Assembly (NCBI GenBank): GCA_018823175.1
Contig: JAHJIY010000070.1
Span: 1 to 64,000, forward strand
Length of the DNA stretch: 64,000 nt
From: Pseudomonadota bacterium
GTDB taxonomy: Bacteria > Desulfobacterota > Desulfobulbia > Desulfobulbales > JAHJIY01
Direction: 5' to 3'
Shown piece after piece: positions 1-64,000 of this stretch (position 1 is the first letter of the stretch; each line of letters starts with the position of its first letter). The notes beneath the pieces were generated by a model, which did no database searches, was not told the DNA's origin, and was given only the letters and a program-made list of their open reading frames with translations. The translations under genes were made by a program, and so were the position numbers.

Positions 1-2
1 CA

Positions 3-146
3 ATATGTTCATCGCTAGGGGTGTTCTGCTGTGTAAACATGGCAACCCTAGGAAATACCGGTGAAAATTGCGCTGTTCTCGACTTCAAAGAAGAAGTTAA
101 TAGAGAAATTACTCCTTTTAAAAAAGGTGATTTGAAAAATTGCTGA
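3..146 (+). CDS. C-terminal fragment of an unrecognised ORF at the window edge
   Basis: An open frame of 47 codons runs in from the left edge and ends in TGA. The last 35 residues, from the first Met, are charged and have no motif I recognise. It may be the end of another phage gene on the same strand as the structural genes. With no start in view and no homology it could also be chance. Confidence 0.25.
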   Translation: MCSSLGVFCCVNMATLGNTGENCAVLDFKEEVNREITPFKKGDLKNC

Positions 147-216
147 CAACAATGGAATACGACCGCATTCCTAACTTTTACATTTTACCGAAAAATAGTT
201 AGGATTATTTTGGAGT

Positions 217-633
217 TTATGCTATATGCTTCTTTTGTGCAGAAATGTTGTCAGGCAAATTATCTTCCTCTCTTTTTTCCCATCTGTCAAACTCGGGGTA
301 TTTTTTCCTGAAATCAAATGAAAACCAAGCAGTTGCCCCTGGATTGTTCTTTTCCTCTTCCTTAATCCATTTTTCTATCATGTTTAAAATATCAATATCA
401 AGTCTTGCTTGATTCAAATCTTTCGGTCCAGTTCCTTCCATTAACCATTCAATGTTAATTTTATATTTTTTACTTATTAAGTAGGCCCATTCAACCGGGA
501 AACTATTTTCTTTTCTACGGTTTGATAAACTTTGTGGAGTAACTTCAACAAAACCCGCCAACAATTTTAATTTTTTTATATCTGTTTCCCCCTTAACTCT
601 CGTCCAAATTTCATCAAAATTATATTTTTTCAT
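217..633 (-). CDS. CI-like phage repressor (HTH)
   Basis: A 138-residue protein whose first 70 residues have the shape of a phage CI repressor HTH domain: an N-terminal helix, a turn with 'TPQSLSNRRKENSFPVEW', then 'INIEWLMEGTGP', a signature of the Phage_CI_repr family. The rest is a charged tail without a recognisable peptidase domain, so it is shorter than LexA-type repressors. It is divergent from all structural genes, with an AT-rich control region at about 634-750 between them. It probably keeps the rightward promoter silent in the lysogen (inference). An 8-bp inverted repeat (169-176/197-204) lies just past its stop and may end its transcript, although there is no T-run. Confidence 0.75.
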   Translation of the reverse strand: MKKYNFDEIWTRVKGETDIKKLKLLAGFVEVTPQSLSNRRKENSFPVEWAYLISKKYKINIEWLMEGTGPKDLNQARLDIDILNMIEKWIKEEEKNNPGATAWFSFDFRKKYPEFDRWEKREEDNLPDNISAQKKHIA

Positions 634-652
634 ATTTTCTTTATTTTTACTG

Positions 653-682
653 TTGACAATTCAGATTATATTAATTTATAGT
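653..682 (+). promoter_or_regulatory. Putative sigma-70 promoter of the phage structural operon
   Basis: TTGACA at 653-658 and TATAGT at 677-682 are separated by 18 bases and read towards the ssDNA-binding protein gene. The surrounding AT-rich sequence holds a direct repeat CAGATT at 662-667 and 693-698, a plausible repressor operator. Seen by eye only. Confidence 0.5.
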
Positions 683-795
683 TTGAATTATACAGATTTT
701 ATGAATAAATGATAAATATATGAATTTAACATTTTAGATTACCGAAGTGGTTGAAATTTGTCAAAAAAACAAAAAAACCGAGGAGGAAAAACCCC

Positions 796-1086
796 ATGGC
801 AGAACTAACAAAAAACAATAACATTCTCGTCCCGATCAAAGGAAAAATCCAAGAAGTCTATGAATTCAAAAAGAAAGATGGCGGCTATTTGTACGAAACC
901 ATAGTCGTAATCCCCAATGCCGATGAATATCAAGGCCCTTTGCGTTTATCCATTCGCTCAGTTGATAAAGAGTTGGGCAAAGTTGGTCATCTGATCGAAA
1001 TCACTACTCGCATGCAATCCCGATATTGGAAAAGCGAAAAAGACGGCAAAGTCAATTTTTCACCGGAGTTATGGCTTAACCAGTAA
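796..1086 (+). CDS. Gene V-like single-stranded DNA-binding protein
   Basis: A 96-residue protein starting at an ATG preceded by a perfect AGGAGG at 781-786. An upstream TTG at 751 is in frame but has no ribosome site. The sequence is a small beta-rich OB-like protein ('PIKGKIQEVYEFKKKDGGY', 'LYETIVVIP', 'GHLIEITTRM'), matching gene V-type proteins in size and position. Such proteins coat the newly made viral strand and switch replication from double-stranded to single-stranded product. It is the first gene of the rightward operon. Confidence comes mainly from length and position in the phage order. Confidence 0.65.
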   Translation: MAELTKNNNILVPIKGKIQEVYEFKKKDGGYLYETIVVIPNADEYQGPLRLSIRSVDKELGKVGHLIEITTRMQSRYWKSEKDGKVNFSPELWLNQ

Positions 1087-1140
1087 AAAAAGGGTGATCG
1101 TTTCCCCGCCTCTGGCGGGTGGCGGTCACCCTTTTTTCTT
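1085..1140 (+). terminator. Terminator between the ssDNA-binding gene and the coat genes
   Basis: An outer stem (1085-1100 with 1123-1137) surrounds an inner GC hairpin (cccgcc at 1105-1110 with ggcggg at 1114-1119) and ends in a run of six T. It lies directly after the stop codon. Filamentous phages use terminators here to set different expression levels for replication and coat genes (known). Confidence 0.75.
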
Positions 1141-1155
1141 TAAGGAGAAAACACA

Positions 1156-1296
1156 ATGACCTGGACACCTTTAATTGATTCAAGCTGGTTTGATGGTATT
1201 AAAGCCGATCTTTTAACCGGTTCAACCGGAATTCTAACTTGTTGCTTAATCGTATTAGGTGCCGGGATCCTGATCCGGTCACTCATGAACCGCTAA
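1156..1296 (+). CDS. Small phage membrane/coat protein (46 aa)
   Basis: A 46-codon ORF with an AAGGAG site 7-8 bases before the ATG. The N-terminal half is polar with two Trp and acidic residues ('PLIDSSWFDGIKADLLTG'). The C-terminal half is one hydrophobic segment of about 18 residues ending in 'RSLMNR'. This acidic/hydrophobic/basic layout fits a filamentous-phage virion protein. It sits directly before the probable major coat gene and could be a second coat protein or a minor end protein. Confidence 0.6.
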   Translation: MTWTPLIDSSWFDGIKADLLTGSTGILTCCLIVLGAGILIRSLMNR

Positions 1297-1358
1297 TTAG
1301 GCGCCGCGCGAAGTTAGCTTTACATATCTTATTAATCTTAAAAAAGGAGTTGTAACTC

Positions 1359-1493
1359 ATGGCTGCATTATACACAGCTTTTGATCTTACCGGCTTGGAA
1401 GCCAACATTGTCACTGCATTGACTGTTGGCGTTGGAGTCACCCTTGTTTTTCTTGGTTATAAGTACATCAAGAAAATGGGTTGGTCTCTGTAA
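1359..1493 (+). CDS. Major coat protein (pVIII-like)
   Basis: A 44-codon gene with a good AAAAAGGAG site. The protein has an amphipathic, acidic N-terminal part ('YTAFDLTGLEANIV'), a central hydrophobic stretch ('TALTVGVGVTLVFLG') and a basic C-terminus ('YKYIKKMGW'). This is the layout of mature pVIII, in which the basic end faces the viral DNA. There is no signal peptide: the ORF begins close to where the mature protein would, as in Pf3-type phages. The strong ribosome site and the following hairpin suggest high expression. It is the best candidate for the major coat subunit; the 46-aa gene upstream is the alternative. Confidence 0.65.
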   Translation: MAALYTAFDLTGLEANIVTALTVGVGVTLVFLGYKYIKKMGWSL

Positions 1494-1509
1494 TTTCCCC
1501 CCCTGTTCT

Positions 1510-1537
1510 ATGGGTAAGTGCCTCCCTCCTTACCCAT
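1510..1537 (+). other. 9-bp perfect hairpin after the major coat gene
   Basis: ATGGGTAAG at 1510-1518 pairs exactly with CTTACCCAT at 1529-1537 around a 10-base pyrimidine loop. No T-run follows, so it is not a standard intrinsic terminator. It may attenuate read-through from the highly expressed coat gene or protect its mRNA from 3' decay (inference). Confidence 0.6.
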
Positions 1538-1566
1538 GGAACTATTTAATTTGCTACCGATCAAAA

Positions 1567-1839
1567 ATGAATCCCAACGACATCATATTTCAGGCATTCA
1601 CCAATTTAACTGGTGGTCTGATCGATGATATGACCACCGCAGTTATTGGTTTGGTTGGGATCATTATGATTATGGTCGGCTTCAATAAACTTAAATTAAT
1701 TTTTGATTCCCGTATCGATAGCAAATTAGATGGTTTCATGAAAGAGCGTAATCTAGGTAAACAATATGAAGATTATGAAAACAGTCAATTAATTAAAATC
1801 AAATTCAATCGAAAATTTAAGAAATTTGAGGGTTTATAA
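1567..1839 (+). CDS. Phage minor structural protein (90 aa, one TM segment)
   Basis: The start is the ATG at 1567; upstream in-frame codons overlap the coat gene and hairpin and are unlikely starts. One membrane segment lies at about residues 26-43 ('AVIGLVGIIMIMVGFNKLK'). It is followed by a charged, Lys-rich C-terminal half ('KFNRKFKKFEGL'). The stop codon abuts the next ATG with no spacer, which implies translational coupling. I do not recognise a family. A minor virion or assembly protein is likely from context only. Confidence 0.6.
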   Translation: MNPNDIIFQAFTNLTGGLIDDMTTAVIGLVGIIMIMVGFNKLKLIFDSRIDSKLDGFMKERNLGKQYEDYENSQLIKIKFNRKFKKFEGL

Positions 1840-1950
1840 ATGGAATTCGGCGTTGTTCCTTTTTCTTGGGGTGTTGGTTTGGTGTTGGTCGGTTGGTTCG
1901 CCGGTATGTCCATATCTTATGTATTCAAAGCCCTAAGATATATAATTTGA
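1840..1950 (+). CDS. Minor coat protein, pVII/pIX-like (36 aa)
   Basis: A 36-codon ORF that starts immediately after the preceding stop and overlaps the next start by one base. It is almost entirely one hydrophobic helix ('WGVGLVLVGWFAGMSISYVF') with a basic tail 'KALRYII'. Size and hydrophobicity match the pVII and pIX proteins that start the virion tip in Ff phages. Too short for homology; the call rests on position, coupling and composition. Confidence 0.6.
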   Translation: MEFGVVPFSWGVGLVLVGWFAGMSISYVFKALRYII

Positions 1951-2045
1951 TGACCGCTCTTGAGCTTAGTGAAATAGTCAGCTTTTTTGCTGGTGCTCTA
2001 ACTGGCATAGCTTTTGTAATTGCTGTTTCAGGGAGGAATTTTTAA
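1950..2045 (+). CDS. Minor coat protein, pVII/pIX-like (31 aa)
   Basis: A 31-codon ORF. Its first base is the last base of the upstream stop and its last base begins the next ATG, so three genes are chained by single-base overlaps. The protein has an acidic start ('MTALELSEIV'), one membrane helix ('FFAGALTGIAFVIAV') and a basic end ('SGRNF'). With the preceding 36-aa gene it forms a pVII/pIX-like pair (inference). Confidence 0.6.
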   Translation: MTALELSEIVSFFAGALTGIAFVIAVSGRNF

Positions 2046-2191
2046 TGCCTACAAACATGATTGCCTTACCACCTAACTTCGATCTTCAGCAATTTGCAGA
2101 TCAGATAATACAATTATCATTACCATTTGTAAGTATAAGTGTGGTTTTTTTGACTTATTTTTCCATTAAAAAAATTTGTAAACGCTTTTAG
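2045..2191 (+). CDS. Small phage membrane protein (48 aa)
   Basis: A 48-codon ORF overlapping the previous stop by one base, with GGGAGG at 2031-2036 as its ribosome site inside the upstream gene. It has a polar N-terminal part ('NFDLQQFADQIIQ'), one hydrophobic helix ('LPFVSISVVFLTYF') and a strongly basic tail ('SIKKICKRF'). It fits a virion coat protein and could be another candidate for a coat subunit. Located ten bases before the adhesin gene. Confidence 0.6.
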   Translation: MPTNMIALPPNFDLQQFADQIIQLSLPFVSISVVFLTYFSIKKICKRF

Positions 2192-2200
2192 CCCATTTCC

Positions 2201-3508
2201 ATGCAATTACCTTCATTCATAAAAATCAGAAGAGTGGCCTTGTTCCTGGGCTTTTTTATTGCTTTTTTTCTGATTGGTTTTGTTCGTTGGTGTTTTGCGG
2301 CTTCCTGCTATGCGCATTTTCCTGCTGTATATAATAAATGGAATATGTCTTCCTGGACTGCTGGTCCGGGTTGGGTTATCCAAATTTCCGGTGCCCCAAG
2401 CGAAGAATATATTTTGCAGTTTTATCCGACCTCCCGCTCAGTTTCTTCTGATCCTTATTATTTATATCCGGCCGGTTGCTCCGCCTTACCCCCGCCAGAA
2501 CCTCCTCCTTGTGATGCAGAAAGAACAGCGGCTGAAGCTATTTGCAATAGTGGGGCAGTAACCCAGCCTGATCCGGAACTTTGTATTTTTGAGTGTGTGC
2601 CCAAGCCCTGCAGTCAATACGCCGCCGACTGCAGTCAAACTTGTGCCGGTGCTCCATCTCCGGATAATACCTGGGCAGAAGGGGCGGACGGTGATTGTTT
2701 ATTTTATGATTGCGCCTGTGAAAACACGATGACCTGCCAGGACCATTACAATTATTGTAATGATTCCTGCAGCGGTAATATCTATAATTTTTCCTGTGAA
2801 CAAAACAGCGGGCAAGAACCAGTAATCACCGTGCCTTGTGAATGTTATGCCTCTGACCCCACTGATCCCGGCGATGTTTATGATCCTTTTGATCCTGAAT
2901 CAAGTCCAGGCGGCGGATTTAACGGTAGTCCCAATCTTCCCGATCCCCCGCAAGAAAACGGCGTTCCTGATCAATCCAATATTGCCCCAACCGGTGGCGA
3001 ATTAGATAATCAGCTTCTTTCCATTATTGCGGCTAACACCAATGCCATTGCCAACAACACGACACTGACCGCCAATATCCTGGATTCCGAACTAAATGAA
3101 TTAAACGCCAACACCCTGACCACCAATGATAAAATCGATGCAGTCGGCACTAAAATTTCCAGCCTTAATGAAAGTATAGATAATCTGCAAACCTCACTTG
3201 AAGGCAGTTATACCGCAGAAAGCATTACCAATGATTATAATTTACCCATTTCCGATATTTCTGAATTCACCTGTCGCTTCAATTCTTTCATTACCGAAGT
3301 GAAAGCAACCCCTCTCTTTTCATTACCCAATCAGATCTTGTTTAATATCCCCAATTCATCCGCTTCGGTTTACACGTTTGATCTAGGTTCTTACGGTACC
3401 GCTGATATTGATTTTGCTGATTACGCCACCCCGCTTTTAGCTTTAAGAGCAGCCTTTCTGATTTGTTTTTCTTATGCCGCGTTAAGAATCGTTATTTCAA
3501 AGAGGTAG
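2201..3508 (+). CDS. pIII-like phage adsorption/tip protein
   Basis: A 435-residue secreted protein. A hydrophobic signal lies at about residues 12-33. A Cys-rich ectodomain (about 35-210, many paired Cys) follows, then a Pro/Gly/Asp-rich linker (about 215-260), a Thr/Asn-rich helical region (about 270-345) and a C-terminal membrane anchor at about 411-430 ending 'RIVISKR'. This is the domain logic of pIII: N-terminal receptor-binding domains, glycine-rich linker and a C-terminal anchor that caps and releases the virion. It lies directly before the pVI-like gene as in Ff phages. The receptor is unknown; type IV pili are common receptors of inoviruses (known), and this host has pilus genes nearby. 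Confidence 0.75.
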   Translation: MQLPSFIKIRRVALFLGFFIAFFLIGFVRWCFAASCYAHFPAVYNKWNMSSWTAGPGWVIQISGAPSEEYILQFYPTSRSVSSDPYYLYPAGCSALPPPEPPPCDAERTAAEAICNSGAVTQPDPELCIFECVPKPCSQYAADCSQTCAGAPSPDNTWAEGADGDCLFYDCACENTMTCQDHYNYCNDSCSGNIYNFSCEQNSGQEPVITVPCECYASDPTDPGDVYDPFDPESSPGGGFNGSPNLPDPPQENGVPDQSNIAPTGGELDNQLLSIIAANTNAIANNTTLTANILDSELNELNANTLTTNDKIDAVGTKISSLNESIDNLQTSLEGSYTAESITNDYNLPISDISEFTCRFNSFITEVKATPLFSLPNQILFNIPNSSASVYTFDLGSYGTADIDFADYATPLLALRAAFLICFSYAALRIVISKR

Positions 3509-3511
3509 GAG

Positions 3512-3838
3512 ATGGAAGGAATATTAAGTTTTATCAATTCGTTTTTCTCAGCTTTCTGGCTCATCTTAAAACTTGGCGTTGATGTGCTTTTTGTCACCGC
3601 AAAAGCCATCTTATACATGTTTTTTGACGGCTTCCTGTTCGTGGTCACCAACCTTATTTCAACCCTGGATCTATCGGCCCTGGCCTTTACCGAATACGCA
3701 AAGTGGAACGATCTGCCCCCCCAGTTAATTTATTTAATCAATCAATTAGCTCTGCCGCAAGGTGCTGCCCTCATTGCCGGCGCTCTTGTGATCAGACTTA
3801 TTCTTAATATTATTCCAGCTTCATTAACCAGGGTGTAA
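3512..3838 (+). CDS. pVI-like minor coat protein (DUF2523-type)
   Basis: A 108-residue very hydrophobic protein, three bases after the adhesin stop and preceded by AGGAG. Membrane segments are visible at about residues 12-38, 40-60 and 83-105, with a Leu/Pro-rich loop 'WNDLPPQLIYLINQL'. Size, hydrophobicity and position between pIII and Zot match the pVI/DUF2523 family. That protein sits with pIII at the trailing end of the virion. Confidence 0.7.
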   Translation: MEGILSFINSFFSAFWLILKLGVDVLFVTAKAILYMFFDGFLFVVTNLISTLDLSALAFTEYAKWNDLPPQLIYLINQLALPQGAALIAGALVIRLILNIIPASLTRV

Positions 3839-3840
3839 CC

Positions 3841-3948
3841 ATGAAAAAATTAAAGATCGCACCTGAGTATTTATTTCTTTTTGTCTTATTTGGGATAAGT
3901 ATTTTTCTTATGATCTCAACCTTTTATATGTTGGTTTTCATGTCATGA
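3841..3948 (+). CDS. Small single-span membrane protein (35 aa)
   Basis: A 35-codon ORF two bases after the pVI-like gene and overlapping the Zot start (ATGA). It has a basic N-terminus ('MKKLKIAPEY') and one hydrophobic helix covering most of the remainder. Unknown function. By position it may be an assembly cofactor of the Zot ATPase, similar in role to pXI in Ff phages, although it is not an in-frame restart product. Confidence 0.5.
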   Translation: MKKLKIAPEYLFLFVLFGISIFLMISTFYMLVFMS

Positions 3949-4991
3949 TCACTTTTTTTACCGGCACCCCTGGTTCCGGCAAAACATATGAAGCTGTAAA
4001 AAAAATATTGGACAACCTCCGAAATGGCAGAACTGTTTACACTAATATTGACGGTATGGATGATCCTGTTTGCCAGGAGACGATCAAGGTATATCTTGGC
4101 CTGGATGATCACCAGTTTTCTAAGCTGTTTCATCATCTGGGTTTTGATCGCCAGGTTATAGAAAATTTCTGGGATCATTGTGGATCCGAGTCACTTATTG
4201 TCCTGGATGAAGTTCAGAAATTTTTCAGTAATCGTGATTGGCAGGCTGATAAGAACAGGAAATTTGCCGATTGGGCTTCAACTCATCGACATAATGGTTA
4301 TGACCTGGTGATTATCACCCAATCAGCTGAACGGGTTGATTCTGCTGTTCGTTCTCTCACTGAATGGAATTATGTATTCCGTAAAATCAATTTTTTTGGC
4401 GCTGCCGTTCAGAGGAAATATATTTGTAATGCTTATGCCGGAGAAGATACTAATGGCCAGCCATTAACTAAATCCGTCCGTCATTATAATGATAAGGTTT
4501 TTCGTTGTTATAAGAGTTACGTCTCAAGTGACATAAAAGAACTTGCGATCATGAAACACGTTAATGTCCTCAAGCACCCTATTTTCTTCGCTATTCCTGT
4601 TGTGCTTGGGATCTGTATCTATATGGTCTTTTTTAAGTCATCGCTTGGCACCGGCGATTTTTTAGGCACTAAGCAGATCCAGGCGCATGCACTTTCAAAA
4701 ATCAGTACCACTCAAGCCCATGCTTCAGTTATTCCCGCCGATCGGGATCGCAGCCAAGACCAGCAAAATCAAGAAATCAATTCATCAGTCACTAATTCTT
4801 TAATTGATACTTCATCAGATCGATCCATCCAGCGGATCAAACTTAATTATGTAAGGGTTTTCCGTGAAAATTCTTCTTATTACCGAATTTTATATAACGG
4901 CGGCATTTTTAGTCTTAAGACCTTCCCTTATCCGGTAGAGATTAGTGAAGGTGAACTGTATGCGAATATTTCCGATGAAACTTCTCATTAA
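3945..4991 (+). CDS. Zot/pI phage assembly ATPase
   Basis: A 348-residue Zonular occludens toxin family protein. Walker A 'GTPGSGKT' lies at residues 7-14, Walker B 'LIVLDEVQKF' at about 84-93 and 'TQSAERVDSAVRS' at about 125-137. A single membrane segment follows at about 202-221, then a periplasmic tail of about 125 residues. Family members sit in the inner membrane and drive extrusion of the virion through the envelope, replacing ssDNA-binding protein with coat protein. Overlap with the upstream gene implies coupling. It is the most reliable inovirus marker here. Confidence 0.9.
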   Translation: MITFFTGTPGSGKTYEAVKKILDNLRNGRTVYTNIDGMDDPVCQETIKVYLGLDDHQFSKLFHHLGFDRQVIENFWDHCGSESLIVLDEVQKFFSNRDWQADKNRKFADWASTHRHNGYDLVIITQSAERVDSAVRSLTEWNYVFRKINFFGAAVQRKYICNAYAGEDTNGQPLTKSVRHYNDKVFRCYKSYVSSDIKELAIMKHVNVLKHPIFFAIPVVLGICIYMVFFKSSLGTGDFLGTKQIQAHALSKISTTQAHASVIPADRDRSQDQQNQEINSSVTNSLIDTSSDRSIQRIKLNYVRVFRENSSYYRILYNGGIFSLKTFPYPVEISEGELYANISDETSH

Positions 4992-5006
4992 ACAAATAAT
5001 CAGAAT

Positions 5007-5050
5007 TTTATTCCCCTCCCCTTTCATCATCTTAAAGGGGAGGGAATAAA
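5007..5050 (+). other. Long hairpin at the end of the structural operon (packaging-signal or terminator candidate)
   Basis: An 18-base arm at 5007-5024 pairs with 5034-5050 with one bulged C; the core is C4-T-C4 against G4-A-G3. It has no flanking T-run on either strand, so an ordinary intrinsic terminator is not the obvious reading. In filamentous phages such a stable hairpin in the intergenic region directs packaging or primes the minus strand (known); here that is inference. Confidence 0.6.
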
Positions 5051-5192
5051 AAGTCAGGCGAAGCCGTACCATTAATCTTAAGCAACGATCAAATACTACA
5101 ATGTTAATTCTCATAACTGTACAGGCAACAAGCATGACACATTGATTTTTATGTGGCGTGATTGCTGCACAGTTGTGAGCCCCATAAAAAAC

Positions 5193-5240
5193 GCCCTGTT
5201 ATCTGTTTCATTCTTCGCGGGAAAGCACAGATAACAGGGC
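5193..5240 (+). other. 14-bp perfect inverted repeat before rep, candidate plus-strand origin
   Basis: GCCCTGTTATCTGT at 5193-5206 pairs exactly with 5227-5240 around a 20-base loop and ends 22 bases before the Rep start codon. Rolling-circle initiators nick at or beside such hairpins, commonly next to their own gene (known). It could instead regulate rep translation. The other 200 bases between zot and rep hold shorter dyads but no gene. Confidence 0.55.
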
Positions 5241-5262
5241 ACAGCTTAAGGAATCAAGCCTT

Positions 5263-6537
5263 ATGGAGAAGATAAAGACTGCAGGATCAGGCGTCAAGTG
5301 TATTTCATCAAAATCCCCAAGGCGAATAACATGGGGGTCCGAACTCGCCACCGGCTACGACAGGTTGAAGTTTGGCTTTTACGTGAAGTGGGAAGACTTC
5401 AAAATCTTGGAGCTCCTCGATGCTGCAAAAACAGAAGCAAAGGAACTCCATGACTCTGTGCCTGTTTCTCTCTCCCCTCATGGTGACCAGGTTTTCAATT
5501 GTCACCCAACCGGCCGTCAAGGTGGATTCGCCTATCACCTTTCGCGTGCAGATCTGAATATTTTCTTTTCCAGACGAAAAGATCATGACACCCCTAATGT
5601 GTGGGTTGATATCGGTTCCCTGTCCTGCTGGTCGCCCGGTTATACCGTAATCATCGAGGAAATAAAAAAACTACTCCGCGACCATAACGGCTTTATCATG
5701 CGCAACGTAATAAGTGAAGTCCATCTTTGCGCCGATTTTATCGGTCAAGATATCCAGGAATTACCGATTGATCACTCAGACTTTTGGATCACTCGAGCGA
5801 ATAAATTCGGTGCCTTCCAGGATCGCCAACAACTCACCGGTATAACCCTATCTCAGACAGAAGGATATTTACCCAAAGGTAGTAAAGATACGATCAACGT
5901 AATGGAAACCGGCGTCCAGGTTGGTCAGGGTGATATCATGCTCCGAATCTATGATAAAGTCATAGAACTTAAGCACAACCCCTCGAAACAATCGGTCTTC
6001 TCTTCTGTCTGGGGTAAAGAGCAATACAACGAGACTCAAGTCACCCGTGTTGAATTCCAGCTAAGACGTGAAGTCTTAAAATATATGGCTATTCATAGCC
6101 TGGAAGATCTGCACCGTAAAAAAGCCGGTCTCTGGAAATATTGCACCATGGAATGGGCTCGCCTCACTATCACACCGGTCGATCGGAAAAACCGCCACCA
6201 GGATCGAGCATCAATTCACCCTTGGTGGCATGCAGTCCAGACTATTGATTTTAATATGGCCTTTGAAGGTGTTACCCGCCGAAAAGTCAGATCAGCCAAA
6301 AATATTGAATTCCTGCAAGATATGGTTGCCGGCTGCGCCATTACCATCGGTACAATCCTTAACCGTAAACATGATGATCTGGAAGGGGTTATTGCCTTCG
6401 GTCAAGCGGCCCTTGAATCAAAACTCCGTTACCTCTGGAAAGAAAAGACCGACACCGGCAAATGCCTGTTTCAGCACAAAATGAAAAAGCGTTGGTCTGA
6501 GGTCTGGCCCCTTGGTTACATCCCGCAACCTGTTTAA
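5263..6537 (+). CDS. Phage replication initiator (Rep_trans family)
   Basis: A 424-residue protein of the rolling-circle initiator type. It shows the block 'GDIMLRIYDKVIEL' (about 225-238) and, shortly after, 'TRVEFQLRREVLKYM' (about 263-277), both typical of Rep_trans (gene II-like) proteins, where acidic residues bind metal and a Tyr nicks DNA. It would cut the plus strand at the origin and start rolling-circle synthesis. The start ATG follows the hairpin described at 5193-5240. Which Tyr is catalytic cannot be told by eye. Confidence 0.85.
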   Translation: MEKIKTAGSGVKCISSKSPRRITWGSELATGYDRLKFGFYVKWEDFKILELLDAAKTEAKELHDSVPVSLSPHGDQVFNCHPTGRQGGFAYHLSRADLNIFFSRRKDHDTPNVWVDIGSLSCWSPGYTVIIEEIKKLLRDHNGFIMRNVISEVHLCADFIGQDIQELPIDHSDFWITRANKFGAFQDRQQLTGITLSQTEGYLPKGSKDTINVMETGVQVGQGDIMLRIYDKVIELKHNPSKQSVFSSVWGKEQYNETQVTRVEFQLRREVLKYMAIHSLEDLHRKKAGLWKYCTMEWARLTITPVDRKNRHQDRASIHPWWHAVQTIDFNMAFEGVTRRKVRSAKNIEFLQDMVAGCAITIGTILNRKHDDLEGVIAFGQAALESKLRYLWKEKTDTGKCLFQHKMKKRWSEVWPLGYIPQPV

Positions 6538-6607
6538 CACTACCTATGCAAACACTATTAGAACCAGCTCAGAATGAATTAAGACATACAAAATTAGAAG
6601 GTATCTA

Positions 6608-6946
6608 ATGAGATTACTAAGAATTGTATATTTATTTATGTATTTTTCTCTTTTACGTCTGATTACTTTTAATTCAATTAAAGACCGTTTTTATTTGCGT
6701 TGTCAATTTCGTTTAATACGACTTGTTAATCCTTCTGCACCCATACCATCTAGATTTTTTTCATTAAAAAATGTTCCTAAAACCTATTCAGATCAAATCA
6801 TAGAAACTTTGATTGATCTTGAATTATCAGATTGTGAGGTCCAATGGCTAGGAAATGAAACAGTTTTTGAAAGGTTATGGTCTATCTACGCGGATCAAGA
6901 AGGTAATGATGATGCTTTAAGAGAATTATTTCCTCATTATTCTTAA
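6608..6946 (+). CDS. Hypothetical phage accessory protein (112 aa)
   Basis: A 112-residue ORF with an N-terminal hydrophobic/basic segment ('LLRIVYLFMYFSLLRLITF') and an acidic C-terminus ('EGNDDALRELFPHY'). Its start overlaps the stop of a 20-codon ORF (6546-6608), so a leader peptide is possible. Its AT content is higher than that of rep. No family recognised. It lies in the lysogeny/accessory slot between rep and integrase. Confidence 0.45.
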   Translation: MRLLRIVYLFMYFSLLRLITFNSIKDRFYLRCQFRLIRLVNPSAPIPSRFFSLKNVPKTYSDQIIETLIDLELSDCEVQWLGNETVFERLWSIYADQEGNDDALRELFPHYS

Positions 6947-6960
6947 ATCAAGGTCACTTA

Positions 6961-7167
6961 ATGAATTGTCTCTTATGTGGTCAACCATTACCTGAATCAA
7001 AAGGAAAGCGCGGCCGTCCCCGTATGTATCACCCGCCTTGCAGAAAAATAGAACAGCTTTTTTCATGGCTCGAAGATCTTCTAATTCCACTAGATCCAAC
7101 ACCAGAAAGGAAAAAAGCTATCCGCTCCCGATTTTGGGTATTGGCAAACATTCTAAATAAGAAATGA
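6961..7167 (+). CDS. Small zinc-finger-like phage protein (68 aa)
   Basis: A 68-residue ORF with a CxxC pair near the start ('MNCLLCGQPLP'), then a basic loop 'KGKRGRPRMYHPPCRK' that supplies a His and a third Cys, consistent with a zinc-binding knuckle. The RGRPRMYH stretch resembles an AT-hook. It may bind DNA and help excision or regulation, since it directly precedes the integrase gene (inference). Confidence 0.5.
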   Translation: MNCLLCGQPLPESKGKRGRPRMYHPPCRKIEQLFSWLEDLLIPLDPTPERKKAIRSRFWVLANILNKK

Positions 7168-7256
7168 CTTGGATTATTGGCCGTAAAATTAAACAGGTTT
7201 AGCACATCTTGACTTTGCCATTTAAAAATACTATCTCAAGGCAGGGGGTACTCTGC

Positions 7257-8441
7257 ATGAGAGGAAGTATATATTCAAATCAGAAATGTTCTGTTTGTAA
7301 TGGTAGTTTTTTATATTACGAAAGAAAAGGTGGGCTTTTTTGTCCTGAACATCAGGATCAAAGGGCTAACAGTTTATTTTATGTGAAATTTGGCCGGGAG
7401 ATAAACAAACGTTTTAAAACATTTGAAAGCGCTGAACGATTTTTAATCGGTGTTAGATATGAAGTTGATCGCAATACATTTGATCCCCGAGATTATAAAA
7501 CAAAAGCTCCTCTAGGATTCAAAAATTTATCTGAACAGTGGCTTATACTTAAAAAAAACGAGGTTAAACCTTCTTCCTATCGTAGTTTAAGAAGATTCAT
7601 TTTTGCTGCTGTTGATACCTGGGGTAATAAAAATATAAAAGAAATTGGCTATGCAGAAATTGAAGATTTTCTTTATGCTCAGCCGGTATCTGATAAAACA
7701 AAATCCAATATAAAATCTTGTCTTCATTCCTTCTGGGTATGGCTGCGGAAACGCAAAATAATCACCATCCAACAATTTCCTGAATTCCCTGAAGTTAAAT
7801 ACAGGCTTGGAACTCGTAAGATCATTGATAAAGAGACTCAGCAAGCTATTATAGAAGAGGTTAAAAAACTTTCTTTTGATCTTAATCCTAAAATCTGGCT
7901 CGGCATAAAATGGCTATCAACTTACATTTCTATCAGGCCTGGTGAGTTGGTTAAAATGAAAGAAAAAGATGTTAATCCCAGAACAGGAATTTTTACAGTT
8001 TGTCATACAAAGGAAAATAGAGAAAAATATGTACCCATGCTCGATGCAGATATAAAAATTCTTGATTCTCTCCCAATTGGTTTACCTGATTTATCTTTTT
8101 TTCGTCATGTCCAAGGAGTTTCAGGCGTTGCAGCCGGTAAACCATTTGGTGAGAAATATTTTTATAAGTGGTGGAAAAAGGCGTGTGATAATTTAGGGAT
8201 CGAGGGTGTTGATCTATACGGTGGAACTCGTCACAGTTCGGTAACGGCTTTAAGAAAGGTTTGCTCACCTGAGCAAATTAAAATCGGAACAATGCACAGC
8301 ACCAATAAAGCTTTTGATCGTTATTTTCAACCTGGAATGGATGATGCTTTGGATGTCTATAAACATACCCAAGATGCACCACAAGTGCACCACCATTCCA
8401 GCGCACCTAAAACAGCTAAGTTATTGAAATTAAAACAATAA
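7257..8441 (+). CDS. Tyrosine integrase of the prophage
   Basis: A 394-residue tyrosine recombinase from the ATG at 7257; an upstream in-frame TTG lacks support. It has an N-terminal CxxC...CPEH knuckle (residues 11-32) and a SAM-like core-binding domain (about 90-165). Catalytic residues are Arg227 ('SIRPGE'), Arg325 in 'GGTRHSS', His347 and the nucleophile Tyr356 ('FDRYF'). The first position of the usual HxxR box is Gly rather than His. It would insert phage DNA at the ssrA 3' end, which starts three bases after its stop. The adjacency of gene and site is typical of integrases that use tRNA or tmRNA genes. Confidence 0.9.
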   Translation: MRGSIYSNQKCSVCNGSFLYYERKGGLFCPEHQDQRANSLFYVKFGREINKRFKTFESAERFLIGVRYEVDRNTFDPRDYKTKAPLGFKNLSEQWLILKKNEVKPSSYRSLRRFIFAAVDTWGNKNIKEIGYAEIEDFLYAQPVSDKTKSNIKSCLHSFWVWLRKRKIITIQQFPEFPEVKYRLGTRKIIDKETQQAIIEEVKKLSFDLNPKIWLGIKWLSTYISIRPGELVKMKEKDVNPRTGIFTVCHTKENREKYVPMLDADIKILDSLPIGLPDLSFFRHVQGVSGVAAGKPFGEKYFYKWWKKACDNLGIEGVDLYGGTRHSSVTALRKVCSPEQIKIGTMHSTNKAFDRYFQPGMDDALDVYKHTQDAPQVHHHSSAPKTAKLLKLKQ

Positions 8442-8443
8442 AT

Positions 8444-8801
8444 TGGTGGAGGCGGCGGGAGTCGAACCCGCGTCCAGAAATACTCCCCTGCAAGCGTCTA
8501 CATACTTAGTTCTGTTTGATTGCTTATCGCGCCTTGGCCTCTCCAGAACAAGGGGTTTTTGGCGCTATCCTGCTAAATTTCGCTCTCTGAAGGCAGGTAC
8601 ATTCGGAGAACTATCCCACTAGGCGACGTCCTTACCAGTTGCGCGGGAATAAACCGGCAGGACGGAGGCTTATTTATGCTGCCACAGCATATGCATAGTC
8701 ATCTGCAACTATATTTACTGTTCTACCTGTTTTACGAGAAAGATAGAAACCTCGGTATGCAGCCTGAGCTTATATATCCCTGTCGAATCCGTTTCGCCCC
8801 C
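8444..8801 (-). ncRNA. ssrA: Transfer-messenger RNA
   Basis: The 5' end reads GGGGGCGAAACGGATTCGAC and the 3' end is the T-arm and acceptor with encoded CCA (8444-8446 complement). The tag reading frame runs from the resume codon GCA (8706-8704) to TAA (8676-8674) and encodes ADDYAYAVAA, a deltaproteobacterial-type tag with the VAA degron end. tmRNA rescues stalled ribosomes together with SmpB, whose gene is the next upstream on the same strand. Its 3' end serves as the attachment site of the inovirus. Confidence 0.97.
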
Positions 8802-8863
8802 TTATGTTGATAAACAAATTAAATATTAATTTTTACGCTTAATAAAGTAATAATAAGTATTTA

Positions 8864-8970
8864 GACCAGATCACGCAAGGTTGTTTATATGAAAGTCTGT
8901 CGCAACCTCTGTCGGTCGGGGAGCTGAAATGACCAACTTTCATGTCTCTTTGAAGCCGGCCGATCTGGTC
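8864..8970. repeat. Nested inverted-repeat element between ssrA and smpB
   Basis: Three dyads are nested: GACCAGATC/GATCTGGTC (8864-8872 with 8962-8970), ATGAAAGT/ACTTTCAT (8889-8896 with 8936-8943) and GGTC/GACC (8914-8917 with 8931-8934). The result could be a folded RNA at the 3' end of the smpB transcript, a terminator, or a small palindromic mobile repeat. No coding potential. Confidence 0.5.
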
Positions 8971-8982
8971 CAGCCATGCTGG

Positions 8983-9438
8983 TTAGTAGTTTTTCATCAC
9001 CCTTTGCAGATCGCGATCCGTATCTTTCTTTTTGATAACCGCCCGCTTATCATAGAGCTTTTTGCCCTGACAGAGCCCGAGCTCAATCTTGGCCAAACCC
9101 CGATCATTAAAATAAATCTTCAGCGGGATCAGGGTGAGACCCTTTTCCTGGGTCTTGCCGATCAGTTTTTTAATTTCACGCCTGGAGAGCAGTAGTTTTC
9201 TGGTCCGCCGCGGATCAGGCGACTCATGGGTCGCAAACACATATGGCGAGATATGCACATTGTACAAAAAAACCTCATTATTTTTGACCTTGGCATACCC
9301 GTCCACCAGATTGGCCCGGCCGGCCCGCAGTGACTTGACTTCCGGGCCCTTGAGCACGATTCCCGCCTCATAAGTATCCTCGATATGGTACTCATGATAG
9401 GCCTTTTTATTGGTGGCAACGATCTTTCTGCCGGACAT
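8983..9438 (-). CDS. smpB: SsrA-binding protein SmpB
   Basis: 151 residues from the ATG at 9438. Typical blocks are '[20 protein letters not shown]', '[14 protein letters not shown]', '[11 protein letters not shown]' and the basic C-terminal tail '[18 protein letters not shown]' that reaches the ribosome decoding centre. SmpB carries tmRNA to stalled ribosomes in the cytoplasm. Its full length and location about 180 bp upstream of ssrA on the same strand support function. A longer N-terminal extension to 9507 would run into the terminator and is rejected. Confidence 0.97.
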
Positions 9439-9460
9439 AGCAACAACCCTGTTTGAAGCA

Positions 9461-9497
9461 AACAAAAAACCCCTGCCACAGGATAACCGGCAAGGGG
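9461..9497 (-). terminator. Intrinsic terminator after the pilB-like gene
   Basis: On the minus strand a C4-rich arm pairs with a G4-rich arm around about 12 bases and is followed by TTTTTTGTTT. It separates the ATPase gene from smpB. Confidence 0.7.
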
Positions 9498-9550
9498 AAA
9501 TGTCCAAAAAAAAAATACTATACTCTACTTTGCGGAAAACAACAATCAGA

Positions 9551-11386
9551 CTAAGACATGCCGGTTACTTTCACCGCCTCCTCATAGGTGGTAAGACCTT
9601 TTTTTACCTTTGCCCAGGCATCTTCTTTCAGGGTAGTCATCCCTTCCCTGATCGCCTGATTGCGAAGATCCGCTTCCGGTGCCCCGATGCTGATCAACCG
9701 GCTGATCTCCTCGGAAACCGCAAATATCTCAAAGATCCCGCAACGTCCCAAAAACCCGGTTCCCCGGCACTGGCGACATCCCTTACCGCGCTGCAGGGAA
9801 ATCTCCCCGGTTTCTTCTACCGGGAAACCAAAGCCCCGCAAAAGATCAGTGGAAATAAGAAAATCCTCGCGGCAATGCGGGCAGATGGTCCGCACCAGAC
9901 GTTGGGCCATCGCCCCGAGCAGGGTGGAGCCGATCAAAAATGACTTGGCCCCCAGATCAATCAACCGGCTGATCGCCGACACCGCGTCATTGGTATGCAG
10001 AGTAGAAAAGACCAGATGACCGGTGAGGGCGGCCTGGATGGCGTTAACCGCCGTGTCCAGATCACGAATCTCGCCGATCATGATGATATCCGGATCCTGG
10101 CGCAAGATATTGCGCAGAATGGTCGAAAAAGTCACATCAACCTGCGGCTGGACCGCGATCTGGTTGAATTCCTCATGAACCATCTCGACCGGATCTTCAA
10201 CCGTAACGATATTGTTTTCAGAAGAAGAGATATTCTTCAGGGTGGAATAAAGGGTGGTTGATTTACCGCTGCCGGTCGGGCCGGTGACCAGAACAATCCC
10301 GTAGGGACTCTTCATGAATCCCTGATAGACTTCATAATCTCGCTTCGAAAATCCGATGGTCGACAAATCCTGAAACATAATATCCGGGTCCAGGATCCGC
10401 ATAACCACCTTTTCACCAAAGGCGACCGGCACGGTGGAAACCCGAATCTCCGCCTCCTTACCCTCATGGGCGATCTTGATCCGCCCGTCCTGGGGCCGTC
10501 TTTTCTCAGCGATATCCATCCGAGACAAGGTCTTGATCCGAGAAACAATGGCCGAGTGCACCGCAGTGGGCAGCTTGTAAATAATGTGCAACAACCCGTC
10601 GATCCGAAGCCGGACCACACTGTTACTTCTTTTCGGCTCGATATGGATATCACTGGCCCGCTGATCAAAGGCATAATTAAACAGGTGGTCCACCGCGTTC
10701 TTGACATGCTGGTCGGAAGAAGCGATTTCACCGCCGGAGGCGTTGATCTTGACATATTGCTCCAGGTTGCCCAAGTCAACTGAAGGGCGGCCCAGGTGAG
10801 TTTCCGCTGCCGAGATTGACCGCTGAAATCCGAAAAACTCAGCCAGGATCTTGCTGATATCGGCCTTGGTGCTGATATAGGGTTTAATACTGATCTGATT
10901 AACCCGCTCTATTTCCTGCAGGATATCGCGGCTATCAGGATCATAAAGAGCTACTTCATGCACCCCGTTTTTCAAGGCAAAGGGCAGAAAGTGATGCATT
11001 AAGGCAAAGTTCCGGGGAATGGTCTTGGTCACGATATCAAGCTCAAGATCAAGGGGGTCAAGCTTGATGAAAGGAAGCCCCAGGTCCTCGGCCACCGCCC
11101 GCATGATATGCTCTTCGGTCAGCGGCACCTTTGCTTCGGGAATCTGCAAATTAAGGGAAACGATGACCTCCACCAGATCGGGCGGCACCACCTTACCGCC
11201 GGCAACAGCTTTCCGTTTCCGCCTCTGGCGCAGGATCACCTGGCGCTGCTGCGGGGCCATCTGACTGACAATCTTCTGTTGTTCCGGGCTGACAAGTTTA
11301 TGCCGAAACAATAAATTCAAAATATAGGTTTCATCATCAAGTAAGCTCATGGCGGCCATTGTAACAAATTTATCTGAAGACCGCAT
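9551..11386 (-). CDS. pilB: Type IV pilus/type II secretion assembly ATPase (PilB/GspE family)
   Basis: A 611-residue secretion ATPase. The N-terminal region (about 85-190) is a T2SSE_N-like domain. The C-terminal motor has Walker A 'GPTGSGKST' at 369-377, an Asp box near 'VEDPVE', Walker B '[12 protein letters not shown]' at 431-442 and a His box 'LHTNDA'. Two CxxC pairs (C502/C505 and C537/C540) form the tetra-Cys zinc site of extension ATPases, absent from the retraction ATPase PilT. It powers pilus extension from the cytoplasmic side. It is the last gene of the minus-strand minor-pilin neighbourhood. ATGs at 11359 and 11350 are alternative starts; none has a clear ribosome site. Confidence 0.85.
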
Positions 11387-11388
11387 AA

Positions 11389-11480
11389 AGATTGCGTCTC
11401 ATCGCTTGCAATGACTTCAATTGTTTATTCCCCCAATATAGCCCGTCATTGCGAGGAAACGCAGGGACCGAAGCAATCTC
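11389..11480. repeat. Inverted pair of REP-like repeats
   Basis: The right unit (11443-11480) has the form 'gtcattgcgagga...cgaagcaatct'. The left unit (11389-11415) is a shorter inverted relative, 'gattgc...gcaatgac'. A third, degenerate unit is at 31588-31623. This sequence family is common between genes in deltaproteobacteria (knowledge). Confidence 0.7.
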
Positions 11481-11534
11481 TTCCCTTGATTAATAAAGGG
11501 ACATTAGCATTGCCATACAGACTGAGCCTCAATA

Positions 11535-11568
11535 TAAAAAGGCCGCCGAGAATCAATCCCGGCGGCCT
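11535..11568 (-). terminator. Strong intrinsic terminator of minor-pilin cluster 1
   Basis: GGCCGCCG pairs with CGGCGGCC around a 10-base loop, followed on the minus strand by TTTTTAT. It ends the transcript coming from fimT through the small secreted protein, so the pilB-like gene must have its own promoter. Confidence 0.9.
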
Positions 11569-11595
11569 TGTCTTAAAAATTATTTTAAAAACTAA

Positions 11596-11940
11596 TTATT
11601 TAACTTTCTGTACTTCAAGCGCTATCAACTTGCCCGAACTTTCCTCTTCTATTTGCACCAGAACTCTGTCCCTTAATTTCAGGGTATTGGGCGAAATAGT
11701 GTTACCTTTTGCGTCCCTGAAAATAGTTTGCCAATGCATTTTTCCCTTAACATTTTTAATCAATAAATGAATATCTTTTTCGGCAACAACCATCATTTTG
11801 TTACCTAGATCAATCTTCATGATGGTGGCATTGAGCTCAAAAGAGTCATTCTCCTCGGCAAAACTTGTATTGGTAAAGATCAACATGCCGCACAAGGACA
11901 ACAGAACAATTTTTATAAAATGCTTTTTTAGTATAAACAT
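11596..11940 (-). CDS. Small secreted protein paired with PilY1 (copy 1)
   Basis: About 114 residues from an ATG with a strong AAGGAGG site 9 bases upstream. A signal peptide ends at about 'NTSFA'. The mature part is a small beta-rich protein: 'ELNATIMKIDLGNKMMVVAE', 'WQTIFRDAKGNTISPNTL', 'RDRVLVQIEE'. It is clearly homologous to the protein at 18710-19060, which occupies the same place after the second pilY1. I recognise no named family. Conserved pairing suggests a periplasmic or pilus-tip partner of PilY1 (inference). Confidence 0.75.
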   Translation of the reverse strand: MFILKKHFIKIVLLSLCGMLIFTNTSFAEENDSFELNATIMKIDLGNKMMVVAEKDIHLLIKNVKGKMHWQTIFRDAKGNTISPNTLKLRDRVLVQIEEESSGKLIALEVQKVK

Positions 11941-12047
11941 TACGCCACACCTCCTTAACAAATTTTATTTAACCCCAATATTTCCGAATCAGGGAAGCGC
12001 CCCCAAGGTTAATGACCTCGGGGGCACACTTTTATTCTTCTGGACAA

Positions 12048-15000
12048 TTAAGGGGTCACAATCTGCCGCCAGTAATACCGAAGCATATTAGGACTATCTT
12101 CCACCGGTTTAACATAAGTACCTTCCAAAAGAACAGCACCGTCTTCTTGAAAATCTATCTGAACTGGCGGAGGGATACCCTTGTTTTTTGTGATCCCCCG
12201 GCGATCCGTCCGAGATTTCTCCCTAAGTTGATGACCGTCGCTACCTTTTTCGTCATCATTAGTTGGATCCAGGTTAAATATCGCTTCTCCGTTCCGAGCA
12301 TTAATCATATAAATCCACCCCATTCCTCGAGCCCCGGGGTTGGCACATGGGTCCGGTGTCGCCGCAACTACGGCATTAGGATCCTCGGGCACATACGTTG
12401 TAAGATAAATTACAAAATCGTAGATCAGTGGAGAAGAAACGACTTTTTCCCCCATCTCGATATCCGCCCCTTCAGTTCCCTCAACAAACCTAATAAACCA
12501 GCCATAATTATTGACGTGATGTTCAGCCTCAACGGCATAATTTTGATAAAGAGTTTGAGTTTCCCTGACAAACTCACGATTTTGAGACAAATCGTATGTT
12601 ACATCAAGAATAAACTTCTCACCACTATCCCACACATTTTCAAGCTTTGTGTTCTGGTCATCAATCAGCTGTTCAACCAGAACGTGATCATCACTTATTG
12701 CTTTTATCTTGCCTTTATCATTCTTGTCAACATACGCTTCGACAAGATCAGGGGTTTCGCTGCCGTTCCAATCCCAACCATTTTTAATGGCATACAAGCC
12801 ATTGACAATATCCCTTCTTTCCGGATGAGCGCGATCACCAGTGCCCCAGTAAACAAAATCGCCATTTATCATAGGTTTTATTTTCCCTTCCGTAGTAACG
12901 TATAACCGATCAAATGATTCTTCCATCAGACCAGGCGGATAAAATATCTTCTTGCCCGGAGTGGCAAATAATTTCAATTTTTGCGACCAGTTACCATCGA
13001 CCTTCCCATCCAACACATCAATAGGTTTTGGTTGTGCCCCGGCAGGGGTTAATTCAAATTCTTTGATATCATCATCCCGAAATGCAAACATATTGCCGTC
13101 CATGTCCCCTGCATACACCCTGTTCACTGGTTCATTAATTTCTTGCTGGTAAGCAGAAAGCCCAATAATTGAATGGGTCATGGCTGGATAATTGCTCGCA
13201 CTAAAGACAAAATTTTCAAGAAGCTCACCCGTCTGAGCATTAATTGCAAAGACCGCTCTTCCCACGCTGTCGGTGGGGTTCGGGACGGGATCAGGGGCAA
13301 CCGCGTCCGGCAGCCCGTCCTGATTCTCATCATAGCCACCACTCATCAGATAAAAATCTTGCAAGGGGTTGGCACCCAGATTATTTTTATCAATCATTTT
13401 CTCAAGTTGAGGCCGCACCCATGACTGACCAAGCGTTTCATCCCCGGCACCAAGAACATCTTTCTTGATCTGATATTTAAAGACAGGAGCCTGATAGTCA
13501 GTTACATCCAAGACGCTATAAGCATCCCCCCCACGCCGCTCTCCAATGATAAGCCGTTTATGGGGTGGGGTTAATATATTTTTATCACCATCATGATCGT
13601 AGTATTGGACTGTAGGTGAACCATCAACGCTATAAACCTGCTTATTGCTAAGAGCTATCTCCTCAAGTTTATCATCAAGCAGGTCCGGGGGAATAAATCC
13701 CCATAATTCCGCCCCGTCGAAATCGTCAAAAGCATGAAGCATGCCGTCATTGGATCCGACAAAGATAACGGAAAGATCATCAGCACCATCACCGTCGATA
13801 TCGTAATGAATCACGACAGGTTCAGAATGGAGTAAGTCACCTAACGGCCAACCACCATCCTCCCGCCTGATAATATTAATCACGCTGTCTGAAAGCCCTG
13901 CATAGGTATTCAACACGGCTTTATTATCAAGATGAAAGTTATTTGTGGCGTCTTTCAGGTCTTTACTGGTACCGGTGTAGGTATAAAGATTACGCGACAT
14001 ACCGCCCTGGATATCATTTAACAGCTTTTCACCGGCCCCGCCCATATTCACCTCGGGCCCATCCACACTTGTACTCCAGAATGAGATGGCATTGTCCTCT
14101 ACCACGCCAGTGGTCGCATTTATCGCCGGATTACCATTTTTATCCCACAGCGCACCACCTGCCAATTTATACTTTTTCAGATTACCTACCCAGCTCCCTG
14201 AAATTAATGGTTGAAACAATCCATAATAAACATACTCCCCAGCATAGGTTTTATTGGCCCGACTGACCGGCACGGCGGCGGCGGAAAAACCCTCATTGCT
14301 GGCAATGATAGTAGAGATAATCGAAGTCAAGGCTTCATTCAAGGTATCGGCATTGTCGGCGGTATAATATTCGCCGCCGCCATTAAGCGCGGTATTTTCC
14401 AGCAAGGTCTGGTCTGACTGAAAACCGATGGTATAGGTGGTAACGATTTGCGCTTCGGCATCCCCCGGTTCTCCCATCGCGATGATCTCTGCTTCCGTAG
14501 GATTGGCACCAAGAACCCGCAAATCATTATGGGCCAGAAAATAAGCAACATTTTCCAAGTAACTTGTCGCAATAACCTCACCCGCCTCAGTGACCTTATG
14601 ACCCACGCCTTCCTTGTCAATCAGGTATGGAAGCGTGCCAGGGTCGGAATTCAACTTAGAATCATCTTGGGTCGGCTCACCATCGGTCATCACAATAATA
14701 TAATTTTTCTGACATCTGTACTTAATGGGTGTTTTATCACTATAATCATAGCATCCGACATTATTATTCGTACATTGACTGGTGTATTTACCGGTAGCCC
14801 CGTTAAACCAACTTTTTTGGCCGGAAAAATACCGCCCGGCCTCGGCCAGGGTTTCGGCCAAAGGAGTATATGTTTGCGATGTTATGGCGCCGATTGCGCC
14901 CAAGCCACCCTGAGAGGCGTCCGTATATATCGGTGGATTCAAAGGGTCATAGGCCCCGATAAGAGTACTCCTTGTTACGCCGCACTCGGATTGGATATAG

Positions 15001-15539
15001 CCCCCTTGATAAGCGGTGTCTTCATTAAATTTCATTAAGCCGAAATTTACCTGATCAAAACTATTATCAATTAATCTGGCGATGACTTCTTTGGCGACCT
15101 CCATCCTGGTTTTCATGCCGGCGCCTGGCAAATCATCATAATTCTCGAAATTACCCAATCGATAATTTCTGCTGTTATTGCCACCGCAGGTAACAACACC
15201 TTGATTGCTTTTTTTTAATTTACCCTTCCACCAACCAACGGTCAGTAAATCGGATTTTGCCGCCGCACATTGCCAGTTTGCAGAGTTTATATCTGAAAAC
15301 CACAAATCATGATTTTTATCGTACACCGCGTTTGTATTATATGATCCGGCATACGCGGTCAGCGGATCATATTGCATACCAGGGACATCCTGGGTCCCCA
15401 TACTGCCCGAATTATCAAAAATAATTAGAACATTTGGTTTAATATCTATATCTCCAACACCATAAATATCAATATCGTCGGCCCAAACAGAACCGGCCAG
15501 ACACAGCATCGACAATAGAGTTAATAATGTTTTTTTCAT
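12048..15539 (-). CDS. pilY1: PilY1-family tip adhesin/pilus biogenesis factor (copy 1)
   Basis: 1163 residues. A signal peptide (1-20) precedes a von Willebrand A domain with the MIDAS motif 'DNSGS' at 42-46 and 'MTDGEPT' further on. The C-terminal half is the PilY1 beta-propeller, marked by 'FVGSNDGMLHAFDD' and 'YSVLDVTDYQAPVFKY'. Calcium-loop sequences 'DIDGDGADD' and 'DENQDGLPD' are visible. PilY1 sits at the pilus tip with minor pilins, promotes extension and binds surfaces (known). It follows pilX in the operon and is about as long as P. aeruginosa PilY1. Confidence 0.9.
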   Translation of the reverse strand: MKKTLLTLLSMLCLAGSVWADDIDIYGVGDIDIKPNVLIIFDNSGSMGTQDVPGMQYDPLTAYAGSYNTNAVYDKNHDLWFSDINSANWQCAAAKSDLLTVGWWKGKLKKSNQGVVTCGGNNSRNYRLGNFENYDDLPGAGMKTRMEVAKEVIARLIDNSFDQVNFGLMKFNEDTAYQGGYIQSECGVTRSTLIGAYDPLNPPIYTDASQGGLGAIGAITSQTYTPLAETLAEAGRYFSGQKSWFNGATGKYTSQCTNNNVGCYDYSDKTPIKYRCQKNYIIVMTDGEPTQDDSKLNSDPGTLPYLIDKEGVGHKVTEAGEVIATSYLENVAYFLAHNDLRVLGANPTEAEIIAMGEPGDAEAQIVTTYTIGFQSDQTLLENTALNGGGEYYTADNADTLNEALTSIISTIIASNEGFSAAAVPVSRANKTYAGEYVYYGLFQPLISGSWVGNLKKYKLAGGALWDKNGNPAINATTGVVEDNAISFWSTSVDGPEVNMGGAGEKLLNDIQGGMSRNLYTYTGTSKDLKDATNNFHLDNKAVLNTYAGLSDSVINIIRREDGGWPLGDLLHSEPVVIHYDIDGDGADDLSVIFVGSNDGMLHAFDDFDGAELWGFIPPDLLDDKLEEIALSNKQVYSVDGSPTVQYYDHDGDKNILTPPHKRLIIGERRGGDAYSVLDVTDYQAPVFKYQIKKDVLGAGDETLGQSWVRPQLEKMIDKNNLGANPLQDFYLMSGGYDENQDGLPDAVAPDPVPNPTDSVGRAVFAINAQTGELLENFVFSASNYPAMTHSIIGLSAYQQEINEPVNRVYAGDMDGNMFAFRDDDIKEFELTPAGAQPKPIDVLDGKVDGNWSQKLKLFATPGKKIFYPPGLMEESFDRLYVTTEGKIKPMINGDFVYWGTGDRAHPERRDIVNGLYAIKNGWDWNGSETPDLVEAYVDKNDKGKIKAISDDHVLVEQLIDDQNTKLENVWDSGEKFILDVTYDLSQNREFVRETQTLYQNYAVEAEHHVNNYGWFIRFVEGTEGADIEMGEKVVSSPLIYDFVIYLTTYVPEDPNAVVAATPDPCANPGARGMGWIYMINARNGEAIFNLDPTNDDEKGSDGHQLREKSRTDRRGITKNKGIPPPVQIDFQEDGAVLLEGTYVKPVEDSPNMLRYYWRQIVTP

Positions 15540-15591
15540 GACTTCCTCTCCTTCCTTATGGATAAAACCATCAAATACCCAAAAAACTACA

Positions 15592-16176
15592 TTAATTATA
15601 ATTAGTAAAAACCTTATATATCCCCTCCTGTAGGATCAAATTTTTATTAGGGTCCGCAGATCGACAGGTCACAACATAGCGCCGAATCAGAAAAATTTTC
15701 GGGTCATAGCCCGATCCAGAATAGGGCAATCGAATATGCTCAAGACGGGTAAAATCATTTGCCTCGGAAGACAAATTAAGATTAGCCGTTCCGCTAATTT
15801 CTACGGGTCTGACCTCAAATGCCGCAATCATCCGCGCCGCATCAAGCGGGTCAGGGACTTCACTGAGATCCTTAAATCCATCACCGTCAACATCAACGTC
15901 CGCCGGCAACGGAAAACCAGCATCCTCTCCTGCAGTAACAAAACCGTCCGTAAACCAATTAGGGGTCATCGTTGTTTTGGCCCTTCCCAAACAAGTTTCC
16001 AGATCATAAAAATCTTGCTTTTCAATACGATCATTCAAGGCGATTTGTTTTTCAATATTTGTGGTGTTTGTGGCCATCGTCCCCATCGCAACCAGGACTA
16101 TCATCACCAGAAGGGCAGTGACCAGCACAAACCCTTCTTCATTATCGACTTTATTGGCGGATAATAAATATTTCAT
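15592..16176 (-). CDS. pilX: Minor pilin PilX-like protein (copy 1)
   Basis: 194 residues with the prepilin-type N-terminus 'NEEGFVLVTALLVMIVLVAM', where cleavage would follow the Gly. After the helix comes 'GTMATNTTNIEKQIALNDR', a PilX signature. The rest is a soluble beta domain. PilX is part of the minor-pilin complex that primes pilus assembly with PilY1. It lies between pilV and pilY1. Confidence 0.8.
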   Translation of the reverse strand: MKYLLSANKVDNEEGFVLVTALLVMIVLVAMGTMATNTTNIEKQIALNDRIEKQDFYDLETCLGRAKTTMTPNWFTDGFVTAGEDAGFPLPADVDVDGDGFKDLSEVPDPLDAARMIAAFEVRPVEISGTANLNLSSEANDFTRLEHIRLPYSGSGYDPKIFLIRRYVVTCRSADPNKNLILQEGIYKVFTNYN

Positions 16177-16190
16177 CGTAACTCCCCCCG

Positions 16191-16697
16191 TTAGAATCTA
16201 GACTTAACGAAATTCACTGTGACGGTTTTCAATCGGTTATTCTCATTCCAAACCACATCCACCCGAATATCCAGGGCTACTTCCATCAAAGGAACTCCAG
16301 ACATGATGGGCGCAACGTCCCAAAAAATCTGGTAACCATCCGAAACTAATAAATTGTCTGCAACCGCAGGGACCCCTCCTAAAAGGATCTGTGTCAACCC
16401 GACCGCCTCGTAATCCATCCGCTGATAAAATTGGTCGTTGTAATTAGACAAAAGCATCCGTGGCCGAGCAGGATCAGGAACAATCCCCGGATCAGGGTAC
16501 TCAAGCGAAAAGAGAACTTCCGCCTGAGCAAGGGCCAGGGTTGTAGCTTCAGTTAAGTTTAAGGCGTTAGCGTTGCCGCCAATGGACGAGATCTGCATGA
16601 CGGCAACTCCCAGAACCGCGATTGTGACCACCGCAACGGCGATCAACACTTCAATCAGGGTAAATCCCTTATTGTTCAGGTTTGCTTTAATTTTCAT
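16191..16697 (-). CDS. pilV: Minor pilin PilV-like protein (copy 1)
   Basis: 168 residues with the class III signal 'NKGFTLIEVLIAVAV' (cleavage G/F, Glu at +5) and the PilV-like stretch 'AVMQISSIGGNANAL'. The C-terminal strand 'DVVWNENNRLKTVTVNF' is shared with the second copy. It is a minor pilin in the inner-membrane priming complex. The gene lies 15 bp upstream of pilX and 21 bp downstream of pilW. Confidence 0.8.
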   Translation of the reverse strand: MKIKANLNNKGFTLIEVLIAVAVVTIAVLGVAVMQISSIGGNANALNLTEATTLALAQAEVLFSLEYPDPGIVPDPARPRMLLSNYNDQFYQRMDYEAVGLTQILLGGVPAVADNLLVSDGYQIFWDVAPIMSGVPLMEVALDIRVDVVWNENNRLKTVTVNFVKSRF

Positions 16698-16718
16698 GAC
16701 GCAAATTTCTCCAATCCC

Positions 16719-17486
16719 TTAATTACGTAAATTAACATTAACAACCAACAAACGGCGCCGAAAATCATCGTTGGGGGCAATACTATTGGCTGTCCCGGGA
16801 TTAAGGTCCCATGGCGATCCTATCCCCTCAATACAACTATAATCAGGAGCACCAGGTTGCTGCGGGCAAGAGGCCGGGAAATACTCCAAGGTGTTGACAA
16901 ACCCCGGCTCCTGACGTTCGGCACGAACCAACATCGAAATCTGAACAAGCTCGACCTTTTCTTGATCAGTGGTTTCAATTGGAATATCACTCGGCTGACC
17001 ATTGAATGTTTGATTCGGATCAAAATAGAGATACCTGAATTCAATAGCTTCTACATTTTCAACAATTGGAAACGATGTACCGCCATCTACCTGCCGACAA
17101 AGATCAAGCAACGCTGGATCATCATTATTATAATAATCAAACATTAAATATTGAACGGTTTGCAAAGTACCGGCAGTATCAATCTCATTAATAAAAGTCA
17201 GGCTGTTCACCGCAAAATTCGCTTGGAGGCCGCCACTCAGATCATTCACATTATCCAACACTGGTGTATAGCTGGCCATTCTGATCTCTCGGGTCATTAA
17301 ATCCATCCCGGCCCGAAGATTTTGCTGCATCTCAACAATCTGGTCCTGGGCGGAATAACTTTTTTCCTGCGAAGTAAAAGTTATGGCAACAACAGCCATG
17401 ACAATGCTGGCAATAGCTACAGCTATCATCAACTCAACCAAAGTAAAACCTTGCTGAGGCAAATTATATTTTTTAAATAATTTCAT
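16719..17486 (-). CDS. pilW: Minor pilin PilW-like protein (copy 1)
   Basis: 255 residues from the ATG at 17486, one base after the fimT stop; an upstream GTG at 17528 lies inside fimT and is unlikely. The prepilin signal is 'PQQGFTLVELMIAVAI', followed by 'FTSQEKSYSAQDQIVEMQQN', a PilW hallmark. A large beta domain ends 'NDDFRRRLLVVNVNLRN'. It forms part of the tip priming complex with PilV, PilX, FimT and PilY1. Confidence 0.8.
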   Translation of the reverse strand: MKLFKKYNLPQQGFTLVELMIAVAIASIVMAVVAITFTSQEKSYSAQDQIVEMQQNLRAGMDLMTREIRMASYTPVLDNVNDLSGGLQANFAVNSLTFINEIDTAGTLQTVQYLMFDYYNNDDPALLDLCRQVDGGTSFPIVENVEAIEFRYLYFDPNQTFNGQPSDIPIETTDQEKVELVQISMLVRAERQEPGFVNTLEYFPASCPQQPGAPDYSCIEGIGSPWDLNPGTANSIAPNDDFRRRLLVVNVNLRN

Positions 17487-17487
17487 T

Positions 17488-18111
17488 TTATTCAAACCAA
17501 TTATTTGAATTGTTAGGCTGAATGCCACTATGTTTTCTCATTTTTATCGCCCCACTGGGCATGGTGGTAATCGCGTAAACCATAGCATTCTGATTGTTAA
17601 TCAAATAAACAGTGTTAACTGGCGCGCCAACCACAGTAATGGTACCGTTACTACTAAAAGTACAACTAGGTAAAAGGGGAGGGTCAACGCGAAGAGGGTA
17701 GGTAACAGAAAGACCAACTACAACGTTGGTCCAATCTACCAGTCCGACACCGGCAATCCCAAAATCAACTCCGCTGCCGTATGACCCCAAATCTACCCGG
17801 GATTCACCCGGCTGGTCCACAAAGCCACTGTTATCAAGATCAACATAATAAAAACCAGGGTTAACGGTATTATTAAATATAACGCTAACATTGGCACCTC
17901 TTTGAACAGCAAGCAGCCGCGCGACCTGCAAAGTGCCGAAAAGGTCCCTGGCCGCACCTTTCAGACGGTGGTTAGGGAGCCAGTTGATCACGGAAGGGGT
18001 AACAGCGGCGGCCAGGATACCTATTACCCCGCAAACGATCATTAACTCTATAAGAGAAAACCCCTGATGATTATTTCGACGATATGATTTCTTCAAAATT
18101 CCTCCCGGCAT
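17488..18111 (-). CDS. fimT: FimT/GspH-type minor pseudopilin (copy 1)
   Basis: Up to 207 residues. The signal is 'NHQGFSLIELMIVCGVIGIL' and a GspH domain follows ('LKGAARDLFGTLQVARLLAV'). Two starts compete: ATG at 18111, or TTG at 18096, which has GGGAGG placed 4-5 bases upstream and gives a leader of ordinary length. First gene of minor-pilin cluster 1, with a sigma-54-like site about 30 bp upstream. FimT proteins in other bacteria bind DNA at the pilus tip during uptake (known for some members only). Confidence 0.75.
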   Translation of the reverse strand: MPGGILKKSYRRNNHQGFSLIELMIVCGVIGILAAAVTPSVINWLPNHRLKGAARDLFGTLQVARLLAVQRGANVSVIFNNTVNPGFYYVDLDNSGFVDQPGESRVDLGSYGSGVDFGIAGVGLVDWTNVVVGLSVTYPLRVDPPLLPSCTFSSNGTITVVGAPVNTVYLINNQNAMVYAITTMPSGAIKMRKHSGIQPNNSNNWFE

Positions 18112-18141
18112 TTTAGTATCTTATAATTCAGAGTTTACACA

Positions 18142-18158
18142 AAGCAAAAAGCATGCCT
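18142..18158 (-). promoter_or_regulatory. Putative sigma-54 promoter of minor-pilin cluster 1
   Basis: On the minus strand AGGCATGCTTTTTGCTT places GG and GC exactly 12 bases apart, as in TGGCAC-N5-TTGC. It is correctly placed before fimT and resembles the site before pilA. Confidence 0.5.
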
Positions 18159-18368
18159 TTCTCGATAATTACTTGTCGTGGCACAATGGATGCCACATAA
18201 AATAACCAGCTTTTTAGACTAAAAATAGCTTATCACAAACTAAAATCCATTTTGCGAAAAATTGTGGGAGAGAATCGAAGAAAATCGTCGCGAGGAGAGT
18301 CAAACAGCTAAAATTATATAGTCAGCAGTAAGAACAATCTAGAACAAACCATCTTTGCTTGCAACATA

Positions 18369-18424
18369 GATCAAAGTGATAACCAAAAATTATTTATCAA
18401 TAATTTTTGGTTATCACTTTGATC
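18369..18424. repeat. 24-bp perfect inverted repeat between the two minor-pilin operons
   Basis: The arm at 18369-18392 is an exact reverse complement of 18401-18424, with an 8-base loop (tttatcaa). No T-run follows. It lies in an otherwise empty 500-base gap between the two co-directional operons. It may insulate them, bind a regulator, or be a palindromic mobile remnant. Confidence 0.85.
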
Positions 18425-18604
18425 AGCTATCCTTAATTTAAATTTTCAAGCCTGCATAAATTATAAAATAATTTTACAATTATTATTTTTTTTACCAACT
18501 CATTTCAATATTTACTGACCCCAAAAAATTCAGATATTTTCCACGGGGGAAAGAAAGGCCCCTGCGTAAAATTTGGACGACAGTTTCGCAACACTTCACA
18601 ACTA

Positions 18605-18638
18605 TAAAAAAAGGCCGCTGACATAAATGCCAACGACC
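18605..18638 (-). terminator. Intrinsic terminator of minor-pilin cluster 2
   Basis: An 11-bp stem with three G-U pairs (18613-18623 with 18628-18638) is followed on the minus strand by seven T. Confidence 0.7.
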
Positions 18639-18673
18639 TCATCTTCTACTTCAGATTTGCGGATATACAGATT

Positions 18674-18705
18674 TACCGCAAAAACTACCGCAAAAACTAC
18701 CGCAA
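18674..18705. repeat. 12-bp tandem repeat, 2.7 copies
   Basis: TACCGCAAAAAC is repeated at 18674, 18686 and (partial) 18698, directly after the stop of the small secreted protein gene. Probably replication slippage. Confidence 0.7.
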
Positions 18706-18709
18706 AATT

Positions 18710-19060
18710 TTATTCAGCGATTTTACGTATTTCACGGGCGCTAATTTTCCCGGCGCCATCATCTTCCCCTTTCACCAGCACTCTATCTCTTTGCTTGAGA
18801 GTGACAGGCGAGATTGTGTGGCCCTTGGCGTCGACAAAAACGGTTTGCCATTTTCTGTCTCCATTATCCAGCCGCGCCAAAAGCAGAATGTCCTTTTCGC
18901 CGACAATCATCTTCTGATTGCCAAGATCAATCTCCATAATTCGGGCATTTAACTCAACCGACAAACCTTTCTGGCCGGCCAGAGCGGGTGTCGCAATCGC
19001 CAGCAGAGTACAAATTAATAATACAATATTTACAGTATGATATTTTCTTAAAACAGACAT
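18710..19060 (-). CDS. Small secreted protein paired with PilY1 (copy 2)
   Basis: 116 residues from the ATG at 19060, with AAGGAG 9 bases upstream; a TTG at 19066 is too close to that site. A signal peptide ends 'ATPALA'. The mature part shares with copy 1 the pattern ELNA-IM-IDLGN, WQT-F-DAKG-TISP-TLK and RDRVLV. It differs in linker length and charge. It follows pilY1 copy 2 as the last gene of that operon. No named family recognised. Confidence 0.75.
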   Translation of the reverse strand: MSVLRKYHTVNIVLLICTLLAIATPALAGQKGLSVELNARIMEIDLGNQKMIVGEKDILLLARLDNGDRKWQTVFVDAKGHTISPVTLKQRDRVLVKGEDDGAGKISAREIRKIAE

Positions 19061-19085
19061 AGTCAATCACTCCTTGTTATGGATT

Positions 19086-22000
19086 TCATTCATCCTCTAG
19101 CTGCCGCCAAAAAAAACGGTTGAACGCAGAAAATTCAACTTTTTCCGCATAGGTACCGACCAGAATAGAGGCCCCACCAGGTTGAATAACCATCGTTGGT
19201 TCCGGCGGAATACCCCGGGTTGGCGTGACCATTCTCCTATCATGCACATCCAATTTCCCGATATTTTGTCCGTCGTCACCTGTCTCCTCATCATTTACAG
19301 TGTAAAAATTTTGGACCGCCGCCCCGGTCCTGTTATCAAGTTTATACAGATAACCAATACCCCGAGCGCCTGGACTGGCACATGGATCAAGCGCATTCTC
19401 CTCCACGGTGGCAGGGTCCTCGGGCACAAAGGTGGTAAAATAAATTATATGATTATAAATCAGCGGCGAAGAGACCACTTTTTCACCAACTGACTCTACC
19501 ACCCCATCCACGTTCTCTTCCAGACGGATAAACCAACCCCGATTATTTGAATGTTTGATCGCATCTTCGGCATATAATTGATAACGCCTTCTTACATCAG
19601 GGTCAGCTTCCCGGTTCTGAATCAGATTATCGGTTACATCAATAATGAAAGGGACATCCTCTACCACCACGTCTTCCGGGGCAAAGGGATAACCGTCAGT
19701 ATCTGTTAAGATAATGCCTGTCAGATCCCGGTAGGGACCGACAAGCACCCTGTTGGGATTATCTTTTGCTATAATCGAACCCTGAGCGGAAACATCAACA
19801 ATAGCCTCGACAATCTCGGGGTCCTCACTCTCATGCCAGTCCCACCGGTTTTTGATGGCATAGAAGCCATTTGTAATGTCCTTCCGATCGGGGTGGGCAC
19901 GATCTCCGGTACCATAATAAACCCAGTCCATCCCGGTCATTACCCTTCTATTTATGCGGCCCAACTCGTTAGTATATGGAATCGTAAAATATTCATCCAG
20001 AATATTGGGCGAATAAAAAATCTTCTGACCAGGCGTAGAATACAACTTCAACTTCTGCCCCCAGCTCCCATCAAGAGGATCAGGGATTTCTACGGCCCTG
20101 GCCACATTTTTAATAGTGTATTCTTTTCCATCAATTACTTCTTTTTTATCATAGACTTCATAATAACTGATCCCATCGCGGCGAAAGCCAAACAAATTAC
20201 CATTCATATCCCCAGCATACACTCTGTTCACCGCATCTTGGCCCATTGGCTTAAAGGCGGAAGCGGCGACAATTGAATGAGTCATTGCCGGAAAATTATC
20301 GGCGCTGAACACGAAATCCTCCTGCAGAGCACCGGTTTGCGCATCAACCGCAAAAACCGCCCGCCCTTTACTGTCGGTAGGGTTCGGAGGGGGATCATCG
20401 GTCGGCAGACTATCCTGATTATCGTCATAGCCCCCGACCAGCAGCAATACTTCATTAGTTATCTCTTTATTATTGACAACATCAAAAACACCCGTGCCCC
20501 GATCAACGACTTGCGGGTTACTCCATGACTGACCCAACAACTCATGGCCAGGGCCAAGGATAGTTGGCCCAATTTCATAGTGGAGAAGCGGAGAGTTGTA
20601 ATCCGTAATGTCGAGGGCGGTATAGCTATCCCCGCCCCGTCGCTCGCCAAAAAACAAGAGTTTTTTGTCTATAAAACCATCATTATAGGGATACAATTGA
20701 GGCGAGCCGTCAACAAAATACTCATGGGTATTGCCGGTCAACAAAGAAAGCTTATCAAGCAGATCACTGGGGATATAGGCCCATATTTCGCTACCGTCAT
20801 TATCGTCAATACAATGTAGCATCCCGTCATTGGCCCCGGCAAAGACCATCGAATGATCATCGGCACCATCAAAATTATCATCATAATGCACCACCACCGG
20901 CTGTGAATGCAAAAAATCACCCAGCGGCCATTCACCTGCGTTCTCCCGCCTGACCTTACTAATCACACTATCGGAAAGTTCGACATAGGTGTTAAGTTTA
21001 ACTTTATTATCCAGAGAAAATTCGTTGCTACTGTCGGTCAGCAAATTCGCCGTACCGGTATAAGTATAGATTTTACGGCTAAAACCGTTCTCGATATCAT
21101 AGTAAAGTTTTTCGCCGGCCCCTCCCCTGGCTACGTCAGGGCCATCGGGGTCGAGCAAAGGGTCACTCCAGAAAGAACGGGCCCCGTCAAGCACCACTCC
21201 GTCAAGCGAGGCAATATTACCATTGACATCCAATAATTTATCACCGTAATATGAAAGGCCGTATTTCTTCAGATTGCCGAGCCAACCCCCTGAATTTAAA
21301 GGTTGAAACAGACCATAATAGACATATTCACCGGCATAGGCCTTATTGGCCCGACTGACCGGCACCGCGGCAGCGGAAAAACTTTCATTGCTTTCACCAA
21401 TGGCATCGATAATAGAATTAAGGGCCTCATTCAAGGTGTCGGCATTATCCGCCGTATAATATTCACCACCGCCATTAGTCGCAGCCTCCTCAAGCAGAGG
21501 CAAATTCTGCTGAAATCCGATGGTATAGGTAGTAACCGTCTGGTTCTCGTAATTACCCGGCGAACCCATCGCCAAGATATCGGCTTCGGTCGGAGGGCTA
21601 CCACCGACCACCCGCAGATCATTATGGGCCAGAAAATAGGTAACATCCTCCAAATAATTGACAGCGCCATCCATATGCGCATCTGGAATTTTACTGGAAT
21701 TAATATAATTAGAGTTTTTTAACTTTGTATTCGCATCCTCAGTTGGTTCGCCATCGGTCATCAGGATAATATAATTTTTCTGACACCTGTATTCGATGGG
21801 ATTTATGACATTATAATCAAGGCAGTTTTTATTTAAACTAGTGCAATCACTGGTATATTGACCGAGTAGCCCGTTAAACCAACTTTTTTGGCCGGCATAA
21901 TAAAGCCCGGCCTCGGCCATGGTCTCGGCCAAAGGCGTATAGGTGGACGACTCGATGGAACCGATCGCGCCATAAAGGGCCTGGACGGAATCAGTAAAAA

Positions 22001-22610
22001 TGGGAGGAGAGGCCGCATTATAGTCGCCGATCAACTCGGCCCTAGTTCCCCCGCAACCGGCGACAATAAATCCGCTTTCATTAGCAGAACTTAGATTAAA
22101 TTTCATCAAGCCAAAATTAACCCGCTCGAAATTATCGTTAATTAATTTGGCCATCACCTCTTTAGCGACCTCCATCCTAGTCCTACTGCCACTGCCAGGT
22201 AAGGCGTCAAAATTCTCAAAATTACCCAGCCGATAATTTGTATTATTTTTACCGCCACAGCTAACAACACCAGTCTTCTTATCCTTGGTTAATTTTCCTT
22301 TCCACCAACCAAGATTCAACAAGTCGGTTTTGGCCGCCGCACATTGCCACTTGGAATCATTGATTGAGGTAAAATAACTTTTACTGTTTTGATACACCGC
22401 ATTTTGACTATAGCTCCCGGTATAATTTGTCGCCGGCTCATATACTGAGCCTTGGACATCACTGGTCCCCATACTGCCAGAGTTATCGAAAATGATCAGA
22501 ACATTGGGCTTAACATCTATATTTGAAATGCCATAGATATCAGTATCATCGGCCCATGCCGGCACAATCAGGTAAAACATTGAGCCTATAATCAATAATA
22601 TTTTTTTCAC
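19086..22610 (-). CDS. pilY1: PilY1-family tip adhesin/pilus biogenesis factor (copy 2)
   Basis: 1174 residues from a GTG start with AAGGAGA upstream. It has a signal peptide (1-20), a VWA domain with 'DNSGS' at 42-46, and a PilY1 propeller with 'FAGANDGMLHCIDD' and 'YTALDITDYNSPLLHY'. The calcium loop reads 'DDNFDGADD', and the second loop is degenerate ('DDNQDSLPT') compared with copy 1. It aligns with copy 1 along its whole length but differs at many positions, so the duplication is old or selection differs. It would top a second set of minor pilins. Confidence 0.9.
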   Translation of the reverse strand: MKKILLIIGSMFYLIVPAWADDTDIYGISNIDVKPNVLIIFDNSGSMGTSDVQGSVYEPATNYTGSYSQNAVYQNSKSYFTSINDSKWQCAAAKTDLLNLGWWKGKLTKDKKTGVVSCGGKNNTNYRLGNFENFDALPGSGSRTRMEVAKEVMAKLINDNFERVNFGLMKFNLSSANESGFIVAGCGGTRAELIGDYNAASPPIFTDSVQALYGAIGSIESSTYTPLAETMAEAGLYYAGQKSWFNGLLGQYTSDCTSLNKNCLDYNVINPIEYRCQKNYIILMTDGEPTEDANTKLKNSNYINSSKIPDAHMDGAVNYLEDVTYFLAHNDLRVVGGSPPTEADILAMGSPGNYENQTVTTYTIGFQQNLPLLEEAATNGGGEYYTADNADTLNEALNSIIDAIGESNESFSAAAVPVSRANKAYAGEYVYYGLFQPLNSGGWLGNLKKYGLSYYGDKLLDVNGNIASLDGVVLDGARSFWSDPLLDPDGPDVARGGAGEKLYYDIENGFSRKIYTYTGTANLLTDSSNEFSLDNKVKLNTYVELSDSVISKVRRENAGEWPLGDFLHSQPVVVHYDDNFDGADDHSMVFAGANDGMLHCIDDNDGSEIWAYIPSDLLDKLSLLTGNTHEYFVDGSPQLYPYNDGFIDKKLLFFGERRGGDSYTALDITDYNSPLLHYEIGPTILGPGHELLGQSWSNPQVVDRGTGVFDVVNNKEITNEVLLLVGGYDDNQDSLPTDDPPPNPTDSKGRAVFAVDAQTGALQEDFVFSADNFPAMTHSIVAASAFKPMGQDAVNRVYAGDMNGNLFGFRRDGISYYEVYDKKEVIDGKEYTIKNVARAVEIPDPLDGSWGQKLKLYSTPGQKIFYSPNILDEYFTIPYTNELGRINRRVMTGMDWVYYGTGDRAHPDRKDITNGFYAIKNRWDWHESEDPEIVEAIVDVSAQGSIIAKDNPNRVLVGPYRDLTGIILTDTDGYPFAPEDVVVEDVPFIIDVTDNLIQNREADPDVRRRYQLYAEDAIKHSNNRGWFIRLEENVDGVVESVGEKVVSSPLIYNHIIYFTTFVPEDPATVEENALDPCASPGARGIGYLYKLDNRTGAAVQNFYTVNDEETGDDGQNIGKLDVHDRRMVTPTRGIPPEPTMVIQPGGASILVGTYAEKVEFSAFNRFFWRQLEDE

Positions 22611-22674
22611 GCCCCATTCTCCTTATTTTGTGCAACTTTCTTTTTCTAATCCTTTAATGACAAACTTCATTCCA

Positions 22675-23277
22675 CTAAAATTTATTAAAAATCTTATACA
22701 CTCCTTCCTGGAGGATAATATCGCGGGCATCGTCAGGGTTTTCACAGGTAACCACAAATCTCCTTGTTTCAAAATCCCTCTGGCTATAGCCGGAACCGAT
22801 GGGTGGTATATCTATGTGATTCATCGGAGGATAATCATTGGCCGCATCAGATAATTTGTCTATCTTGAGCCCATCAGCAGATCCCTCCGAACTTCTTACT
22901 TCAAAGCGGGCCAGCACTTCCTCGGTATCGGGATCGCGCAGCTCCGTAAGATCATAAATTCCGTTTCCATTATCATCATTATCCGGGGTCAAATTTTCAC
23001 TTGGATAATAAGCCTGTTTCGGATCATTAACCGCATACCCCAACATATCCTCATCTAACCAGTCAGGGTACCGCATCTTGGCGGTCGACAAACAGTTTTC
23101 CTGGTTATAAAAATCCTTGGAACTGGCTTTTTCGTTAATCGCAATCTGTTGTTCAACCGTTGTCGTATTGGTCGCGAAAATGCCAAACACCGAGACAATT
23201 GACAGAAACATGAGAGCGGCGACCAGAACGTAACCCTCTTCATTTCTAACCTTTCGCCATAAAAACGTACAATTCAT
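22675..23277 (-). CDS. pilX: Minor pilin PilX-like protein (copy 2)
   Basis: About 200 residues from the ATG at 23277, which follows AGGAGGTG at a normal distance; the GTG at 23286 overlaps that site. The signal is 'NEEGYVLVAALMFLSIVSVF', with Tyr instead of Phe at +1 of the mature pilin. 'ATNTTTVEQQIAINEKASS' is the PilX block. Same operon place as copy 1. Confidence 0.8.
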   Translation of the reverse strand: MNCTFLWRKVRNEEGYVLVAALMFLSIVSVFGIFATNTTTVEQQIAINEKASSKDFYNQENCLSTAKMRYPDWLDEDMLGYAVNDPKQAYYPSENLTPDNDDNGNGIYDLTELRDPDTEEVLARFEVRSSEGSADGLKIDKLSDAANDYPPMNHIDIPPIGSGYSQRDFETRRFVVTCENPDDARDIILQEGVYKIFNKF

Positions 23278-23292
23278 GCGGGACACCTCCTG

Positions 23293-23901
23293 TTAACTGC
23301 TTTTTTTGGCCATAGCCTGATTCACGGTAACGGTTTTTAAACGATTATTTTCAGTCCAGACCACATCGACCCTAATTGTCCGGCCAATTTCTATCGGCGG
23401 ATCAGGAGGAGGGGGAGCAGGAAGGCCAGGCCCCGGAGGAAGGGGAGGAGGTAAAAAATTGTAGCTAATATCCCAATAAATCGAATACTCCCCGACCACC
23501 GCAAAAGCATCCGCTTGGGCCGGCACTCCCGTTATGATCATCAAGCCGACGGCATCATGATCAATTTTTTGATATTCAACTTTCGCCAAGCCTAAAGCAT
23601 TAATTGCATCGGTTAATTCTGACAGCATTTCCGGGTTATCAATATCATACAGGGGATATTTTTTTCGATCCAAGATTGAAACATTAGATTTGGGCAGCTC
23701 ATAAGGCCAACTCATCAGAATCTCGACCCGGTCGTTTGCCAGGAGCGTTGCTTGCGTTAACTTCATGGCGCTGGCATTACCGTTGACGGCCGTTGTCTGC
23801 ATGGCCGCCGCTCCCAACAGACCCATGGTCAAAACCAGAACGGCGATCATTACCTCAATCAGGGTAAAACCATTATCATTTTTGCTCAAAAAATTTCCCA
23901 T
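23293..23901 (-). CDS. pilV: Minor pilin PilV-like protein (copy 2) with polyproline insert
   Basis: About 202 residues from the ATG at 23901, which gives a short leader 'MGNFLSKNDNG'; ATGs at 23937 and 23946 give a longer one. The mature pilin starts 'FTLIEVMIAVLVLTMG'. It is longer than copy 1, partly because of a stretch of about 25 residues rich in Pro just before the C-terminal strands ('PPPLPPGPGLPAPPPPD'). The final 'RVDVVWTENNRLKTVTVN' matches copy 1. Confidence 0.8.
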   Translation of the reverse strand: MGNFLSKNDNGFTLIEVMIAVLVLTMGLLGAAAMQTTAVNGNASAMKLTQATLLANDRVEILMSWPYELPKSNVSILDRKKYPLYDIDNPEMLSELTDAINALGLAKVEYQKIDHDAVGLMIITGVPAQADAFAVVGEYSIYWDISYNFLPPPLPPGPGLPAPPPPDPPIEIGRTIRVDVVWTENNRLKTVTVNQAMAKKSS

Positions 23902-23929
23902 AACTCTGACCTTTTTCCAGCTGTTCCGA

Positions 23930-24718
23930 TTAGTCATTTCGTACATTTATGGTTGCGATCAGCAACCGGCGACGGAAATTATCATTTGGCGTGATATCCC
24001 CATCGACCCCGGGATTCAAATCCCAACTTCCGATAGTAGGATCACCAGGATCAAACCCGGTTGGCAACTTTGATTCGACACATGCATAATCCGCCGGCCC
24101 TGGTTGGGCCGGCGGCAAGGGTTCCGGACAGGAAGCCGGAAAATATTCCATCGTATTTAGAAAGTTCAGATCAGGCTGGTTGGCCCGGGCCAGAATTGAG
24201 ACCCTGATACTCACTATCTCGGAGGCATCCTCAGTCGGCCGTTCCATGTCATCTAAATACATAAAGTCAATGGCCTCAATGCTTTCCGCAAAAGCACTTA
24301 TATTCGCATTGATCCCAGGCTGGCGGCCAAGATCAAAAACCCCGTCCCCATTCTCATAAGAATCAAAAAGTCGATATTGAATCGATTGGCGAGTGGGATC
24401 GGGCAAAGCTTTATCTATCTCGAAACTAAAGGTCATTTGGCTTGGCAGGGTTTCGGTGAAGCCGACATCTATTCTGCCTTGGGATTTGCCGATGGGGTTG
24501 TAGGAGGCCATTCTCATCTCCTTACGCATGAAGGCAATCGCCGCTCGGAGATTTTGCTGCATCTCCACAACCTGATCCTGGGCATTATAGGAATTGCGCT
24601 GGGAGAGAAAAACCGACATCACCCCAGCCATCACCAGACAGGAGATCCCCACCGCGACCATCAACTCAACCAGGGTAAACCCCCGCATCCGATCATTATT
24701 TTTTTTATAAATTTGCAT
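23930..24718 (-). CDS. pilW: Minor pilin PilW-like protein (copy 2)
   Basis: 262 residues from the ATG at 24718, one base after the fimT stop, the same spacing as in copy 1. The signal is 'MRGFTLVELMVAVGI', then 'FLSQRNSYNAQDQVVEMQQN'. It ends 'NDNFRRRLLIATINVRND' like copy 1. Confidence 0.8.
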   Translation of the reverse strand: MQIYKKNNDRMRGFTLVELMVAVGISCLVMAGVMSVFLSQRNSYNAQDQVVEMQQNLRAAIAFMRKEMRMASYNPIGKSQGRIDVGFTETLPSQMTFSFEIDKALPDPTRQSIQYRLFDSYENGDGVFDLGRQPGINANISAFAESIEAIDFMYLDDMERPTEDASEIVSIRVSILARANQPDLNFLNTMEYFPASCPEPLPPAQPGPADYACVESKLPTGFDPGDPTIGSWDLNPGVDGDITPNDNFRRRLLIATINVRND

Positions 24719-24719
24719 C

Positions 24720-25304
24720 TTATTCGAACCAGTTTTTTCTATGAAAAGGCTGCATGCCATTATATTTTCTTATCTTTATCCCGCCACTGTTGACCGTGGT
24801 TATCGCATAAAAAATCCTGGCCTGGTTATTGATCAGATAAACCGTACCGCCACCAACAAGCCCATTACTCTGAAAACTGCACATCTTAGCCGCATAACCA
24901 ACTGCATTATTGATAGGATTGCCACCCCAGTTAACCGGGGCGCCGGGAGGAAGACCAAAATCCACCCCGCTACCGTATGTTGCCAAGTCTACCTGGTATT
25001 CTTCCGGCAAATCCACCACACCATTGCCATTTAATTCCAACCGATAAGATCCGGGACTCACCGCATCATTGAAAACCACCCTGGCGTTTATATCGCGCTT
25101 CACCGCCAGCAATCGCGCCTTCTGCATGAGTGAATATACATCGCGGGCCGCGCCCTTGAGCCGATAATTAGGCAGAGAGGCCGTTGTAACAGGGACAATT
25201 ACCGCCGACAGGATCCCCACCACCCCTACGGTTACCATCAATTCGATCAGGGAAAACCCCCTCTTGTTGTTTCGAAAAAGATTCCACCTTTTAGAGTTAG
25301 CCAT
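24720..25304 (-). CDS. fimT: FimT/GspH-type minor pseudopilin (copy 2)
   Basis: About 194 residues from the ATG at 25304; an ATG at 25379 would add 25 residues and an implausible leader. The signal is 'NKRGFSLIELMVTVGVVGIL', followed by 'LKGAARDVYSLMQKARLLAV'. It begins minor-pilin cluster 2. I found no GG-N10-GC sigma-54 site upstream, unlike cluster 1. Confidence 0.75.
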   Translation of the reverse strand: MANSKRWNLFRNNKRGFSLIELMVTVGVVGILSAVIVPVTTASLPNYRLKGAARDVYSLMQKARLLAVKRDINARVVFNDAVSPGSYRLELNGNGVVDLPEEYQVDLATYGSGVDFGLPPGAPVNWGGNPINNAVGYAAKMCSFQSNGLVGGGTVYLINNQARIFYAITTVNSGGIKIRKYNGMQPFHRKNWFE

Positions 25305-26092
25305 CGCAAACAATGACCTTAATAAGAAATAACAGTGACAGGTTTTTTCAAGCATGACGATAAACCCTCTCTTCATCAATTAATTATCTTTGGCCCACAA
25401 TAAAAATCACCATTAAATCCACGAATAGAAACGGATCTACACTAAAAACAAATATGGATTTCCTGCGTGAATGAAAATAAAGACGCCTACATCACGACAT
25501 TTCCTGGTCCAAATCAGCAACAAAACATAAAGAATACGCCAGGATCATTTAACTAACCACCAGAAACAGCCAATCCCTTATTGCAAGCAACAACAATATT
25601 AACCCACTGAAGCAAAATCCTGTAAATTCATATAATTATGGAATATAATATGACATATAATCAAAAATATTTACGCAAAACCATATCATCTATTTGTTAT
25701 TAAATCTACTAAAAACTGCTTTTTTTTGTCATAAATTAATTTTTTATTATTTTTTCGTCACCACAGGCAACTCTTTGATTACGCACTACTACCAAATAAA
25801 TACATGAAAACACGATTATATTTATCGATGCCCCAAGACAACTAATAATACTCACATTCAACAAAGGATTATATAGTAGACAGGTAAATTAAATTTTACC
25901 TATCATGCAGCCCAGACCACTTCTACATTAATGCTTTTACAATACGGTTGTGTTATTATGAAAAGATTAAAAATGCTGGGGGGGGGTGGGAGGAAAACTT
26001 CCATTGCTCGGAAAAAATGAGCAGACCTCAAACATGGCGTTATCTTAAAAACTAAAAATTATTTTTTGAAAAACACTTCGCAAGGCACAACT
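25305..26092. other. AT-rich intergenic region between divergent operons
   Basis: About 790 bases between fimT copy 2 (leftward) and the sugar-gene cluster (rightward). No convincing ORF is visible. It holds AT-rich stretches and a G-run with a following G-rich block near 25978-25993. Promoters for both operons must lie here, but none is clear enough to mark. Confidence 0.6.
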
Positions 26093-27103
26093 ATGTTAAA
26101 CATTGCGGTCGTAGGCTGCGGTTACTGGGGGCCAAACCTTATTCGGAATTTTATGTCCTCATCAAACACCAACCTGACCTGGGCCTGCGACCTTGACTCT
26201 GCCCGCCTGGGTAACGTTTTACGCCCCTATCCCGGCGTAAAACTGACCACAGAGTTTACCGATATTATTAATGACGCCTCCGTTGATGCGGTGGCCATCG
26301 CCACCCCGGTTGCCAGCCACTTTCCCCTGGCTAAGGCCTGTCTTGAAAACGGCAAACATGTACTGGTTGAAAAACCCCTGGCGGCCAAAGTGAGTCAAGG
26401 GGAAGAACTGGTTAAACTTGCCGAAAAAAACAAACTGGTCCTGATGTGCGACCATACTTTCTGCTACACGGGTGCGGTCAGGAAAATCAAGGAAGTAATC
26501 GACTCGGGCGCGTTGGGCAAAATCCTTTACTATGACTCGGTGCGGATTAATCTCGGTCTATTTCAACATGACGTGAATGTGATCTGGGACCTGGCCGTTC
26601 ACGATCTGGCGATTGTTGATTTTCTACTGGACAGACAACCGGTCCAGGTTAGCGCCCACGGCATTTCCCACGCCGGAAACAAGGAAAATATCGCCTATGT
26701 CACCCTGACCTACCAGAATTCATTTATCGCCCATTTCCACGTCAACTGGCTTTCGCCGGTCAAGATCAGAAAGACCATTATCGGCGGCAGCGAAAAAATG
26801 CTGGAATGGAACGACCTGGTGCCCGGGGAAAAAATAAAGATATACGACAGCGGCATCTCGATTAATGATCAAGACCAGGAAAAAAAATCAAACCTTCTGG
26901 TCTCCTACCGCTCCGGCGATATTTACTCTCCGCGGATAGACAACACCGAGGCTCTTTCATTAATGATTAAAGAATTTATCGATAGTATAGTGGAAAAGAG
27001 AAACCCCTTAACCGACGGCCACGCGGCCTTGCGGGTCCTCAAGATCCTCGAGGCGGCACAAAGATCAATTAAAGCAGATGGCGCTAATGTCAGGATCGAA
27101 TAA
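26093..27103 (+). CDS. Gfo/Idh/MocA-family sugar-nucleotide dehydrogenase
   Basis: 336 residues from the ATG at 26093; a TTG 27 bases upstream is less likely. The Rossmann motif is '[15 protein letters not shown]' near the start. The family signature is '[20 protein letters not shown]', with Lys of EKP as the usual catalytic residue. The neighbouring aminotransferase and the acetyltransferase further on suggest a WlbA-like oxidation of a UDP-sugar at C3 before transamination (inference). It probably starts the operon 26093-29227. Confidence 0.8.
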
Positions 27104-27104
27104 T

Positions 27105-28214
27105 ATGGAAGTACCATTTCTTGATCTGAAGTCACAAAACAGCTCCCTGCGGGACGAAATTCTGCCGCGCTGGGAAGAAATACTCGCTTCCGCCGGCTTT
27201 ATCGGCGGCCATTACGTAACTGGTTTTGAGCATGGTTTCGCCCAGGCCTGTAACTCCAGATACTGCGTGGCGGTCAATAGCGGCACCGATGCCCTGCGCT
27301 TTATTCTGCTCGCTCTTGACCTGCAACCGGGCGACGAAGTAATTACCGTCCCCAACACCTTTATCGCCACAACTGAAGCCATTTCACAGGCCGGGGGCAA
27401 AATCGTTTTCATCGATATTGATCCGCTGACCTACAATATCGACCCGACCAAAATAGAGGCTGCTATAACCCCTAAAACCAAGGGCATAATCCCGGTCCAC
27501 TTATATGGCCAGCCGGCCGAGATGGACACGATAAATAAGATCGCGGCAAAGCATAATCTCTGGGTGGTTGAAGACGCCTGCCAGGCACACCTCGCTGAAT
27601 ACCATGGTCGCAAGGCCGGGTCATTAGGAGTGGCAGCCGCCTTCTCTTTTTATCCCGGCAAAAACCTGGGCGCCTGCGGCGATGCCGGGGCGGTTACCAC
27701 CAATGATCCCCAAATAGCTGACCAGATACGCATCCTAAGAGACCATGGCCAGGAAAAAAAATATCACCATATCAGTGAAGGATTTAATGGGCGCTGCGAT
27801 GCAATCCAGGCCGCGGCCCTGCAGGTCAAACTTAAACATCTGCCGCAGTGGAACGAGGCCAGGAGACACAACGCCGCCCTCTACCATAAATTACTTAAAA
27901 ATATTAAAGGGATAACCCTACCGACCCAGACCGAAAATTGCCTGCCGGTCTACCACCTTTTTGTAATTCTGGTTGATGATCGTAACCAGGTGATGACTGC
28001 TTTAAACGAAAAGGGAATTTCAGCCGCCCTCCATTACCCGGTCCCGTTGCATCGGCAGAAGGCTTATGCTGAGATGAATTTAGAGGAAGGCTCTTTTCCG
28101 GTCGCCGAGGAATGCGCACGCAAGCTGCTGTCGCTTCCAATGTTTCCGGAATTAACCAAAGAACAGATAACTTATGTCTGTGAAAGTTTAAAAGAGATCA
28201 TCTTAAATAAGTGA
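27105..28214 (+). CDS. DegT/DnrJ/EryC1 sugar aminotransferase (1)
   Basis: 369 residues from the ATG at 27105, one base after the previous stop, with CAGGA upstream. It is PLP-dependent, and the Schiff-base Lys lies in '[18 protein letters not shown]'. Other blocks are '[15 protein letters not shown]', '[15 protein letters not shown]' and '[12 protein letters not shown]'. It would transfer an amino group to a keto-sugar nucleotide made by the upstream dehydrogenase (WlbE-like context). It overlaps the next gene. Confidence 0.85.
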
Positions 28215-28219
28215 AAACC

Positions 28220-29227
28220 ATGCTAACGATTCAAGACAAACAATGCCTGATCACCGGCGGCGCCGGTTTTATCGGCTCCCACCTGGTTGACCACCTCATC
28301 AATAATGGCTGCCGGGTCCGGGTCTTTGATAATCTGACCAATGGCCGACTGGACAACCTGACTCAACATCTTGGGGCAAAAAATTTCGAGTTTTTACAAG
28401 GCAGTGTAACCGATCCCTTTGATGTGGAACGAGCCATGGACGGGATTGAGATAGTATTTCACCTGGCCTGCCTGGGAGTCCGTCATTCAATAACCCATCC
28501 CTTTGAAAACCACCGGGTAAATACCGAAGGCGCCCTGTTATTACTCGACGCCGCCAGGCGGGCAAAAGTAAAACGATTTATCCATTGCTCATCGTCAGAA
28601 GTATACGGCACCGCCCAATATGTGCCGATGCCCGAATCCCATCCGACCAGACCATGCACGGTTTACGGCGCGAGCAAACTGGCCGGTGAGGCCTATGCCA
28701 TCGCATACCATAAAACATATGGCATGGAGACCGTAGTGATCAGGCCGTTTAACACCTTTGGCCCCCGTTCCCATCACGAAGGGGATGCCGGCGAGATGAT
28801 CCCAAAATCAATCGTCCGTGCCTTAAATGGCCGTAACATCCTGGTCTTTGGCGATGGCTCCCAGACCAGGGACTTCACTTATGTCGAGGATACGGCCCGC
28901 GGCCTGCTTGCGGCCGCGCAAAACGATGCAATGATTGGCCGAACCCTAAATATCGGCAGTAATTTTGAGATATCAATACAGGACCTGGCTGAAAAACTGC
29001 ATGACCTGGTCGGCAACCAAGAATCAGAGGTAGAAATGATGGCGGAACGACCCGGTGATGTCGGACGCCTTTACGCCGATCCATCAGTTTTCCTGAAATT
29101 AAGCGACTGGCGGCCGCAAGTTTCCTTTGCCGACGGACTGACCAAGACCATTGATTATTTCCGAAACCACCCGACCGGAATTGTATCCTTGCTTAAAGGT
29201 GAAACCGGACGCAATTGGGAGAAGTAG
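28220..29227 (+). CDS. NAD-dependent sugar-nucleotide epimerase/dehydratase
   Basis: About 335 residues of the extended SDR family. The cofactor motif is 'GGAGFIGSHLVDHL', the catalytic Ser region is 'HCSSSEVYGTA', and the YxxxK motif is 'YGASK'. A GTG at 28211 that overlaps the upstream stop is an alternative start. Acts on an NDP-sugar; whether as 4-epimerase or 4,6-dehydratase cannot be told. Last gene before the heptamer array and toxin-antitoxin insertion. Confidence 0.85.
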   Translation: MLTIQDKQCLITGGAGFIGSHLVDHLINNGCRVRVFDNLTNGRLDNLTQHLGAKNFEFLQGSVTDPFDVERAMDGIEIVFHLACLGVRHSITHPFENHRVNTEGALLLLDAARRAKVKRFIHCSSSEVYGTAQYVPMPESHPTRPCTVYGASKLAGEAYAIAYHKTYGMETVVIRPFNTFGPRSHHEGDAGEMIPKSIVRALNGRNILVFGDGSQTRDFTYVEDTARGLLAAAQNDAMIGRTLNIGSNFEISIQDLAEKLHDLVGNQESEVEMMAERPGDVGRLYADPSVFLKLSDWRPQVSFADGLTKTIDYFRNHPTGIVSLLKGETGRNWEK

Positions 29228-29290
29228 GGTTGAAGGTTGAAGGTTGAAGGTTGAAGGTTGAAGGTTGAAGGTTGAAGGTTGAAGGTTGAA
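29228..29290. repeat. Nine perfect tandem copies of GGTTGAA
   Basis: A 7-bp unit repeated nine times without error, starting at the first base after the epimerase stop codon. It is not a multiple of three and not coding. It is probably a variable-number locus formed by slippage. Confidence 0.95.
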
Positions 29291-29420
29291 GGACTCTACA
29301 AAAAACTTTCTGAACACATCAATAAATATATTTACACCAAAATCACTAATGCACGACACTGCCCCTAGTCTCCATTGAGTAATCCTTCGATAATAAGAGG
29401 CTTACCCCTTACCCTGAAAG

Positions 29421-29511
29421 TTGACAAAACACCCTTCTTTGTATAACTTATATATACATGATAAGTTTATTATTACAGAGTCGTCAACCATATCCAGTCA
29501 CAGTATGTGAC
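29421..29511 (+). promoter_or_regulatory. Promoter and operators of the toxin-antitoxin module
   Basis: TTGACA at 29421-29426 is followed by TATAAC at 29442-29447 (short 15-base spacer). A dyad AACTTAT/ATAAGTT (29445-29451 with 29461-29467) overlaps the -10, and a second dyad GTCACA/TGTGAC (29497-29511) lies before the start codon. Both are plausible autoregulatory operators for the ribbon-helix-helix antitoxin. Confidence 0.5.
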
Positions 29512-29533
29512 ATATTGCAAGTGAGGCTTAATC

Positions 29534-29782
29534 ATGGCATCGCAAATGATTATCAGGGTCGAAACAAGTTTAAAAAATAAAGTTAGTCAATTAGCAAAAG
29601 CAGAAGGAAAAAACCTGAGCGAACTCGTAAGAGAACTTCTCGAAAAATACACAAAAGAAAGAGATATGAGTGGTTATATCGACAACATCTGGGACAGGAT
29701 AGGGCGTAATTTATCCCAGAACAAACGGTCAGAGGCAAATATTGAAGAAGCAATAAAACAAGTGCGATCAAAAAATGACTAG
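29534..29782 (+). CDS. Ribbon-helix-helix antitoxin
   Basis: 82 residues. The N-terminal strand-helix-helix ('MIIRVETSLKNKVSQLAKAE', then 'NLSELVRELLEKY') is the RHH DNA-binding fold. The C-terminal half is charged and would wrap the toxin. It overlaps the PIN gene by 8 bases, the standard antitoxin-first order. Confidence 0.8.
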   Translation: MASQMIIRVETSLKNKVSQLAKAEGKNLSELVRELLEKYTKERDMSGYIDNIWDRIGRNLSQNKRSEANIEEAIKQVRSKND

Positions 29783-30194
29783 GGTCGTTATTGATACAAA
29801 TGTATTTATTTCTTCTTTTTTTGGTGGTATCCCCAGAAAAATAATTAATCTTTGGAAGAAAGGCGGTATTGTTTTATGCCTGTCTCAAGAAATAATTGAA
29901 GAATATTTAGAGGTACTCCAACGGTTATGCCCAAATGAGAAACAAGAAATCACAAATTTAACCAGATTATTCGCTGAGGGATACAACTCAATTTACACCT
30001 CAAAAACGCCACAAATCAAGGTGGTACACGACGACCCGGATGACAATAAATTTATCGAGTGTGCCATTGCTCTTGACAGCAAAATTATCATCTCGGGAGA
30101 CAACCACTTGCGAGATATTAAAAAATACATAGATATTGAAATCATGTCACCCAGAGAATTTATCGATCTTCACAACAAAAATAATTCTCACTAA
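29775..30194 (+). CDS. PIN-domain toxin (putative toxin of VapC-like/COG1569 type)
   Basis: 139 residues. The acidic residues of a PIN nuclease are visible: Asp in 'VVIDTNVFISSFF', Glu in 'EEYLEVL', and Asp in 'DDPDDNKFIECAIAL' and 'ISGDNHL'. Such toxins cleave RNA and halt translation when free of antitoxin. The module splits the sugar cluster and is likely a horizontally acquired insertion. Confidence 0.85.
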   Translation: MTRVVIDTNVFISSFFGGIPRKIINLWKKGGIVLCLSQEIIEEYLEVLQRLCPNEKQEITNLTRLFAEGYNSIYTSKTPQIKVVHDDPDDNKFIECAIALDSKIIISGDNHLRDIKKYIDIEIMSPREFIDLHNKNNSH

Positions 30195-30309
30195 CCAGCA
30201 GGACTGGTTCAATTCAGCCAGCCCCCGCAAACCATGAAAGTGACCAGTAACAAAGAGAAAATCTCGTTACTCTTTACTTTTAACTTGCATATAATTATTC
30301 AAAAAACAA

Positions 30310-31548
30310 ATGATCCCCATCGCCAAACCATTTCTGGGCGAAGAAGAAGCGGCCGCCGCCCGCGCAGTCATCCTTTCCGGTTGGGTGACTCAGGGACCAA
30401 AGGTTAAAGAGTTTGAAGAAGACTTTGCATTATATGTCGGAGCAAAGCATGCCTGTGCCGTTTCAAATTGCACCACCGCCCTGCACCTGGCCCTGTTAAG
30501 CGTCGGGGTCCAGCCCGGCGAAACAGTGATCACCGTCAGCCACAGCTTTATCGCCACGGCCAATGCCATCCGCCACTGCGGCGCCGAACCGATCTTTGTC
30601 GACATTGACCCTGAAACCTACAATATATCTCCGCGCGAACTTGAGAACTGCCTGGCCTCAGAATGCAAACAAGAAAACGGTCAAAACTATTATATTGATA
30701 TAGAACGGCTGGCAGTTGGCGAGTCTCCTCTCTGTCACTGCACAAAGCCAACCGGTCGGGTAGCGGCAATTCTTGCGGTCCACCAGATGGGGATGCCCTG
30801 CGATTTAAGCAAAATCAAAAAAATAGCCTCTAGATACAATATACCGCTAATTGAAGACGCGGCCTGCGCGATTGGTAGTGAAATATCCCTTAATGAAAGA
30901 ATATGGGATAAAATCGGCAAACCACAGGGCGATGTGGCCTGCTTCAGTTTCCATCCCCGCAAAGTCTTAACCACTGGTGACGGCGGCATGCTGACCACCA
31001 ACGACCCGGAACTGGATGCTAAATTCAGACTATGGCGCCAGCATGGGATGAACGTGCCTGATACAGTGCGCCATACCGCCAAACAGGTTATCTTTGAAGA
31101 ATACCTGACCACCGGCTTTAATTACCGGCTGACCGATATCCAGGCCGCAGTTGGAATTGAGCAGTTAAAGAGAATTGACACCATGGTTAACGAGCGACGG
31201 CAACTTGCCGCCACCTACCAGGAATTGCTTGGCAAGATTAAAGGAATTACCCTGCCGGCCGAACCGGCTTGGGCCCGAACCAACTGGCAGAGTTATCCGG
31301 TCCGGCTTAATCAGGCCACCCCAAAGATTCAATTACAAATAATGCAATTTTTACAAGACAAAGAGATCGCTACCCGGCGTGGCATTATGAACGCCCATCA
31401 GGAAACGCCTTATACTGAGGCCAAATGGAGATTGCCGGTCAGCGAAAAAGCCCGGGACCAAGTTGTCCTCTTGCCTTTTTACAACGGAATAACAGACGAA
31501 GAGCAAAAACACATTGCCGATAGCCTGCAGGCAGCCTTATCAAAATAA
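30310..31548 (+). CDS. DegT/DnrJ/EryC1 sugar aminotransferase (2)
   Basis: 412 residues, PLP-dependent, with Lys in 'FSFHPRKVLTTGDGGM'. Conserved blocks are 'VSNCTTALHLALLSV' and 'VSHSFIATANAI'. It is longer than the first aminotransferase, because about 35 extra residues with several Cys lie between 'ISPRELENCLA' and 'RVAAILAVHQMGM'. It is probably the transaminase that supplies the amino-sugar for the acetyltransferase next door, as in PglE/PglD-type pathways (inference). Confidence 0.85.
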   Translation: MIPIAKPFLGEEEAAAARAVILSGWVTQGPKVKEFEEDFALYVGAKHACAVSNCTTALHLALLSVGVQPGETVITVSHSFIATANAIRHCGAEPIFVDIDPETYNISPRELENCLASECKQENGQNYYIDIERLAVGESPLCHCTKPTGRVAAILAVHQMGMPCDLSKIKKIASRYNIPLIEDAACAIGSEISLNERIWDKIGKPQGDVACFSFHPRKVLTTGDGGMLTTNDPELDAKFRLWRQHGMNVPDTVRHTAKQVIFEEYLTTGFNYRLTDIQAAVGIEQLKRIDTMVNERRQLAATYQELLGKIKGITLPAEPAWARTNWQSYPVRLNQATPKIQLQIMQFLQDKEIATRRGIMNAHQETPYTEAKWRLPVSEKARDQVVLLPFYNGITDEEQKHIADSLQAALSK

Positions 31549-31587
31549 AGATCAATAAACATAAAGACTTCGTAAAAAATCAGATAC

Positions 31588-31623
31588 GGTCATTGCGAGG
31601 AGTAACGCGCCGAAACAATCTTT
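31588..31623. repeat. REP-like repeat, degenerate copy
   Basis: 'cggtcattgcgaggagtaac' followed by 'gcgccgaaacaatctt' matches the unit at 11443-11480 with a few changes. It lies in the 175-base gap before the acetyltransferase gene. Confidence 0.65.
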
Positions 31624-31723
31624 ATTTGTTTGAAGAAAACACAGATTGCCACGTTTCACTCACAATCACAAAATAACTACTTTTTTCTCTTTACGATTTC
31701 GGCAATATTAACCAGAAATTATT

Positions 31724-32374
31724 ATGAAAAAAATCATCCTATTCCCTTTTAACGGCAATGCGATTGAGGCGGCCACGGTAATTGAAGATATTAATCTGGT
31801 CCGGGAAACCTGGGAGATTATCGGCTTTGTTGACGATGATCCCCAGAAAAAAGATCGTCCCTTCGGGGCATACAAAGTTATTGGCGGCAAAGAAAAAATA
31901 CTCGACTATCCAGAAGCAATGATCCTGGCAGTCCCGGGCCGCCCGGAAAACTATAAAAATCGAGCCGAAATCATAAAATTATTAAATATCCCTGCGTCAA
32001 AATTTGCCACCATCATCCATCCGCAAGCCAGAATCGGCATCAATTGCATAATAGGCCATAATACAATTCTCATGGCCAATGTCGTCCTTACCGCCAACAC
32101 CAGGATCGGCAATCATGTCGTGATCCTGCCTAATACGGTAATCTCACATGATTCCGTGGTCGGTGACTACAGTCTGCTCGGTTCAAATATTTCAATCTCC
32201 GGCCATGTCACGGTCAAACAAAACTGTTATATAGGTTCAGGGAGTAAAATTATTCAGGAAATTACAATTGGCGAAAAGTCCTTGCTCGGTCTTGGTTCGG
32301 TTGTTCTAAAAGATACATTTCCGGGTGCTGTGGTCGCTGGCAACCCGGCGAAGGAAATCAGAAAAAAGCAATGA
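31724..32374 (+). CDS. PglD/NeuD-type sugar O/N-acetyltransferase
   Basis: 216 residues. The N-terminal Rossmann-like domain ('IILFPFNGNAIEAATVIE', 'IIGFVDDDPQKKDRPFG') is typical of PglD/NeuD. It is followed by a left-handed beta-helix of hexapeptide repeats (about 100-205: 'IHPQARIGINCIIGHNTILM' and on) ending 'VVAGNPAKEI'. It acetylates the amino group of a UDP-4-amino-sugar using acetyl-CoA in related pathways. The gene overlaps the following GT2 by 4 bases. Confidence 0.85.
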   Translation: MKKIILFPFNGNAIEAATVIEDINLVRETWEIIGFVDDDPQKKDRPFGAYKVIGGKEKILDYPEAMILAVPGRPENYKNRAEIIKLLNIPASKFATIIHPQARIGINCIIGHNTILMANVVLTANTRIGNHVVILPNTVISHDSVVGDYSLLGSNISISGHVTVKQNCYIGSGSKIIQEITIGEKSLLGLGSVVLKDTFPGAVVAGNPAKEIRKKQ

Positions 32375-33351
32375 AGCTAAGCATAGTTATTCCCGCATAT
32401 AATGAAGCCGATAATATCGGCGAAACCATCAAAGAGTTGACCAAGATCATCCATGATCTTGACGATCCTCCCGCCTCTTATGAAATTATTGTGGTTGATG
32501 ATAGTTCTAGCGATCAGACTTTTGAAGCAATACAGGCCTTAGATAATACAAATGTTCGGATTATCCGGTTGAGCCGCCGGAGTGGTAGCCATATCGCCCT
32601 GCGAGCCGGACTGGACGCGGCCCACGGCAATGCGGCAATCTGCCTGGCCGCCGACGGGCAGGATAATCCCCAGGCCTTGAATGCGATGATTTCTCAATGG
32701 AAAGCAGGCCATGATATTGTTTGGGGCCTGAGAAAAAACCGCCAAAATGAACCTTTACTTAACAATCTATTTGCCAACCTTTTTTATCGATTATTATCCT
32801 GGTTCGGCGAAACATCCTCGCCTGATATTGACCTGTCCCGGGCCGATTTTTATCTGCTGGACCGAAAAGTAGTAAACGCGATCAAGTCCTGTCAGGAGCG
32901 CAACACCTCATTATTCGGCCTGATTGTCTGGCTGGGATTTTCTCAGACCTTTGTTGAATATGACCGTCGGGAACGACGCGCCGGCACCACAAAATGGAAT
33001 TTTAAAGGCCGATTGCAACTGGCCAAAGACTGGATCCTCGCCTTTTCCGGCCTGCCCCTGAAACTGATGACCGTGGTCGGTTTCTGTATTGCCGGAATTG
33101 GTTTTATCTATGCCGTTTTTGTTATCGTAAACAGCGTTATCTTCGGCAGCCCCCTGCAAGGCTGGGCTTCGGTAATGACCGCCATCCTGCTTTTAGGTGG
33201 CGGCCAGATCATGATGCTGGGGATTATCGGTGAATACCTGTGGCGGACCCTTGATGAGTCAAGGGACCGGCCAACCTATTTTATTGAAAAAGACACCCAC
33301 GACCAGATCACCGTCCCGACCCTTTCCAGGCGTCGGATGGATTCAAACTGA
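32371..33351 (+). CDS. GT2 polyprenyl-phosphate glycosyltransferase (DPM1/ArnC/GtrB-like)
   Basis: 326 residues. The GT-A domain begins 'LSIVIPAYNEADNIGETIK'. Metal-binding region 'DGQDNP', and 'YDRRERRAGTTKWNFKGRL' is typical of DPM1/GtrB-type enzymes. Two C-terminal membrane segments lie at about 228-255 and 265-290. Such enzymes load a sugar on undecaprenyl phosphate at the cytoplasmic face, to be used by a GT-C enzyme in the periplasm. The GT-C-like gene is two genes downstream, which supports this (inference). Confidence 0.85.
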   Translation: MKLSIVIPAYNEADNIGETIKELTKIIHDLDDPPASYEIIVVDDSSSDQTFEAIQALDNTNVRIIRLSRRSGSHIALRAGLDAAHGNAAICLAADGQDNPQALNAMISQWKAGHDIVWGLRKNRQNEPLLNNLFANLFYRLLSWFGETSSPDIDLSRADFYLLDRKVVNAIKSCQERNTSLFGLIVWLGFSQTFVEYDRRERRAGTTKWNFKGRLQLAKDWILAFSGLPLKLMTVVGFCIAGIGFIYAVFVIVNSVIFGSPLQGWASVMTAILLLGGGQIMMLGIIGEYLWRTLDESRDRPTYFIEKDTHDQITVPTLSRRRMDSN

Positions 33352-33364
33352 CAAGCCTGAAAAC

Positions 33365-33988
33365 ATGATCAAAAAATATTTATACAATCTCCTGGGCCAC
33401 CCTTTTATCTATCGCCTATCCCAAATTATTCTCGCCCCCGGGGCAGAGATTATTCTAACCAAGAAAATACAAGATCTGGCTAAAAAATTTCCTGCCTCCG
33501 GTCGAATTATCGATGTTGGCTGCGGCCCTTCAAGCTGGCTATGGCAAATAAAAATGTTGCCGGTCGGCCTGGATATCTCCTATCAATATTCAGTTAATTA
33601 TCATCGCCAGGCAAATCTGGCCGTAACCGGTTCAGCCATTTCTTTGCCGATATTAACGGAGACTTTTGACGGAATCTGGTGTATTGGTGTCCTCCATCAT
33701 CTGCCGGACCAGGCAGCCAAAGAGGCCATAAATGAAATGCTCCGCATCTGCCAACCAGGCGGCCATGTGATAATCATGGACGCGGTCCTTCCGAAAAAAT
33801 CATGGCTCCGGCTTATCGCCACCATGATCAGAAGAATGGACCGAGGAGAATTTATCCGTTCACAACAAGATCTCAGCTCCCTGTTGCCCGACGAAGTAAA
33901 CTGGTCAATTTCCCGTTACACCTACGCCATGACCGGCCTGGAAATGCTGGAATGTACATATCGAAAACCGTTATCAGTAAAAAAATAA
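33365..33988 (+). CDS. Class I SAM-dependent methyltransferase (1)
   Basis: 207 residues from the ATG at 33365; longer versions overlap the GT2 gene. SAM motif I is 'IIDVGCGPSSWLW', post-I 'LDISYQY', and motif with 'FDGIWCIGVLHHLPDQAAK'. The substrate is unknown. Its place between a lipid-sugar transferase and a GT-C protein suggests methylation of the glycan or its carrier (inference). Confidence 0.8.
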   Translation: MIKKYLYNLLGHPFIYRLSQIILAPGAEIILTKKIQDLAKKFPASGRIIDVGCGPSSWLWQIKMLPVGLDISYQYSVNYHRQANLAVTGSAISLPILTETFDGIWCIGVLHHLPDQAAKEAINEMLRICQPGGHVIIMDAVLPKKSWLRLIATMIRRMDRGEFIRSQQDLSSLLPDEVNWSISRYTYAMTGLEMLECTYRKPLSVKK

Positions 33989-33992
33989 TCCC

Positions 33993-36185
33993 ATGACCCT
34001 GCCATCATCCCTAACAGAGCATTCAACTCCATCCTCAAATACCCCGAATTATCATTGGGGATGGGCCACCTTCCTCATCGTTATCACCTTAGCAACTCTG
34101 GGCTTTCGCTATGCGATGCCGATTCGGGACGGTGATATCTGGTGGCATATGCTCTATGGCAAGTATTTTTTGGATAATCTCACCCTGATTCCCGACCACA
34201 CTATTTTTTCCTGGACTCCGTCTAATAACGACACCCTCTACTGCACCTGGCTGGCAGATATCTTTTTCTATCTGGTGCATAAGGTTTCCGGATTAACCGG
34301 ATTATTCATTGTCCGTTATCTATGCCTATTCTCCCTCATCCTGACCTGCTTTCTTTATGCCCGCAAGCTGAAGGTCCTCTTTCACCCCATAGTCTGGATC
34401 GTTTGTCTTATTGCCTTGCTAATGTCCTATACGGCCGCCTTTGTCAAACCGGAAATCCTTTCCTTTATGTTTATGACTTTAATCAGTTGGAACTGGTGGC
34501 AGATAAGAACCAATGGCGAAAAAGCCTGGCGAAACTGTTACCTGTTCCCCGTAATTATGCTCATCTGGGTCAACAGTCATGGCGGTTTTATTTTTGGGGT
34601 AATATTCTTACTAATAATCGGGGCTGGGGAATTATTTAATACCTGGTTCAGTCATGGCAATACGTTGTCTCGTCAATGCCGAAAACATTTGCTAATTTCA
34701 TTAATACTTGCAGCCATTGCAATATTAATCACTCCTTATGGATATACTTATCCACTTCAGCTTCTCCAGCAAATAATCCCAACTCAGGAAAATATAAATT
34801 ATAATCAGAAAGTCGCTTCCTATATGGCTACATTTGATGGCGGCACGCCTTTTCATGATTTCTCATTATATGCCAATCTGGCAATTCTCTTTCTAGTGAT
34901 TATTTATGGCATAAATTTTAAGAAAAAAAATATCGAATGGTCCTCTTTACTCTTAAACCTTATTTTTGCTTTTCTATATTCACGATTTTACCGAACAACT
35001 TTTTACTGGGCTCCCATTTTTATGTTTTCATGCATCAGCTTACTTCCCGGAACTCAATTTTTTTCTTTATTTCCGATCAATAAAATCTCCAAAAAAATTC
35101 AACAAGCCAGCCCAATACTCCTTATTTTGGTAGGAATTTCCCTCTCCGCTGATGCCTACAAAAATAGTGCCATTAACCCGGAGGCATATCTGTGGATGGG
35201 GTTTGGAATCAGTGAAATTAACCCTGTTGAAGAAGCGCAGTATATAAAAAAATTCTTCCCGACTAGTAGAATCGGCAATGGATATGATCAGGGAGCTTAT
35301 CTGCTTTGGTTACTCTGGCCGGAAAACCGGGTTTTTTTTGATTCCAGACATTTCCCATATAAAAAATGGAGCGACGAATATTTTTCTTTTATCTTTGGCT
35401 CCAATGTTCGAGAAATGACTAAAAAATACCCTTGTGACCTTTGGTGTATAAGCCTTCAAAGAGCTCGGCTTATTTTAACCTTACTTCTCAATGACGAATG
35501 GAAGCTTGCTTATTACGGGAAAAATTCTGCAGTAATCATTCGTTCCGACATCCCTCTCCCGAACAAAGCTCCTCGCGTTAGCGAAGAAATCACGAATTCG
35601 AAAAGTTTACCAAACGCTATCAACATCTTCGCCTTTGCCTGTAACATCAAAGACTGGCAAATAGCCGACAAAGTACTAATTGCCATGCGAAACAACTTCA
35701 GATGGAATTCACAACAATTTAGAGTTCAACAAGCCACTTATTATCTCGAAGGAATCAAGGCTTATTACGAGCAGAATTACCAGAAAGCAATTGACAATAT
35801 CATAAAAGCCCACCCTGACCTCATAGACTCAGACCTTGTTTTGACAAATTGTTTTTTAGCCCTTTCGGCACAGGCATGGAAAAACAATAATGAGTCAGAA
35901 GCGCTAGAACTTACCTTGAAAGCCTGGGAGCACTCACCAGGCAACCTATATTCGGCCTACAATGCCGGCATTATTTTATGGTATAAGCAGCAGCAAAACT
36001 TATCATCCTCCAACCAACCATCATTGCGTGACGAGAACACCCCGACCTGGCATGAATACCTTGAGTATTTCCTCAAAAAAGCACCGAAAAATTCATTTTA
36101 TGAAAACCCTATTTACATTGCCCAAAAAATTCTGAATAATGAGTTTAAGGATCGCCCCCACATGATCCTTCCGAAGGAATTATAA
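33993..36185 (+). CDS. Large GT-C-like membrane protein with C-terminal TPRs (1)
   Basis: 730 residues. About ten membrane segments occupy residues 10-390. An early periplasmic loop has 'RDGDIWWHMLYGKYF' (acidic plus WWH), as in GT-C glycosyltransferases. 'NSHGGFIFG' and 'FFDSRHFPYKK' are shared with the protein at 41279-43129, which defines a paralogous pair. The C-terminal 200 residues are helical with TPR-like repeats ('AWKNNNESEALELTLKAWEH'). It probably transfers a lipid-linked sugar outside the cytoplasm. The gene ends about 270 bp before pilA, so the pilin may be the acceptor (inference). Not a family I can name. Confidence 0.65.
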   Translation: MTLPSSLTEHSTPSSNTPNYHWGWATFLIVITLATLGFRYAMPIRDGDIWWHMLYGKYFLDNLTLIPDHTIFSWTPSNNDTLYCTWLADIFFYLVHKVSGLTGLFIVRYLCLFSLILTCFLYARKLKVLFHPIVWIVCLIALLMSYTAAFVKPEILSFMFMTLISWNWWQIRTNGEKAWRNCYLFPVIMLIWVNSHGGFIFGVIFLLIIGAGELFNTWFSHGNTLSRQCRKHLLISLILAAIAILITPYGYTYPLQLLQQIIPTQENINYNQKVASYMATFDGGTPFHDFSLYANLAILFLVIIYGINFKKKNIEWSSLLLNLIFAFLYSRFYRTTFYWAPIFMFSCISLLPGTQFFSLFPINKISKKIQQASPILLILVGISLSADAYKNSAINPEAYLWMGFGISEINPVEEAQYIKKFFPTSRIGNGYDQGAYLLWLLWPENRVFFDSRHFPYKKWSDEYFSFIFGSNVREMTKKYPCDLWCISLQRARLILTLLLNDEWKLAYYGKNSAVIIRSDIPLPNKAPRVSEEITNSKSLPNAINIFAFACNIKDWQIADKVLIAMRNNFRWNSQQFRVQQATYYLEGIKAYYEQNYQKAIDNIIKAHPDLIDSDLVLTNCFLALSAQAWKNNNESEALELTLKAWEHSPGNLYSAYNAGIILWYKQQQNLSSSNQPSLRDENTPTWHEYLEYFLKKAPKNSFYENPIYIAQKILNNEFKDRPHMILPKEL

Positions 36186-36360
36186 TTTAACGACATAATT
36201 AATTGAAATAAAGTCGTGTGACAAAGATTGGCGTACATGACAATAATTGTCATTTATTTTCTTATTTTACTTTCTTACTAAGAAAGGCTGGACTCTCAAA
36301 AGTCCTTTGTTTCCAGCTTTTCATGAAGGATAATTATATCTTGCTGTTTGTTTTTCAAAA

Positions 36361-36376
36361 TGGCATAATGATTGCA
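36361..36376 (+). promoter_or_regulatory. Sigma-54 promoter of pilA
   Basis: TGGCATAATGATTGCA matches TGGCAC-N5-TTGCA in spacing and at all but one consensus base. It is 75 bp before the pilA start. Pilin genes in proteobacteria are often driven by sigma-54 with PilS/PilR (known); the regulators are not in this window. Confidence 0.85.
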
Positions 36377-36451
36377 TTCTTTAAATCTGTCTTTAAAAGG
36401 CTTGTCTTTACGGGAGATTACACCCAAACATTAATAAGAGGAGGAGAAGTA

Positions 36452-37150
36452 ATGAATTTCAAGAAAAGTAACGAACATGGTTTTACCCTCGTTGAGCTGA
36501 TGATCGTTGTAGCGATCATTGGTATCCTGGCAGCAATCGCCATCCCGCAGTTTGCGGCCTATCGGACCCGTTCGATGAACGCCAACGCCAAGGCCTTGAA
36601 CAAAATGGTAGTAAGTTCCGAGGCTGATCTTAATGCCGAGCTTGGCTGTTTTGGTGAAACGGAAAATCAGGCCGCCGGCAACACCTTAATCCAACTTGTT
36701 GGAGCGCCGGGTGCTGGAGCAATCATGGACTCAGTTGCTGTTCCGGAATATGCGGTTCCAGCCTCCGCTACTACAGCAGGTGGTCGTCTCTCAGGAAATA
36801 ACGACGGCACCGGCAAAACTTTTTCAGTGCCACTTGGCATTGGTGCTAACATGGTCGCCTTGGCCAATACCCCAACGGCTGTAGCTGGGACAAACCAGGC
36901 TACCTCGCACACCATTTTCACCAAACATTGGCAAGGAGATACCGTCTACGGCTCTGACTCTGATTCACCAAACAATCTTTACAGCGTCAGTCATGCGGGC
37001 TGGGTAGGAAACACCACAAATAATCGTCTACAGGCAGCAACTGCCGCCGCAGTAACCAGTGCAGTCACCTTCGATGCTGATTTAGATCCGGCAACTGCTG
37101 ATGTTGCTGGTGCCGGCGCCCCGACACCAAACTGGGCAATCGTTCAGTAA
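36452..37150 (+). CDS. pilA: Type IV major pilin (PilA)
   Basis: 232 residues from an ATG preceded by GAGGAGGAG. The class III leader 'MNFKKSNEHG' is cut before 'FTLVELMIVVAIIGILAAIA', with Glu at +5. 'FAAYRTRSMNANAKALNKM' continues the N-terminal helix. The globular domain is Gly/Ala/Thr-rich and larger than in short Geobacter-type pilins. It contains only one Cys, so no disulfide loop is possible. An extended upstream reading to 36218 lacks support. Own sigma-54 promoter and terminator imply strong, separate expression. Confidence 0.92.
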   Translation: MNFKKSNEHGFTLVELMIVVAIIGILAAIAIPQFAAYRTRSMNANAKALNKMVVSSEADLNAELGCFGETENQAAGNTLIQLVGAPGAGAIMDSVAVPEYAVPASATTAGGRLSGNNDGTGKTFSVPLGIGANMVALANTPTAVAGTNQATSHTIFTKHWQGDTVYGSDSDSPNNLYSVSHAGWVGNTTNNRLQAATAAAVTSAVTFDADLDPATADVAGAGAPTPNWAIVQ

Positions 37151-37174
37151 GCAACTGATTCAAATTTTCACCTA

Positions 37175-37220
37175 GACACAATCCGGGAGCTATAAATTCT
37201 CGGATTGTGTCTTTTTTTTT
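37175..37220 (+). terminator. Intrinsic terminator after pilA
   Basis: An 11-bp perfect stem (37175-37185 with 37201-37211), a 15-base loop and nine T. It likely allows partial read-through to the ABC genes. Confidence 0.92.
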
Positions 37221-37336
37221 GTATATAACCTCACTGAATCAACTCTCTTTTAAAGAGTTGGTATTTTTTCAAAATAGCTTATTCTATCTCCACTCTCCAT
37301 AAATGATCAAAGACTGAAAACTCATAAAGAATACCA

Positions 37337-38083
37337 ATGCCCCCAGCCATCCAAATTGATCAAATCAACAAATCCTTTCTTTCTGGTCGCACCACAAATT
37401 ACGCCCTGAATAATCTTTCTTTGATCATTCAAAAAGGCGAGGTTTTTGGCTTTTTGGGTCCCAACGGCGCTGGAAAATCGACAACGATCAAACTGCTACT
37501 CCATTTCCTGAGACCGGACAGTGGCACCATGCAAATAATGGGCAACACTATTGGCCGCGATGAGTTTCGCCATCAGATTGGCTATCTTTCAGAGTTCCCC
37601 TGTTTTTATGATCACCTATCTGCAACCGAGACCTTAATGCTTGCCGGTCGCTTGAGCGGTATGTCAAAAAACACATTGCATATTCGGATACCCGAGCTTT
37701 TAGCCCGGATGGGACTTTCTGACGCTGCAAATCGAAGAGTTGGTGGCTTTTCAAAAGGAATGAAACAACGTCTCGGCATGGCCAATGCACTTATTCATAA
37801 TCCACAAATTTTAATTTTTGACGAACCTATGAGTGGCTTGGACCCGATCGGCCGACACCTCATTAAAGATATAATCCTGGAGTTGAAGAAACTAGGTAAA
37901 ACAATCTTTTTCAGCTCCCACATCTTAAGCGATATCCAGGCACTCTGTGACCGGATCGGCATTATACATAAAGGCAAATTGCTTTACGATGGCAAACTGG
38001 CTGATTTCATTCAAAATGACCACCTTGAAGATCGTTTTGTCGCCATGATTGAGGAGAATGACCGTGCAGCAATCTCTCATTAA
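37337..38083 (+). CDS. pilH: ABC transporter ATP-binding protein, PilH-like
   Basis: 248 residues. Walker A 'GPNGAGKST', signature 'VGGFSKGMKQR', Walker B 'ILIFDEPMSGLDP' and switch His in 'FFSSHILSD' are all intact. It is of the NatA/ABC-2 exporter type. In Myxococcus xanthus pilG, pilH and pilI follow pilA and are needed for pili (known). Here pilA is followed by an ATPase, a permease and a third protein, so this is probably PilH. It overlaps the permease gene. Confidence 0.8.
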   Translation: MPPAIQIDQINKSFLSGRTTNYALNNLSLIIQKGEVFGFLGPNGAGKSTTIKLLLHFLRPDSGTMQIMGNTIGRDEFRHQIGYLSEFPCFYDHLSATETLMLAGRLSGMSKNTLHIRIPELLARMGLSDAANRRVGGFSKGMKQRLGMANALIHNPQILIFDEPMSGLDPIGRHLIKDIILELKKLGKTIFFSSHILSDIQALCDRIGIIHKGKLLYDGKLADFIQNDHLEDRFVAMIEENDRAAISH

Positions 38084-38885
38084 CATCTGGGTTCTTGCTC
38101 TTTCCACGATGATCGAAGGAATGCGGCACAAGGCACTATGGGCGATTGTTGTTTTTGCCATTATTATTTCGATGACCAATATTTTTGTGACCAATCTCTT
38201 CTCCTATGATTTAGGAAAGGTTTCGATCGAGTTTGGCCTTTCCTCCGTAGCGCTTACCGGCCTTTTGCTGGTTTTTTTCCTCGGAATGAAAATTTTAGCC
38301 GATGACCTGGAACACAATCGGATCTATATGCTCATCTCCCGCCCGGTTTCAGTTGGCCAATATATCACCGGCAAATTTTTCGGCCTGGGACTTATTCTGT
38401 TGATTGGCACAACCATAATCGGTTTGGGATCCACACTCTCAATGAAATATGTCCTTTTCCGTTATGCGCCATTTGTTCCTCCCGATTTTTCCTGGACAAC
38501 ATACGTAATGGCCCTGTCCTGTCAATGGATGTCACTACTTGTGGTGCTGGCTGTAAGCTTCCTCTGTTTCTGTTTTGCAAAACAACCTTTTGTCGCCCTG
38601 CTTTTAGCTGTTTCGTCATATCTTGTCGGCCAAAACCTGGAGCTTTTACGCAGAGTCATCAACGAAAATCCATATACCGGAGCCCTTGCCGGCCAAGAGA
38701 AACTTGTTTTTGCTCTTTCCTGGATATTCCCGAATCTTTCTTATTTTGATAAAAAAAGTGTAGCGGCGTATGGCCTGTTATTCAGCGGTCAGGAATTCTT
38801 GTTTTTATGCCTTTACTGTATCTCCTACTGTGCTTTAATGCTTTATCTTGCAACATTGTTATTTAACCGCAAAGAACTTGCCTAG
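38064..38885 (+). CDS. pilI: ABC-2 type permease, PilI-like
   Basis: 273 residues from a GTG at 38064, because GAGGAG at 38051-38056 is correctly spaced for it and too close for the ATG at 38058. Six membrane segments are visible, the first at about residues 25-48, the last ending near 265. It pairs with the upstream ATPase as a membrane exporter. The substrate is unknown. In M. xanthus this system is required for pilus biogenesis, which this neighbourhood suggests as well. Confidence 0.75.
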   Translation: MQQSLINIWVLALSTMIEGMRHKALWAIVVFAIIISMTNIFVTNLFSYDLGKVSIEFGLSSVALTGLLLVFFLGMKILADDLEHNRIYMLISRPVSVGQYITGKFFGLGLILLIGTTIIGLGSTLSMKYVLFRYAPFVPPDFSWTTYVMALSCQWMSLLVVLAVSFLCFCFAKQPFVALLLAVSSYLVGQNLELLRRVINENPYTGALAGQEKLVFALSWIFPNLSYFDKKSVAAYGLLFSGQEFLFLCLYCISYCALMLYLATLLFNRKELA

Positions 38886-38889
38886 CCTG

Positions 38890-39774
38890 ATGCGATCTGT
38901 CTCCAGAAACATACTGGTGGTCCTTGCTTTTACAGTTTTCTACATAGCAAGTCATAATGCCCTTATTTATTCACGCAACGTTTCAACACTAAACCAACAA
39001 ATTTATTCCTCTACCTGGCTCTTACCAAGTATTGCCCTGGAAGTTATCGCCGGAGAATTCAAGGGCTTGATTGCAGACCTCATCGTGCTTGAGGCCGGGG
39101 CTCAGTTGGGCACTGAAATTATCCGGACCCCTGAAGGCGAATTTAAAACTGTCCGCAAACAATACAATTGGCCGATTATTTCCCGTCTTCTCTCCAATAG
39201 CCAGACCCTCGACCCTCGTTTTCAGCACACCTACATGTTGGCACAAGGATGGCTTCCGTGGGAAGCTAAGATGATTGACGAAACCTTTACTATCCTGCAA
39301 ACAGCGGCTGAAAATCGCCCTTGGGACTGGCAACCATTCCGCCTTATGGGCTTTGACACCTATTACTTTCTAAATAATCCGGGCGAGGCCGGCAAAATTT
39401 TTCTCAAGGCATCCCAAACTCCAGGCGCACCACCTTATCTGGCTATTTTGGGAGCACGGCTCGCTCAGAAAGGAGGCGAAACATCAGCAGCAATCATGTT
39501 AATGAAATCAATGCTTGCCACAAAAACTGAAAAGGACTTCAAGTATCAGGCCATGGTTGACCGGTTGACAACACTTGAAGGAGTCATGATAATCGAAATC
39601 GCCGTCGAAAAATATCAAACCCGTTTTGGACGAAAACCATCTTCAATTAATGAACTGCTCGATAACGGCATCATCACTTCTCTTCCGAAAAACCCCTATG
39701 GCGACAAATACTGCATTGATAGTGACGGACGGGTCCAGTTCGACAATCTGTATTGCCCCCCGCCTTCTCAATAA
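38890..39774 (+). CDS. pilG: PilG-like pilus accessory protein
   Basis: 294 residues. An N-terminal membrane anchor (about 7-24, 'NILVVLAFTVFYIA') is followed by helical, TPR-like sequence ('HTYMLAQGWLPWEAKMIDET', 'GKIFLKASQTPG'). The C-terminal 60 residues look like the end of a GspG-type pseudopilin: 'IAVEKYQTRFGRKPSSINEL' then 'LPKNPYGDKYCIDSDGRV'. It starts four bases after the permease stop. By position it corresponds to PilG of the M. xanthus PilGHI set (inference from synteny and size). Confidence 0.6.
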   Translation: MRSVSRNILVVLAFTVFYIASHNALIYSRNVSTLNQQIYSSTWLLPSIALEVIAGEFKGLIADLIVLEAGAQLGTEIIRTPEGEFKTVRKQYNWPIISRLLSNSQTLDPRFQHTYMLAQGWLPWEAKMIDETFTILQTAAENRPWDWQPFRLMGFDTYYFLNNPGEAGKIFLKASQTPGAPPYLAILGARLAQKGGETSAAIMLMKSMLATKTEKDFKYQAMVDRLTTLEGVMIIEIAVEKYQTRFGRKPSSINELLDNGIITSLPKNPYGDKYCIDSDGRVQFDNLYCPPPSQ

Positions 39775-39789
39775 AAATTTGCACCATCG

Positions 39790-40536
39790 TCAACTTGGTC
39801 CCGAGAACACCTTAAACCGCTTTTTAAATATCCATCCTTTTATTCGATATGAAAGGATCAAACGGATCATCCGCAAACCAAGAAAAAAAGCGACAATCTT
39901 ATTGCCAGTAACAGCAGAATGCCCGACCCGTTGAGAATAATTGACCGGCAATTGAACGATCTTCATTCTGGTAATAACCGTCAGCAGCATCATCTCTGGG
40001 CCGAAAAAACTGCCGTTGACTGTAAAATAGCTTTCAATATGCTTGAGCGCTCGACGATTAATACAGCGAGTAGTGCAGCCGACATCAGTCAATGAAGTCG
40101 TATTAAAAAGAACCTCCATCAATTTAGCTACGGCATAATTCCCCCACTTCAGGAATATTCCCATATTGGCACCTTCCCAGATGAGTTCTTTTACAGTACG
40201 ACTACCATAAACAACATCATAATCATCAGCATAAGCGAGCAGTTTGACAATATCGCGCCCAAAAAAGGTTCCATCAGGTTCCGAGACTATAATATATTCC
40301 CCAACTGCCTCCCGAAAGCCGCGCCGAATCGCAGCCCCATACCCTTGAGTCGGCTCCATAATCTCTCTGGCAATAGTCTTCGCCACCTCCTCACTGGTAC
40401 CAGGTGCGGCATTATTATTTATAACAATGATCTCATCGGCGATATCCTGATATTGAAAATCTTCAATGGCAGCTCTTATGGATTCCTTCTCGTTATAGGT
40501 AGGAAAAACAACAGACACTTTCTTCCCTTGCCACAT
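39790..40536 (-). CDS. GT2 glycosyltransferase (2)
   Basis: 248 residues of a DPM1-like GT-A enzyme: 'VSVVFPTYNEKESIRAAIED', 'YGAAIRRGFREAVGEYII', metal site 'EPDGTF', and 'LPVNYSQRVGHSAVTG'. Unlike the GT2 at 32371 it lacks C-terminal membrane segments. It is the last gene of a minus-strand triad and converges on the pilG-like gene with a 15-base gap. Probably makes a polyprenyl-phosphate or other sugar intermediate (inference). Confidence 0.8.
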   Translation of the reverse strand: MWQGKKVSVVFPTYNEKESIRAAIEDFQYQDIADEIIVINNNAAPGTSEEVAKTIAREIMEPTQGYGAAIRRGFREAVGEYIIVSEPDGTFFGRDIVKLLAYADDYDVVYGSRTVKELIWEGANMGIFLKWGNYAVAKLMEVLFNTTSLTDVGCTTRCINRRALKHIESYFTVNGSFFGPEMMLLTVITRMKIVQLPVNYSQRVGHSAVTGNKIVAFFLGLRMIRLILSYRIKGWIFKKRFKVFSGPS

Positions 40537-40543
40537 CTTGTCA

Positions 40544-41179
40544 CTATTCCTTTACCGCCACAACATACATTTGGGCAGCCATGGGCTTAATTGGAGAATT
40601 AAGATAAAGTCTGACAAGAAATTGCCACTTGGGCAATCTAGACTTCATACTAAAAGGCAGAAGAGCTGGAACAAGGGTTCGAATAGCAAATCCGTATTTA
40701 CCAAGAAACTCAGGCAACATTAAGTCAGAAAAAATAGTTTTATGGGTTGGATCGTCAAAATAGTTCTTCTCGCAAAAACGGTAGTTGGGCTGAATAAATA
40801 CCAGTAACCCTCTTGGCCGAAGCACTTTTCTAATCTCCGGCATTAGATCATCCAACTCATTCATATCTAAATGCTCAAAAAAATTACTCGCAAAAACCAT
40901 ATCCACACTTTCTATTTCCAGACGGGATACAGCCATTGCATCATCACAATATACGCGGACATCATCCGCTGCATAGAGTTTCATCTCCGGATTTATTTCA
41001 TAGGCAATTTTGTTGAACGCTGGAAAAAGATTGATGAAATCACAATATCCAGGCCCCAATTCCACTAATGTTTGAATATCACCTACATTTTTAGCAATAA
41101 ACCGCACAATCTCGTGCCACACATGCCTCCTACTTTTCAATAAAGGATAACGATCTTTATAAGGATTGCCTTTCGTCAT
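40544..41179 (-). CDS. Class I SAM-dependent methyltransferase (2)
   Basis: 211 residues. Motif I is 'LVELGPGYCDFIN', followed by 'VDMVFASNFFEHLDMNEL' and 'VLRPRGLLVFIQPNYRFCEK'. Seven bases separate it from the GT2 stop downstream. It is in the same class as the methyltransferase at 33365 but not closely similar by eye. Role in glycan modification is inferred from neighbours. Confidence 0.8.
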   Translation of the reverse strand: MTKGNPYKDRYPLLKSRRHVWHEIVRFIAKNVGDIQTLVELGPGYCDFINLFPAFNKIAYEINPEMKLYAADDVRVYCDDAMAVSRLEIESVDMVFASNFFEHLDMNELDDLMPEIRKVLRPRGLLVFIQPNYRFCEKNYFDDPTHKTIFSDLMLPEFLGKYGFAIRTLVPALLPFSMKSRLPKWQFLVRLYLNSPIKPMAAQMYVVAVKE

Positions 41180-41278
41180 TGTTATAGGTTCTCCAATCAG
41201 TAAATCAATTGCTTACAACAACATATTCTAACAAAACCAGTTAGTCCAATTATTCAGCTTATTATTAGTTAGGAGATC

Positions 41279-43129
41279 TTATTTTGCCGGCATCTCTTTT
41301 AAACTACCGTTTTGAAGAATTGTTAGAAGTGTATTCGCTGTTTGATTTTTTGTTGAAAGTTCAAGGGATTTTTCGAGTAATATTTTTACTTTCTCACCAT
41401 ACAATCCCTTACCCATGAACCCAAAGGCGATGTTCGAATAAAAGTTACTGTGCATGCCATATCGCAGCCCCATTTTACCTTCAGCGATTAACTCATCAAA
41501 AAGAATATCTTTATCTTTTCTGTATAAATTGATGATGTGTTTAAATTTCGGGATATCTTTTAGAAAGATCATGACATAACCATCAGCGTACACTAGTATC
41601 CAGTTTCCAGAAAGATATAACTTTAACGGTAAAATATACAAATTCCCATTCAATATTTGCATCGCTTCATGAATGACTATTTCAGCATTTATAGAATTTA
41701 ACAATACAAGTGGATCCTGTTGCGTATTGTTTATATCGTTGGAGTTTAAATTATAAAGTTGACTGCTTTTACCCAGAACAAGTTTGACAAAATTATTTCT
41801 TTCTGTTTGATAAATTGATTCCCCACCAGATATTTTATTCAACATTTCAATTCTATCCGGATATAAATGTCTTGAATCTACATAAATATTTGATTCAGGA
41901 TAGAGACTAAACATAAGATATGATGACTTATTATATGTGCTGAATATATTACCAGAAATTAGATTTCTCCTCATGAACTCTGCCGCTGAGACTGGATAGG
42001 AGAGATTATTTTTAAAACGAAAAGTATTGATTTTTTTTCCTGGGTACAGCCATAATATTCCAATCATCACAATAAACAAGACAGTTAGAGATACCGGATA
42101 ATGAAATCTCTTTGAAATTTCCGGCAATTTAAATTGTAAATGGCTGATCGCAATACTAACTGTAATGACCATTAATGGAATAAACCTCACAGCAGTGAAA
42201 GCCATGAATGTCGAAGCTGCTACTAATAATAACGGCAGAAGTTGTTTTTTTTGGATAGAATAGATAATTATCAGTAAATTCAGAGGAAGAATACACCAAA
42301 ATTTAATAACACCCGGAGAGAATATTTGAAAAGAATGAAATGGTGACTGCAACTCTATTACATTTTTATAAACATCTGTATAATGAGACGCAAATGCGAA
42401 CCCGATAGCATCCAATCCATTAGGGTTAAATGAAGCCATCACAAAAGACAATAAAGAAATGATAGATAGCTGTTTTAATAATGATCTGTCTAAACTATCA
42501 TTCCAGTATGGCAAATAATTATTAATTATATATGCAACAAGATGAATAGTAATAATTAGAAGACCAAATATGTATCCACCATGCATATTTGCCCAAATAA
42601 TCATCAATAAAGGAATTGGTATAATATATTTTATATTTGATTGTTTCGTAAATTGTAAAAATTGATATAAAATAATTGCCGAAAAAAGAAAAGAGATGAG
42701 AACAGGTCTTAGGGTGTAATATTGACCATGCAACAGATACGCCGTGTAGAAAATAGAGAATGCTAACGACAGTATAAAGTGTTTTCCTTTAAGGGTCTTC
42801 TGCACTATGAAGATAATAATTGTAAACAAAACGGCCCGTAAAGTGATAAGACCTGGCACACCGAATTTCGAGTAAACAAAAGCCAGAAAAGCCTGTCCAA
42901 GCCAGTACTGAGTCAAGACGAACTTACTAGTAAATGGCAAGAAATTATTGTCGGTGGAGTAAGTAAATGGATCACTTGTTGGAATTGTCTTTGTTGCCAA
43001 GATGTACTTTCCAGTGGCGAGATGCCATGGAAGATCCGGATCAATCAGATCGATAACAAAATACAGAAAAATAAGAATAAAAAATAATACAACTGTAATT
43101 TGCTGAATTATCCTGTTATATTTTACCAA
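41279..43129 (-). CDS. Large GT-C-like membrane protein (2)
   Basis: 616 residues from a TTG with AAAGGAGG a few bases upstream. It has about ten membrane segments. The first periplasmic loop is 'DLIDPDLPWHLATGKYIL', then 'NMHGGYIFG', 'SNIYVDSRHLYPD' and a helical tail. These landmarks match the protein at 33993-36185 in order, so the two are paralogs. It lacks the longer TPR tail. The sequence is more AT-rich than its surroundings, which may indicate transfer. Confidence 0.65.
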   Translation of the reverse strand: MVKYNRIIQQITVVLFFILIFLYFVIDLIDPDLPWHLATGKYILATKTIPTSDPFTYSTDNNFLPFTSKFVLTQYWLGQAFLAFVYSKFGVPGLITLRAVLFTIIIFIVQKTLKGKHFILSLAFSIFYTAYLLHGQYYTLRPVLISFLFSAIILYQFLQFTKQSNIKYIIPIPLLMIIWANMHGGYIFGLLIITIHLVAYIINNYLPYWNDSLDRSLLKQLSIISLLSFVMASFNPNGLDAIGFAFASHYTDVYKNVIELQSPFHSFQIFSPGVIKFWCILPLNLLIIIYSIQKKQLLPLLLVAASTFMAFTAVRFIPLMVITVSIAISHLQFKLPEISKRFHYPVSLTVLFIVMIGILWLYPGKKINTFRFKNNLSYPVSAAEFMRRNLISGNIFSTYNKSSYLMFSLYPESNIYVDSRHLYPDRIEMLNKISGGESIYQTERNNFVKLVLGKSSQLYNLNSNDINNTQQDPLVLLNSINAEIVIHEAMQILNGNLYILPLKLYLSGNWILVYADGYVMIFLKDIPKFKHIINLYRKDKDILFDELIAEGKMGLRYGMHSNFYSNIAFGFMGKGLYGEKVKILLEKSLELSTKNQTANTLLTILQNGSLKEMPAK

Positions 43130-43672
43130 AATCCCCTCCTTTGTTCGGCACTCATATCAGTTAGGTAATTACATATAATATGTTTCCCTGACTTTGCCAA
43201 AAAAACAAAAATTACATTGCCTGCTGAAATAGTTAAGCAAGATTCTAAAACCTTGACCGCAAATAACAAAATTTGGCAGAAAGTCTGAGAAACTATCTGC
43301 TATACCACTACAGCATTATAACAAGAATAAAATACCCCACTATAATATACAAACTCCGCTTTTCCGCTTTTTTTGCCTCGCAAAAGCTACCCTAAAAAGG
43401 TTTTGCAACAGGCTGATAAGTGGTTACGAGACTGATCGAACAATCCGACCTAGAAGGGTTACCACATATGATACTCCTCTATTTCTTTTTCCCACTCATA
43501 CAAAACCATCCACAATAAAATTTCCGTATTATTCATTCTTTCCCATGTTAAAAAACGCCTATTCTGGTAAATTACAAATTTAAATATCCATACAAGAGGA
43601 GAATGTTTCTTTTGTGCAACAAATCCGCCGGTTCGTTTGAGATCTCATGCCGGCACCAAGGAGTATTAAAAT
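43130..43672. other. Intergenic region upstream of purL
   Basis: About 540 bases between divergent genes. I see no ORF, strong hairpin or recognisable riboswitch. The purL ribosome site AAGGAG lies at its end. Confidence 0.6.
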
Positions 43673-46663
43673 ATGCTGGCACGCATTCAGGTTGGGCTGA
43701 AACCAAAAATTATTGATTCTTTTGGCGAACAAACAAAAAAACGCATTCAGACCGATCTTCAGATCAAGGCAGACAAGGTCAGGACAATCAGGGTCTTTAC
43801 GGTCGAAGCAGATATTTCCAAAGAGCAACTAACCGAGACCGCGCAAGGCCCTTTTTGCGATCCGGTTACCCAGGAATGGTCCCTAGGACCCTTGGCCCTG
43901 GATTCAGACCTTGAGTTCGACTGGTTGATCGAAGTGGGCTTTCGACCCGGCGTTACCGATAACGAAGGACGCACCGCGGCCCAGGCCCTGGAACTACTGC
44001 TCGGCCGCAAACTTAAACGCAATGAAGCGGTTTACACCTCGATCCAATACCTGATCTCCGGGATAATCAGCAGAAATGAGGCCAAAACCATCGCCTCAAA
44101 ACTGCTGGCCAATGAACTGATCCAACGCTTCACGATCATGGACCGGGCAGAGTTTGTCGCGGCCGGCGGTCTGAAACCTTTTGCCCCGAAAGTATTGGAT
44201 GAGAGCACCGTGCAGGTCAAGGAAATCAACCTTGATATCTCCGACCAGGAACTGATACGAATCAGCAAAGAGGGAATCCTGGCCCTTACCCTTGATGAAA
44301 TGAAACTGATCCGCGAATATCTGGTCCGGCCGGAGGTGGTTGCCGCCAGAAAAAAAGTGGGGTTGACCGAAAAAATCACCGATGTCGAGCTCGAGGTCCT
44401 GGCCCAGACCTGGTCCGAACACTGCAAACATAAAATCTTTGCCGGTGATATCGATTATGAGGACTGGGAAAAAGGCAAGACCTCAAAAATAAACAGCCTG
44501 TTCGACACCTATATTCGTCAACCAACCAGTGAGATCCGGGCCAAAATGGGAGAAAACGACTGGTGTCTTTCGGTATTCAAGGATAATGCCGGGGTAGTCC
44601 GCTTCAACAACGAGTGGAGCGTTGTTTTCAAGGCCGAGACCCATAATAGCCCTTCCGCCCTTGACCCATACGGCGGTGCCCTGACCGGTATCGTCGGGGT
44701 CAATCGTGATCCCTTCGGCACCGGCATGGGGGCCAAACTGCTCTGCAATACCAATGTTTTCTGTTTTGCCTCGCCCTTTTACGATCAACCACTGCCGGCC
44801 CGCCTTCTCCATCCGAAGCGGATTTTCGAAGGGGTTCGCGAAGGGGTGGAACACGGCGGCAATAAAAGCGGCATCCCGACGGTCAACGGCTCCATTGTCT
44901 TTGATGACCGTTTTGCCGGCAAGCCCCTGGTTTTCTGCGGCACCGTCGCCATGATGCCGGCCATAATCCACGGCAAACCTTCCGAACATAAAAAGGCGAA
45001 ACCGGGCGACCATATCGTGATGACCGGCGGCCGGATCGGCAAGGACGGGATCCACGGTGCCACCTTTTCCTCTGAGGAATTAAACGAAAATTCTCCAGCC
45101 ACCGCCGTGCAGATCGGGGATCCAATCACCCAGAAGAAGATGTTCGATTGCCTGCTCAAGGCGCGGGACCTTGGCCTCTATAACTGCATGACCGATAATG
45201 GGGCGGGCGGCCTTTCGTCTTCGGTCGGTGAAATGGGCGAAGACACCGGCGGCTTTGAATTACACTTGGAAAAAGCCCCACTCAAATATGCCGGACTGCA
45301 GCCCTGGGAAATCTTTATCTCCGAGGCCCAGGAAAGAATGACCCTGGCGGTGCCGCCAGCCAAACTTGCCGAATTCATCGCTCTGTGCGACAAGATGGAC
45401 GTTGAGGCCACAGTGCTTGGCACCTTTACCGATTCAGGCCAATTCCATATCCTATATGAGGGTAAAACCGTGGCCTACATGGGCATGGATTTTGTCCATC
45501 GCGGTCTGCCGCCCATGCAGATGAAGGCCATATGGGAACAGAAATTTTACCCCGAACCAAAATTTGCCGCCAGCCCGGACCTCAATGCCGAGTTAAATAC
45601 CCTGCTTGGTCGCCTCAACATCTGCAGCAAAGAATATGTAGTCCGGCAATATGATCACGAAGTCCAAGGTGGCAGTGTGGTCAAACCGCTGACCGGGGTG
45701 ATGAACGACGGTCCCAGTGACGCGGCGGTGGTCAGACCGCTGCTCGACTCATTTGAAGGGCTGGTGGTAGCGCACGGTATCTGCCCCCGCTATTCAGATA
45801 TCGACTCCTATCATATGGTGGCCTGCGCCTTTGACGAGGCGGTGCGTAACGCGATCTGCGTCGGGGCCAGCCTTGACCTGATGGCCGGTCTGGATAATTT
45901 TTGCTGGTGCGACCCGATCCTCTCCGAAAAAACCCCGGATGGCCCGTATAAACTGGCCCAGCTGGTCCGGGCCAACCAGGCCCTGGCCCACTATGCCAAA
46001 ATCTACGGGGTGCCATGTATTTCCGGCAAGGATTCGATGAAAAATGATTACCAGGTGGGCGACACCAAAATATCAATCCCGCCCACCCTTCTTTTTTCGG
46101 TGGTGGCCAAGATTGACGATATCAGACTGGCGGTAACCATGGACGCCAAAAAAGCAGGAGATCTGGTCTATGTTCTGGGTACGACCTATCCGGAATTGGG
46201 CGGCTCCGAATATGCCGCCCAGCATGGCGCAATCGGCAATAATGTACCCAAGGTAAACGGCAAAGAAGCTCTTGCCCGCTACCGAACCCTTTCCAAGGCC
46301 ATCGCCAATGGACTTGTTTCCTCCTGCCATGATTGTTCCGATGGCGGCCTCGGGGTGGCTTTGGCCGAAACCGGTTTTGCCGGCGGCCTCGGACTAGATA
46401 TTGACCTGCGAGAGGTCCCGGCCAAAAACATTGACCGGGACGACACCTTACTTTTCTCCGAATCACAATCACGTCTCGTGGTGACAATTTCACCGGATAA
46501 GGTTGGCGCCTTTGAAGATGTAATGTCAAATACCGGCTGGGCCAAAATAGGCCGGGTCACCGAAGAATATATTTTACAGGTTACCGGCTTGGGCGGCACA
46601 ACCGTAATCAACTCCGGAATGTCAGACCTGAAAGCCAGCTGGCAAAAAACTATTAACTTCTAG
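43673..46663 (+). CDS. purL: Phosphoribosylformylglycinamidine synthase, PurS-PurL fusion
   Basis: 996 residues. The first about 160 residues resemble PurS ('TIRVFTVEADISKEQLTETA', 'IEVGFRPGVTDNEGRTAAQAL'). The rest is PurL with 'TWSEHCKHKIF', 'FKAETHNSPSALDPYGGA' and 'SCHDCSDGGLGVALAE'. It is longer than B. subtilis PurL (about 740) and shorter than the E. coli enzyme (about 1295), and lacks a C-terminal glutaminase. It should need a separate PurQ. It catalyses the ATP-dependent conversion of FGAR to FGAM in purine synthesis. Confidence 0.93.
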   Translation: MLARIQVGLKPKIIDSFGEQTKKRIQTDLQIKADKVRTIRVFTVEADISKEQLTETAQGPFCDPVTQEWSLGPLALDSDLEFDWLIEVGFRPGVTDNEGRTAAQALELLLGRKLKRNEAVYTSIQYLISGIISRNEAKTIASKLLANELIQRFTIMDRAEFVAAGGLKPFAPKVLDESTVQVKEINLDISDQELIRISKEGILALTLDEMKLIREYLVRPEVVAARKKVGLTEKITDVELEVLAQTWSEHCKHKIFAGDIDYEDWEKGKTSKINSLFDTYIRQPTSEIRAKMGENDWCLSVFKDNAGVVRFNNEWSVVFKAETHNSPSALDPYGGALTGIVGVNRDPFGTGMGAKLLCNTNVFCFASPFYDQPLPARLLHPKRIFEGVREGVEHGGNKSGIPTVNGSIVFDDRFAGKPLVFCGTVAMMPAIIHGKPSEHKKAKPGDHIVMTGGRIGKDGIHGATFSSEELNENSPATAVQIGDPITQKKMFDCLLKARDLGLYNCMTDNGAGGLSSSVGEMGEDTGGFELHLEKAPLKYAGLQPWEIFISEAQERMTLAVPPAKLAEFIALCDKMDVEATVLGTFTDSGQFHILYEGKTVAYMGMDFVHRGLPPMQMKAIWEQKFYPEPKFAASPDLNAELNTLLGRLNICSKEYVVRQYDHEVQGGSVVKPLTGVMNDGPSDAAVVRPLLDSFEGLVVAHGICPRYSDIDSYHMVACAFDEAVRNAICVGASLDLMAGLDNFCWCDPILSEKTPDGPYKLAQLVRANQALAHYAKIYGVPCISGKDSMKNDYQVGDTKISIPPTLLFSVVAKIDDIRLAVTMDAKKAGDLVYVLGTTYPELGGSEYAAQHGAIGNNVPKVNGKEALARYRTLSKAIANGLVSSCHDCSDGGLGVALAETGFAGGLGLDIDLREVPAKNIDRDDTLLFSESQSRLVVTISPDKVGAFEDVMSNTGWAKIGRVTEEYILQVTGLGGTTVINSGMSDLKASWQKTINF

Positions 46664-46689
46664 TAAATAGTGACGAGTAACAAGTAAAT

Positions 46690-48043
46690 GTTGAGTGCCA
46701 CAACATCGCGCACACTTTTAAGTGCCATGACATCGTGGACACTCTTTATTTTTAACGTAATTTATAATCAAATTCCTCGACCTGGGATTTGCCCAGAAAG
46801 AGTTGTAGTTTTTGATCTTTGACATCGATAGTAGCCACCACGTATTCGTACATGAGTTCTGGCGGAACCCGGAAGAGTTCTCCGAAGATGTTGATCTTCG
46901 TATCTCTACGGATAAGACGGACTAAATGATACCTTCCCGTTATCGGTTTATTTAGCCGATGCCGAGGAGGAGCACCATTTTCTGGAAATCGCAATTTGGT
47001 TGCCGATGCAGCAAGAGCCCTGAGCGGTGTTTTGCCGCCAATTTTACTATAACGGTATTTGCTGTTATGGCGTTGCTCAAAGCCCAGCGAACTAGTTTCA
47101 AGATCACTCATTGAAAGCATTACTTGTTTGGCAAGGAACATCTGTTGATAACGGTCATTGAAACTTTCAATCATTCCGTTTCTCCATGGCTCAGACATCG
47201 GGATAAACCATGGTTCAACTCCATTGTGCAAACACAGTCGAATGAGTGGCCCCATTCCACGTGGATGGGTCGGACTGCCAAAGAAAGACATGGCATTATC
47301 AATTTGAATATGGTTTGGAATGCCCATGCGCTTCCAGATGAGCCATAACCCGTCTATGATTGCCTGCCCAGACTTGGAAAGTGCTGGGTGCAAACCACAT
47401 CGGACAGTTGCCGTATCAATGATATTTAGGCTGTAAAATCGGATCGGACCCTTCAGATAGCATGGCCCGACCAGATCAGCTTGGTGTGTTTGATTCGGTA
47501 TTAGTGACGATAGACCGGGATAAGCGATTCCCTTGGCTTCATATTTACCGGTTCTTCGATGCGTCAGCCCATTACGGTTTAAAATCCGGTTGACCGTTCT
47601 GTTTGATGGCAATGGTTTTACGCCAAGGTCTTCCAATTCCCACAGGATTGCCTGGGCGCCGCAGAACAAACCTTGATTGTAGAGATTGAGGCGAATCATT
47701 TTGACTATTTCTTCAATCTCTGAAGGTGTACGACATTGGATTGAATGCGGACAGCGAGATTGACTTCGATTCCATGAATTGTCATGCTCTCGATATCGTC
47801 TGATCCACTTATACAACCAGGTTCTGGACTTACCGAGCGATGCACAGATTGTTTCTGGGCTCTCGCCGTTTTTGAATCGCTCTACAGCATGAATACGGTA
47901 CAACTCGATTTCTTCTTCCATGAACACCTCCTGAAGTAATGGTATTCATGAGTAAGAAATTAGTGGCTATTCGATTGTCAAAGAACATTTGTTGTGCACG
48001 ATGTTATGGCACATTTTTTTGTAAACGATGTTGTGGCACTTAC
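46690..48043 (-). mobile_element. IS481-like insertion sequence, apparently intact
   Basis: About 1.35 kb. The ends are inverted: the left begins gttgAGTGCCACAACATCG and the right reads gtAAGTGCCACAACATCG on the other strand. Each end carries a second internal copy of the motif GTGCCA(T)xACATCGT. CAAGTAAAT at 46681-46689 is repeated at 48044-48052 and is the likely 9-bp target duplication. It carries one complete transposase gene. Confidence 0.75.
46752..47921 (-). CDS. DDE transposase (IS481-like, HTH plus rve integrase core)
   Basis: 389 residues from the ATG at 47921, with AGGAGG six bases upstream; the GTG at 47927 overlaps that site. An N-terminal HTH ('ERFKNGESPETICASLGKSR') is followed by a second HTH region, then an integrase core with Asp in 'HQADLVGP', Asp in 'IQIDNAMS' and Glu in 'GMIESFND'. 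No frameshift, so the element is probably active or recently so. Confidence 0.85.
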   Translation of the reverse strand: MEEEIELYRIHAVERFKNGESPETICASLGKSRTWLYKWIRRYREHDNSWNRSQSRCPHSIQCRTPSEIEEIVKMIRLNLYNQGLFCGAQAILWELEDLGVKPLPSNRTVNRILNRNGLTHRRTGKYEAKGIAYPGLSSLIPNQTHQADLVGPCYLKGPIRFYSLNIIDTATVRCGLHPALSKSGQAIIDGLWLIWKRMGIPNHIQIDNAMSFFGSPTHPRGMGPLIRLCLHNGVEPWFIPMSEPWRNGMIESFNDRYQQMFLAKQVMLSMSDLETSSLGFEQRHNSKYRYSKIGGKTPLRALAASATKLRFPENGAPPRHRLNKPITGRYHLVRLIRRDTKINIFGELFRVPPELMYEYVVATIDVKDQKLQLFLGKSQVEEFDYKLR

Positions 48044-48129
48044 CAAGTAAATAGTAAAAACTTGTTACTCGTCATTCGACACTCGTCACTATTCACTCGT
48101 CACTATTAACTATTTAATCGTCAATAAAA

Positions 48130-49164
48130 ATGGAAAAAGGCTGTTTCATTAAGGAAATTCAGGATAACCAGCCGGTTGCAGGTTTATTCCTGGTCAAGGA
48201 AATGACCCGGTCAGAAACCAAAACCGGCAAGCCATACCTGACTCTGGCCTTGATGGACAATAGCGGCGAGATCGGGGCCCGAATCTGGGAAGATGCGGAC
48301 CGCCTGATGACCGAATGTCCAACCGGATCGGTTGTCGCGGTAAATGGCCAGGCCCAGTCATACAAAAATATCCTGCAGCTGAAAATCAATGAAATCAAAG
48401 CGGTAACCAAGGAGGAAGCGGACCTTACTCTCTTGATGCCGTCCGCCCCCGGCGATATCAAGGCCATGGCCTGTGAGTTGCTGAAACTGGCCAAAAGTGT
48501 TGAAGACCCCGACTTCCAGCACCTGCTCCTGCTTTTTTTCAAGAACCGTAAAACCTTTGACCTGTTCAAAAAAGCGCCGGCCGCCAAATACATGCATCAC
48601 GCCTATAACGGCGGCCTGCTGGAACATACCCTGGGAGTGGCCCGTCTGGCCGACAATATCGCACGCATCTATCCCGAGATGGACAGATCCCTGCTTTTAA
48701 GCGGCGCCCTATTGCACGACATCGGCAAACTGGTCGAGTTTTCTTTTGACTCTTTCCCCTTTGATTACTCGGACAAAGGAAGGCTGGTCGGCCATATGGT
48801 CTTGGGTATCGAGATGATCCAGGACCGAATCGCCGAAATCCCGAAATTCCCCGATGAAAAAGCCACCAGACTAAAACACCTGATCCTGAGTCACCACGGA
48901 CGCCATGAATTCGGCTCACCCACCCTGCCGATGATGATGGAGGCCTTTGTCCTCAACTTCCTCGACGATCTGGACGCCAAGATCAACTATATGAACCGCC
49001 TGGGCAGCCAGGCATCAGAGCCAGGGTATCAGTGGACCGATTTCCAGCGCAATCTCGACCGCTTCCTGTTTGTCAAAGGCCACGACTCCCAGAGCAAAAA
49101 CGAGCAAGACCCCCAGGACGATAACGGAATTGACCCCCGACAACGGAATCTCTGGCAAGGCTAA
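48130..49164 (+). CDS. OB-fold/HD-domain 3'-5' exoribonuclease (YhaM-like)
   Basis: 344 residues. An N-terminal OB-fold nucleic-acid-binding domain (about 10-95, 'GKPYLTLALMDNSGEIGARI') is followed by an HD domain with His166, the His196-Asp197 pair ('GALLHDIGK') and 'HHGRHEFGSP' near 257. This is the layout of YhaM, which degrades RNA or DNA from the 3' end with a metal. It precedes holB and appears to start the block that runs to the MinD-like gene. Confidence 0.85.
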   Translation: MEKGCFIKEIQDNQPVAGLFLVKEMTRSETKTGKPYLTLALMDNSGEIGARIWEDADRLMTECPTGSVVAVNGQAQSYKNILQLKINEIKAVTKEEADLTLLMPSAPGDIKAMACELLKLAKSVEDPDFQHLLLLFFKNRKTFDLFKKAPAAKYMHHAYNGGLLEHTLGVARLADNIARIYPEMDRSLLLSGALLHDIGKLVEFSFDSFPFDYSDKGRLVGHMVLGIEMIQDRIAEIPKFPDEKATRLKHLILSHHGRHEFGSPTLPMMMEAFVLNFLDDLDAKINYMNRLGSQASEPGYQWTDFQRNLDRFLFVKGHDSQSKNEQDPQDDNGIDPRQRNLWQG

Positions 49165-49214
49165 TAAAGTTAAGAATTAAAAGTTGAAAATGAAGATTGG
49201 TGGACTTTACACAT

Positions 49215-50204
49215 ATGAATATCCTCTCATTCGATTCTCTGATTGGCCAGGACAAGGCCAAAAAACTACTGAAAAATGCGGTAACCAACCATAAGATCAG
49301 TCACGCTTATCTGTTCAAAGGCCCAACCGGGGTCGGCAAAAAAAGTCTGGCCAAGATATTTGCAGCCTATATCAACTGCTCCTCGCCGATTGCTAAAACC
49401 GGTCCCTGCAACAACTGCCCCTCCTGCCGGAAATTTCAGACCGACAACCACCCGGACTTCATAATCATAGAACCAGACGGCGTATCAATCAAAATCAGCC
49501 AGGTTCGGGAATTAAAACATTCCCTGAATTTTCCCCCTTACGAGGCTGCTTACCGGGTAGTTTTATTGCCCGATATTCAGGCCATGCGTCGAGAGGCGGC
49601 CAACAGCCTGTTAAAGACCCTGGAAGAGCCACCGCCAAACACCATTTTGATTCTCTGCGCCGATGAGGCCAGCAATATTCTGCCGACCATCAACTCGCGC
49701 TGTCAGATCATTCCATTTTTCCCATTACCTTATGAGCAGGTTGCTCAATTATTGGCGCAGGATGGAATCAGCCCGGTAGAGGCCGACACCCTGGCCGCAA
49801 TCAGTGAAGGGAGTATAGGACGGGCAAGATTGTTGGCATCCAACGAGTTGCTATCTTTACGCCGGGAAATCATCGAAAACCTGCTGCAGACCAACCTGAA
49901 CAATCCGGAATCAACCGAAATAGTCATCGCCCTGGCGGAAAAGTCCGGCAAGCTCAAAGAGGATTTGAGCGAACTGCTCGACCTGCTCAAAATCTGGCTC
50001 CGTGATCTGGTGGTAACCGTCAACGCCCGGCCCGACAAGACACTGAGCCGCGACCTTGCTTCCGCCCTGCAATTTGCTAAAAACCGCTGGACCCTGCCTG
50101 AAATTTATCACCGGCTAGAACAGATTGACCGGGCCAAGAGACAGCTCAACCGGAACTGCAACCGGGGCCTGATCTGCGAAGTTCTTTTCTTTGCCTTGCT
50201 TTGA
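49215..50204 (+). CDS. holB: DNA polymerase III delta-prime subunit
   Basis: 329 residues from the ATG at 49215; an upstream TTG is in frame without support. AAA+ clamp-loader protein: Walker A 'GPTGVGKKS', zinc-binding Cys cluster 'GPCNNCPSC', 'NSLLKTLEEPPPNTI' and sensor 'NSRCQIIPFF'. It is part of the clamp loader that places the beta clamp on DNA. The order holB-PSP1-metG is conserved in many bacteria, including Bacillus. Confidence 0.92.
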   Translation: MNILSFDSLIGQDKAKKLLKNAVTNHKISHAYLFKGPTGVGKKSLAKIFAAYINCSSPIAKTGPCNNCPSCRKFQTDNHPDFIIIEPDGVSIKISQVRELKHSLNFPPYEAAYRVVLLPDIQAMRREAANSLLKTLEEPPPNTILILCADEASNILPTINSRCQIIPFFPLPYEQVAQLLAQDGISPVEADTLAAISEGSIGRARLLASNELLSLRREIIENLLQTNLNNPESTEIVIALAEKSGKLKEDLSELLDLLKIWLRDLVVTVNARPDKTLSRDLASALQFAKNRWTLPEIYHRLEQIDRAKRQLNRNCNRGLICEVLFFALL

Positions 50205-50234
50205 TGTTATGTTGCAGCCAGAAAATTTCTGGCT

Positions 50235-50377
50235 AGTGTCTATCCATAAATGGTCTTTTTCTCCGATAACGTCGTCGCTTCGTTCTTTGAAAGTGCTCAC
50301 GGACACCAGTCCGCTGCGCTTTTCAAAATCCTAGCTCCTCGTTCTCAAATAAAAATCCTCATTTCTGGACAGACACT
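50235..50377. repeat. MITE-like element, 143 bp
   Basis: An 18-bp terminal repeat at 50235-50252 (AGTGTCTATCCATAAATG) matches the reverse complement of 50360-50377 at 16 of 18 positions. The interior has no ORF of its own. It sits between holB and the PSP1 gene and ends about 50 bp before the latter's start. Confidence 0.7.
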
Positions 50378-50426
50378 GACCTTAATCATCGTTACAAAAT
50401 TAAACGGAAAGATACTCTTAAAATAT

Positions 50427-51446
50427 ATGGAAGAAAAAACCGAAGATATCCTGGATGAATCAGGACAAAATCAGCCGGATCGGAAAGATCAGGACAATAA
50501 AGCAGACCAGCACTACCGGATCCAGTTTCGAGCCACCGAACAGATCTATTCGGCTATCTCCCGGATTGCAGGGATGAAAGCCGGAGAATTGGCGATGGCC
50601 CATACTGATCACGGCCCGGAACCGGTGATCGTAGTAAGTGTTGGTCCGACCAACCCGGACAACAGACAGGAACCTCTGGCCACTTATCAGCTGCTTAGGC
50701 GTTGTTCTCGGGATGAGATTTCCAAGCAGGAAAGACTGATCGAACGGGAAAATGAGGCCTATACCACCTGCCAGCAACATATTGAGAAACATAACCTCAA
50801 GATGAAACTGATCAAGGTTGAGCGCTACTTCAGCGGCAGTAAAATAATCTTTTATTTCACCGCCGAAAACCGGGTTGATTTTCGGGAACTGGTCAAAGAC
50901 CTGGTCCAGGAGTTCAGAACCAGGGTTGAAATCAGGCAGATCGGAGTAAGACACGAGACAAAAATGATCGGCGGCCTGGGCTGCTGCGGGCGAGAACTAT
51001 GTTGTTCGTCTTTCATCAAAGACTTCGCCCCGGTCTCGATCAAAATGGCCAAAGAACAAAATTTGCCATTGAACCCCACCAAAATTTCAGGGGTGTGCAA
51101 CCGGCTGCTCTGTTGTCTTACCTACGAGTACAGTACCTACCATCGCCTCCGAAAAGGGATGCCGAGAATCGGTAAAACCACAACCCTTGACGACAAGAAC
51201 TACCGCGTCCTGCAATGTAATATCCTGCAGGAGAATATCACCTTACAGGAAGTCGAAAGCCCGCAAAACACCAGGATAATCTCCCGGGATGAATGGCTGG
51301 CCATCAAGCCCGGACAAAGCGACAAGGGCAGAGAAGAAACCAAATCACGGAAGAAGAAAAAAAAGGAAAAAAACCCGGACAACCCAGCCGAACATCAGCA
51401 ACGATCTGATCAGGCGGCAAAAACCCAAGAGAATCAAGAAAAATGA
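50427..51446 (+). CDS. PSP1-domain protein (YaaT/RicT-like)
   Basis: 339 residues from the ATG at 50427; a longer reading would start inside the MITE-like element. The PSP1 domain (about 25-290) has 'GGLGCCGRELCCSSF' and 'VCNRLLCCLTYEY', Cys pairs that in RicT relatives bind an iron-sulfur cluster. The C-terminal 50 residues are Lys/Glu-rich and disordered. In B. subtilis the homolog acts with RicA/RicF in RNA maturation (known); the role here is unproven. Its stop overlaps the metG start (ATGA). Confidence 0.85.
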   Translation: MEEKTEDILDESGQNQPDRKDQDNKADQHYRIQFRATEQIYSAISRIAGMKAGELAMAHTDHGPEPVIVVSVGPTNPDNRQEPLATYQLLRRCSRDEISKQERLIERENEAYTTCQQHIEKHNLKMKLIKVERYFSGSKIIFYFTAENRVDFRELVKDLVQEFRTRVEIRQIGVRHETKMIGGLGCCGRELCCSSFIKDFAPVSIKMAKEQNLPLNPTKISGVCNRLLCCLTYEYSTYHRLRKGMPRIGKTTTLDDKNYRVLQCNILQENITLQEVESPQNTRIISRDEWLAIKPGQSDKGREETKSRKKKKKEKNPDNPAEHQQRSDQAAKTQENQEK

Positions 51447-53371
51447 GTTTTTACATAACCACCCCTATTTTTTATGTAAATGCCCAGCCCCACCTGGGAC
51501 ATGCATACTCAACCATAGTGGCTGATACGATCAGCCGCTTCCAGAGACTATCCGGCGAAGAAGTCCGCTTCCAGACCGGGACCGATGAACATGGCGACAA
51601 GATTGCCCAGGCCGCCGCCGAGGCCCACATTACCCCCCGGGAGTATGTAGACCTGATCAGCGCCATGTTCCGGGATTCATGGCCGCCGCTTTCAATCAAA
51701 CCAGACAATTTTATCCGCACCACCGACCCGGAACACATAAAAACCGTGCAGGCCATCCTGCAAAAAGTCTATGACCAGGACGATATATACTTTAGCGAAT
51801 ACACCGGACTCTACTGTCAGGGCTGCGAGAGGTTCCTGACTGAAAAGGAACTGGTAGCCGGCAACTGCCCCGACCACCTGAAGCCGCCCGAGAAAATCAG
51901 TGAGCAGAACTATTTTTTCCGCATGAGCAAATACCAGGAGTGGCTCATTGATCACATTAAGGCAAATCCCGAATTCATCTCCCCGGAATGTTATCGCAAT
52001 GAAGTGCTTTCTTTTTTAAGCGAACCACTGGAGGATCTCTGCATTTCGCGCCCCACCAGCCGCCTGACCTGGGGCATCCCGCTGCCGTTTGACGAAAAAT
52101 TCGTAACCTATGTCTGGTTTGACGCCCTGATCAATTACCTGACCGGGATCGGCTATCCGGACGGCCCCGATTTTGACCGCTTCTGGAGCGGGGCCGAGCA
52201 TATCATCGCCAAGGACATCCTCAAGCCGCATGCCATCTACTGGCCCACGATGCTAAAGGCCCTCGACCTGCCCCCTTTCCGGAAACTCCATGTGCATGGC
52301 TACTGGAATATTAATGATACAAAAATGAGTAAAAGTATCGGCAATGTAGTCCGACCCGGCGAGATGATCGAACAATACGGCACTGATGCGGTGCGTTATT
52401 TTCTGCTGCGGGAAATGTCTTTCGGCCTTGATTCCTCTTATTCCGCCGATGCTTTGATTGCCAGACAGAATTCCGATTTGGCCAACGATCTCGGGAATCT
52501 GGTAAGTCGTTCCCTGACCATGGTCAAAAATTTTGCCGGCAGCCTGGTCCCTGCCCCAGCACCCAGTACCGACCAGGACAAGGAATTGATTACCGCAACC
52601 GAAGAGATGATCACCGAATATCGTCTGCAAATGGCGTCCTTCAATTTCCATCGGGCTTTACAAGCGGTCTGGAAGGTAATCGGTCTGGCCAATAAATATA
52701 TTGTCACCACCGCGCCCTGGGAACTGGCCAAAGACCCTGCACAAAGTGACCGCCTGGCCACGGTTCTCTACCATCTGCTGGAAAGTCTGCGTCTGATTAC
52801 TCTGACTCTCCATCCGGTTATGCCGGGCACCGCCGCCAAAATGTCCGCCGCTCTTGGCCTTGAAGGTACCCCCCAGCTCAACCAAGATGGCAAGTGGGGA
52901 ATGTTGCAGCCAGGCACGACAATTAACCTTTGCCCATCTCTTTTCCCGCGCCTGGATAAAGCACAATCGGCCAGCACCGGCCAAGAAAAACCGGTTAAAG
53001 ATAAAAAGAAACAAGCGGCCGCCCCTCCAAAATCAGAAAATGAAGAGAAAGGACTGATCTCCTTTGAACAGTTTCAACAACTGGACCTCCGGGTTGGCAT
53101 GGTGGTTGCCGCCGAAAAAATAAATAAATCAGACCGTCTGCTGAAGCTGACGATCAATGCGCCGGAAGAACGGACCGTGGTGGCGGGCATCGCCAAATCA
53201 TACAGCCCCGAAGAGATGATCGGCAAACAGGTAATTATTGTCGCCAACCTCAAACCGGCCAAACTAATGGGCGTGCCCTCTCAAGGCATGGTGCTTGCGG
53301 CTAAAGACGGTAACCGACTGGTGCTATCGGCCCTTGCCGACATAGTCCCGCCGGGATGCAAGGTTTCATAG
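51443..53371 (+). CDS. metG: Methionyl-tRNA synthetase
   Basis: 642 residues. Class I motifs are 'HLGH' at 17-20 and 'KMSKS' at about 294-298. Cys residues 'CQGCERF' and 'GNCPDH' form the zinc knuckle. A C-terminal EMAP/tRNA-binding domain covers about 535-642 ('FEQFQQLDLRVGMVVAAEKI'). A Lys-rich linker joins the two. Charges initiator and elongator tRNA-Met. Confidence 0.96.
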   Translation: MSFYITTPIFYVNAQPHLGHAYSTIVADTISRFQRLSGEEVRFQTGTDEHGDKIAQAAAEAHITPREYVDLISAMFRDSWPPLSIKPDNFIRTTDPEHIKTVQAILQKVYDQDDIYFSEYTGLYCQGCERFLTEKELVAGNCPDHLKPPEKISEQNYFFRMSKYQEWLIDHIKANPEFISPECYRNEVLSFLSEPLEDLCISRPTSRLTWGIPLPFDEKFVTYVWFDALINYLTGIGYPDGPDFDRFWSGAEHIIAKDILKPHAIYWPTMLKALDLPPFRKLHVHGYWNINDTKMSKSIGNVVRPGEMIEQYGTDAVRYFLLREMSFGLDSSYSADALIARQNSDLANDLGNLVSRSLTMVKNFAGSLVPAPAPSTDQDKELITATEEMITEYRLQMASFNFHRALQAVWKVIGLANKYIVTTAPWELAKDPAQSDRLATVLYHLLESLRLITLTLHPVMPGTAAKMSAALGLEGTPQLNQDGKWGMLQPGTTINLCPSLFPRLDKAQSASTGQEKPVKDKKKQAAAPPKSENEEKGLISFEQFQQLDLRVGMVVAAEKINKSDRLLKLTINAPEERTVVAGIAKSYSPEEMIGKQVIIVANLKPAKLMGVPSQGMVLAAKDGNRLVLSALADIVPPGCKVS

Positions 53372-53643
53372 TCAATATGTCCGGGGTAAAAACCTCAAAA
53401 CCTGGTGCTTTCCTGGCGGAAGTGGAACGCCGGGCTCGCGATTATCCGATCCAGACAACCCGGATCACGGACCAACAGCAAAATCTCCGGGGGCTTTCCC
53501 TTCTCCTCGATCCCATCCTGGCTGACAAACAAAATTCAGCCGCTGGCGCCCAGGACAAAAGCCCTGACCAGACAAAATCCTGCCAGGTTACGGTTGAAGA
53601 GCGGTCCCAACTTTTTGAGTTTTTTAAGGATAGAGGCAAATGA
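53356..53643 (+). CDS. Hypothetical protein (about 95 aa)
   Basis: It starts inside the metG 3' end at an ATG (53356); another ATG at 53377 lies just after the metG stop. The sequence is polar and mostly helical, with 'VERRARDYPIQTTRI' and a C-terminal 'VEERSQLFEFFKDRGK'. No family recognised. Its stop overlaps the MinD-like start by 4 bases, so it is translationally coupled to that gene and may work with it. Confidence 0.6.
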   Translation: MQGFIVNMSGVKTSKPGAFLAEVERRARDYPIQTTRITDQQQNLRGLSLLLDPILADKQNSAAGAQDKSPDQTKSCQVTVEERSQLFEFFKDRGK

Positions 53644-54419
53644 CCAGTAATGACAAGTTTCAGACAAAGGTTAATCCGCCGGTCATAATCTGCGTCAGTA
53701 GCGGTAAGGGTGGGGTTGGCAAAACAAGTTTCACTGTCAACATGGCGGCAGCCCTGGCCCACAATACAAAAAAAATTCTCCTGATCGATGGCGATCTGGG
53801 GCTGGCAAACGCCGATATCATGCTGGGTATTAACGTACGACATACCTTGCGTGAAATAATCGAAGAAGATCGGGACCCGGCCGATATTCTAATCGAAGTC
53901 AGTCCAGGTTTTCATGTGCTGCCGGCCAGTTCCGGCGTGCCGGAAATGGCTGCCTTGTCCTACGAAGAACAGGCCTTTTTAACCAGCACCCTAGACGGGA
54001 TTATCAGCCGTTTTGATTATGTCCTGGTCGATACGGCGGCAGGGATCGGCGATTCAGTGCTCTGGTTCAACAATTGGGCGGATGAAAACATCATCATTCT
54101 TTCGCCAGACCCGACTGCGATGACCGATGCCTATGCCTTAATCAAAATTCTAAACACTAGGTACGCCAGAACAAAATTTTATCTGGTCTTAAATAACGTC
54201 AAAAACCAAAAGGAAGGCCGCGAAGTATTTGACAATATGAGCGCCGTCCTTGATCGATTCCTCCAGATCAGACCGGTGCTTCTCGGGGAGATACCACAAG
54301 ACAGCAATGTGGCCCGGGCCGTCCGCCAGCAGAAACCATTTTACCTGTCAGCCCCTGATTCCAAGGCCGGACGCGCGTTAACGGCAATGGCTGCCCGCAT
54401 CCTTGATCAGAAACCTTAA
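53640..54419 (+). CDS. MinD/ParA-family ATPase (FlhG/MinD-like)
   Basis: 259 residues. Deviant Walker A 'GKGGVGKTSF', switch I 'LIDGDLGLANADIMLGI' and Walker B 'YVLVDTAAGIGD' are typical. 'NNVKNQKEGREVFDNMSAVL' is common in FlhG/YlxH-type proteins. It lacks an obvious C-terminal amphipathic membrane helix of MinD. No flagellar or min genes are adjacent, so the exact target (flagella, pili or chromosome) cannot be told. Confidence 0.85.
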   Translation: MTSNDKFQTKVNPPVIICVSSGKGGVGKTSFTVNMAAALAHNTKKILLIDGDLGLANADIMLGINVRHTLREIIEEDRDPADILIEVSPGFHVLPASSGVPEMAALSYEEQAFLTSTLDGIISRFDYVLVDTAAGIGDSVLWFNNWADENIIILSPDPTAMTDAYALIKILNTRYARTKFYLVLNNVKNQKEGREVFDNMSAVLDRFLQIRPVLLGEIPQDSNVARAVRQQKPFYLSAPDSKAGRALTAMAARILDQKP

Positions 54420-54957
54420 TCGCTAATATGACAGACTAAGCAAATATTATTTAGCCGGATGAAATTACCTGACAAAACAAGACGTCACACAAGGAGGATA
54501 TACGGATTAAGGAATAATACTTGCCACCACCATAACACCCTGTAATTACAGGTATTAAATTTAATCTCCCGCTTTCTGACCAATAATAATTTCCACCAAT
54601 CCAGCATTACCAAATCACGATTAAAGATGTAACCTGTTGTTTTTTCTTGTATATTTTTCATTTTCTGATAGAAATATAGTTGAGTTTAGCCGATAATCTG
54701 TCACAAATATTATGAGCGCCAAAGTAGATAAGGCCCCCACAACGGGGTATAAACTTCAACTTCGAGTACCCTTGAGGTACCCTTGCAGCAGATAAAGCTG
54801 AGTTGAGCAGCTCGTCTGCTCAAACGAAACTTATGCCCTTGGGTGTAAAGAGATAATACTGAGTTTAAATCCACGTTACCCCTAAAATATCTTGGCGTTC
54901 TTAGATTCAGACCATTTGCCTCTGAAATAAAATCGCCTTTAAAACGGAATTTCCTAA
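54420..54957. other. Intergenic region with a diverged copy of the 54-bp hairpin repeat
   Basis: At 54794-54850 the sequence 'aaagctgagttgagcag' continues to 'ctgctcaaacgaaacttatg' and 'cccttggg', a diverged copy of the units at 55256-55417. Its stem reads TGAGCAG/CTGCTCA. Just before it, GTACCCTTG occurs twice. The rest of the gap shows no ORF. Confidence 0.6.
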
Positions 54958-55257
54958 ATGTTTGTAATCGCTAATTTTTTAAACGCCATCGCCACCCTGA
55001 TTGACTTTGTGCTTACCGCCTATATGTGGGTCATCATTGGTCGGGCCATTATTTCATGGGTCAACGCCGACCCCTACAACCCGATTGTTCGCTTCCTGCA
55101 TGACGTGACCGAACCCCTGCTTTCGCGTATTCGCCGGGTCATCCCCATAATGGGTGGTGGTCTGGATTTTTCACCGATGATCTTAATCGTAGCCATTATG
55201 TTTTTACGAAGTTTTCTAGTGCCGACCTTACATGGCCTTGCCCTGTCGATTGGTTAA
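54958..55257 (+). CDS. yggT: YggT-family membrane protein
   Basis: 99 residues with two hydrophobic segments, about 4-28 and 70-95. The family pattern 'IIGRAIISWVNADPYNPIVR' plus 'PLLSRIRRVIP' and 'GGLDFSPMILI' is clear. YggT proteins are often near cell-division or divIVA genes, as here. Function unclear in general. Confidence 0.9.
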   Translation: MFVIANFLNAIATLIDFVLTAYMWVIIGRAIISWVNADPYNPIVRFLHDVTEPLLSRIRRVIPIMGGGLDFSPMILIVAIMFLRSFLVPTLHGLALSIG

Positions 55258-55417
55258 AGCTGAGCTGAGTCAGGAACTAACTCAAACGAAACTTATGCCC
55301 TTGTGGTATAAAGCTGAGCTGAGTCAGGAACTGACTCAAACGAAACTTATGCCCTTGTGGTATAAAGCTGAGCTGAGTCAGGAACTGACTCAAACGAAAC
55401 TTATGCCCTTGTGGTAT
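55256..55417 (+). repeat. Three tandem 54-bp repeats with internal hairpin, upstream of divIVA
   Basis: Units start at 55256, 55310 and 55364. Each holds an imperfect or perfect dyad GAGTCAG-gaa-CTGACTC and the constant tail 'aaacgaaacttatgcccttg'. Units 2 and 3 have perfect stems; unit 1 has one mismatch (CTAACTC). No spacers, so this is not a CRISPR. The repeats lie in the leader of divIVA. Confidence 0.9.
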
Positions 55418-55452
55418 AAAGAGCGGCACTATACAATAAAAGGAGTCAAACC

Positions 55453-56463
55453 ATGACAATGACCCCACAAGAAATACAGTCCAAGCAATTTCATGTCCGC
55501 ATGCGCGGCTTTGATGTTGAAGAGGTAGATGGATTCCTGGAAAAAATCGCCGAAGAGTTTCTTATTCTGACCTTGGAAAACAAGCAATATCTGCAAAAAA
55601 TTGAAGGACTTGAAAAAGAGATCGCCAACTATCGGGGCAAAGAAACCGCATTTCAGCAGGCGATTATGTCGGCCCAGAAAATAAGTGAAGAAATGCAGTT
55701 TAAAAGCAAATCTCAAGCCGAACAGACCCTGGCCAACGCCAGACAAGAAGCAGAAGAGCTGCAAAACCGGACCCAGGCAGAGGCAAATCAGTTACAGGCC
55801 CAGTCCAGAGAAGAGGCAAATCAGTTGCAAGCCAGGGCCAAAGCAGAAGCGGAACGAATTCAGAACGAAGCCGTAACTATTGTCGACGAACTGAAAGCGG
55901 AAATTAGCGGCTTATCTGCCATGAAGAACAAGATTCAGAACGACCTGCGCCAGCTTCTGCAAAATTATCTTAATCGGATTAATGAAGAGATCCCGGCAGG
56001 CCTGCAAAATATAACCCTCCCTGAACCACCTCACTCAGACAACCAGATTACCGAACTTTCCCCCCAGACCTCGAGCCAGGACAGCTTACCGAAGTTACCG
56101 GAAGATGACCTGTCCAACATTTATGAAAAGTTAGACCTGATTGACGAAACTACCCCGGAAATGCTCTTCCCCGAAGAGACAGAAGACATCCAATTAGAAG
56201 ACCATCTAACCGATAGCGACGCATTCATGGAAAGTACCGATCTGGTTGACTTTACCCTTGAAGATAATGCCGAAGAAATAGAAATGCCGGCCATGACAAG
56301 CAGGCAAGAAGCAGAAATAGCTCTTCCCGACTTTGAGGAGAGCTCCGAACTGGATGAAGAGCTAACCATTCCGGAAATTGACGGCAACATGCTTTTCAGT
56401 CTGGAGGATCCGCTGGATGATTTAGGCCCCGCCGTGTCCATCGCCGATGAAGATAAAAAGTAA
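55453..56463 (+). CDS. divIVA: DivIVA-family polar/septal scaffold protein
   Basis: 336 residues from an ATG with AAAAGGAG. The N-terminal DivIVA lipid-binding domain is 'PQEIQSKQFHVRMRGFDVEE' with 'VDGFLEKIAEEF'. A long coiled coil with Ala/Glu/Gln heptads follows (about 30-180, 'QEAEELQNRTQAEANQLQAQ'). The C-terminal half (190-336) is acidic and Ser/Leu-rich. DivIVA gathers at curved membranes and recruits other proteins. The acidic tail is longer than usual. Confidence 0.88.
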   Translation: MTMTPQEIQSKQFHVRMRGFDVEEVDGFLEKIAEEFLILTLENKQYLQKIEGLEKEIANYRGKETAFQQAIMSAQKISEEMQFKSKSQAEQTLANARQEAEELQNRTQAEANQLQAQSREEANQLQARAKAEAERIQNEAVTIVDELKAEISGLSAMKNKIQNDLRQLLQNYLNRINEEIPAGLQNITLPEPPHSDNQITELSPQTSSQDSLPKLPEDDLSNIYEKLDLIDETTPEMLFPEETEDIQLEDHLTDSDAFMESTDLVDFTLEDNAEEIEMPAMTSRQEAEIALPDFEESSELDEELTIPEIDGNMLFSLEDPLDDLGPAVSIADEDKK

Positions 56464-56713
56464 CTATCCTACTGCACTCCAGATTTGAATAGTTGCAATT
56501 TCGAGAGTGGATCTGTTTACCGCTTTGAACTGAATAGTTACATCAGATAACGTAATAATTTCGTTCGAAAAAACCTTACTTTGACCAGATAAAATCAGAA
56601 ATAAAGTAAAGATCAAAAGTCAGGACTATCCACAATATTATTATCCAGCCAGCCATAATTTTCAAGGCGGCAGGATTAAACCTGATAGCTTTATGACCCC
56701 GTGAACAGATCAA

Positions 56714-57025
56714 ATGACCTACCTTGTACAGGAATCAGCCGACACCATCACGATCAATGTCTATGTGCAACCCCGATCATCTCGCAATTGCATTGTCGGT
56801 TTACATGGGGACGCCTTAAAAATCGGGACCAACGCCCCGCCGGTGGACGGCAAGGCGAACGAGGCGATAAAAAAATTCCTGGCCAAAACCTTTAATTTGG
56901 CTAAATCCAATGTTGTGCTTAAAAGTGGGCAGCAAAGCCGTCACAAAAAATTTATCCTGCAAGACATAAGCTTAGAAGAGGCGCGCAAAATTATTGAAAA
57001 AATCTACCCTGATCTGATGCAATAA
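56714..57025 (+). CDS. yggU: DUF167/YggU-family protein
   Basis: 103 residues. Family motifs: 'VQPRSSRNCIVGLHGDALKI', 'APPVDGKANEAIKKFLAK' and 'VVLKSGQQSRHKKFIL'. Function unknown in general. It often lies near yggT and divIVA, as in this window. Confidence 0.9.
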   Translation: MTYLVQESADTITINVYVQPRSSRNCIVGLHGDALKIGTNAPPVDGKANEAIKKFLAKTFNLAKSNVVLKSGQQSRHKKFILQDISLEEARKIIEKIYPDLMQ

Positions 57026-57112
57026 CCTGCTGCACAAATTATTGAGATTTGTAACTTATTGGCTTATCATTGATTTTTCCAAATATATACCCCATGGCCC
57101 AAAGAATATAAA

Positions 57113-57613
57113 ATGTCAGATATCAAAATTGGCGTTCTTTCCGATACCCACCTTGCCCGGCCCGACGATACCTTTCGGCAGCAGGTCAAGGCCTGTTTTG
57201 CCAAGGTCTCGATAATTATCCATGCCGGTGATCTGACCGATGTCTCCATCCTTGAGGTTTTTGCCGATAAAGAAATCCATGCGGTGCACGGCAATATGTG
57301 TGAAGCTTCGGCCTATAAAGCGCTACCCGGGCGGAAGATAATAGAAGTAGGCCCCTACCGGATCGCAATCACCCATGGCGCCGGGGTCGGATCAAATATT
57401 GAGGAAACCCTTTACGATTATTTCTTCCCGATTGACTGCATCATATACGGTCACACCCATCAACCGGTCTGCCACCAAACCGGCCGGGTACTTTTCATGA
57501 ATCCCGGCAGCTTCACCCGCACCAGCCGCTACGGAGCGCCCGGCACCTACGGCATCCTTGAAGTCGGCGACAAACTGTCCGGCGCTATTTATGAAATACC
57601 GAGGGCTCAATGA
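57113..57613 (+). CDS. YfcE/MJ0936-type metallophosphoesterase
   Basis: 166 residues. Metal-ligand motifs are 'GVLSDTHL', 'IIHAGDLTD', 'AVHGNM', 'AITHGAG' and 'IYGHTHQP'. A small calcineurin-like phosphodiesterase of unknown physiological substrate. Overlaps the HIT gene (ATGA). Confidence 0.9.
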   Translation: MSDIKIGVLSDTHLARPDDTFRQQVKACFAKVSIIIHAGDLTDVSILEVFADKEIHAVHGNMCEASAYKALPGRKIIEVGPYRIAITHGAGVGSNIEETLYDYFFPIDCIIYGHTHQPVCHQTGRVLFMNPGSFTRTSRYGAPGTYGILEVGDKLSGAIYEIPRAQ

Positions 57614-58113
57614 AGAATCTCTGGGCACCATGGCGGATGTCATATATCCTGGGGCAGGAAACTTTACCGACCGGCTGCATCTTTGATTTTGCAAAAGATA
57701 AAAGCCACGACCAGAAAAATCTTATACTGTTCCGCGATTCGCTTACCGTCATTTTATTAAACCGCTTCCCCTACGCCAATGGCCATCTCTTGGTTGCTCC
57801 AGCCCGGCATGTGGCGGAAATGACTGATCTGCACCAGCAAGAAAATCATGCCTTGATTGACCTCATCCAGCAAAGTGTCTCTATTATAAAAAAACATCTC
57901 CGACCAGACGGCTTCAACATCGGCCTGAACCTGGGGGAGGTTGCCGGGGCCGGACTGGCCGACCACCTGCATTTCCATGTGATTCCCCGCTGGAACGGGG
58001 ACCACAATTTTATGACCGTCATCGGAGAGATCAGGTCAATTCCGGAGCATATCGATAATACTTTCGATAAACTGCTGCCTGATTTCCAGAAACTTACCAA
58101 AACCACAAATTGA
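57610..58113 (+). CDS. HIT-family nucleotide hydrolase/phosphorylase
   Basis: 167 residues. The catalytic HIT triad is in 'DHLHFHVIPRW'. 'NRFPYANGHLLVAPARHV' is typical of Ap4A phosphorylase-like HIT proteins found in actinobacteria and deltaproteobacteria. It probably cleaves dinucleoside polyphosphates or adenylate adducts. Lies between yfcE-like and mutS. Confidence 0.9.
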   Translation: MKNLWAPWRMSYILGQETLPTGCIFDFAKDKSHDQKNLILFRDSLTVILLNRFPYANGHLLVAPARHVAEMTDLHQQENHALIDLIQQSVSIIKKHLRPDGFNIGLNLGEVAGAGLADHLHFHVIPRWNGDHNFMTVIGEIRSIPEHIDNTFDKLLPDFQKLTKTTN

Positions 58114-58131
58114 TTGCTGCGATTTAAGAAT

Positions 58132-60756
58132 ATGAACAACCCACCTAAATTAACCCCCATGCTCCAGCAATATCTGGAAATAAAAAGCCAGCATCAGGAT
58201 GCCATTCTTTTTTACCGGCTGGGTGATTTTTACGAAATGTTCTTCGAAGACGCAGTGACCGCCTCCAAGGTCCTGGGCATTACCCTGACCAGTCGCAGTG
58301 GCAAGGATGACAAAAACAAGGTCCCGCTATGCGGCATTCCATATCATGCCGCCGCCAGCTATCTTGCCAAACTGGTCAAGGCCGGATTTCGGGTGGCGAT
58401 CTGTGAGCAGGTGGAAGACCCAAAAGAGGCGAAAGGAGTAGTCAAAAGGGAAGTGGTCCGGATCATTACTCCGGGCCTGATTACCGAAGATCATCTTTTG
58501 GATGACAAAACCAACCGCTACCTGGCCGCCTTCTGCCACCATAAAACCAAATACGGCTTAAGCCTGATCGACATCTCAACCGGAGAATTTCTGCTGGCCG
58601 AACACGACAGCCTGGAAAAAATATACGACGACCTGCATCGCATGACCCCATCCGAATTACTAGTCGCAGATTCCTCTTCAGCCGAGGACGAAAAATTTTT
58701 TAAAGAGCTGACCACAACCCTGTCGGAATTATGTATAACCAGAAGGGATGAAAACATTTTCCGTCTGGAAAATGCCCGCCAAACCATGCTTGACCATTTC
58801 CAGGTTGCCAACCTGGCCGGTTTTGGTTGCGATGAAATGACCGCCGCCATCGGGGCGGCAGGCGGACTCATCCAGTATCTGCACGAAACCCAGAAAGCAG
58901 ACCTCTCACACATCGAACGGATTGTTCCCCTTGATACGGCCGGGATTTTGATGATCGATGATTCCTCCCGCCGCAACCTTGAACTGACCCAAACCATTAT
59001 CGGCGCCAAGCGCGAAGGCTCCTTGCTGGCCACCCTTGATTTTACTCGCACCCCCATGGGCGCCCGGCTGCTCAAAAGAAATATTCTGCTGCCTTTACGT
59101 GATGTTAATGAAATAAATATTCGCCTGGATAGCGTGGCCCAGCTCTACCATGCCCCGGCCGCCAATGAATCATTACGTGAAATACTCGACCAGATATATG
59201 ATCTTGAGCGGCTGAACAGCCGGGTCGTCCTGGGCAGCGCCAACGCCAGAGACCTCCATGCCCTGGCCCTTTCTCTAGCCCGACTGCCAGCCCTGAAAGA
59301 ACAGGCGATCGCGGCCGGCATCATGACCGAGCACTGTAAAAATCTCGATGAACTTACCGAGATCAAAGAACTGCTGGAACAAAGTATCCGAGATGATGCC
59401 CCAATCACCTTGCGGGAGGGCGGGCTGATCAAAGACGGCTACCATCAAGAGCTGGACGAACTTAAAACAATCCTGCGAGATGGCAAGAGTCTGATCCTTG
59501 ATCTGGAAAACAGAGAGCGAGAAAAAACCGGCATTGCCAAACTGAAAATCGGCTTCAATAAAGTCTTTGGCTATTACCTGGAAGTAAGCCACGCCCAGAC
59601 GGCCAATGTGCCTGATTACTTTATCCGGAAGCAGACCCTGGTCAATGCCGAGCGTTTCATCACCCCGGAACTCAAAGAGTTTGAAAACAAAGTTTCCGGA
59701 GCGCAGGAAAAACGACTGGATCTTGAATATCAACTGTTCACGGAAATCCGGCGCCAGGTCGCCGCGCAGAGTCCAAGAATTATCCAGGCCGCCAATTTTG
59801 TTGCCTGGCTGGATTTTTTCCGAGGGCTAGCCGAGGCGGCCCGAAAGTTTCATTACGTCCACCCCGTAATTAACAACTCAGAAGAAATTGCCATTAAGGA
59901 AGGGCGCCATCCGGTGATCGAACAGGCCCTGCCGCCGGGTAAATTTGTGCCCAATGATATTCATCTGGACCAGACCTCCGACGAGGTATTGATTATTACC
60001 GGACCCAATATGGCCGGCAAATCAACCGTCCTGCGGCAAACCGCCCTCATCGTCCTCATGGCCCAGATGGGATCGTTCGTCCCGGCCAGCTCAGCTGAAA
60101 TCGGCGTCGTGGACCGCATCTTCACCCGGGTCGGGGCGATGGACGATCTGCGGAAGGCACAATCCACCTTCATGGTGGAAATGAATGAAACGGCCAACAT
60201 CTTGAACAACGCCACCAGCAAGAGTCTGGTCATTCTGGATGAAATTGGCCGGGGGACCAGTACCTTCGATGGCCTCTCAATCGCCTGGGCCGTTACCGAA
60301 GAATTGACCAACAAAGACGGCAAAGGCGTTAAAACCATTTTTGCCACCCATTATCATGAAATAACCGAACTGGCCCTTACCTGTGAGCGGATTAAGAATT
60401 ATAATATTGGCGTGCGGGAATGGAACGACACCATTATCTTTCTGCATAAGCTTTTGCCGGGTGCCACCAATCGCAGTTACGGAATCCAGGTCGCGGCCCT
60501 GGCCGGAGTGCCCCCGCACGTTGTAAAAAGGGCCAAGGAAATCTTACATAATATTGAAAAAGGGGAATTCACCAAAACCGGCATGCCCCGGATCGCCGGC
60601 CCAATCAAACGAGACCAACCGAGTCAATTGACCCTCTTTTCCGGCAGTGAAAGTCCTGCTCTGAAAAGACTTGCAGAAATACACCCTGATCGTTTATCTC
60701 CCCTTGAGGCGTTAAATATGTTATATGAGCTTAAAGCATTACATGAAATGGAATAA
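58132..60756 (+). CDS. mutS: DNA mismatch repair protein MutS
   Basis: 874 residues from the ATG at 58132; a TTG at 58114 is the other candidate. The mismatch-binding motif is 'FYRLGDFYEMFFEDA' (Phe-x-Glu type, here FYEM). Walker A 'GPNMAGKST' is at about 624-632, and 'DEIGRGTSTFDGLSIAW' follows. Full length. It binds mismatches and starts repair with MutL. Its stop overlaps the next start (TAATG). Confidence 0.97.
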   Translation: MNNPPKLTPMLQQYLEIKSQHQDAILFYRLGDFYEMFFEDAVTASKVLGITLTSRSGKDDKNKVPLCGIPYHAAASYLAKLVKAGFRVAICEQVEDPKEAKGVVKREVVRIITPGLITEDHLLDDKTNRYLAAFCHHKTKYGLSLIDISTGEFLLAEHDSLEKIYDDLHRMTPSELLVADSSSAEDEKFFKELTTTLSELCITRRDENIFRLENARQTMLDHFQVANLAGFGCDEMTAAIGAAGGLIQYLHETQKADLSHIERIVPLDTAGILMIDDSSRRNLELTQTIIGAKREGSLLATLDFTRTPMGARLLKRNILLPLRDVNEINIRLDSVAQLYHAPAANESLREILDQIYDLERLNSRVVLGSANARDLHALALSLARLPALKEQAIAAGIMTEHCKNLDELTEIKELLEQSIRDDAPITLREGGLIKDGYHQELDELKTILRDGKSLILDLENREREKTGIAKLKIGFNKVFGYYLEVSHAQTANVPDYFIRKQTLVNAERFITPELKEFENKVSGAQEKRLDLEYQLFTEIRRQVAAQSPRIIQAANFVAWLDFFRGLAEAARKFHYVHPVINNSEEIAIKEGRHPVIEQALPPGKFVPNDIHLDQTSDEVLIITGPNMAGKSTVLRQTALIVLMAQMGSFVPASSAEIGVVDRIFTRVGAMDDLRKAQSTFMVEMNETANILNNATSKSLVILDEIGRGTSTFDGLSIAWAVTEELTNKDGKGVKTIFATHYHEITELALTCERIKNYNIGVREWNDTIIFLHKLLPGATNRSYGIQVAALAGVPPHVVKRAKEILHNIEKGEFTKTGMPRIAGPIKRDQPSQLTLFSGSESPALKRLAEIHPDRLSPLEALNMLYELKALHEME

Positions 60757-62591
60757 TGAAGTCAATTTTGCCTCAAAACATAAAGTTTAAAAAATACACT
60801 CTTGCTGACCGCCAACAAGTGATCACGCTTAACCGGCCAACGACTCAAAACCTTGCCCTGGGCTGGTGGTTGTTTTCTTTATTGAGCGCCTTTTTCATAT
60901 TGTACCTTTTGGTCGTTCACCCAACTTTAGCAAGAGCTGCCTCGCCGCCAAGTAGTTACACCCAATACACCGAGGCCAAGAATTATTACCAGAACCTGCT
61001 ATCTGACCAAAAGAAAGCCGATTCGCGCCGGAGCTGGCTGACCGGCATCAAAAATTTTCGCCGAATTTACCACGCCCAGCCCGACCACGAAATTGCCCCA
61101 TCCTGCCTGTTCATGATGGCCCGGATGTATAGCGATATGTACAAGCAATTTGACAACCCCCTGGATCTTGGCGAAGCGATCGCCTATTACGAGGATATAA
61201 CTTCACTTTTCCCCAAACACCGTCTGGCTGATGATGCCTTATATGCGATTGGACGGATTTATTTAGAAGATAAAAACAATCCGCAAAAGGCGGCAAAAAT
61301 TTTTACCAGGATCGTTGCCCTTTTTCCTAACGGGGACATGGCGATTCCAGCCGCAGGGCAAATCGAGAAACTGAAAAGAAACTCCGGGGAAAAAACCAGC
61401 GACGACGACACCTTTACAATTCTTGAAGCAGGACCCATCAAACAAAAAATTGGTGCCGATAAACCAGCCGATTCGATAGCAACCAGCAACGAAACAGCCA
61501 ATCTACTACCCCTCAGGTACTGGTCGACCAATAACTATACCAGAGTTGTCATCGAAACTTCCTCCCCGGTAAAATACCAGGAATATCTCCTTGAAAAAAA
61601 TGATAATAATCCGCGCCGGCTTTATGTTGATCTAGAAAATTGTCAAATTACCCCGGACCTTCAGAAAAACATCCCGATTGATGACGGTCTTCTCCGCCGG
61701 GTCAGAACCGGCCAGTATTCCCAGGATAGTGTCCGGATTGTGCTCGACACCCTTTCCCTGGACGACTACAAGATTTTCAGTTTGCAGGAACCGTTCCGCA
61801 TCGTTATTGACGTCAAAGGCCAGAAGAAATCCACAATAACCATCGCCGAAAAATCAACCCCTGAAGCCCCCTCACTGGTTCAGCAGCTCGGCTTGGGGAT
61901 CAGGCGGATAGTTCTCGATCCAGGCCATGGCGGCAAGGACTCCGGAGCTATTGGGCCCGGAGGGATGATGGAAAAAGATATCGTCCTTAATGTGGCCCAC
62001 AAGGTTGCCCAAAAAATGAGAAATGAACTTTCCTGTGAGGTGATTCTGACCAGAGACAAAGATGTCTTTATTCCCCTGGAAGAGCGGACCGCCATTGCCA
62101 ATACCAAAGAAGGCGATCTTTTTATCTCGATTCATGCCAATGCCGACCCGACCAAAAGAGCCCGCGGGGTTGAGACTTATTTTTTAGACCTGGCTAAAAA
62201 CAAAAATGCCATGCAGGTCGCCGCCCGGGAAAATTCCTCATCCGCCAGCCAGCTCAGTGACCTGCAAACAATTTTAAATGATTTAATCCAAAACAGCAAA
62301 ATGCAGGAATCGGTCAAATTGGCGGAATATATTCAGGAGAACATGGTAAACGGCTTAAGCGAAAAATATAGCGATATTAACGACCTGGGGGTAAAACAAG
62401 CCCCGTTTATCGTTTTGATCGGCGCCCGGATGCCCTCTATTTTGTCTGAAATTGCTTTTATCAGCAACCCCAAAGAAGCCAAACGCCTGCGCAGCGACAA
62501 GTTCCTTGACCACGTAGCCGATCAAATAGTGGCCGGCGTCTCACAATATGTCACCGATCTGAACCTGGCTTCTTTGGGTCCGCAATATTAG
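60756..62591 (+). CDS. amiC: N-acetylmuramoyl-L-alanine amidase (AmiC-like, with AMIN domain)
   Basis: 611 residues. An N-terminal membrane segment or long signal (about 35-60) is followed by a TPR-like region (about 68-200), an AMIN domain (about 245-350, 'RVVIETSSPVKYQEYLL') and Amidase_3 (about 385-605). Zinc motifs: 'VLDPGHGGKDSGAIG', 'MMEKDIVLNVAHK' and 'FISIHANA', with the catalytic Glu in 'PSILSEIAFISNP'. It cuts the peptide from glycan during division, guided by AMIN binding to peptidoglycan. The TPR insert is an addition to the usual AmiC plan. Confidence 0.92.
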   Translation: MKSILPQNIKFKKYTLADRQQVITLNRPTTQNLALGWWLFSLLSAFFILYLLVVHPTLARAASPPSSYTQYTEAKNYYQNLLSDQKKADSRRSWLTGIKNFRRIYHAQPDHEIAPSCLFMMARMYSDMYKQFDNPLDLGEAIAYYEDITSLFPKHRLADDALYAIGRIYLEDKNNPQKAAKIFTRIVALFPNGDMAIPAAGQIEKLKRNSGEKTSDDDTFTILEAGPIKQKIGADKPADSIATSNETANLLPLRYWSTNNYTRVVIETSSPVKYQEYLLEKNDNNPRRLYVDLENCQITPDLQKNIPIDDGLLRRVRTGQYSQDSVRIVLDTLSLDDYKIFSLQEPFRIVIDVKGQKKSTITIAEKSTPEAPSLVQQLGLGIRRIVLDPGHGGKDSGAIGPGGMMEKDIVLNVAHKVAQKMRNELSCEVILTRDKDVFIPLEERTAIANTKEGDLFISIHANADPTKRARGVETYFLDLAKNKNAMQVAARENSSSASQLSDLQTILNDLIQNSKMQESVKLAEYIQENMVNGLSEKYSDINDLGVKQAPFIVLIGARMPSILSEIAFISNPKEAKRLRSDKFLDHVADQIVAGVSQYVTDLNLASLGPQY

Positions 62592-62606
62592 AGATCAAAC
62601 AAAATA

Positions 62607-62645
62607 AACCACCCTCAATCTCAAGTAGTCAGAGGGTGGTTTTAA
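62607..62645. terminator. Terminator between convergent amiC and gltD-like genes
   Basis: AACCACCCTC at 62607-62616 pairs with 62632-62641, followed by TTT on the plus strand and by TATTTTGTTT on the minus strand. It can serve both genes. Confidence 0.8.
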
Positions 62646-62691
62646 CTAGTGTCGGCCCGGAAATAAGAACTTTTGTTCAAGAACCAGGGGT

Positions 62692-64000
62692 CTATTCTGT
62701 CGGAATCCTACCTTCTTTCAGATCCTGGCCTTCCAGATAGCGTTTAATCGACTCAGCCGCCTCCTTAGCCTGATAGATAGCTTTAGCCACCGTTTGCGGA
62801 CCCAGTACCGCGTCGCCACCGGCAAAAATACCCTCGACCGAGGTCTGCATCGTAACGGGATCAATTTCGTAAGTCCCCCAACGACTCATCGCAAAATCTA
62901 TCCCATCATTGGCCGTATGATCAACATCCTGACTGATCGCCGGGATGATGGCATCAGCCTCAATCATAAAATTTGAACCGTCAATCGGCACCGGACGACA
63001 GCGCCCCGAAGCATCACACTCACCAAGCTTCATGCGAATGCATTCAATCCTGGTCAGTTTACCTTTCTCGCCGTGAATCTTGACCGGAGCTGCCAGCATC
63101 TCTATCTTAACCCCTTCTTCCTCCAGATGATGAACTTCCGCCATCGAAGCCGGCATCTCTTCTTTGGTCCGCCGATAAAGAATAAATACCTTGTCGGACC
63201 CGGTACGTAACGCTGTCCTGGCACAATCAATCGCCACATTTCCACCACCTACCACGACAACATTGCGACCCAGATTTATTTCTTCACCCACATTAATTTT
63301 ACGAAGATAATCAATACCATGCAGGACCCCTGCCAGATCTTCGCCATCTACCCCAAGTTTACGACTGGCGTGAGCGCCAATACCCATGAAAATCGCATCA
63401 TATCCTTCGACACGCAACTGACTTATAGTTTTGTCCTTGCCGATGGTCACGTTATTAACGATTTCAACCCCGCAATTCTTCAATGCTTCAAATTCGGCAT
63501 TTATGATATTTCGGGGCAGACGATAAGCGGGAATCCCGACCCCCATCATGCCGCCAAGAACCGGCAAACTCTCAAAAATTGTACAACAATATCCTTCATG
63601 GGCAAGATAAAAAGCAGCAGTCATTCCGGCCGGACCAGATCCGATTATCGCCACTTTTTTGTCTTTAGGCAAGGCACAGGCTTTTAAAAGATTCTTCCCA
63701 TTGCTGACCATCCAATCAACAATATATCTTTCAAGCATGCCAATCGAAACAGGCTCGCCCTTTTTCCCTCTAATGCAAGACCCTTCACATTGAAATTCAT
63801 GGGGGCAAACCCGGGAACATATGGCCGGAAGTGAATTTGTTTCGCGGTCGGCCCAATAAGCATCTTCCACCTTGCCTTCACGCAAAAGTTTAATAAAGCG
63901 CGGGATATCATTATGGATCGGACAGCCGTCACGACATTTTGGTTTTTTGCATGAAAGACAACGTTCTGCTTCATAAACCGCTGTTGCATGATCAAATCCG
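62692..64000 (-). CDS. GltD-like NADPH-dependent oxidoreductase (5' end outside window)
   Basis: At least 435 residues, truncated at the right edge. The frame stays open to the edge and adds an N-terminal iron-sulfur motif, 'CLSCKKPKCRDGCP'. Then come 'GSGPAGMTAAFYLAHEG' (FAD) and 'VVGGGNVAIDCARTALR' (NADPH), and 'GIFAGGDAVLGP' near the end. This is the glutamate synthase small-subunit type, also seen in sulfide dehydrogenase SudA and in NfnB-like proteins. Without the neighbouring genes the exact partner cannot be told. Confidence 0.88.
   Translation of the reverse strand, partial: GFDHATAVYEAERCLSCKKPKCRDGCPIHNDIPRFIKLLREGKVEDAYWADRETNSLPAICSRVCPHEFQCEGSCIRGKKGEPVSIGMLERYIVDWMVSNGKNLLKACALPKDKKVAIIGSGPAGMTAAFYLAHEGYCCTIFESLPVLGGMMGVGIPAYRLPRNIINAEFEALKNCGVEIVNNVTIGKDKTISQLRVEGYDAIFMGIGAHASRKLGVDGEDLAGVLHGIDYLRKINVGEEINLGRNVVVVGGGNVAIDCARTALRTGSDKVFILYRRTKEEMPASMAEVHHLEEEGVKIEMLAAPVKIHGEKGKLTRIECIRMKLGECDASGRCRPVPIDGSNFMIEADAIIPAISQDVDHTANDGIDFAMSRWGTYEIDPVTMQTSVEGIFAGGDAVLGPQTVAKAIYQAKEAAESIKRYLEGQDLKEGRIPTE

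Follow-up and report, generated by a model that had tools for sequence, protein, structure and literature searches.

The window, that is, the whole stretch of 64,000 nucleotides that was analysed, raises the question of why the genes for a major type IV pilin and its accessory proteins lie between two sets of genes, each encoding a GT2, a class I methyltransferase (MT) and a GT-C-like membrane protein, and whether both sets act on the pilus. Family matches confirm that the two sets surround pilA-pilHIG, with the right one on the minus strand. In the preliminary description they were regarded as matching triads, suggestive of a dedicated two-enzyme pilin glycosylation system using methylated sugars, and the whole left triad was placed at 33993-36185, an interval that is actually occupied by GTC_L alone. 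From the upstream sugar genes to pilG, all on the plus strand, the locus reads as follows.

26066..27103, +, Gfo/Idh-type sugar dehydrogenase, UDP-GlcNAc 3-dehydrogenase-like (NCBIfam NF040723, E 2e-48, below cutoff)
27078..28214, +, DegT-family sugar aminotransferase A (PseC-like, E 7e-80, below cutoff)
28211..29227, +, SDR nucleotide-sugar dehydratase/epimerase, LegB/RmlB/GalE-like (NCBIfam E 2e-73, below cutoff; syntenic 66-71%)
30310..31548, +, DegT-family sugar aminotransferase B (PseC/LegC-like, E 6e-93, below cutoff; syntenic 61-74%)
31724..32374, +, NeuD/PglD-family sugar acetyltransferase (TIGR03570, above the curated cutoff; syntenic 56-58%)
32371..33351, +, GT2_L, GtrB/ArnC-like polyprenyl-phosphate sugar synthase (full-length GtrB match; syntenic 60-66% in four genomes)
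about 33365..33988, +, MT_L, class I SAM methyltransferase (Methyltransf_11, E 2e-11)
33993..36185, +, GTC_L, unnamed GT-C membrane glycosyltransferase with a periplasmic domain and C-terminal TPR-like repeats (about residues 539-714)
36361..36376, +, sigma-54-like promoter site upstream of pilA (TGGCATAATGATTGCA, 1 mismatch, 76 bp before the pilA ATG; weak evidence)
36452 (ATG)..37150, +, pilA, major type IV pilin (N_methyl motif, E 3.5e-10)
37174..37212, +, intrinsic terminator directly after pilA (16-bp stem, T run)
37337..38083, +, pilH-like ABC transporter ATPase (ABC_tran, E 2e-31; syntenic 63-70%)
38049..38885, +, pilI-like ABC-2 permease (ABC2_membrane_2, weak; syntenic 56-74%)
38848..39774, +, pilG-like accessory protein (syntenic 44-55%; named from position and synteny)

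The sugar dehydrogenase and MT_L have syntenic counterparts in L016, L017, L045, L047 and L205 (44-53% identity for MT_L), and aminotransferase A in the last four of these (63-70%). GT2_L aligns with GtrB sll0501 (5ekp) over residues 2-306 of 326 (E 3e-72) and also matches ArnC (9e-35), the full-length likeness including the hydrophobic segments of the C-terminus. GtrB and ArnC are makers of polyprenyl-phosphate sugars, and a partner of this type suggests a polyprenyl-linked sugar as the donor for GTC_L. The N-terminus of PilA is similar to that of Myxococcus PilA, and its orthologues in syntenic loci are 54-63% identical. Sigma-54-like sites are not enriched within the window. Pilin-accessory cassettes have likewise been reported to carry a terminator after the pilin gene (PMC11841053).

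No Pfam or NCBIfam model matches the membrane part of GTC_L, and an attempt to name its family from 60 members returned TPR models for most of them and none covering the membrane domain. At E 0.1 neither GTC_L nor its counterpart of the right set, GTC_R, matches STT3 (PF02516) or the STT3-PglB core (PF21436), and Pfam detects in them neither a Wzy_C/WaaL-like nor a PMT_2 or TMTC domain, so that both fall outside the STT3/PglB, TfpO/TfpM/PglS/PglL and TMTC/PMT_2 families. GTC_R has no Pfam match at all. Profile searches against solved GT-Cs returned no sequence relation, with chance matches such as cytochrome b559, and profile comparison with a local STT3 protein gave no detectable similarity. 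A WWDYG-like motif in common with STT3, suggested by eye from a similar GGYLIW...DGR stretch, found no support in that comparison and is a lead only.

The AlphaFold models of GTC_L (pLDDT 90.3, pTM 0.89) and GTC_R (pLDDT 77, pTM 0.81) both show a multi-helix membrane fold like that of known GT-C class A enzymes. The top Foldseek matches of GTC_L are STT3, PglB and DPY19 (E 3.5e-7 to 4.8e-4), followed by TPR proteins; those of GTC_R are STT3 (5e-6), DPY19 (1e-5) and PglB (1e-3). All PDB matches with E <=1e-3 are protein glycosyltransferases (10/10 for GTC_L and 13/13 for GTC_R); ArnT is also found among the matches of both models, and whole-chain TM-scores to STT3, PglB and DPY19 are moderate (0.35-0.50). 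The family-wide conserved columns (D48, G56, W192, H196, P248, R334, D450 and R452 across the 60 members) overlap the acidic-WH, HGG and DSRH landmarks from which the kinship of the two GT-C-like proteins had been deduced, and BLASTP bears this homology out (23% over 436 aa, E 4e-19). D48 is invariant (60/60), is commonly part of a DxD, and follows the first helix in the GTC_L model, thus providing the conserved acidic residue of the first periplasmic loop found in GT-Cs.

The association with pilins rests on gene order well beyond this genome. GT2_L, MT_L and GTC_L followed by pilA-pilHIG, with sugar genes upstream, recur in five other Desulfobulbales-type genomes (G063, G090, L045, L047 and G594), and in all six, the window included, the transferase gene adjoins that of the major pilin; GTC_L is 45-52% identical across the five loci. 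Within the order GTC_L was found in just 13 of 258 genomes (E 1e-40), so it is accessory, and pili in general can do without it. The preliminary description had made its proposal depend on linkage of the family to pilA elsewhere, and for left-type members this linkage is observed. In a survey of 60 sampled family members across the phylum, a pilin gene lies within 3 kb (<=3 kb) of 17 of 27 long members as compared with 2 of 33 short ones (Fisher p 2.7e-6), making the long members of this unnamed family pilin-associated phylum-wide. On the tree, members with pilin linkage group together (5 changes, as compared with 15.7 after shuffling), and the GTC_L clade (five rows, support 100/99) is pilin-linked throughout (5/5). 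Long members mostly bear TPRs. No plasmid-borne relatives were found. In relatives, the position by pilA is also taken by other GT-C types, namely TMTC/PMT_2-like TPR proteins or, in L189, a Pfam STT3/PglB protein.

That GTC_L acts on other extracytoplasmic acceptors, such as pseudopilins or lipids, its place by pilA being a historical accident, might be argued from the varied surroundings of the short members and from 600-aa relatives that adjoin a GspF-type gene in four genomes of one genus (including L206-L208), three of which have a flank long enough to rule out a nearby pilin gene. However, pilin adjacency recurs on the same strand, mostly at <0.7 kb, in several separate clades, and we consider this explanation very improbable. 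Since GTC_L is folded like protein-glycosylating enzymes and lies beside pilin genes in many relatives, it probably attaches sugar to the pilus.

The ABC transporter genes downstream of pilA offer another explanation, by analogy with the Geobacter xap locus: the product would be a surface polysaccharide exported through a PilHI-type transporter, and the pilin would not be the acceptor. An ABC ATPase encoded near pilA of G. sulfurreducens, xapD (GSU1501), has been described as a biofilm polysaccharide exporter (PMC4974642, PMC3495685), and the cluster in the window does contain sugar-nucleotide genes. However, no Wzx, Wzy or polymerase-type genes were seen among the genes examined, the fold matches of the GT-Cs are protein glycosyltransferases, and relatives of pilH, pilI and pilG accompany pilA also at loci where no GT-C was seen, which leaves polysaccharide export improbable. 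XapD is likened to pilH by position and annotation only.

Whether the right set belongs to the same system is a separate question. Its genes, and the insertion sequence at the far end of the region, are:

39790..40536, -, GT2_R, dolichyl/polyprenyl-P-hexose synthase-like GT2 (Glycos_transf_2, E 8e-18; AglJ-like, E 1e-18, below cutoff)
40544..41179, -, MT_R, class I SAM methyltransferase (Methyltransf_11, E 7e-9)
41279..43129, -, GTC_R, short-type member of the GT-C family of GTC_L (E 4e-19 to GTC_L; GC 0.32)
46689..48045, strand not assigned, insertion sequence at the far end of the right insertion (transposase 46752-47927, PHROG E 6e-24)

The two sets do not form a matching pair. GT2_L and GT2_R are of different subtypes (GtrB/ArnC-like versus AglJ/dolichyl-P-hexose-like; 25% over 223 aa, E 4e-8), MT_L and MT_R have no significant similarity (E 0.02), the order of transcription is GT2-MT-GTC on the left and GTC-MT-GT2 on the right, and GTC_R forms an isolated long branch outside the GTC_L clade. 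An origin in which one triad was recently duplicated or inverted was discarded, given that the methyltransferases are not detectably related, that the GT2 subtypes differ and that a large distance separates the GT-Cs on the tree. A third, weaker GT-C paralogue is found elsewhere in the genome (L054:8641-10269).

A system in which GTC_L and GTC_R would each add a methylated sugar to PilA has in its favour that the right set adjoins pilG and that in L189 counterparts of GT2_R (81% identical) and MT_R (62%) lie about 2.8 kb from pilA, beside an STT3/PglB protein matching both PF02516 and PF21436 and a TMTC-like GT-C. This recurrence in one other genome makes a role of the right set in pilin modification possible; however, it is the GT2-MT pair alone that lies near a pilA, in 1 of 4 other genomes, the other three pairs being without a nearby pilin gene. 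In L045, yhaM (65% identical to 48130-49164 of the window) directly follows pilG, so that the right set, purL and the insertion sequence, the ends of which are imperfect inverted 53-nt arms (75% complementary), appear inserted in the window. Low GC3 (0.31-0.43), a best relative of 30% identity in the order sample, and the rare pilin linkage of short members likewise speak against a joint system, which we consider unlikely. For the left set, pilin glycosylation is well supported by synteny, the predicted oligosaccharyltransferase-like fold, the putative polyprenyl-phosphate sugar synthase and phylum-wide pilin linkage; one two-enzyme system uniting left and right is not supported. Low in GC and specific to the lineage, the right set is an accreted cassette, acquired independently and later, with chemistry of the same kind; its acceptor may be the same pilus or another one. 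On balance, a left cassette dedicated to type IV pilin glycosylation next to an independently acquired right one, acting on that pilus or on another acceptor, is the best explanation and, in our estimate, a likely one.

The analysis established the order of the genes and their conservation, the fold predicted for the GT-Cs, the status of their family and its linkage to pilins; from these we infer the donor, its flipping, the acceptor, the modified residues and the role of the methyltransferases as follows, with the lipid-carrier steps read from enzyme families. The dehydrogenase, aminotransferases, SDR enzyme and acetyltransferase would produce a nucleotide-activated acetylated amino sugar, which GT2_L would transfer to polyprenyl phosphate. 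The lipid-linked sugar would then be flipped across the membrane, and GTC_L, with its STT3/PglB-like fold and periplasmic TPR arm, would transfer the sugar to PilA side chains, either while the pilus is being assembled or earlier. Methylation, of this sugar or of a precursor, may be the role of MT_L, as suggested by the class I methyltransferase domains from which sugar methylation by the system is deduced.

Among known systems, STT3/PglB/AglB provide the best fold match of both models, but GTC_L differs in having no STT3 Pfam match or profile similarity and in carrying a C-terminal TPR arm. The GT-C and TPR proteins that Geobacter-type loci encode at a comparable position close to pilA, which we tentatively call TMTC-like from their motifs, are of a TMTC/PMT_2-like sequence family other than that of GTC_L (hhalign probability 3%); their 544-690-aa members had been considered as candidates for the GTC_L family, and profile comparison places them in another GT-C/TPR family. 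TfpO/PilO, TfpM, PglS and PglL are membrane O-oligosaccharyltransferases, the first three often encoded beside their own pilin (PMC12645811); all have Wzy_C/WaaL-type domains, whereas GTC_L and GTC_R match no such model, and the pilin-specific enzymes of a recent review are of this WaaL-like kind (PMC12645811). The known GT-C exception is TfpW of Pseudomonas aeruginosa group IV, an arabinosyltransferase that glycosylates the major pilin next to which it is encoded (PMC11841053). By description rather than sequence, TfpW resembles GTC_L in GT-C type and pilin adjacency, but its gene lies downstream of pilA and it adds D-arabinofuranose. In Streptococcus mutans, the Pgf system (PgfS, PgfM1/M2 and PgfE) combines a GT2, a PMT-type membrane protein and a sugar enzyme to modify surface proteins (PMC5856776). 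GT2_L scores 205 bits to PgfS and so falls short of the 500 bits required for a PgfS assignment; Pgf differs in that its acceptors are cell-wall adhesins and PgfM1 is of the PMT_2 family.

GTC_L may represent an unnamed class of pilin-dedicated protein glycosyltransferases with an STT3-like fold, neither a WaaL/Wzy_C nor an STT3 signature, and a periplasmic TPR arm, widespread in Desulfobacterota and swapping at pilA with enzymes of the TMTC-like and STT3/PglB types. If this is extended to Geobacter, the xap locus by pilA, hitherto interpreted as a polysaccharide cluster, would in part serve pilin glycosylation. We regard the chances of this broader proposal as evenly balanced. If true, sulfate reducers and Geobacter-type metal reducers, in which little work has been done on how conductive or adhesive pili are modified, would join the bacteria with pilin glycosylation, through another widespread GT-C family with ties to pilins, and part of the xap locus could be interpreted in a different, testable way.

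All the genes named in the preliminary description are found at the locus, arranged as follows.

Genes of the left (L) and right (R) sets and the pil genes that they enclose
32371-33351, plus strand, GT2_L, family 2 glycosyltransferase
33365 (likely start)-33988, plus strand, MT_L, methyltransferase domain (Pfam)
33993-36185, plus strand, GTC_L, GT-C-like membrane protein
36452-37150, plus strand, pilA, prepilin domain (Pfam)
37337-39774, plus strand, pilH-pilI-pilG, ABC ATPase domain (Pfam)
39790-40536, minus strand, GT2_R, GT2 domain (Pfam)
40544-41179, minus strand, MT_R, methyltransferase domain (Pfam)
41279-43129, minus strand, GTC_R, GT-C-like membrane protein

Pfam confirmed the GT2, methyltransferase, prepilin and ABC ATPase domains of the window proteins and gave no match for GTC_L or GTC_R, while NCBIfam returned only a weak TPR-type match for the GT-C-like proteins. 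The two sets had been described as matching triads, which holds for the homologous GTC_L and GTC_R (23% identity, E 4e-19), but less so for their partners: GT2_L and GT2_R are 25% identical (E 4e-8), the similarity of MT_L and MT_R is not significant (E 0.02), and the right set is transcribed in reverse gene order relative to the left one. A third, weaker paralogue in the same genome (L054:8641-10269) adjoins a PMT_2 protein. These two belong to a second glycosylation-type cluster (L054:902-10269), which also contains a probable methyltransferase, a GT2-like gene and two more membrane proteins of 640 aa.

The AlphaFold model of GTC_L, obtained with a 60-member alignment as input (pLDDT 90.3, pTM 0.89), predicts a membrane domain, a mixed periplasmic domain (residues approx. 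412-517) and helical repeats at 539-714. Its ten Foldseek matches in the PDB at E ≤1e-3 are yeast and human OST STT3, bacterial PglB and the C-mannosyltransferase DPY19, followed in rank by TPR proteins and ArnT; the GTC_R model (AlphaFold; pLDDT 77.3, pTM 0.81) yields the same kinds of match, plus AglB. Because the TM-scores to the PDB matches are 0.35-0.5, the predicted kinship to STT3, PglB and DPY19 is one of fold only, and sequence profiles show no link of the family to solved GT-Cs, to a local STT3/PglB protein or to the TMTC-like family (so named from motifs). Conserved columns include D46 and D48 in the first periplasmic loop, W192-N194-H196, P248, R334, P443, D450 and R452.

GT2_L matches GtrB (sll0501) over residues 2-306 (E 3e-72) and ArnC (E 9e-35), both polyprenyl-phosphate glycosyltransferases; GT2_R gives only weak matches to DPM synthase and ArnC. 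Upstream of the left set, genes for a Gfo/Idh dehydrogenase, two PseC/LegC-like aminotransferases, a 4,6-dehydratase/epimerase and a NeuD/PglD acetyltransferase (scoring over the curated cut-off) look like a pathway to some acetylated amino sugar. An antitoxin-like and PIN-toxin-like gene pair is inserted in this sugar cluster (29534-30194), and a very similar pair adjoins another GT-C family member (L025:8847-9525). A sigma-54-like site (weak evidence) precedes pilA and a strong terminator follows it. Elsewhere in the window, PilY1 and minor-pilin genes (pilX, pilV, pilW, fimT) occupy the minus strand at 12048-25379 in two successive copies, and a filamentous-phage-like element (2201-8801; Zot/protein I homologue, 3945-4991; integrase, 7209-8441) directly adjoins the tmRNA gene (8444-8801), which probably served as attachment site.

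The order dehydrogenase, (hexapeptide acetyltransferase), DegT, SDR, DegT, PglD, GT2, MT_L, GTC_L, pilA, pilH, pilI, pilG is nearly identical in five related genomes or loci (G063, G090, L045, L047, G594), with identities of 45-52% for GTC_L, 54-63% for pilA and 56-74% for pilH/pilI. G063 is without DegT_A and SDR at this locus, the GT2 of L045 is less similar (38%) and PglD has no match there, two relatives' contigs stop inside pilI or pilG, and in G594 minor-pilin genes directly follow the cassette. In two syntenic genomes an AAA/DUF4143-type ATPase gene (L017:8781-9992, L047:14541-15710) is inserted inside the cassette or between pilA and pilH. The left set is an accessory cassette, since GTC_L is present in 13 of 258 genomes of the Desulfobulbales-like order (at E 1e-40). 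Four other carriers, of one genus (L206:8788-14771, L207, L208, L209), have a form of approximately 600 aa whose neighbours are a VKOR-like protein, a further GT-C and a GspF-type gene; the stretch examined contains no pilin, and a link of this form to a type II secretion system is possible.

Of 395 genomes of the phylum searched with GTC_R, 67 hold relatives; neighbourhoods were fetched for about 40 of these, plus order-level matches. Among 60 members, a sample biased to good matches of the two window proteins, a prepilin gene lies within 3 kb of 17 of 27 long members (at least 690 aa), in every case co-oriented with the GT-C gene and usually no more than 0.7 kb away, versus 2 of 33 shorter ones (Fisher p 2.7e-6, which overstates independence as members are related). 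Thus, the linkage to pilA elsewhere, on which the proposal of pilin glycosylation had been made to depend, is found among the long members. It spans several clades, since the pilin label requires 5 changes on the family tree against 15.7 in shuffles; in one clade the order is pilB-pilT-pilC-pilS-pilR-GTC-pilA (middle genes named by position).

Among 20 comparison pilA loci, picked by pilin similarity and not by GT-C, 10 carry a different GT-C/TPR protein (544-690 aa) approximately 0.4-3.4 kb from the pilin, often accompanied by pilI-pilG-pilH. At the locus L189, the genes flanking pilA encode a true STT3/PglB protein (PF02516, PF21436) and a TMTC-like TPR GT-C. That unrelated enzymes of one functional class replace each other at the pilA slot favours the pilin as acceptor. 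The L189 island (3947-15188) also holds GT2_R and MT_R orthologues, an MBOAT and an AlgX-like SGNH protein, and from its gene content appears to be a dense pilin or surface glycosylation island. Geobacter-type pilA loci (L172-L176, L185, L167-L169) have a TMTC/PMT_2-like GT-C with TPR near the pilin, and often a pilI-pilG-pilH-like transporter, so that the Geobacter xap cluster (GSU1498-1508) may partly concern pilin. Published work treats this cluster as a polysaccharide locus and XapD as its exporter (PMC4974642, PMC3495685); judged by position, XapD may be the PilH-type ATPase.

The right set is an accreted cassette of similar make-up to the left one. In L045 yhaM (65% identical to window 48130-49164) lies directly 3' of pilG, whereas in the window 8.3 kb separate the two and hold, besides the right set, purL and an IS whose ends are inverted repeats of each other. 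The GC3 values of the right set (GTC_R 0.31, MT_R 0.37, GT2_R 0.43) all fall below the range of the other genes measured (0.44-0.63). In the order sample no relative of GTC_R exceeds 30% identity, and on the family tree the protein forms a lone long branch. GT2_R and MT_R are adjacent or nearly so in four other genomes. Since the pair recurs near pilA in L189 (GT2_R 81%, MT_R 62%, pilA approx. 2.8 kb away), a pilin role of the right set is possible on this one case; the other three, more distant pairs have no pilin nearby.

The proposal of a dedicated pilin glycosylation system therefore fits the left set, with its conserved order at pilA and the pilin linkage of long members, but extends to the accreted right set only as that possibility. 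The sugars may, as was also proposed, be methylated. The left set is probably a pilin glycosylation cassette, for which we infer both acceptor and donor, built around an unnamed, TPR-bearing GT-C of the STT3 fold.
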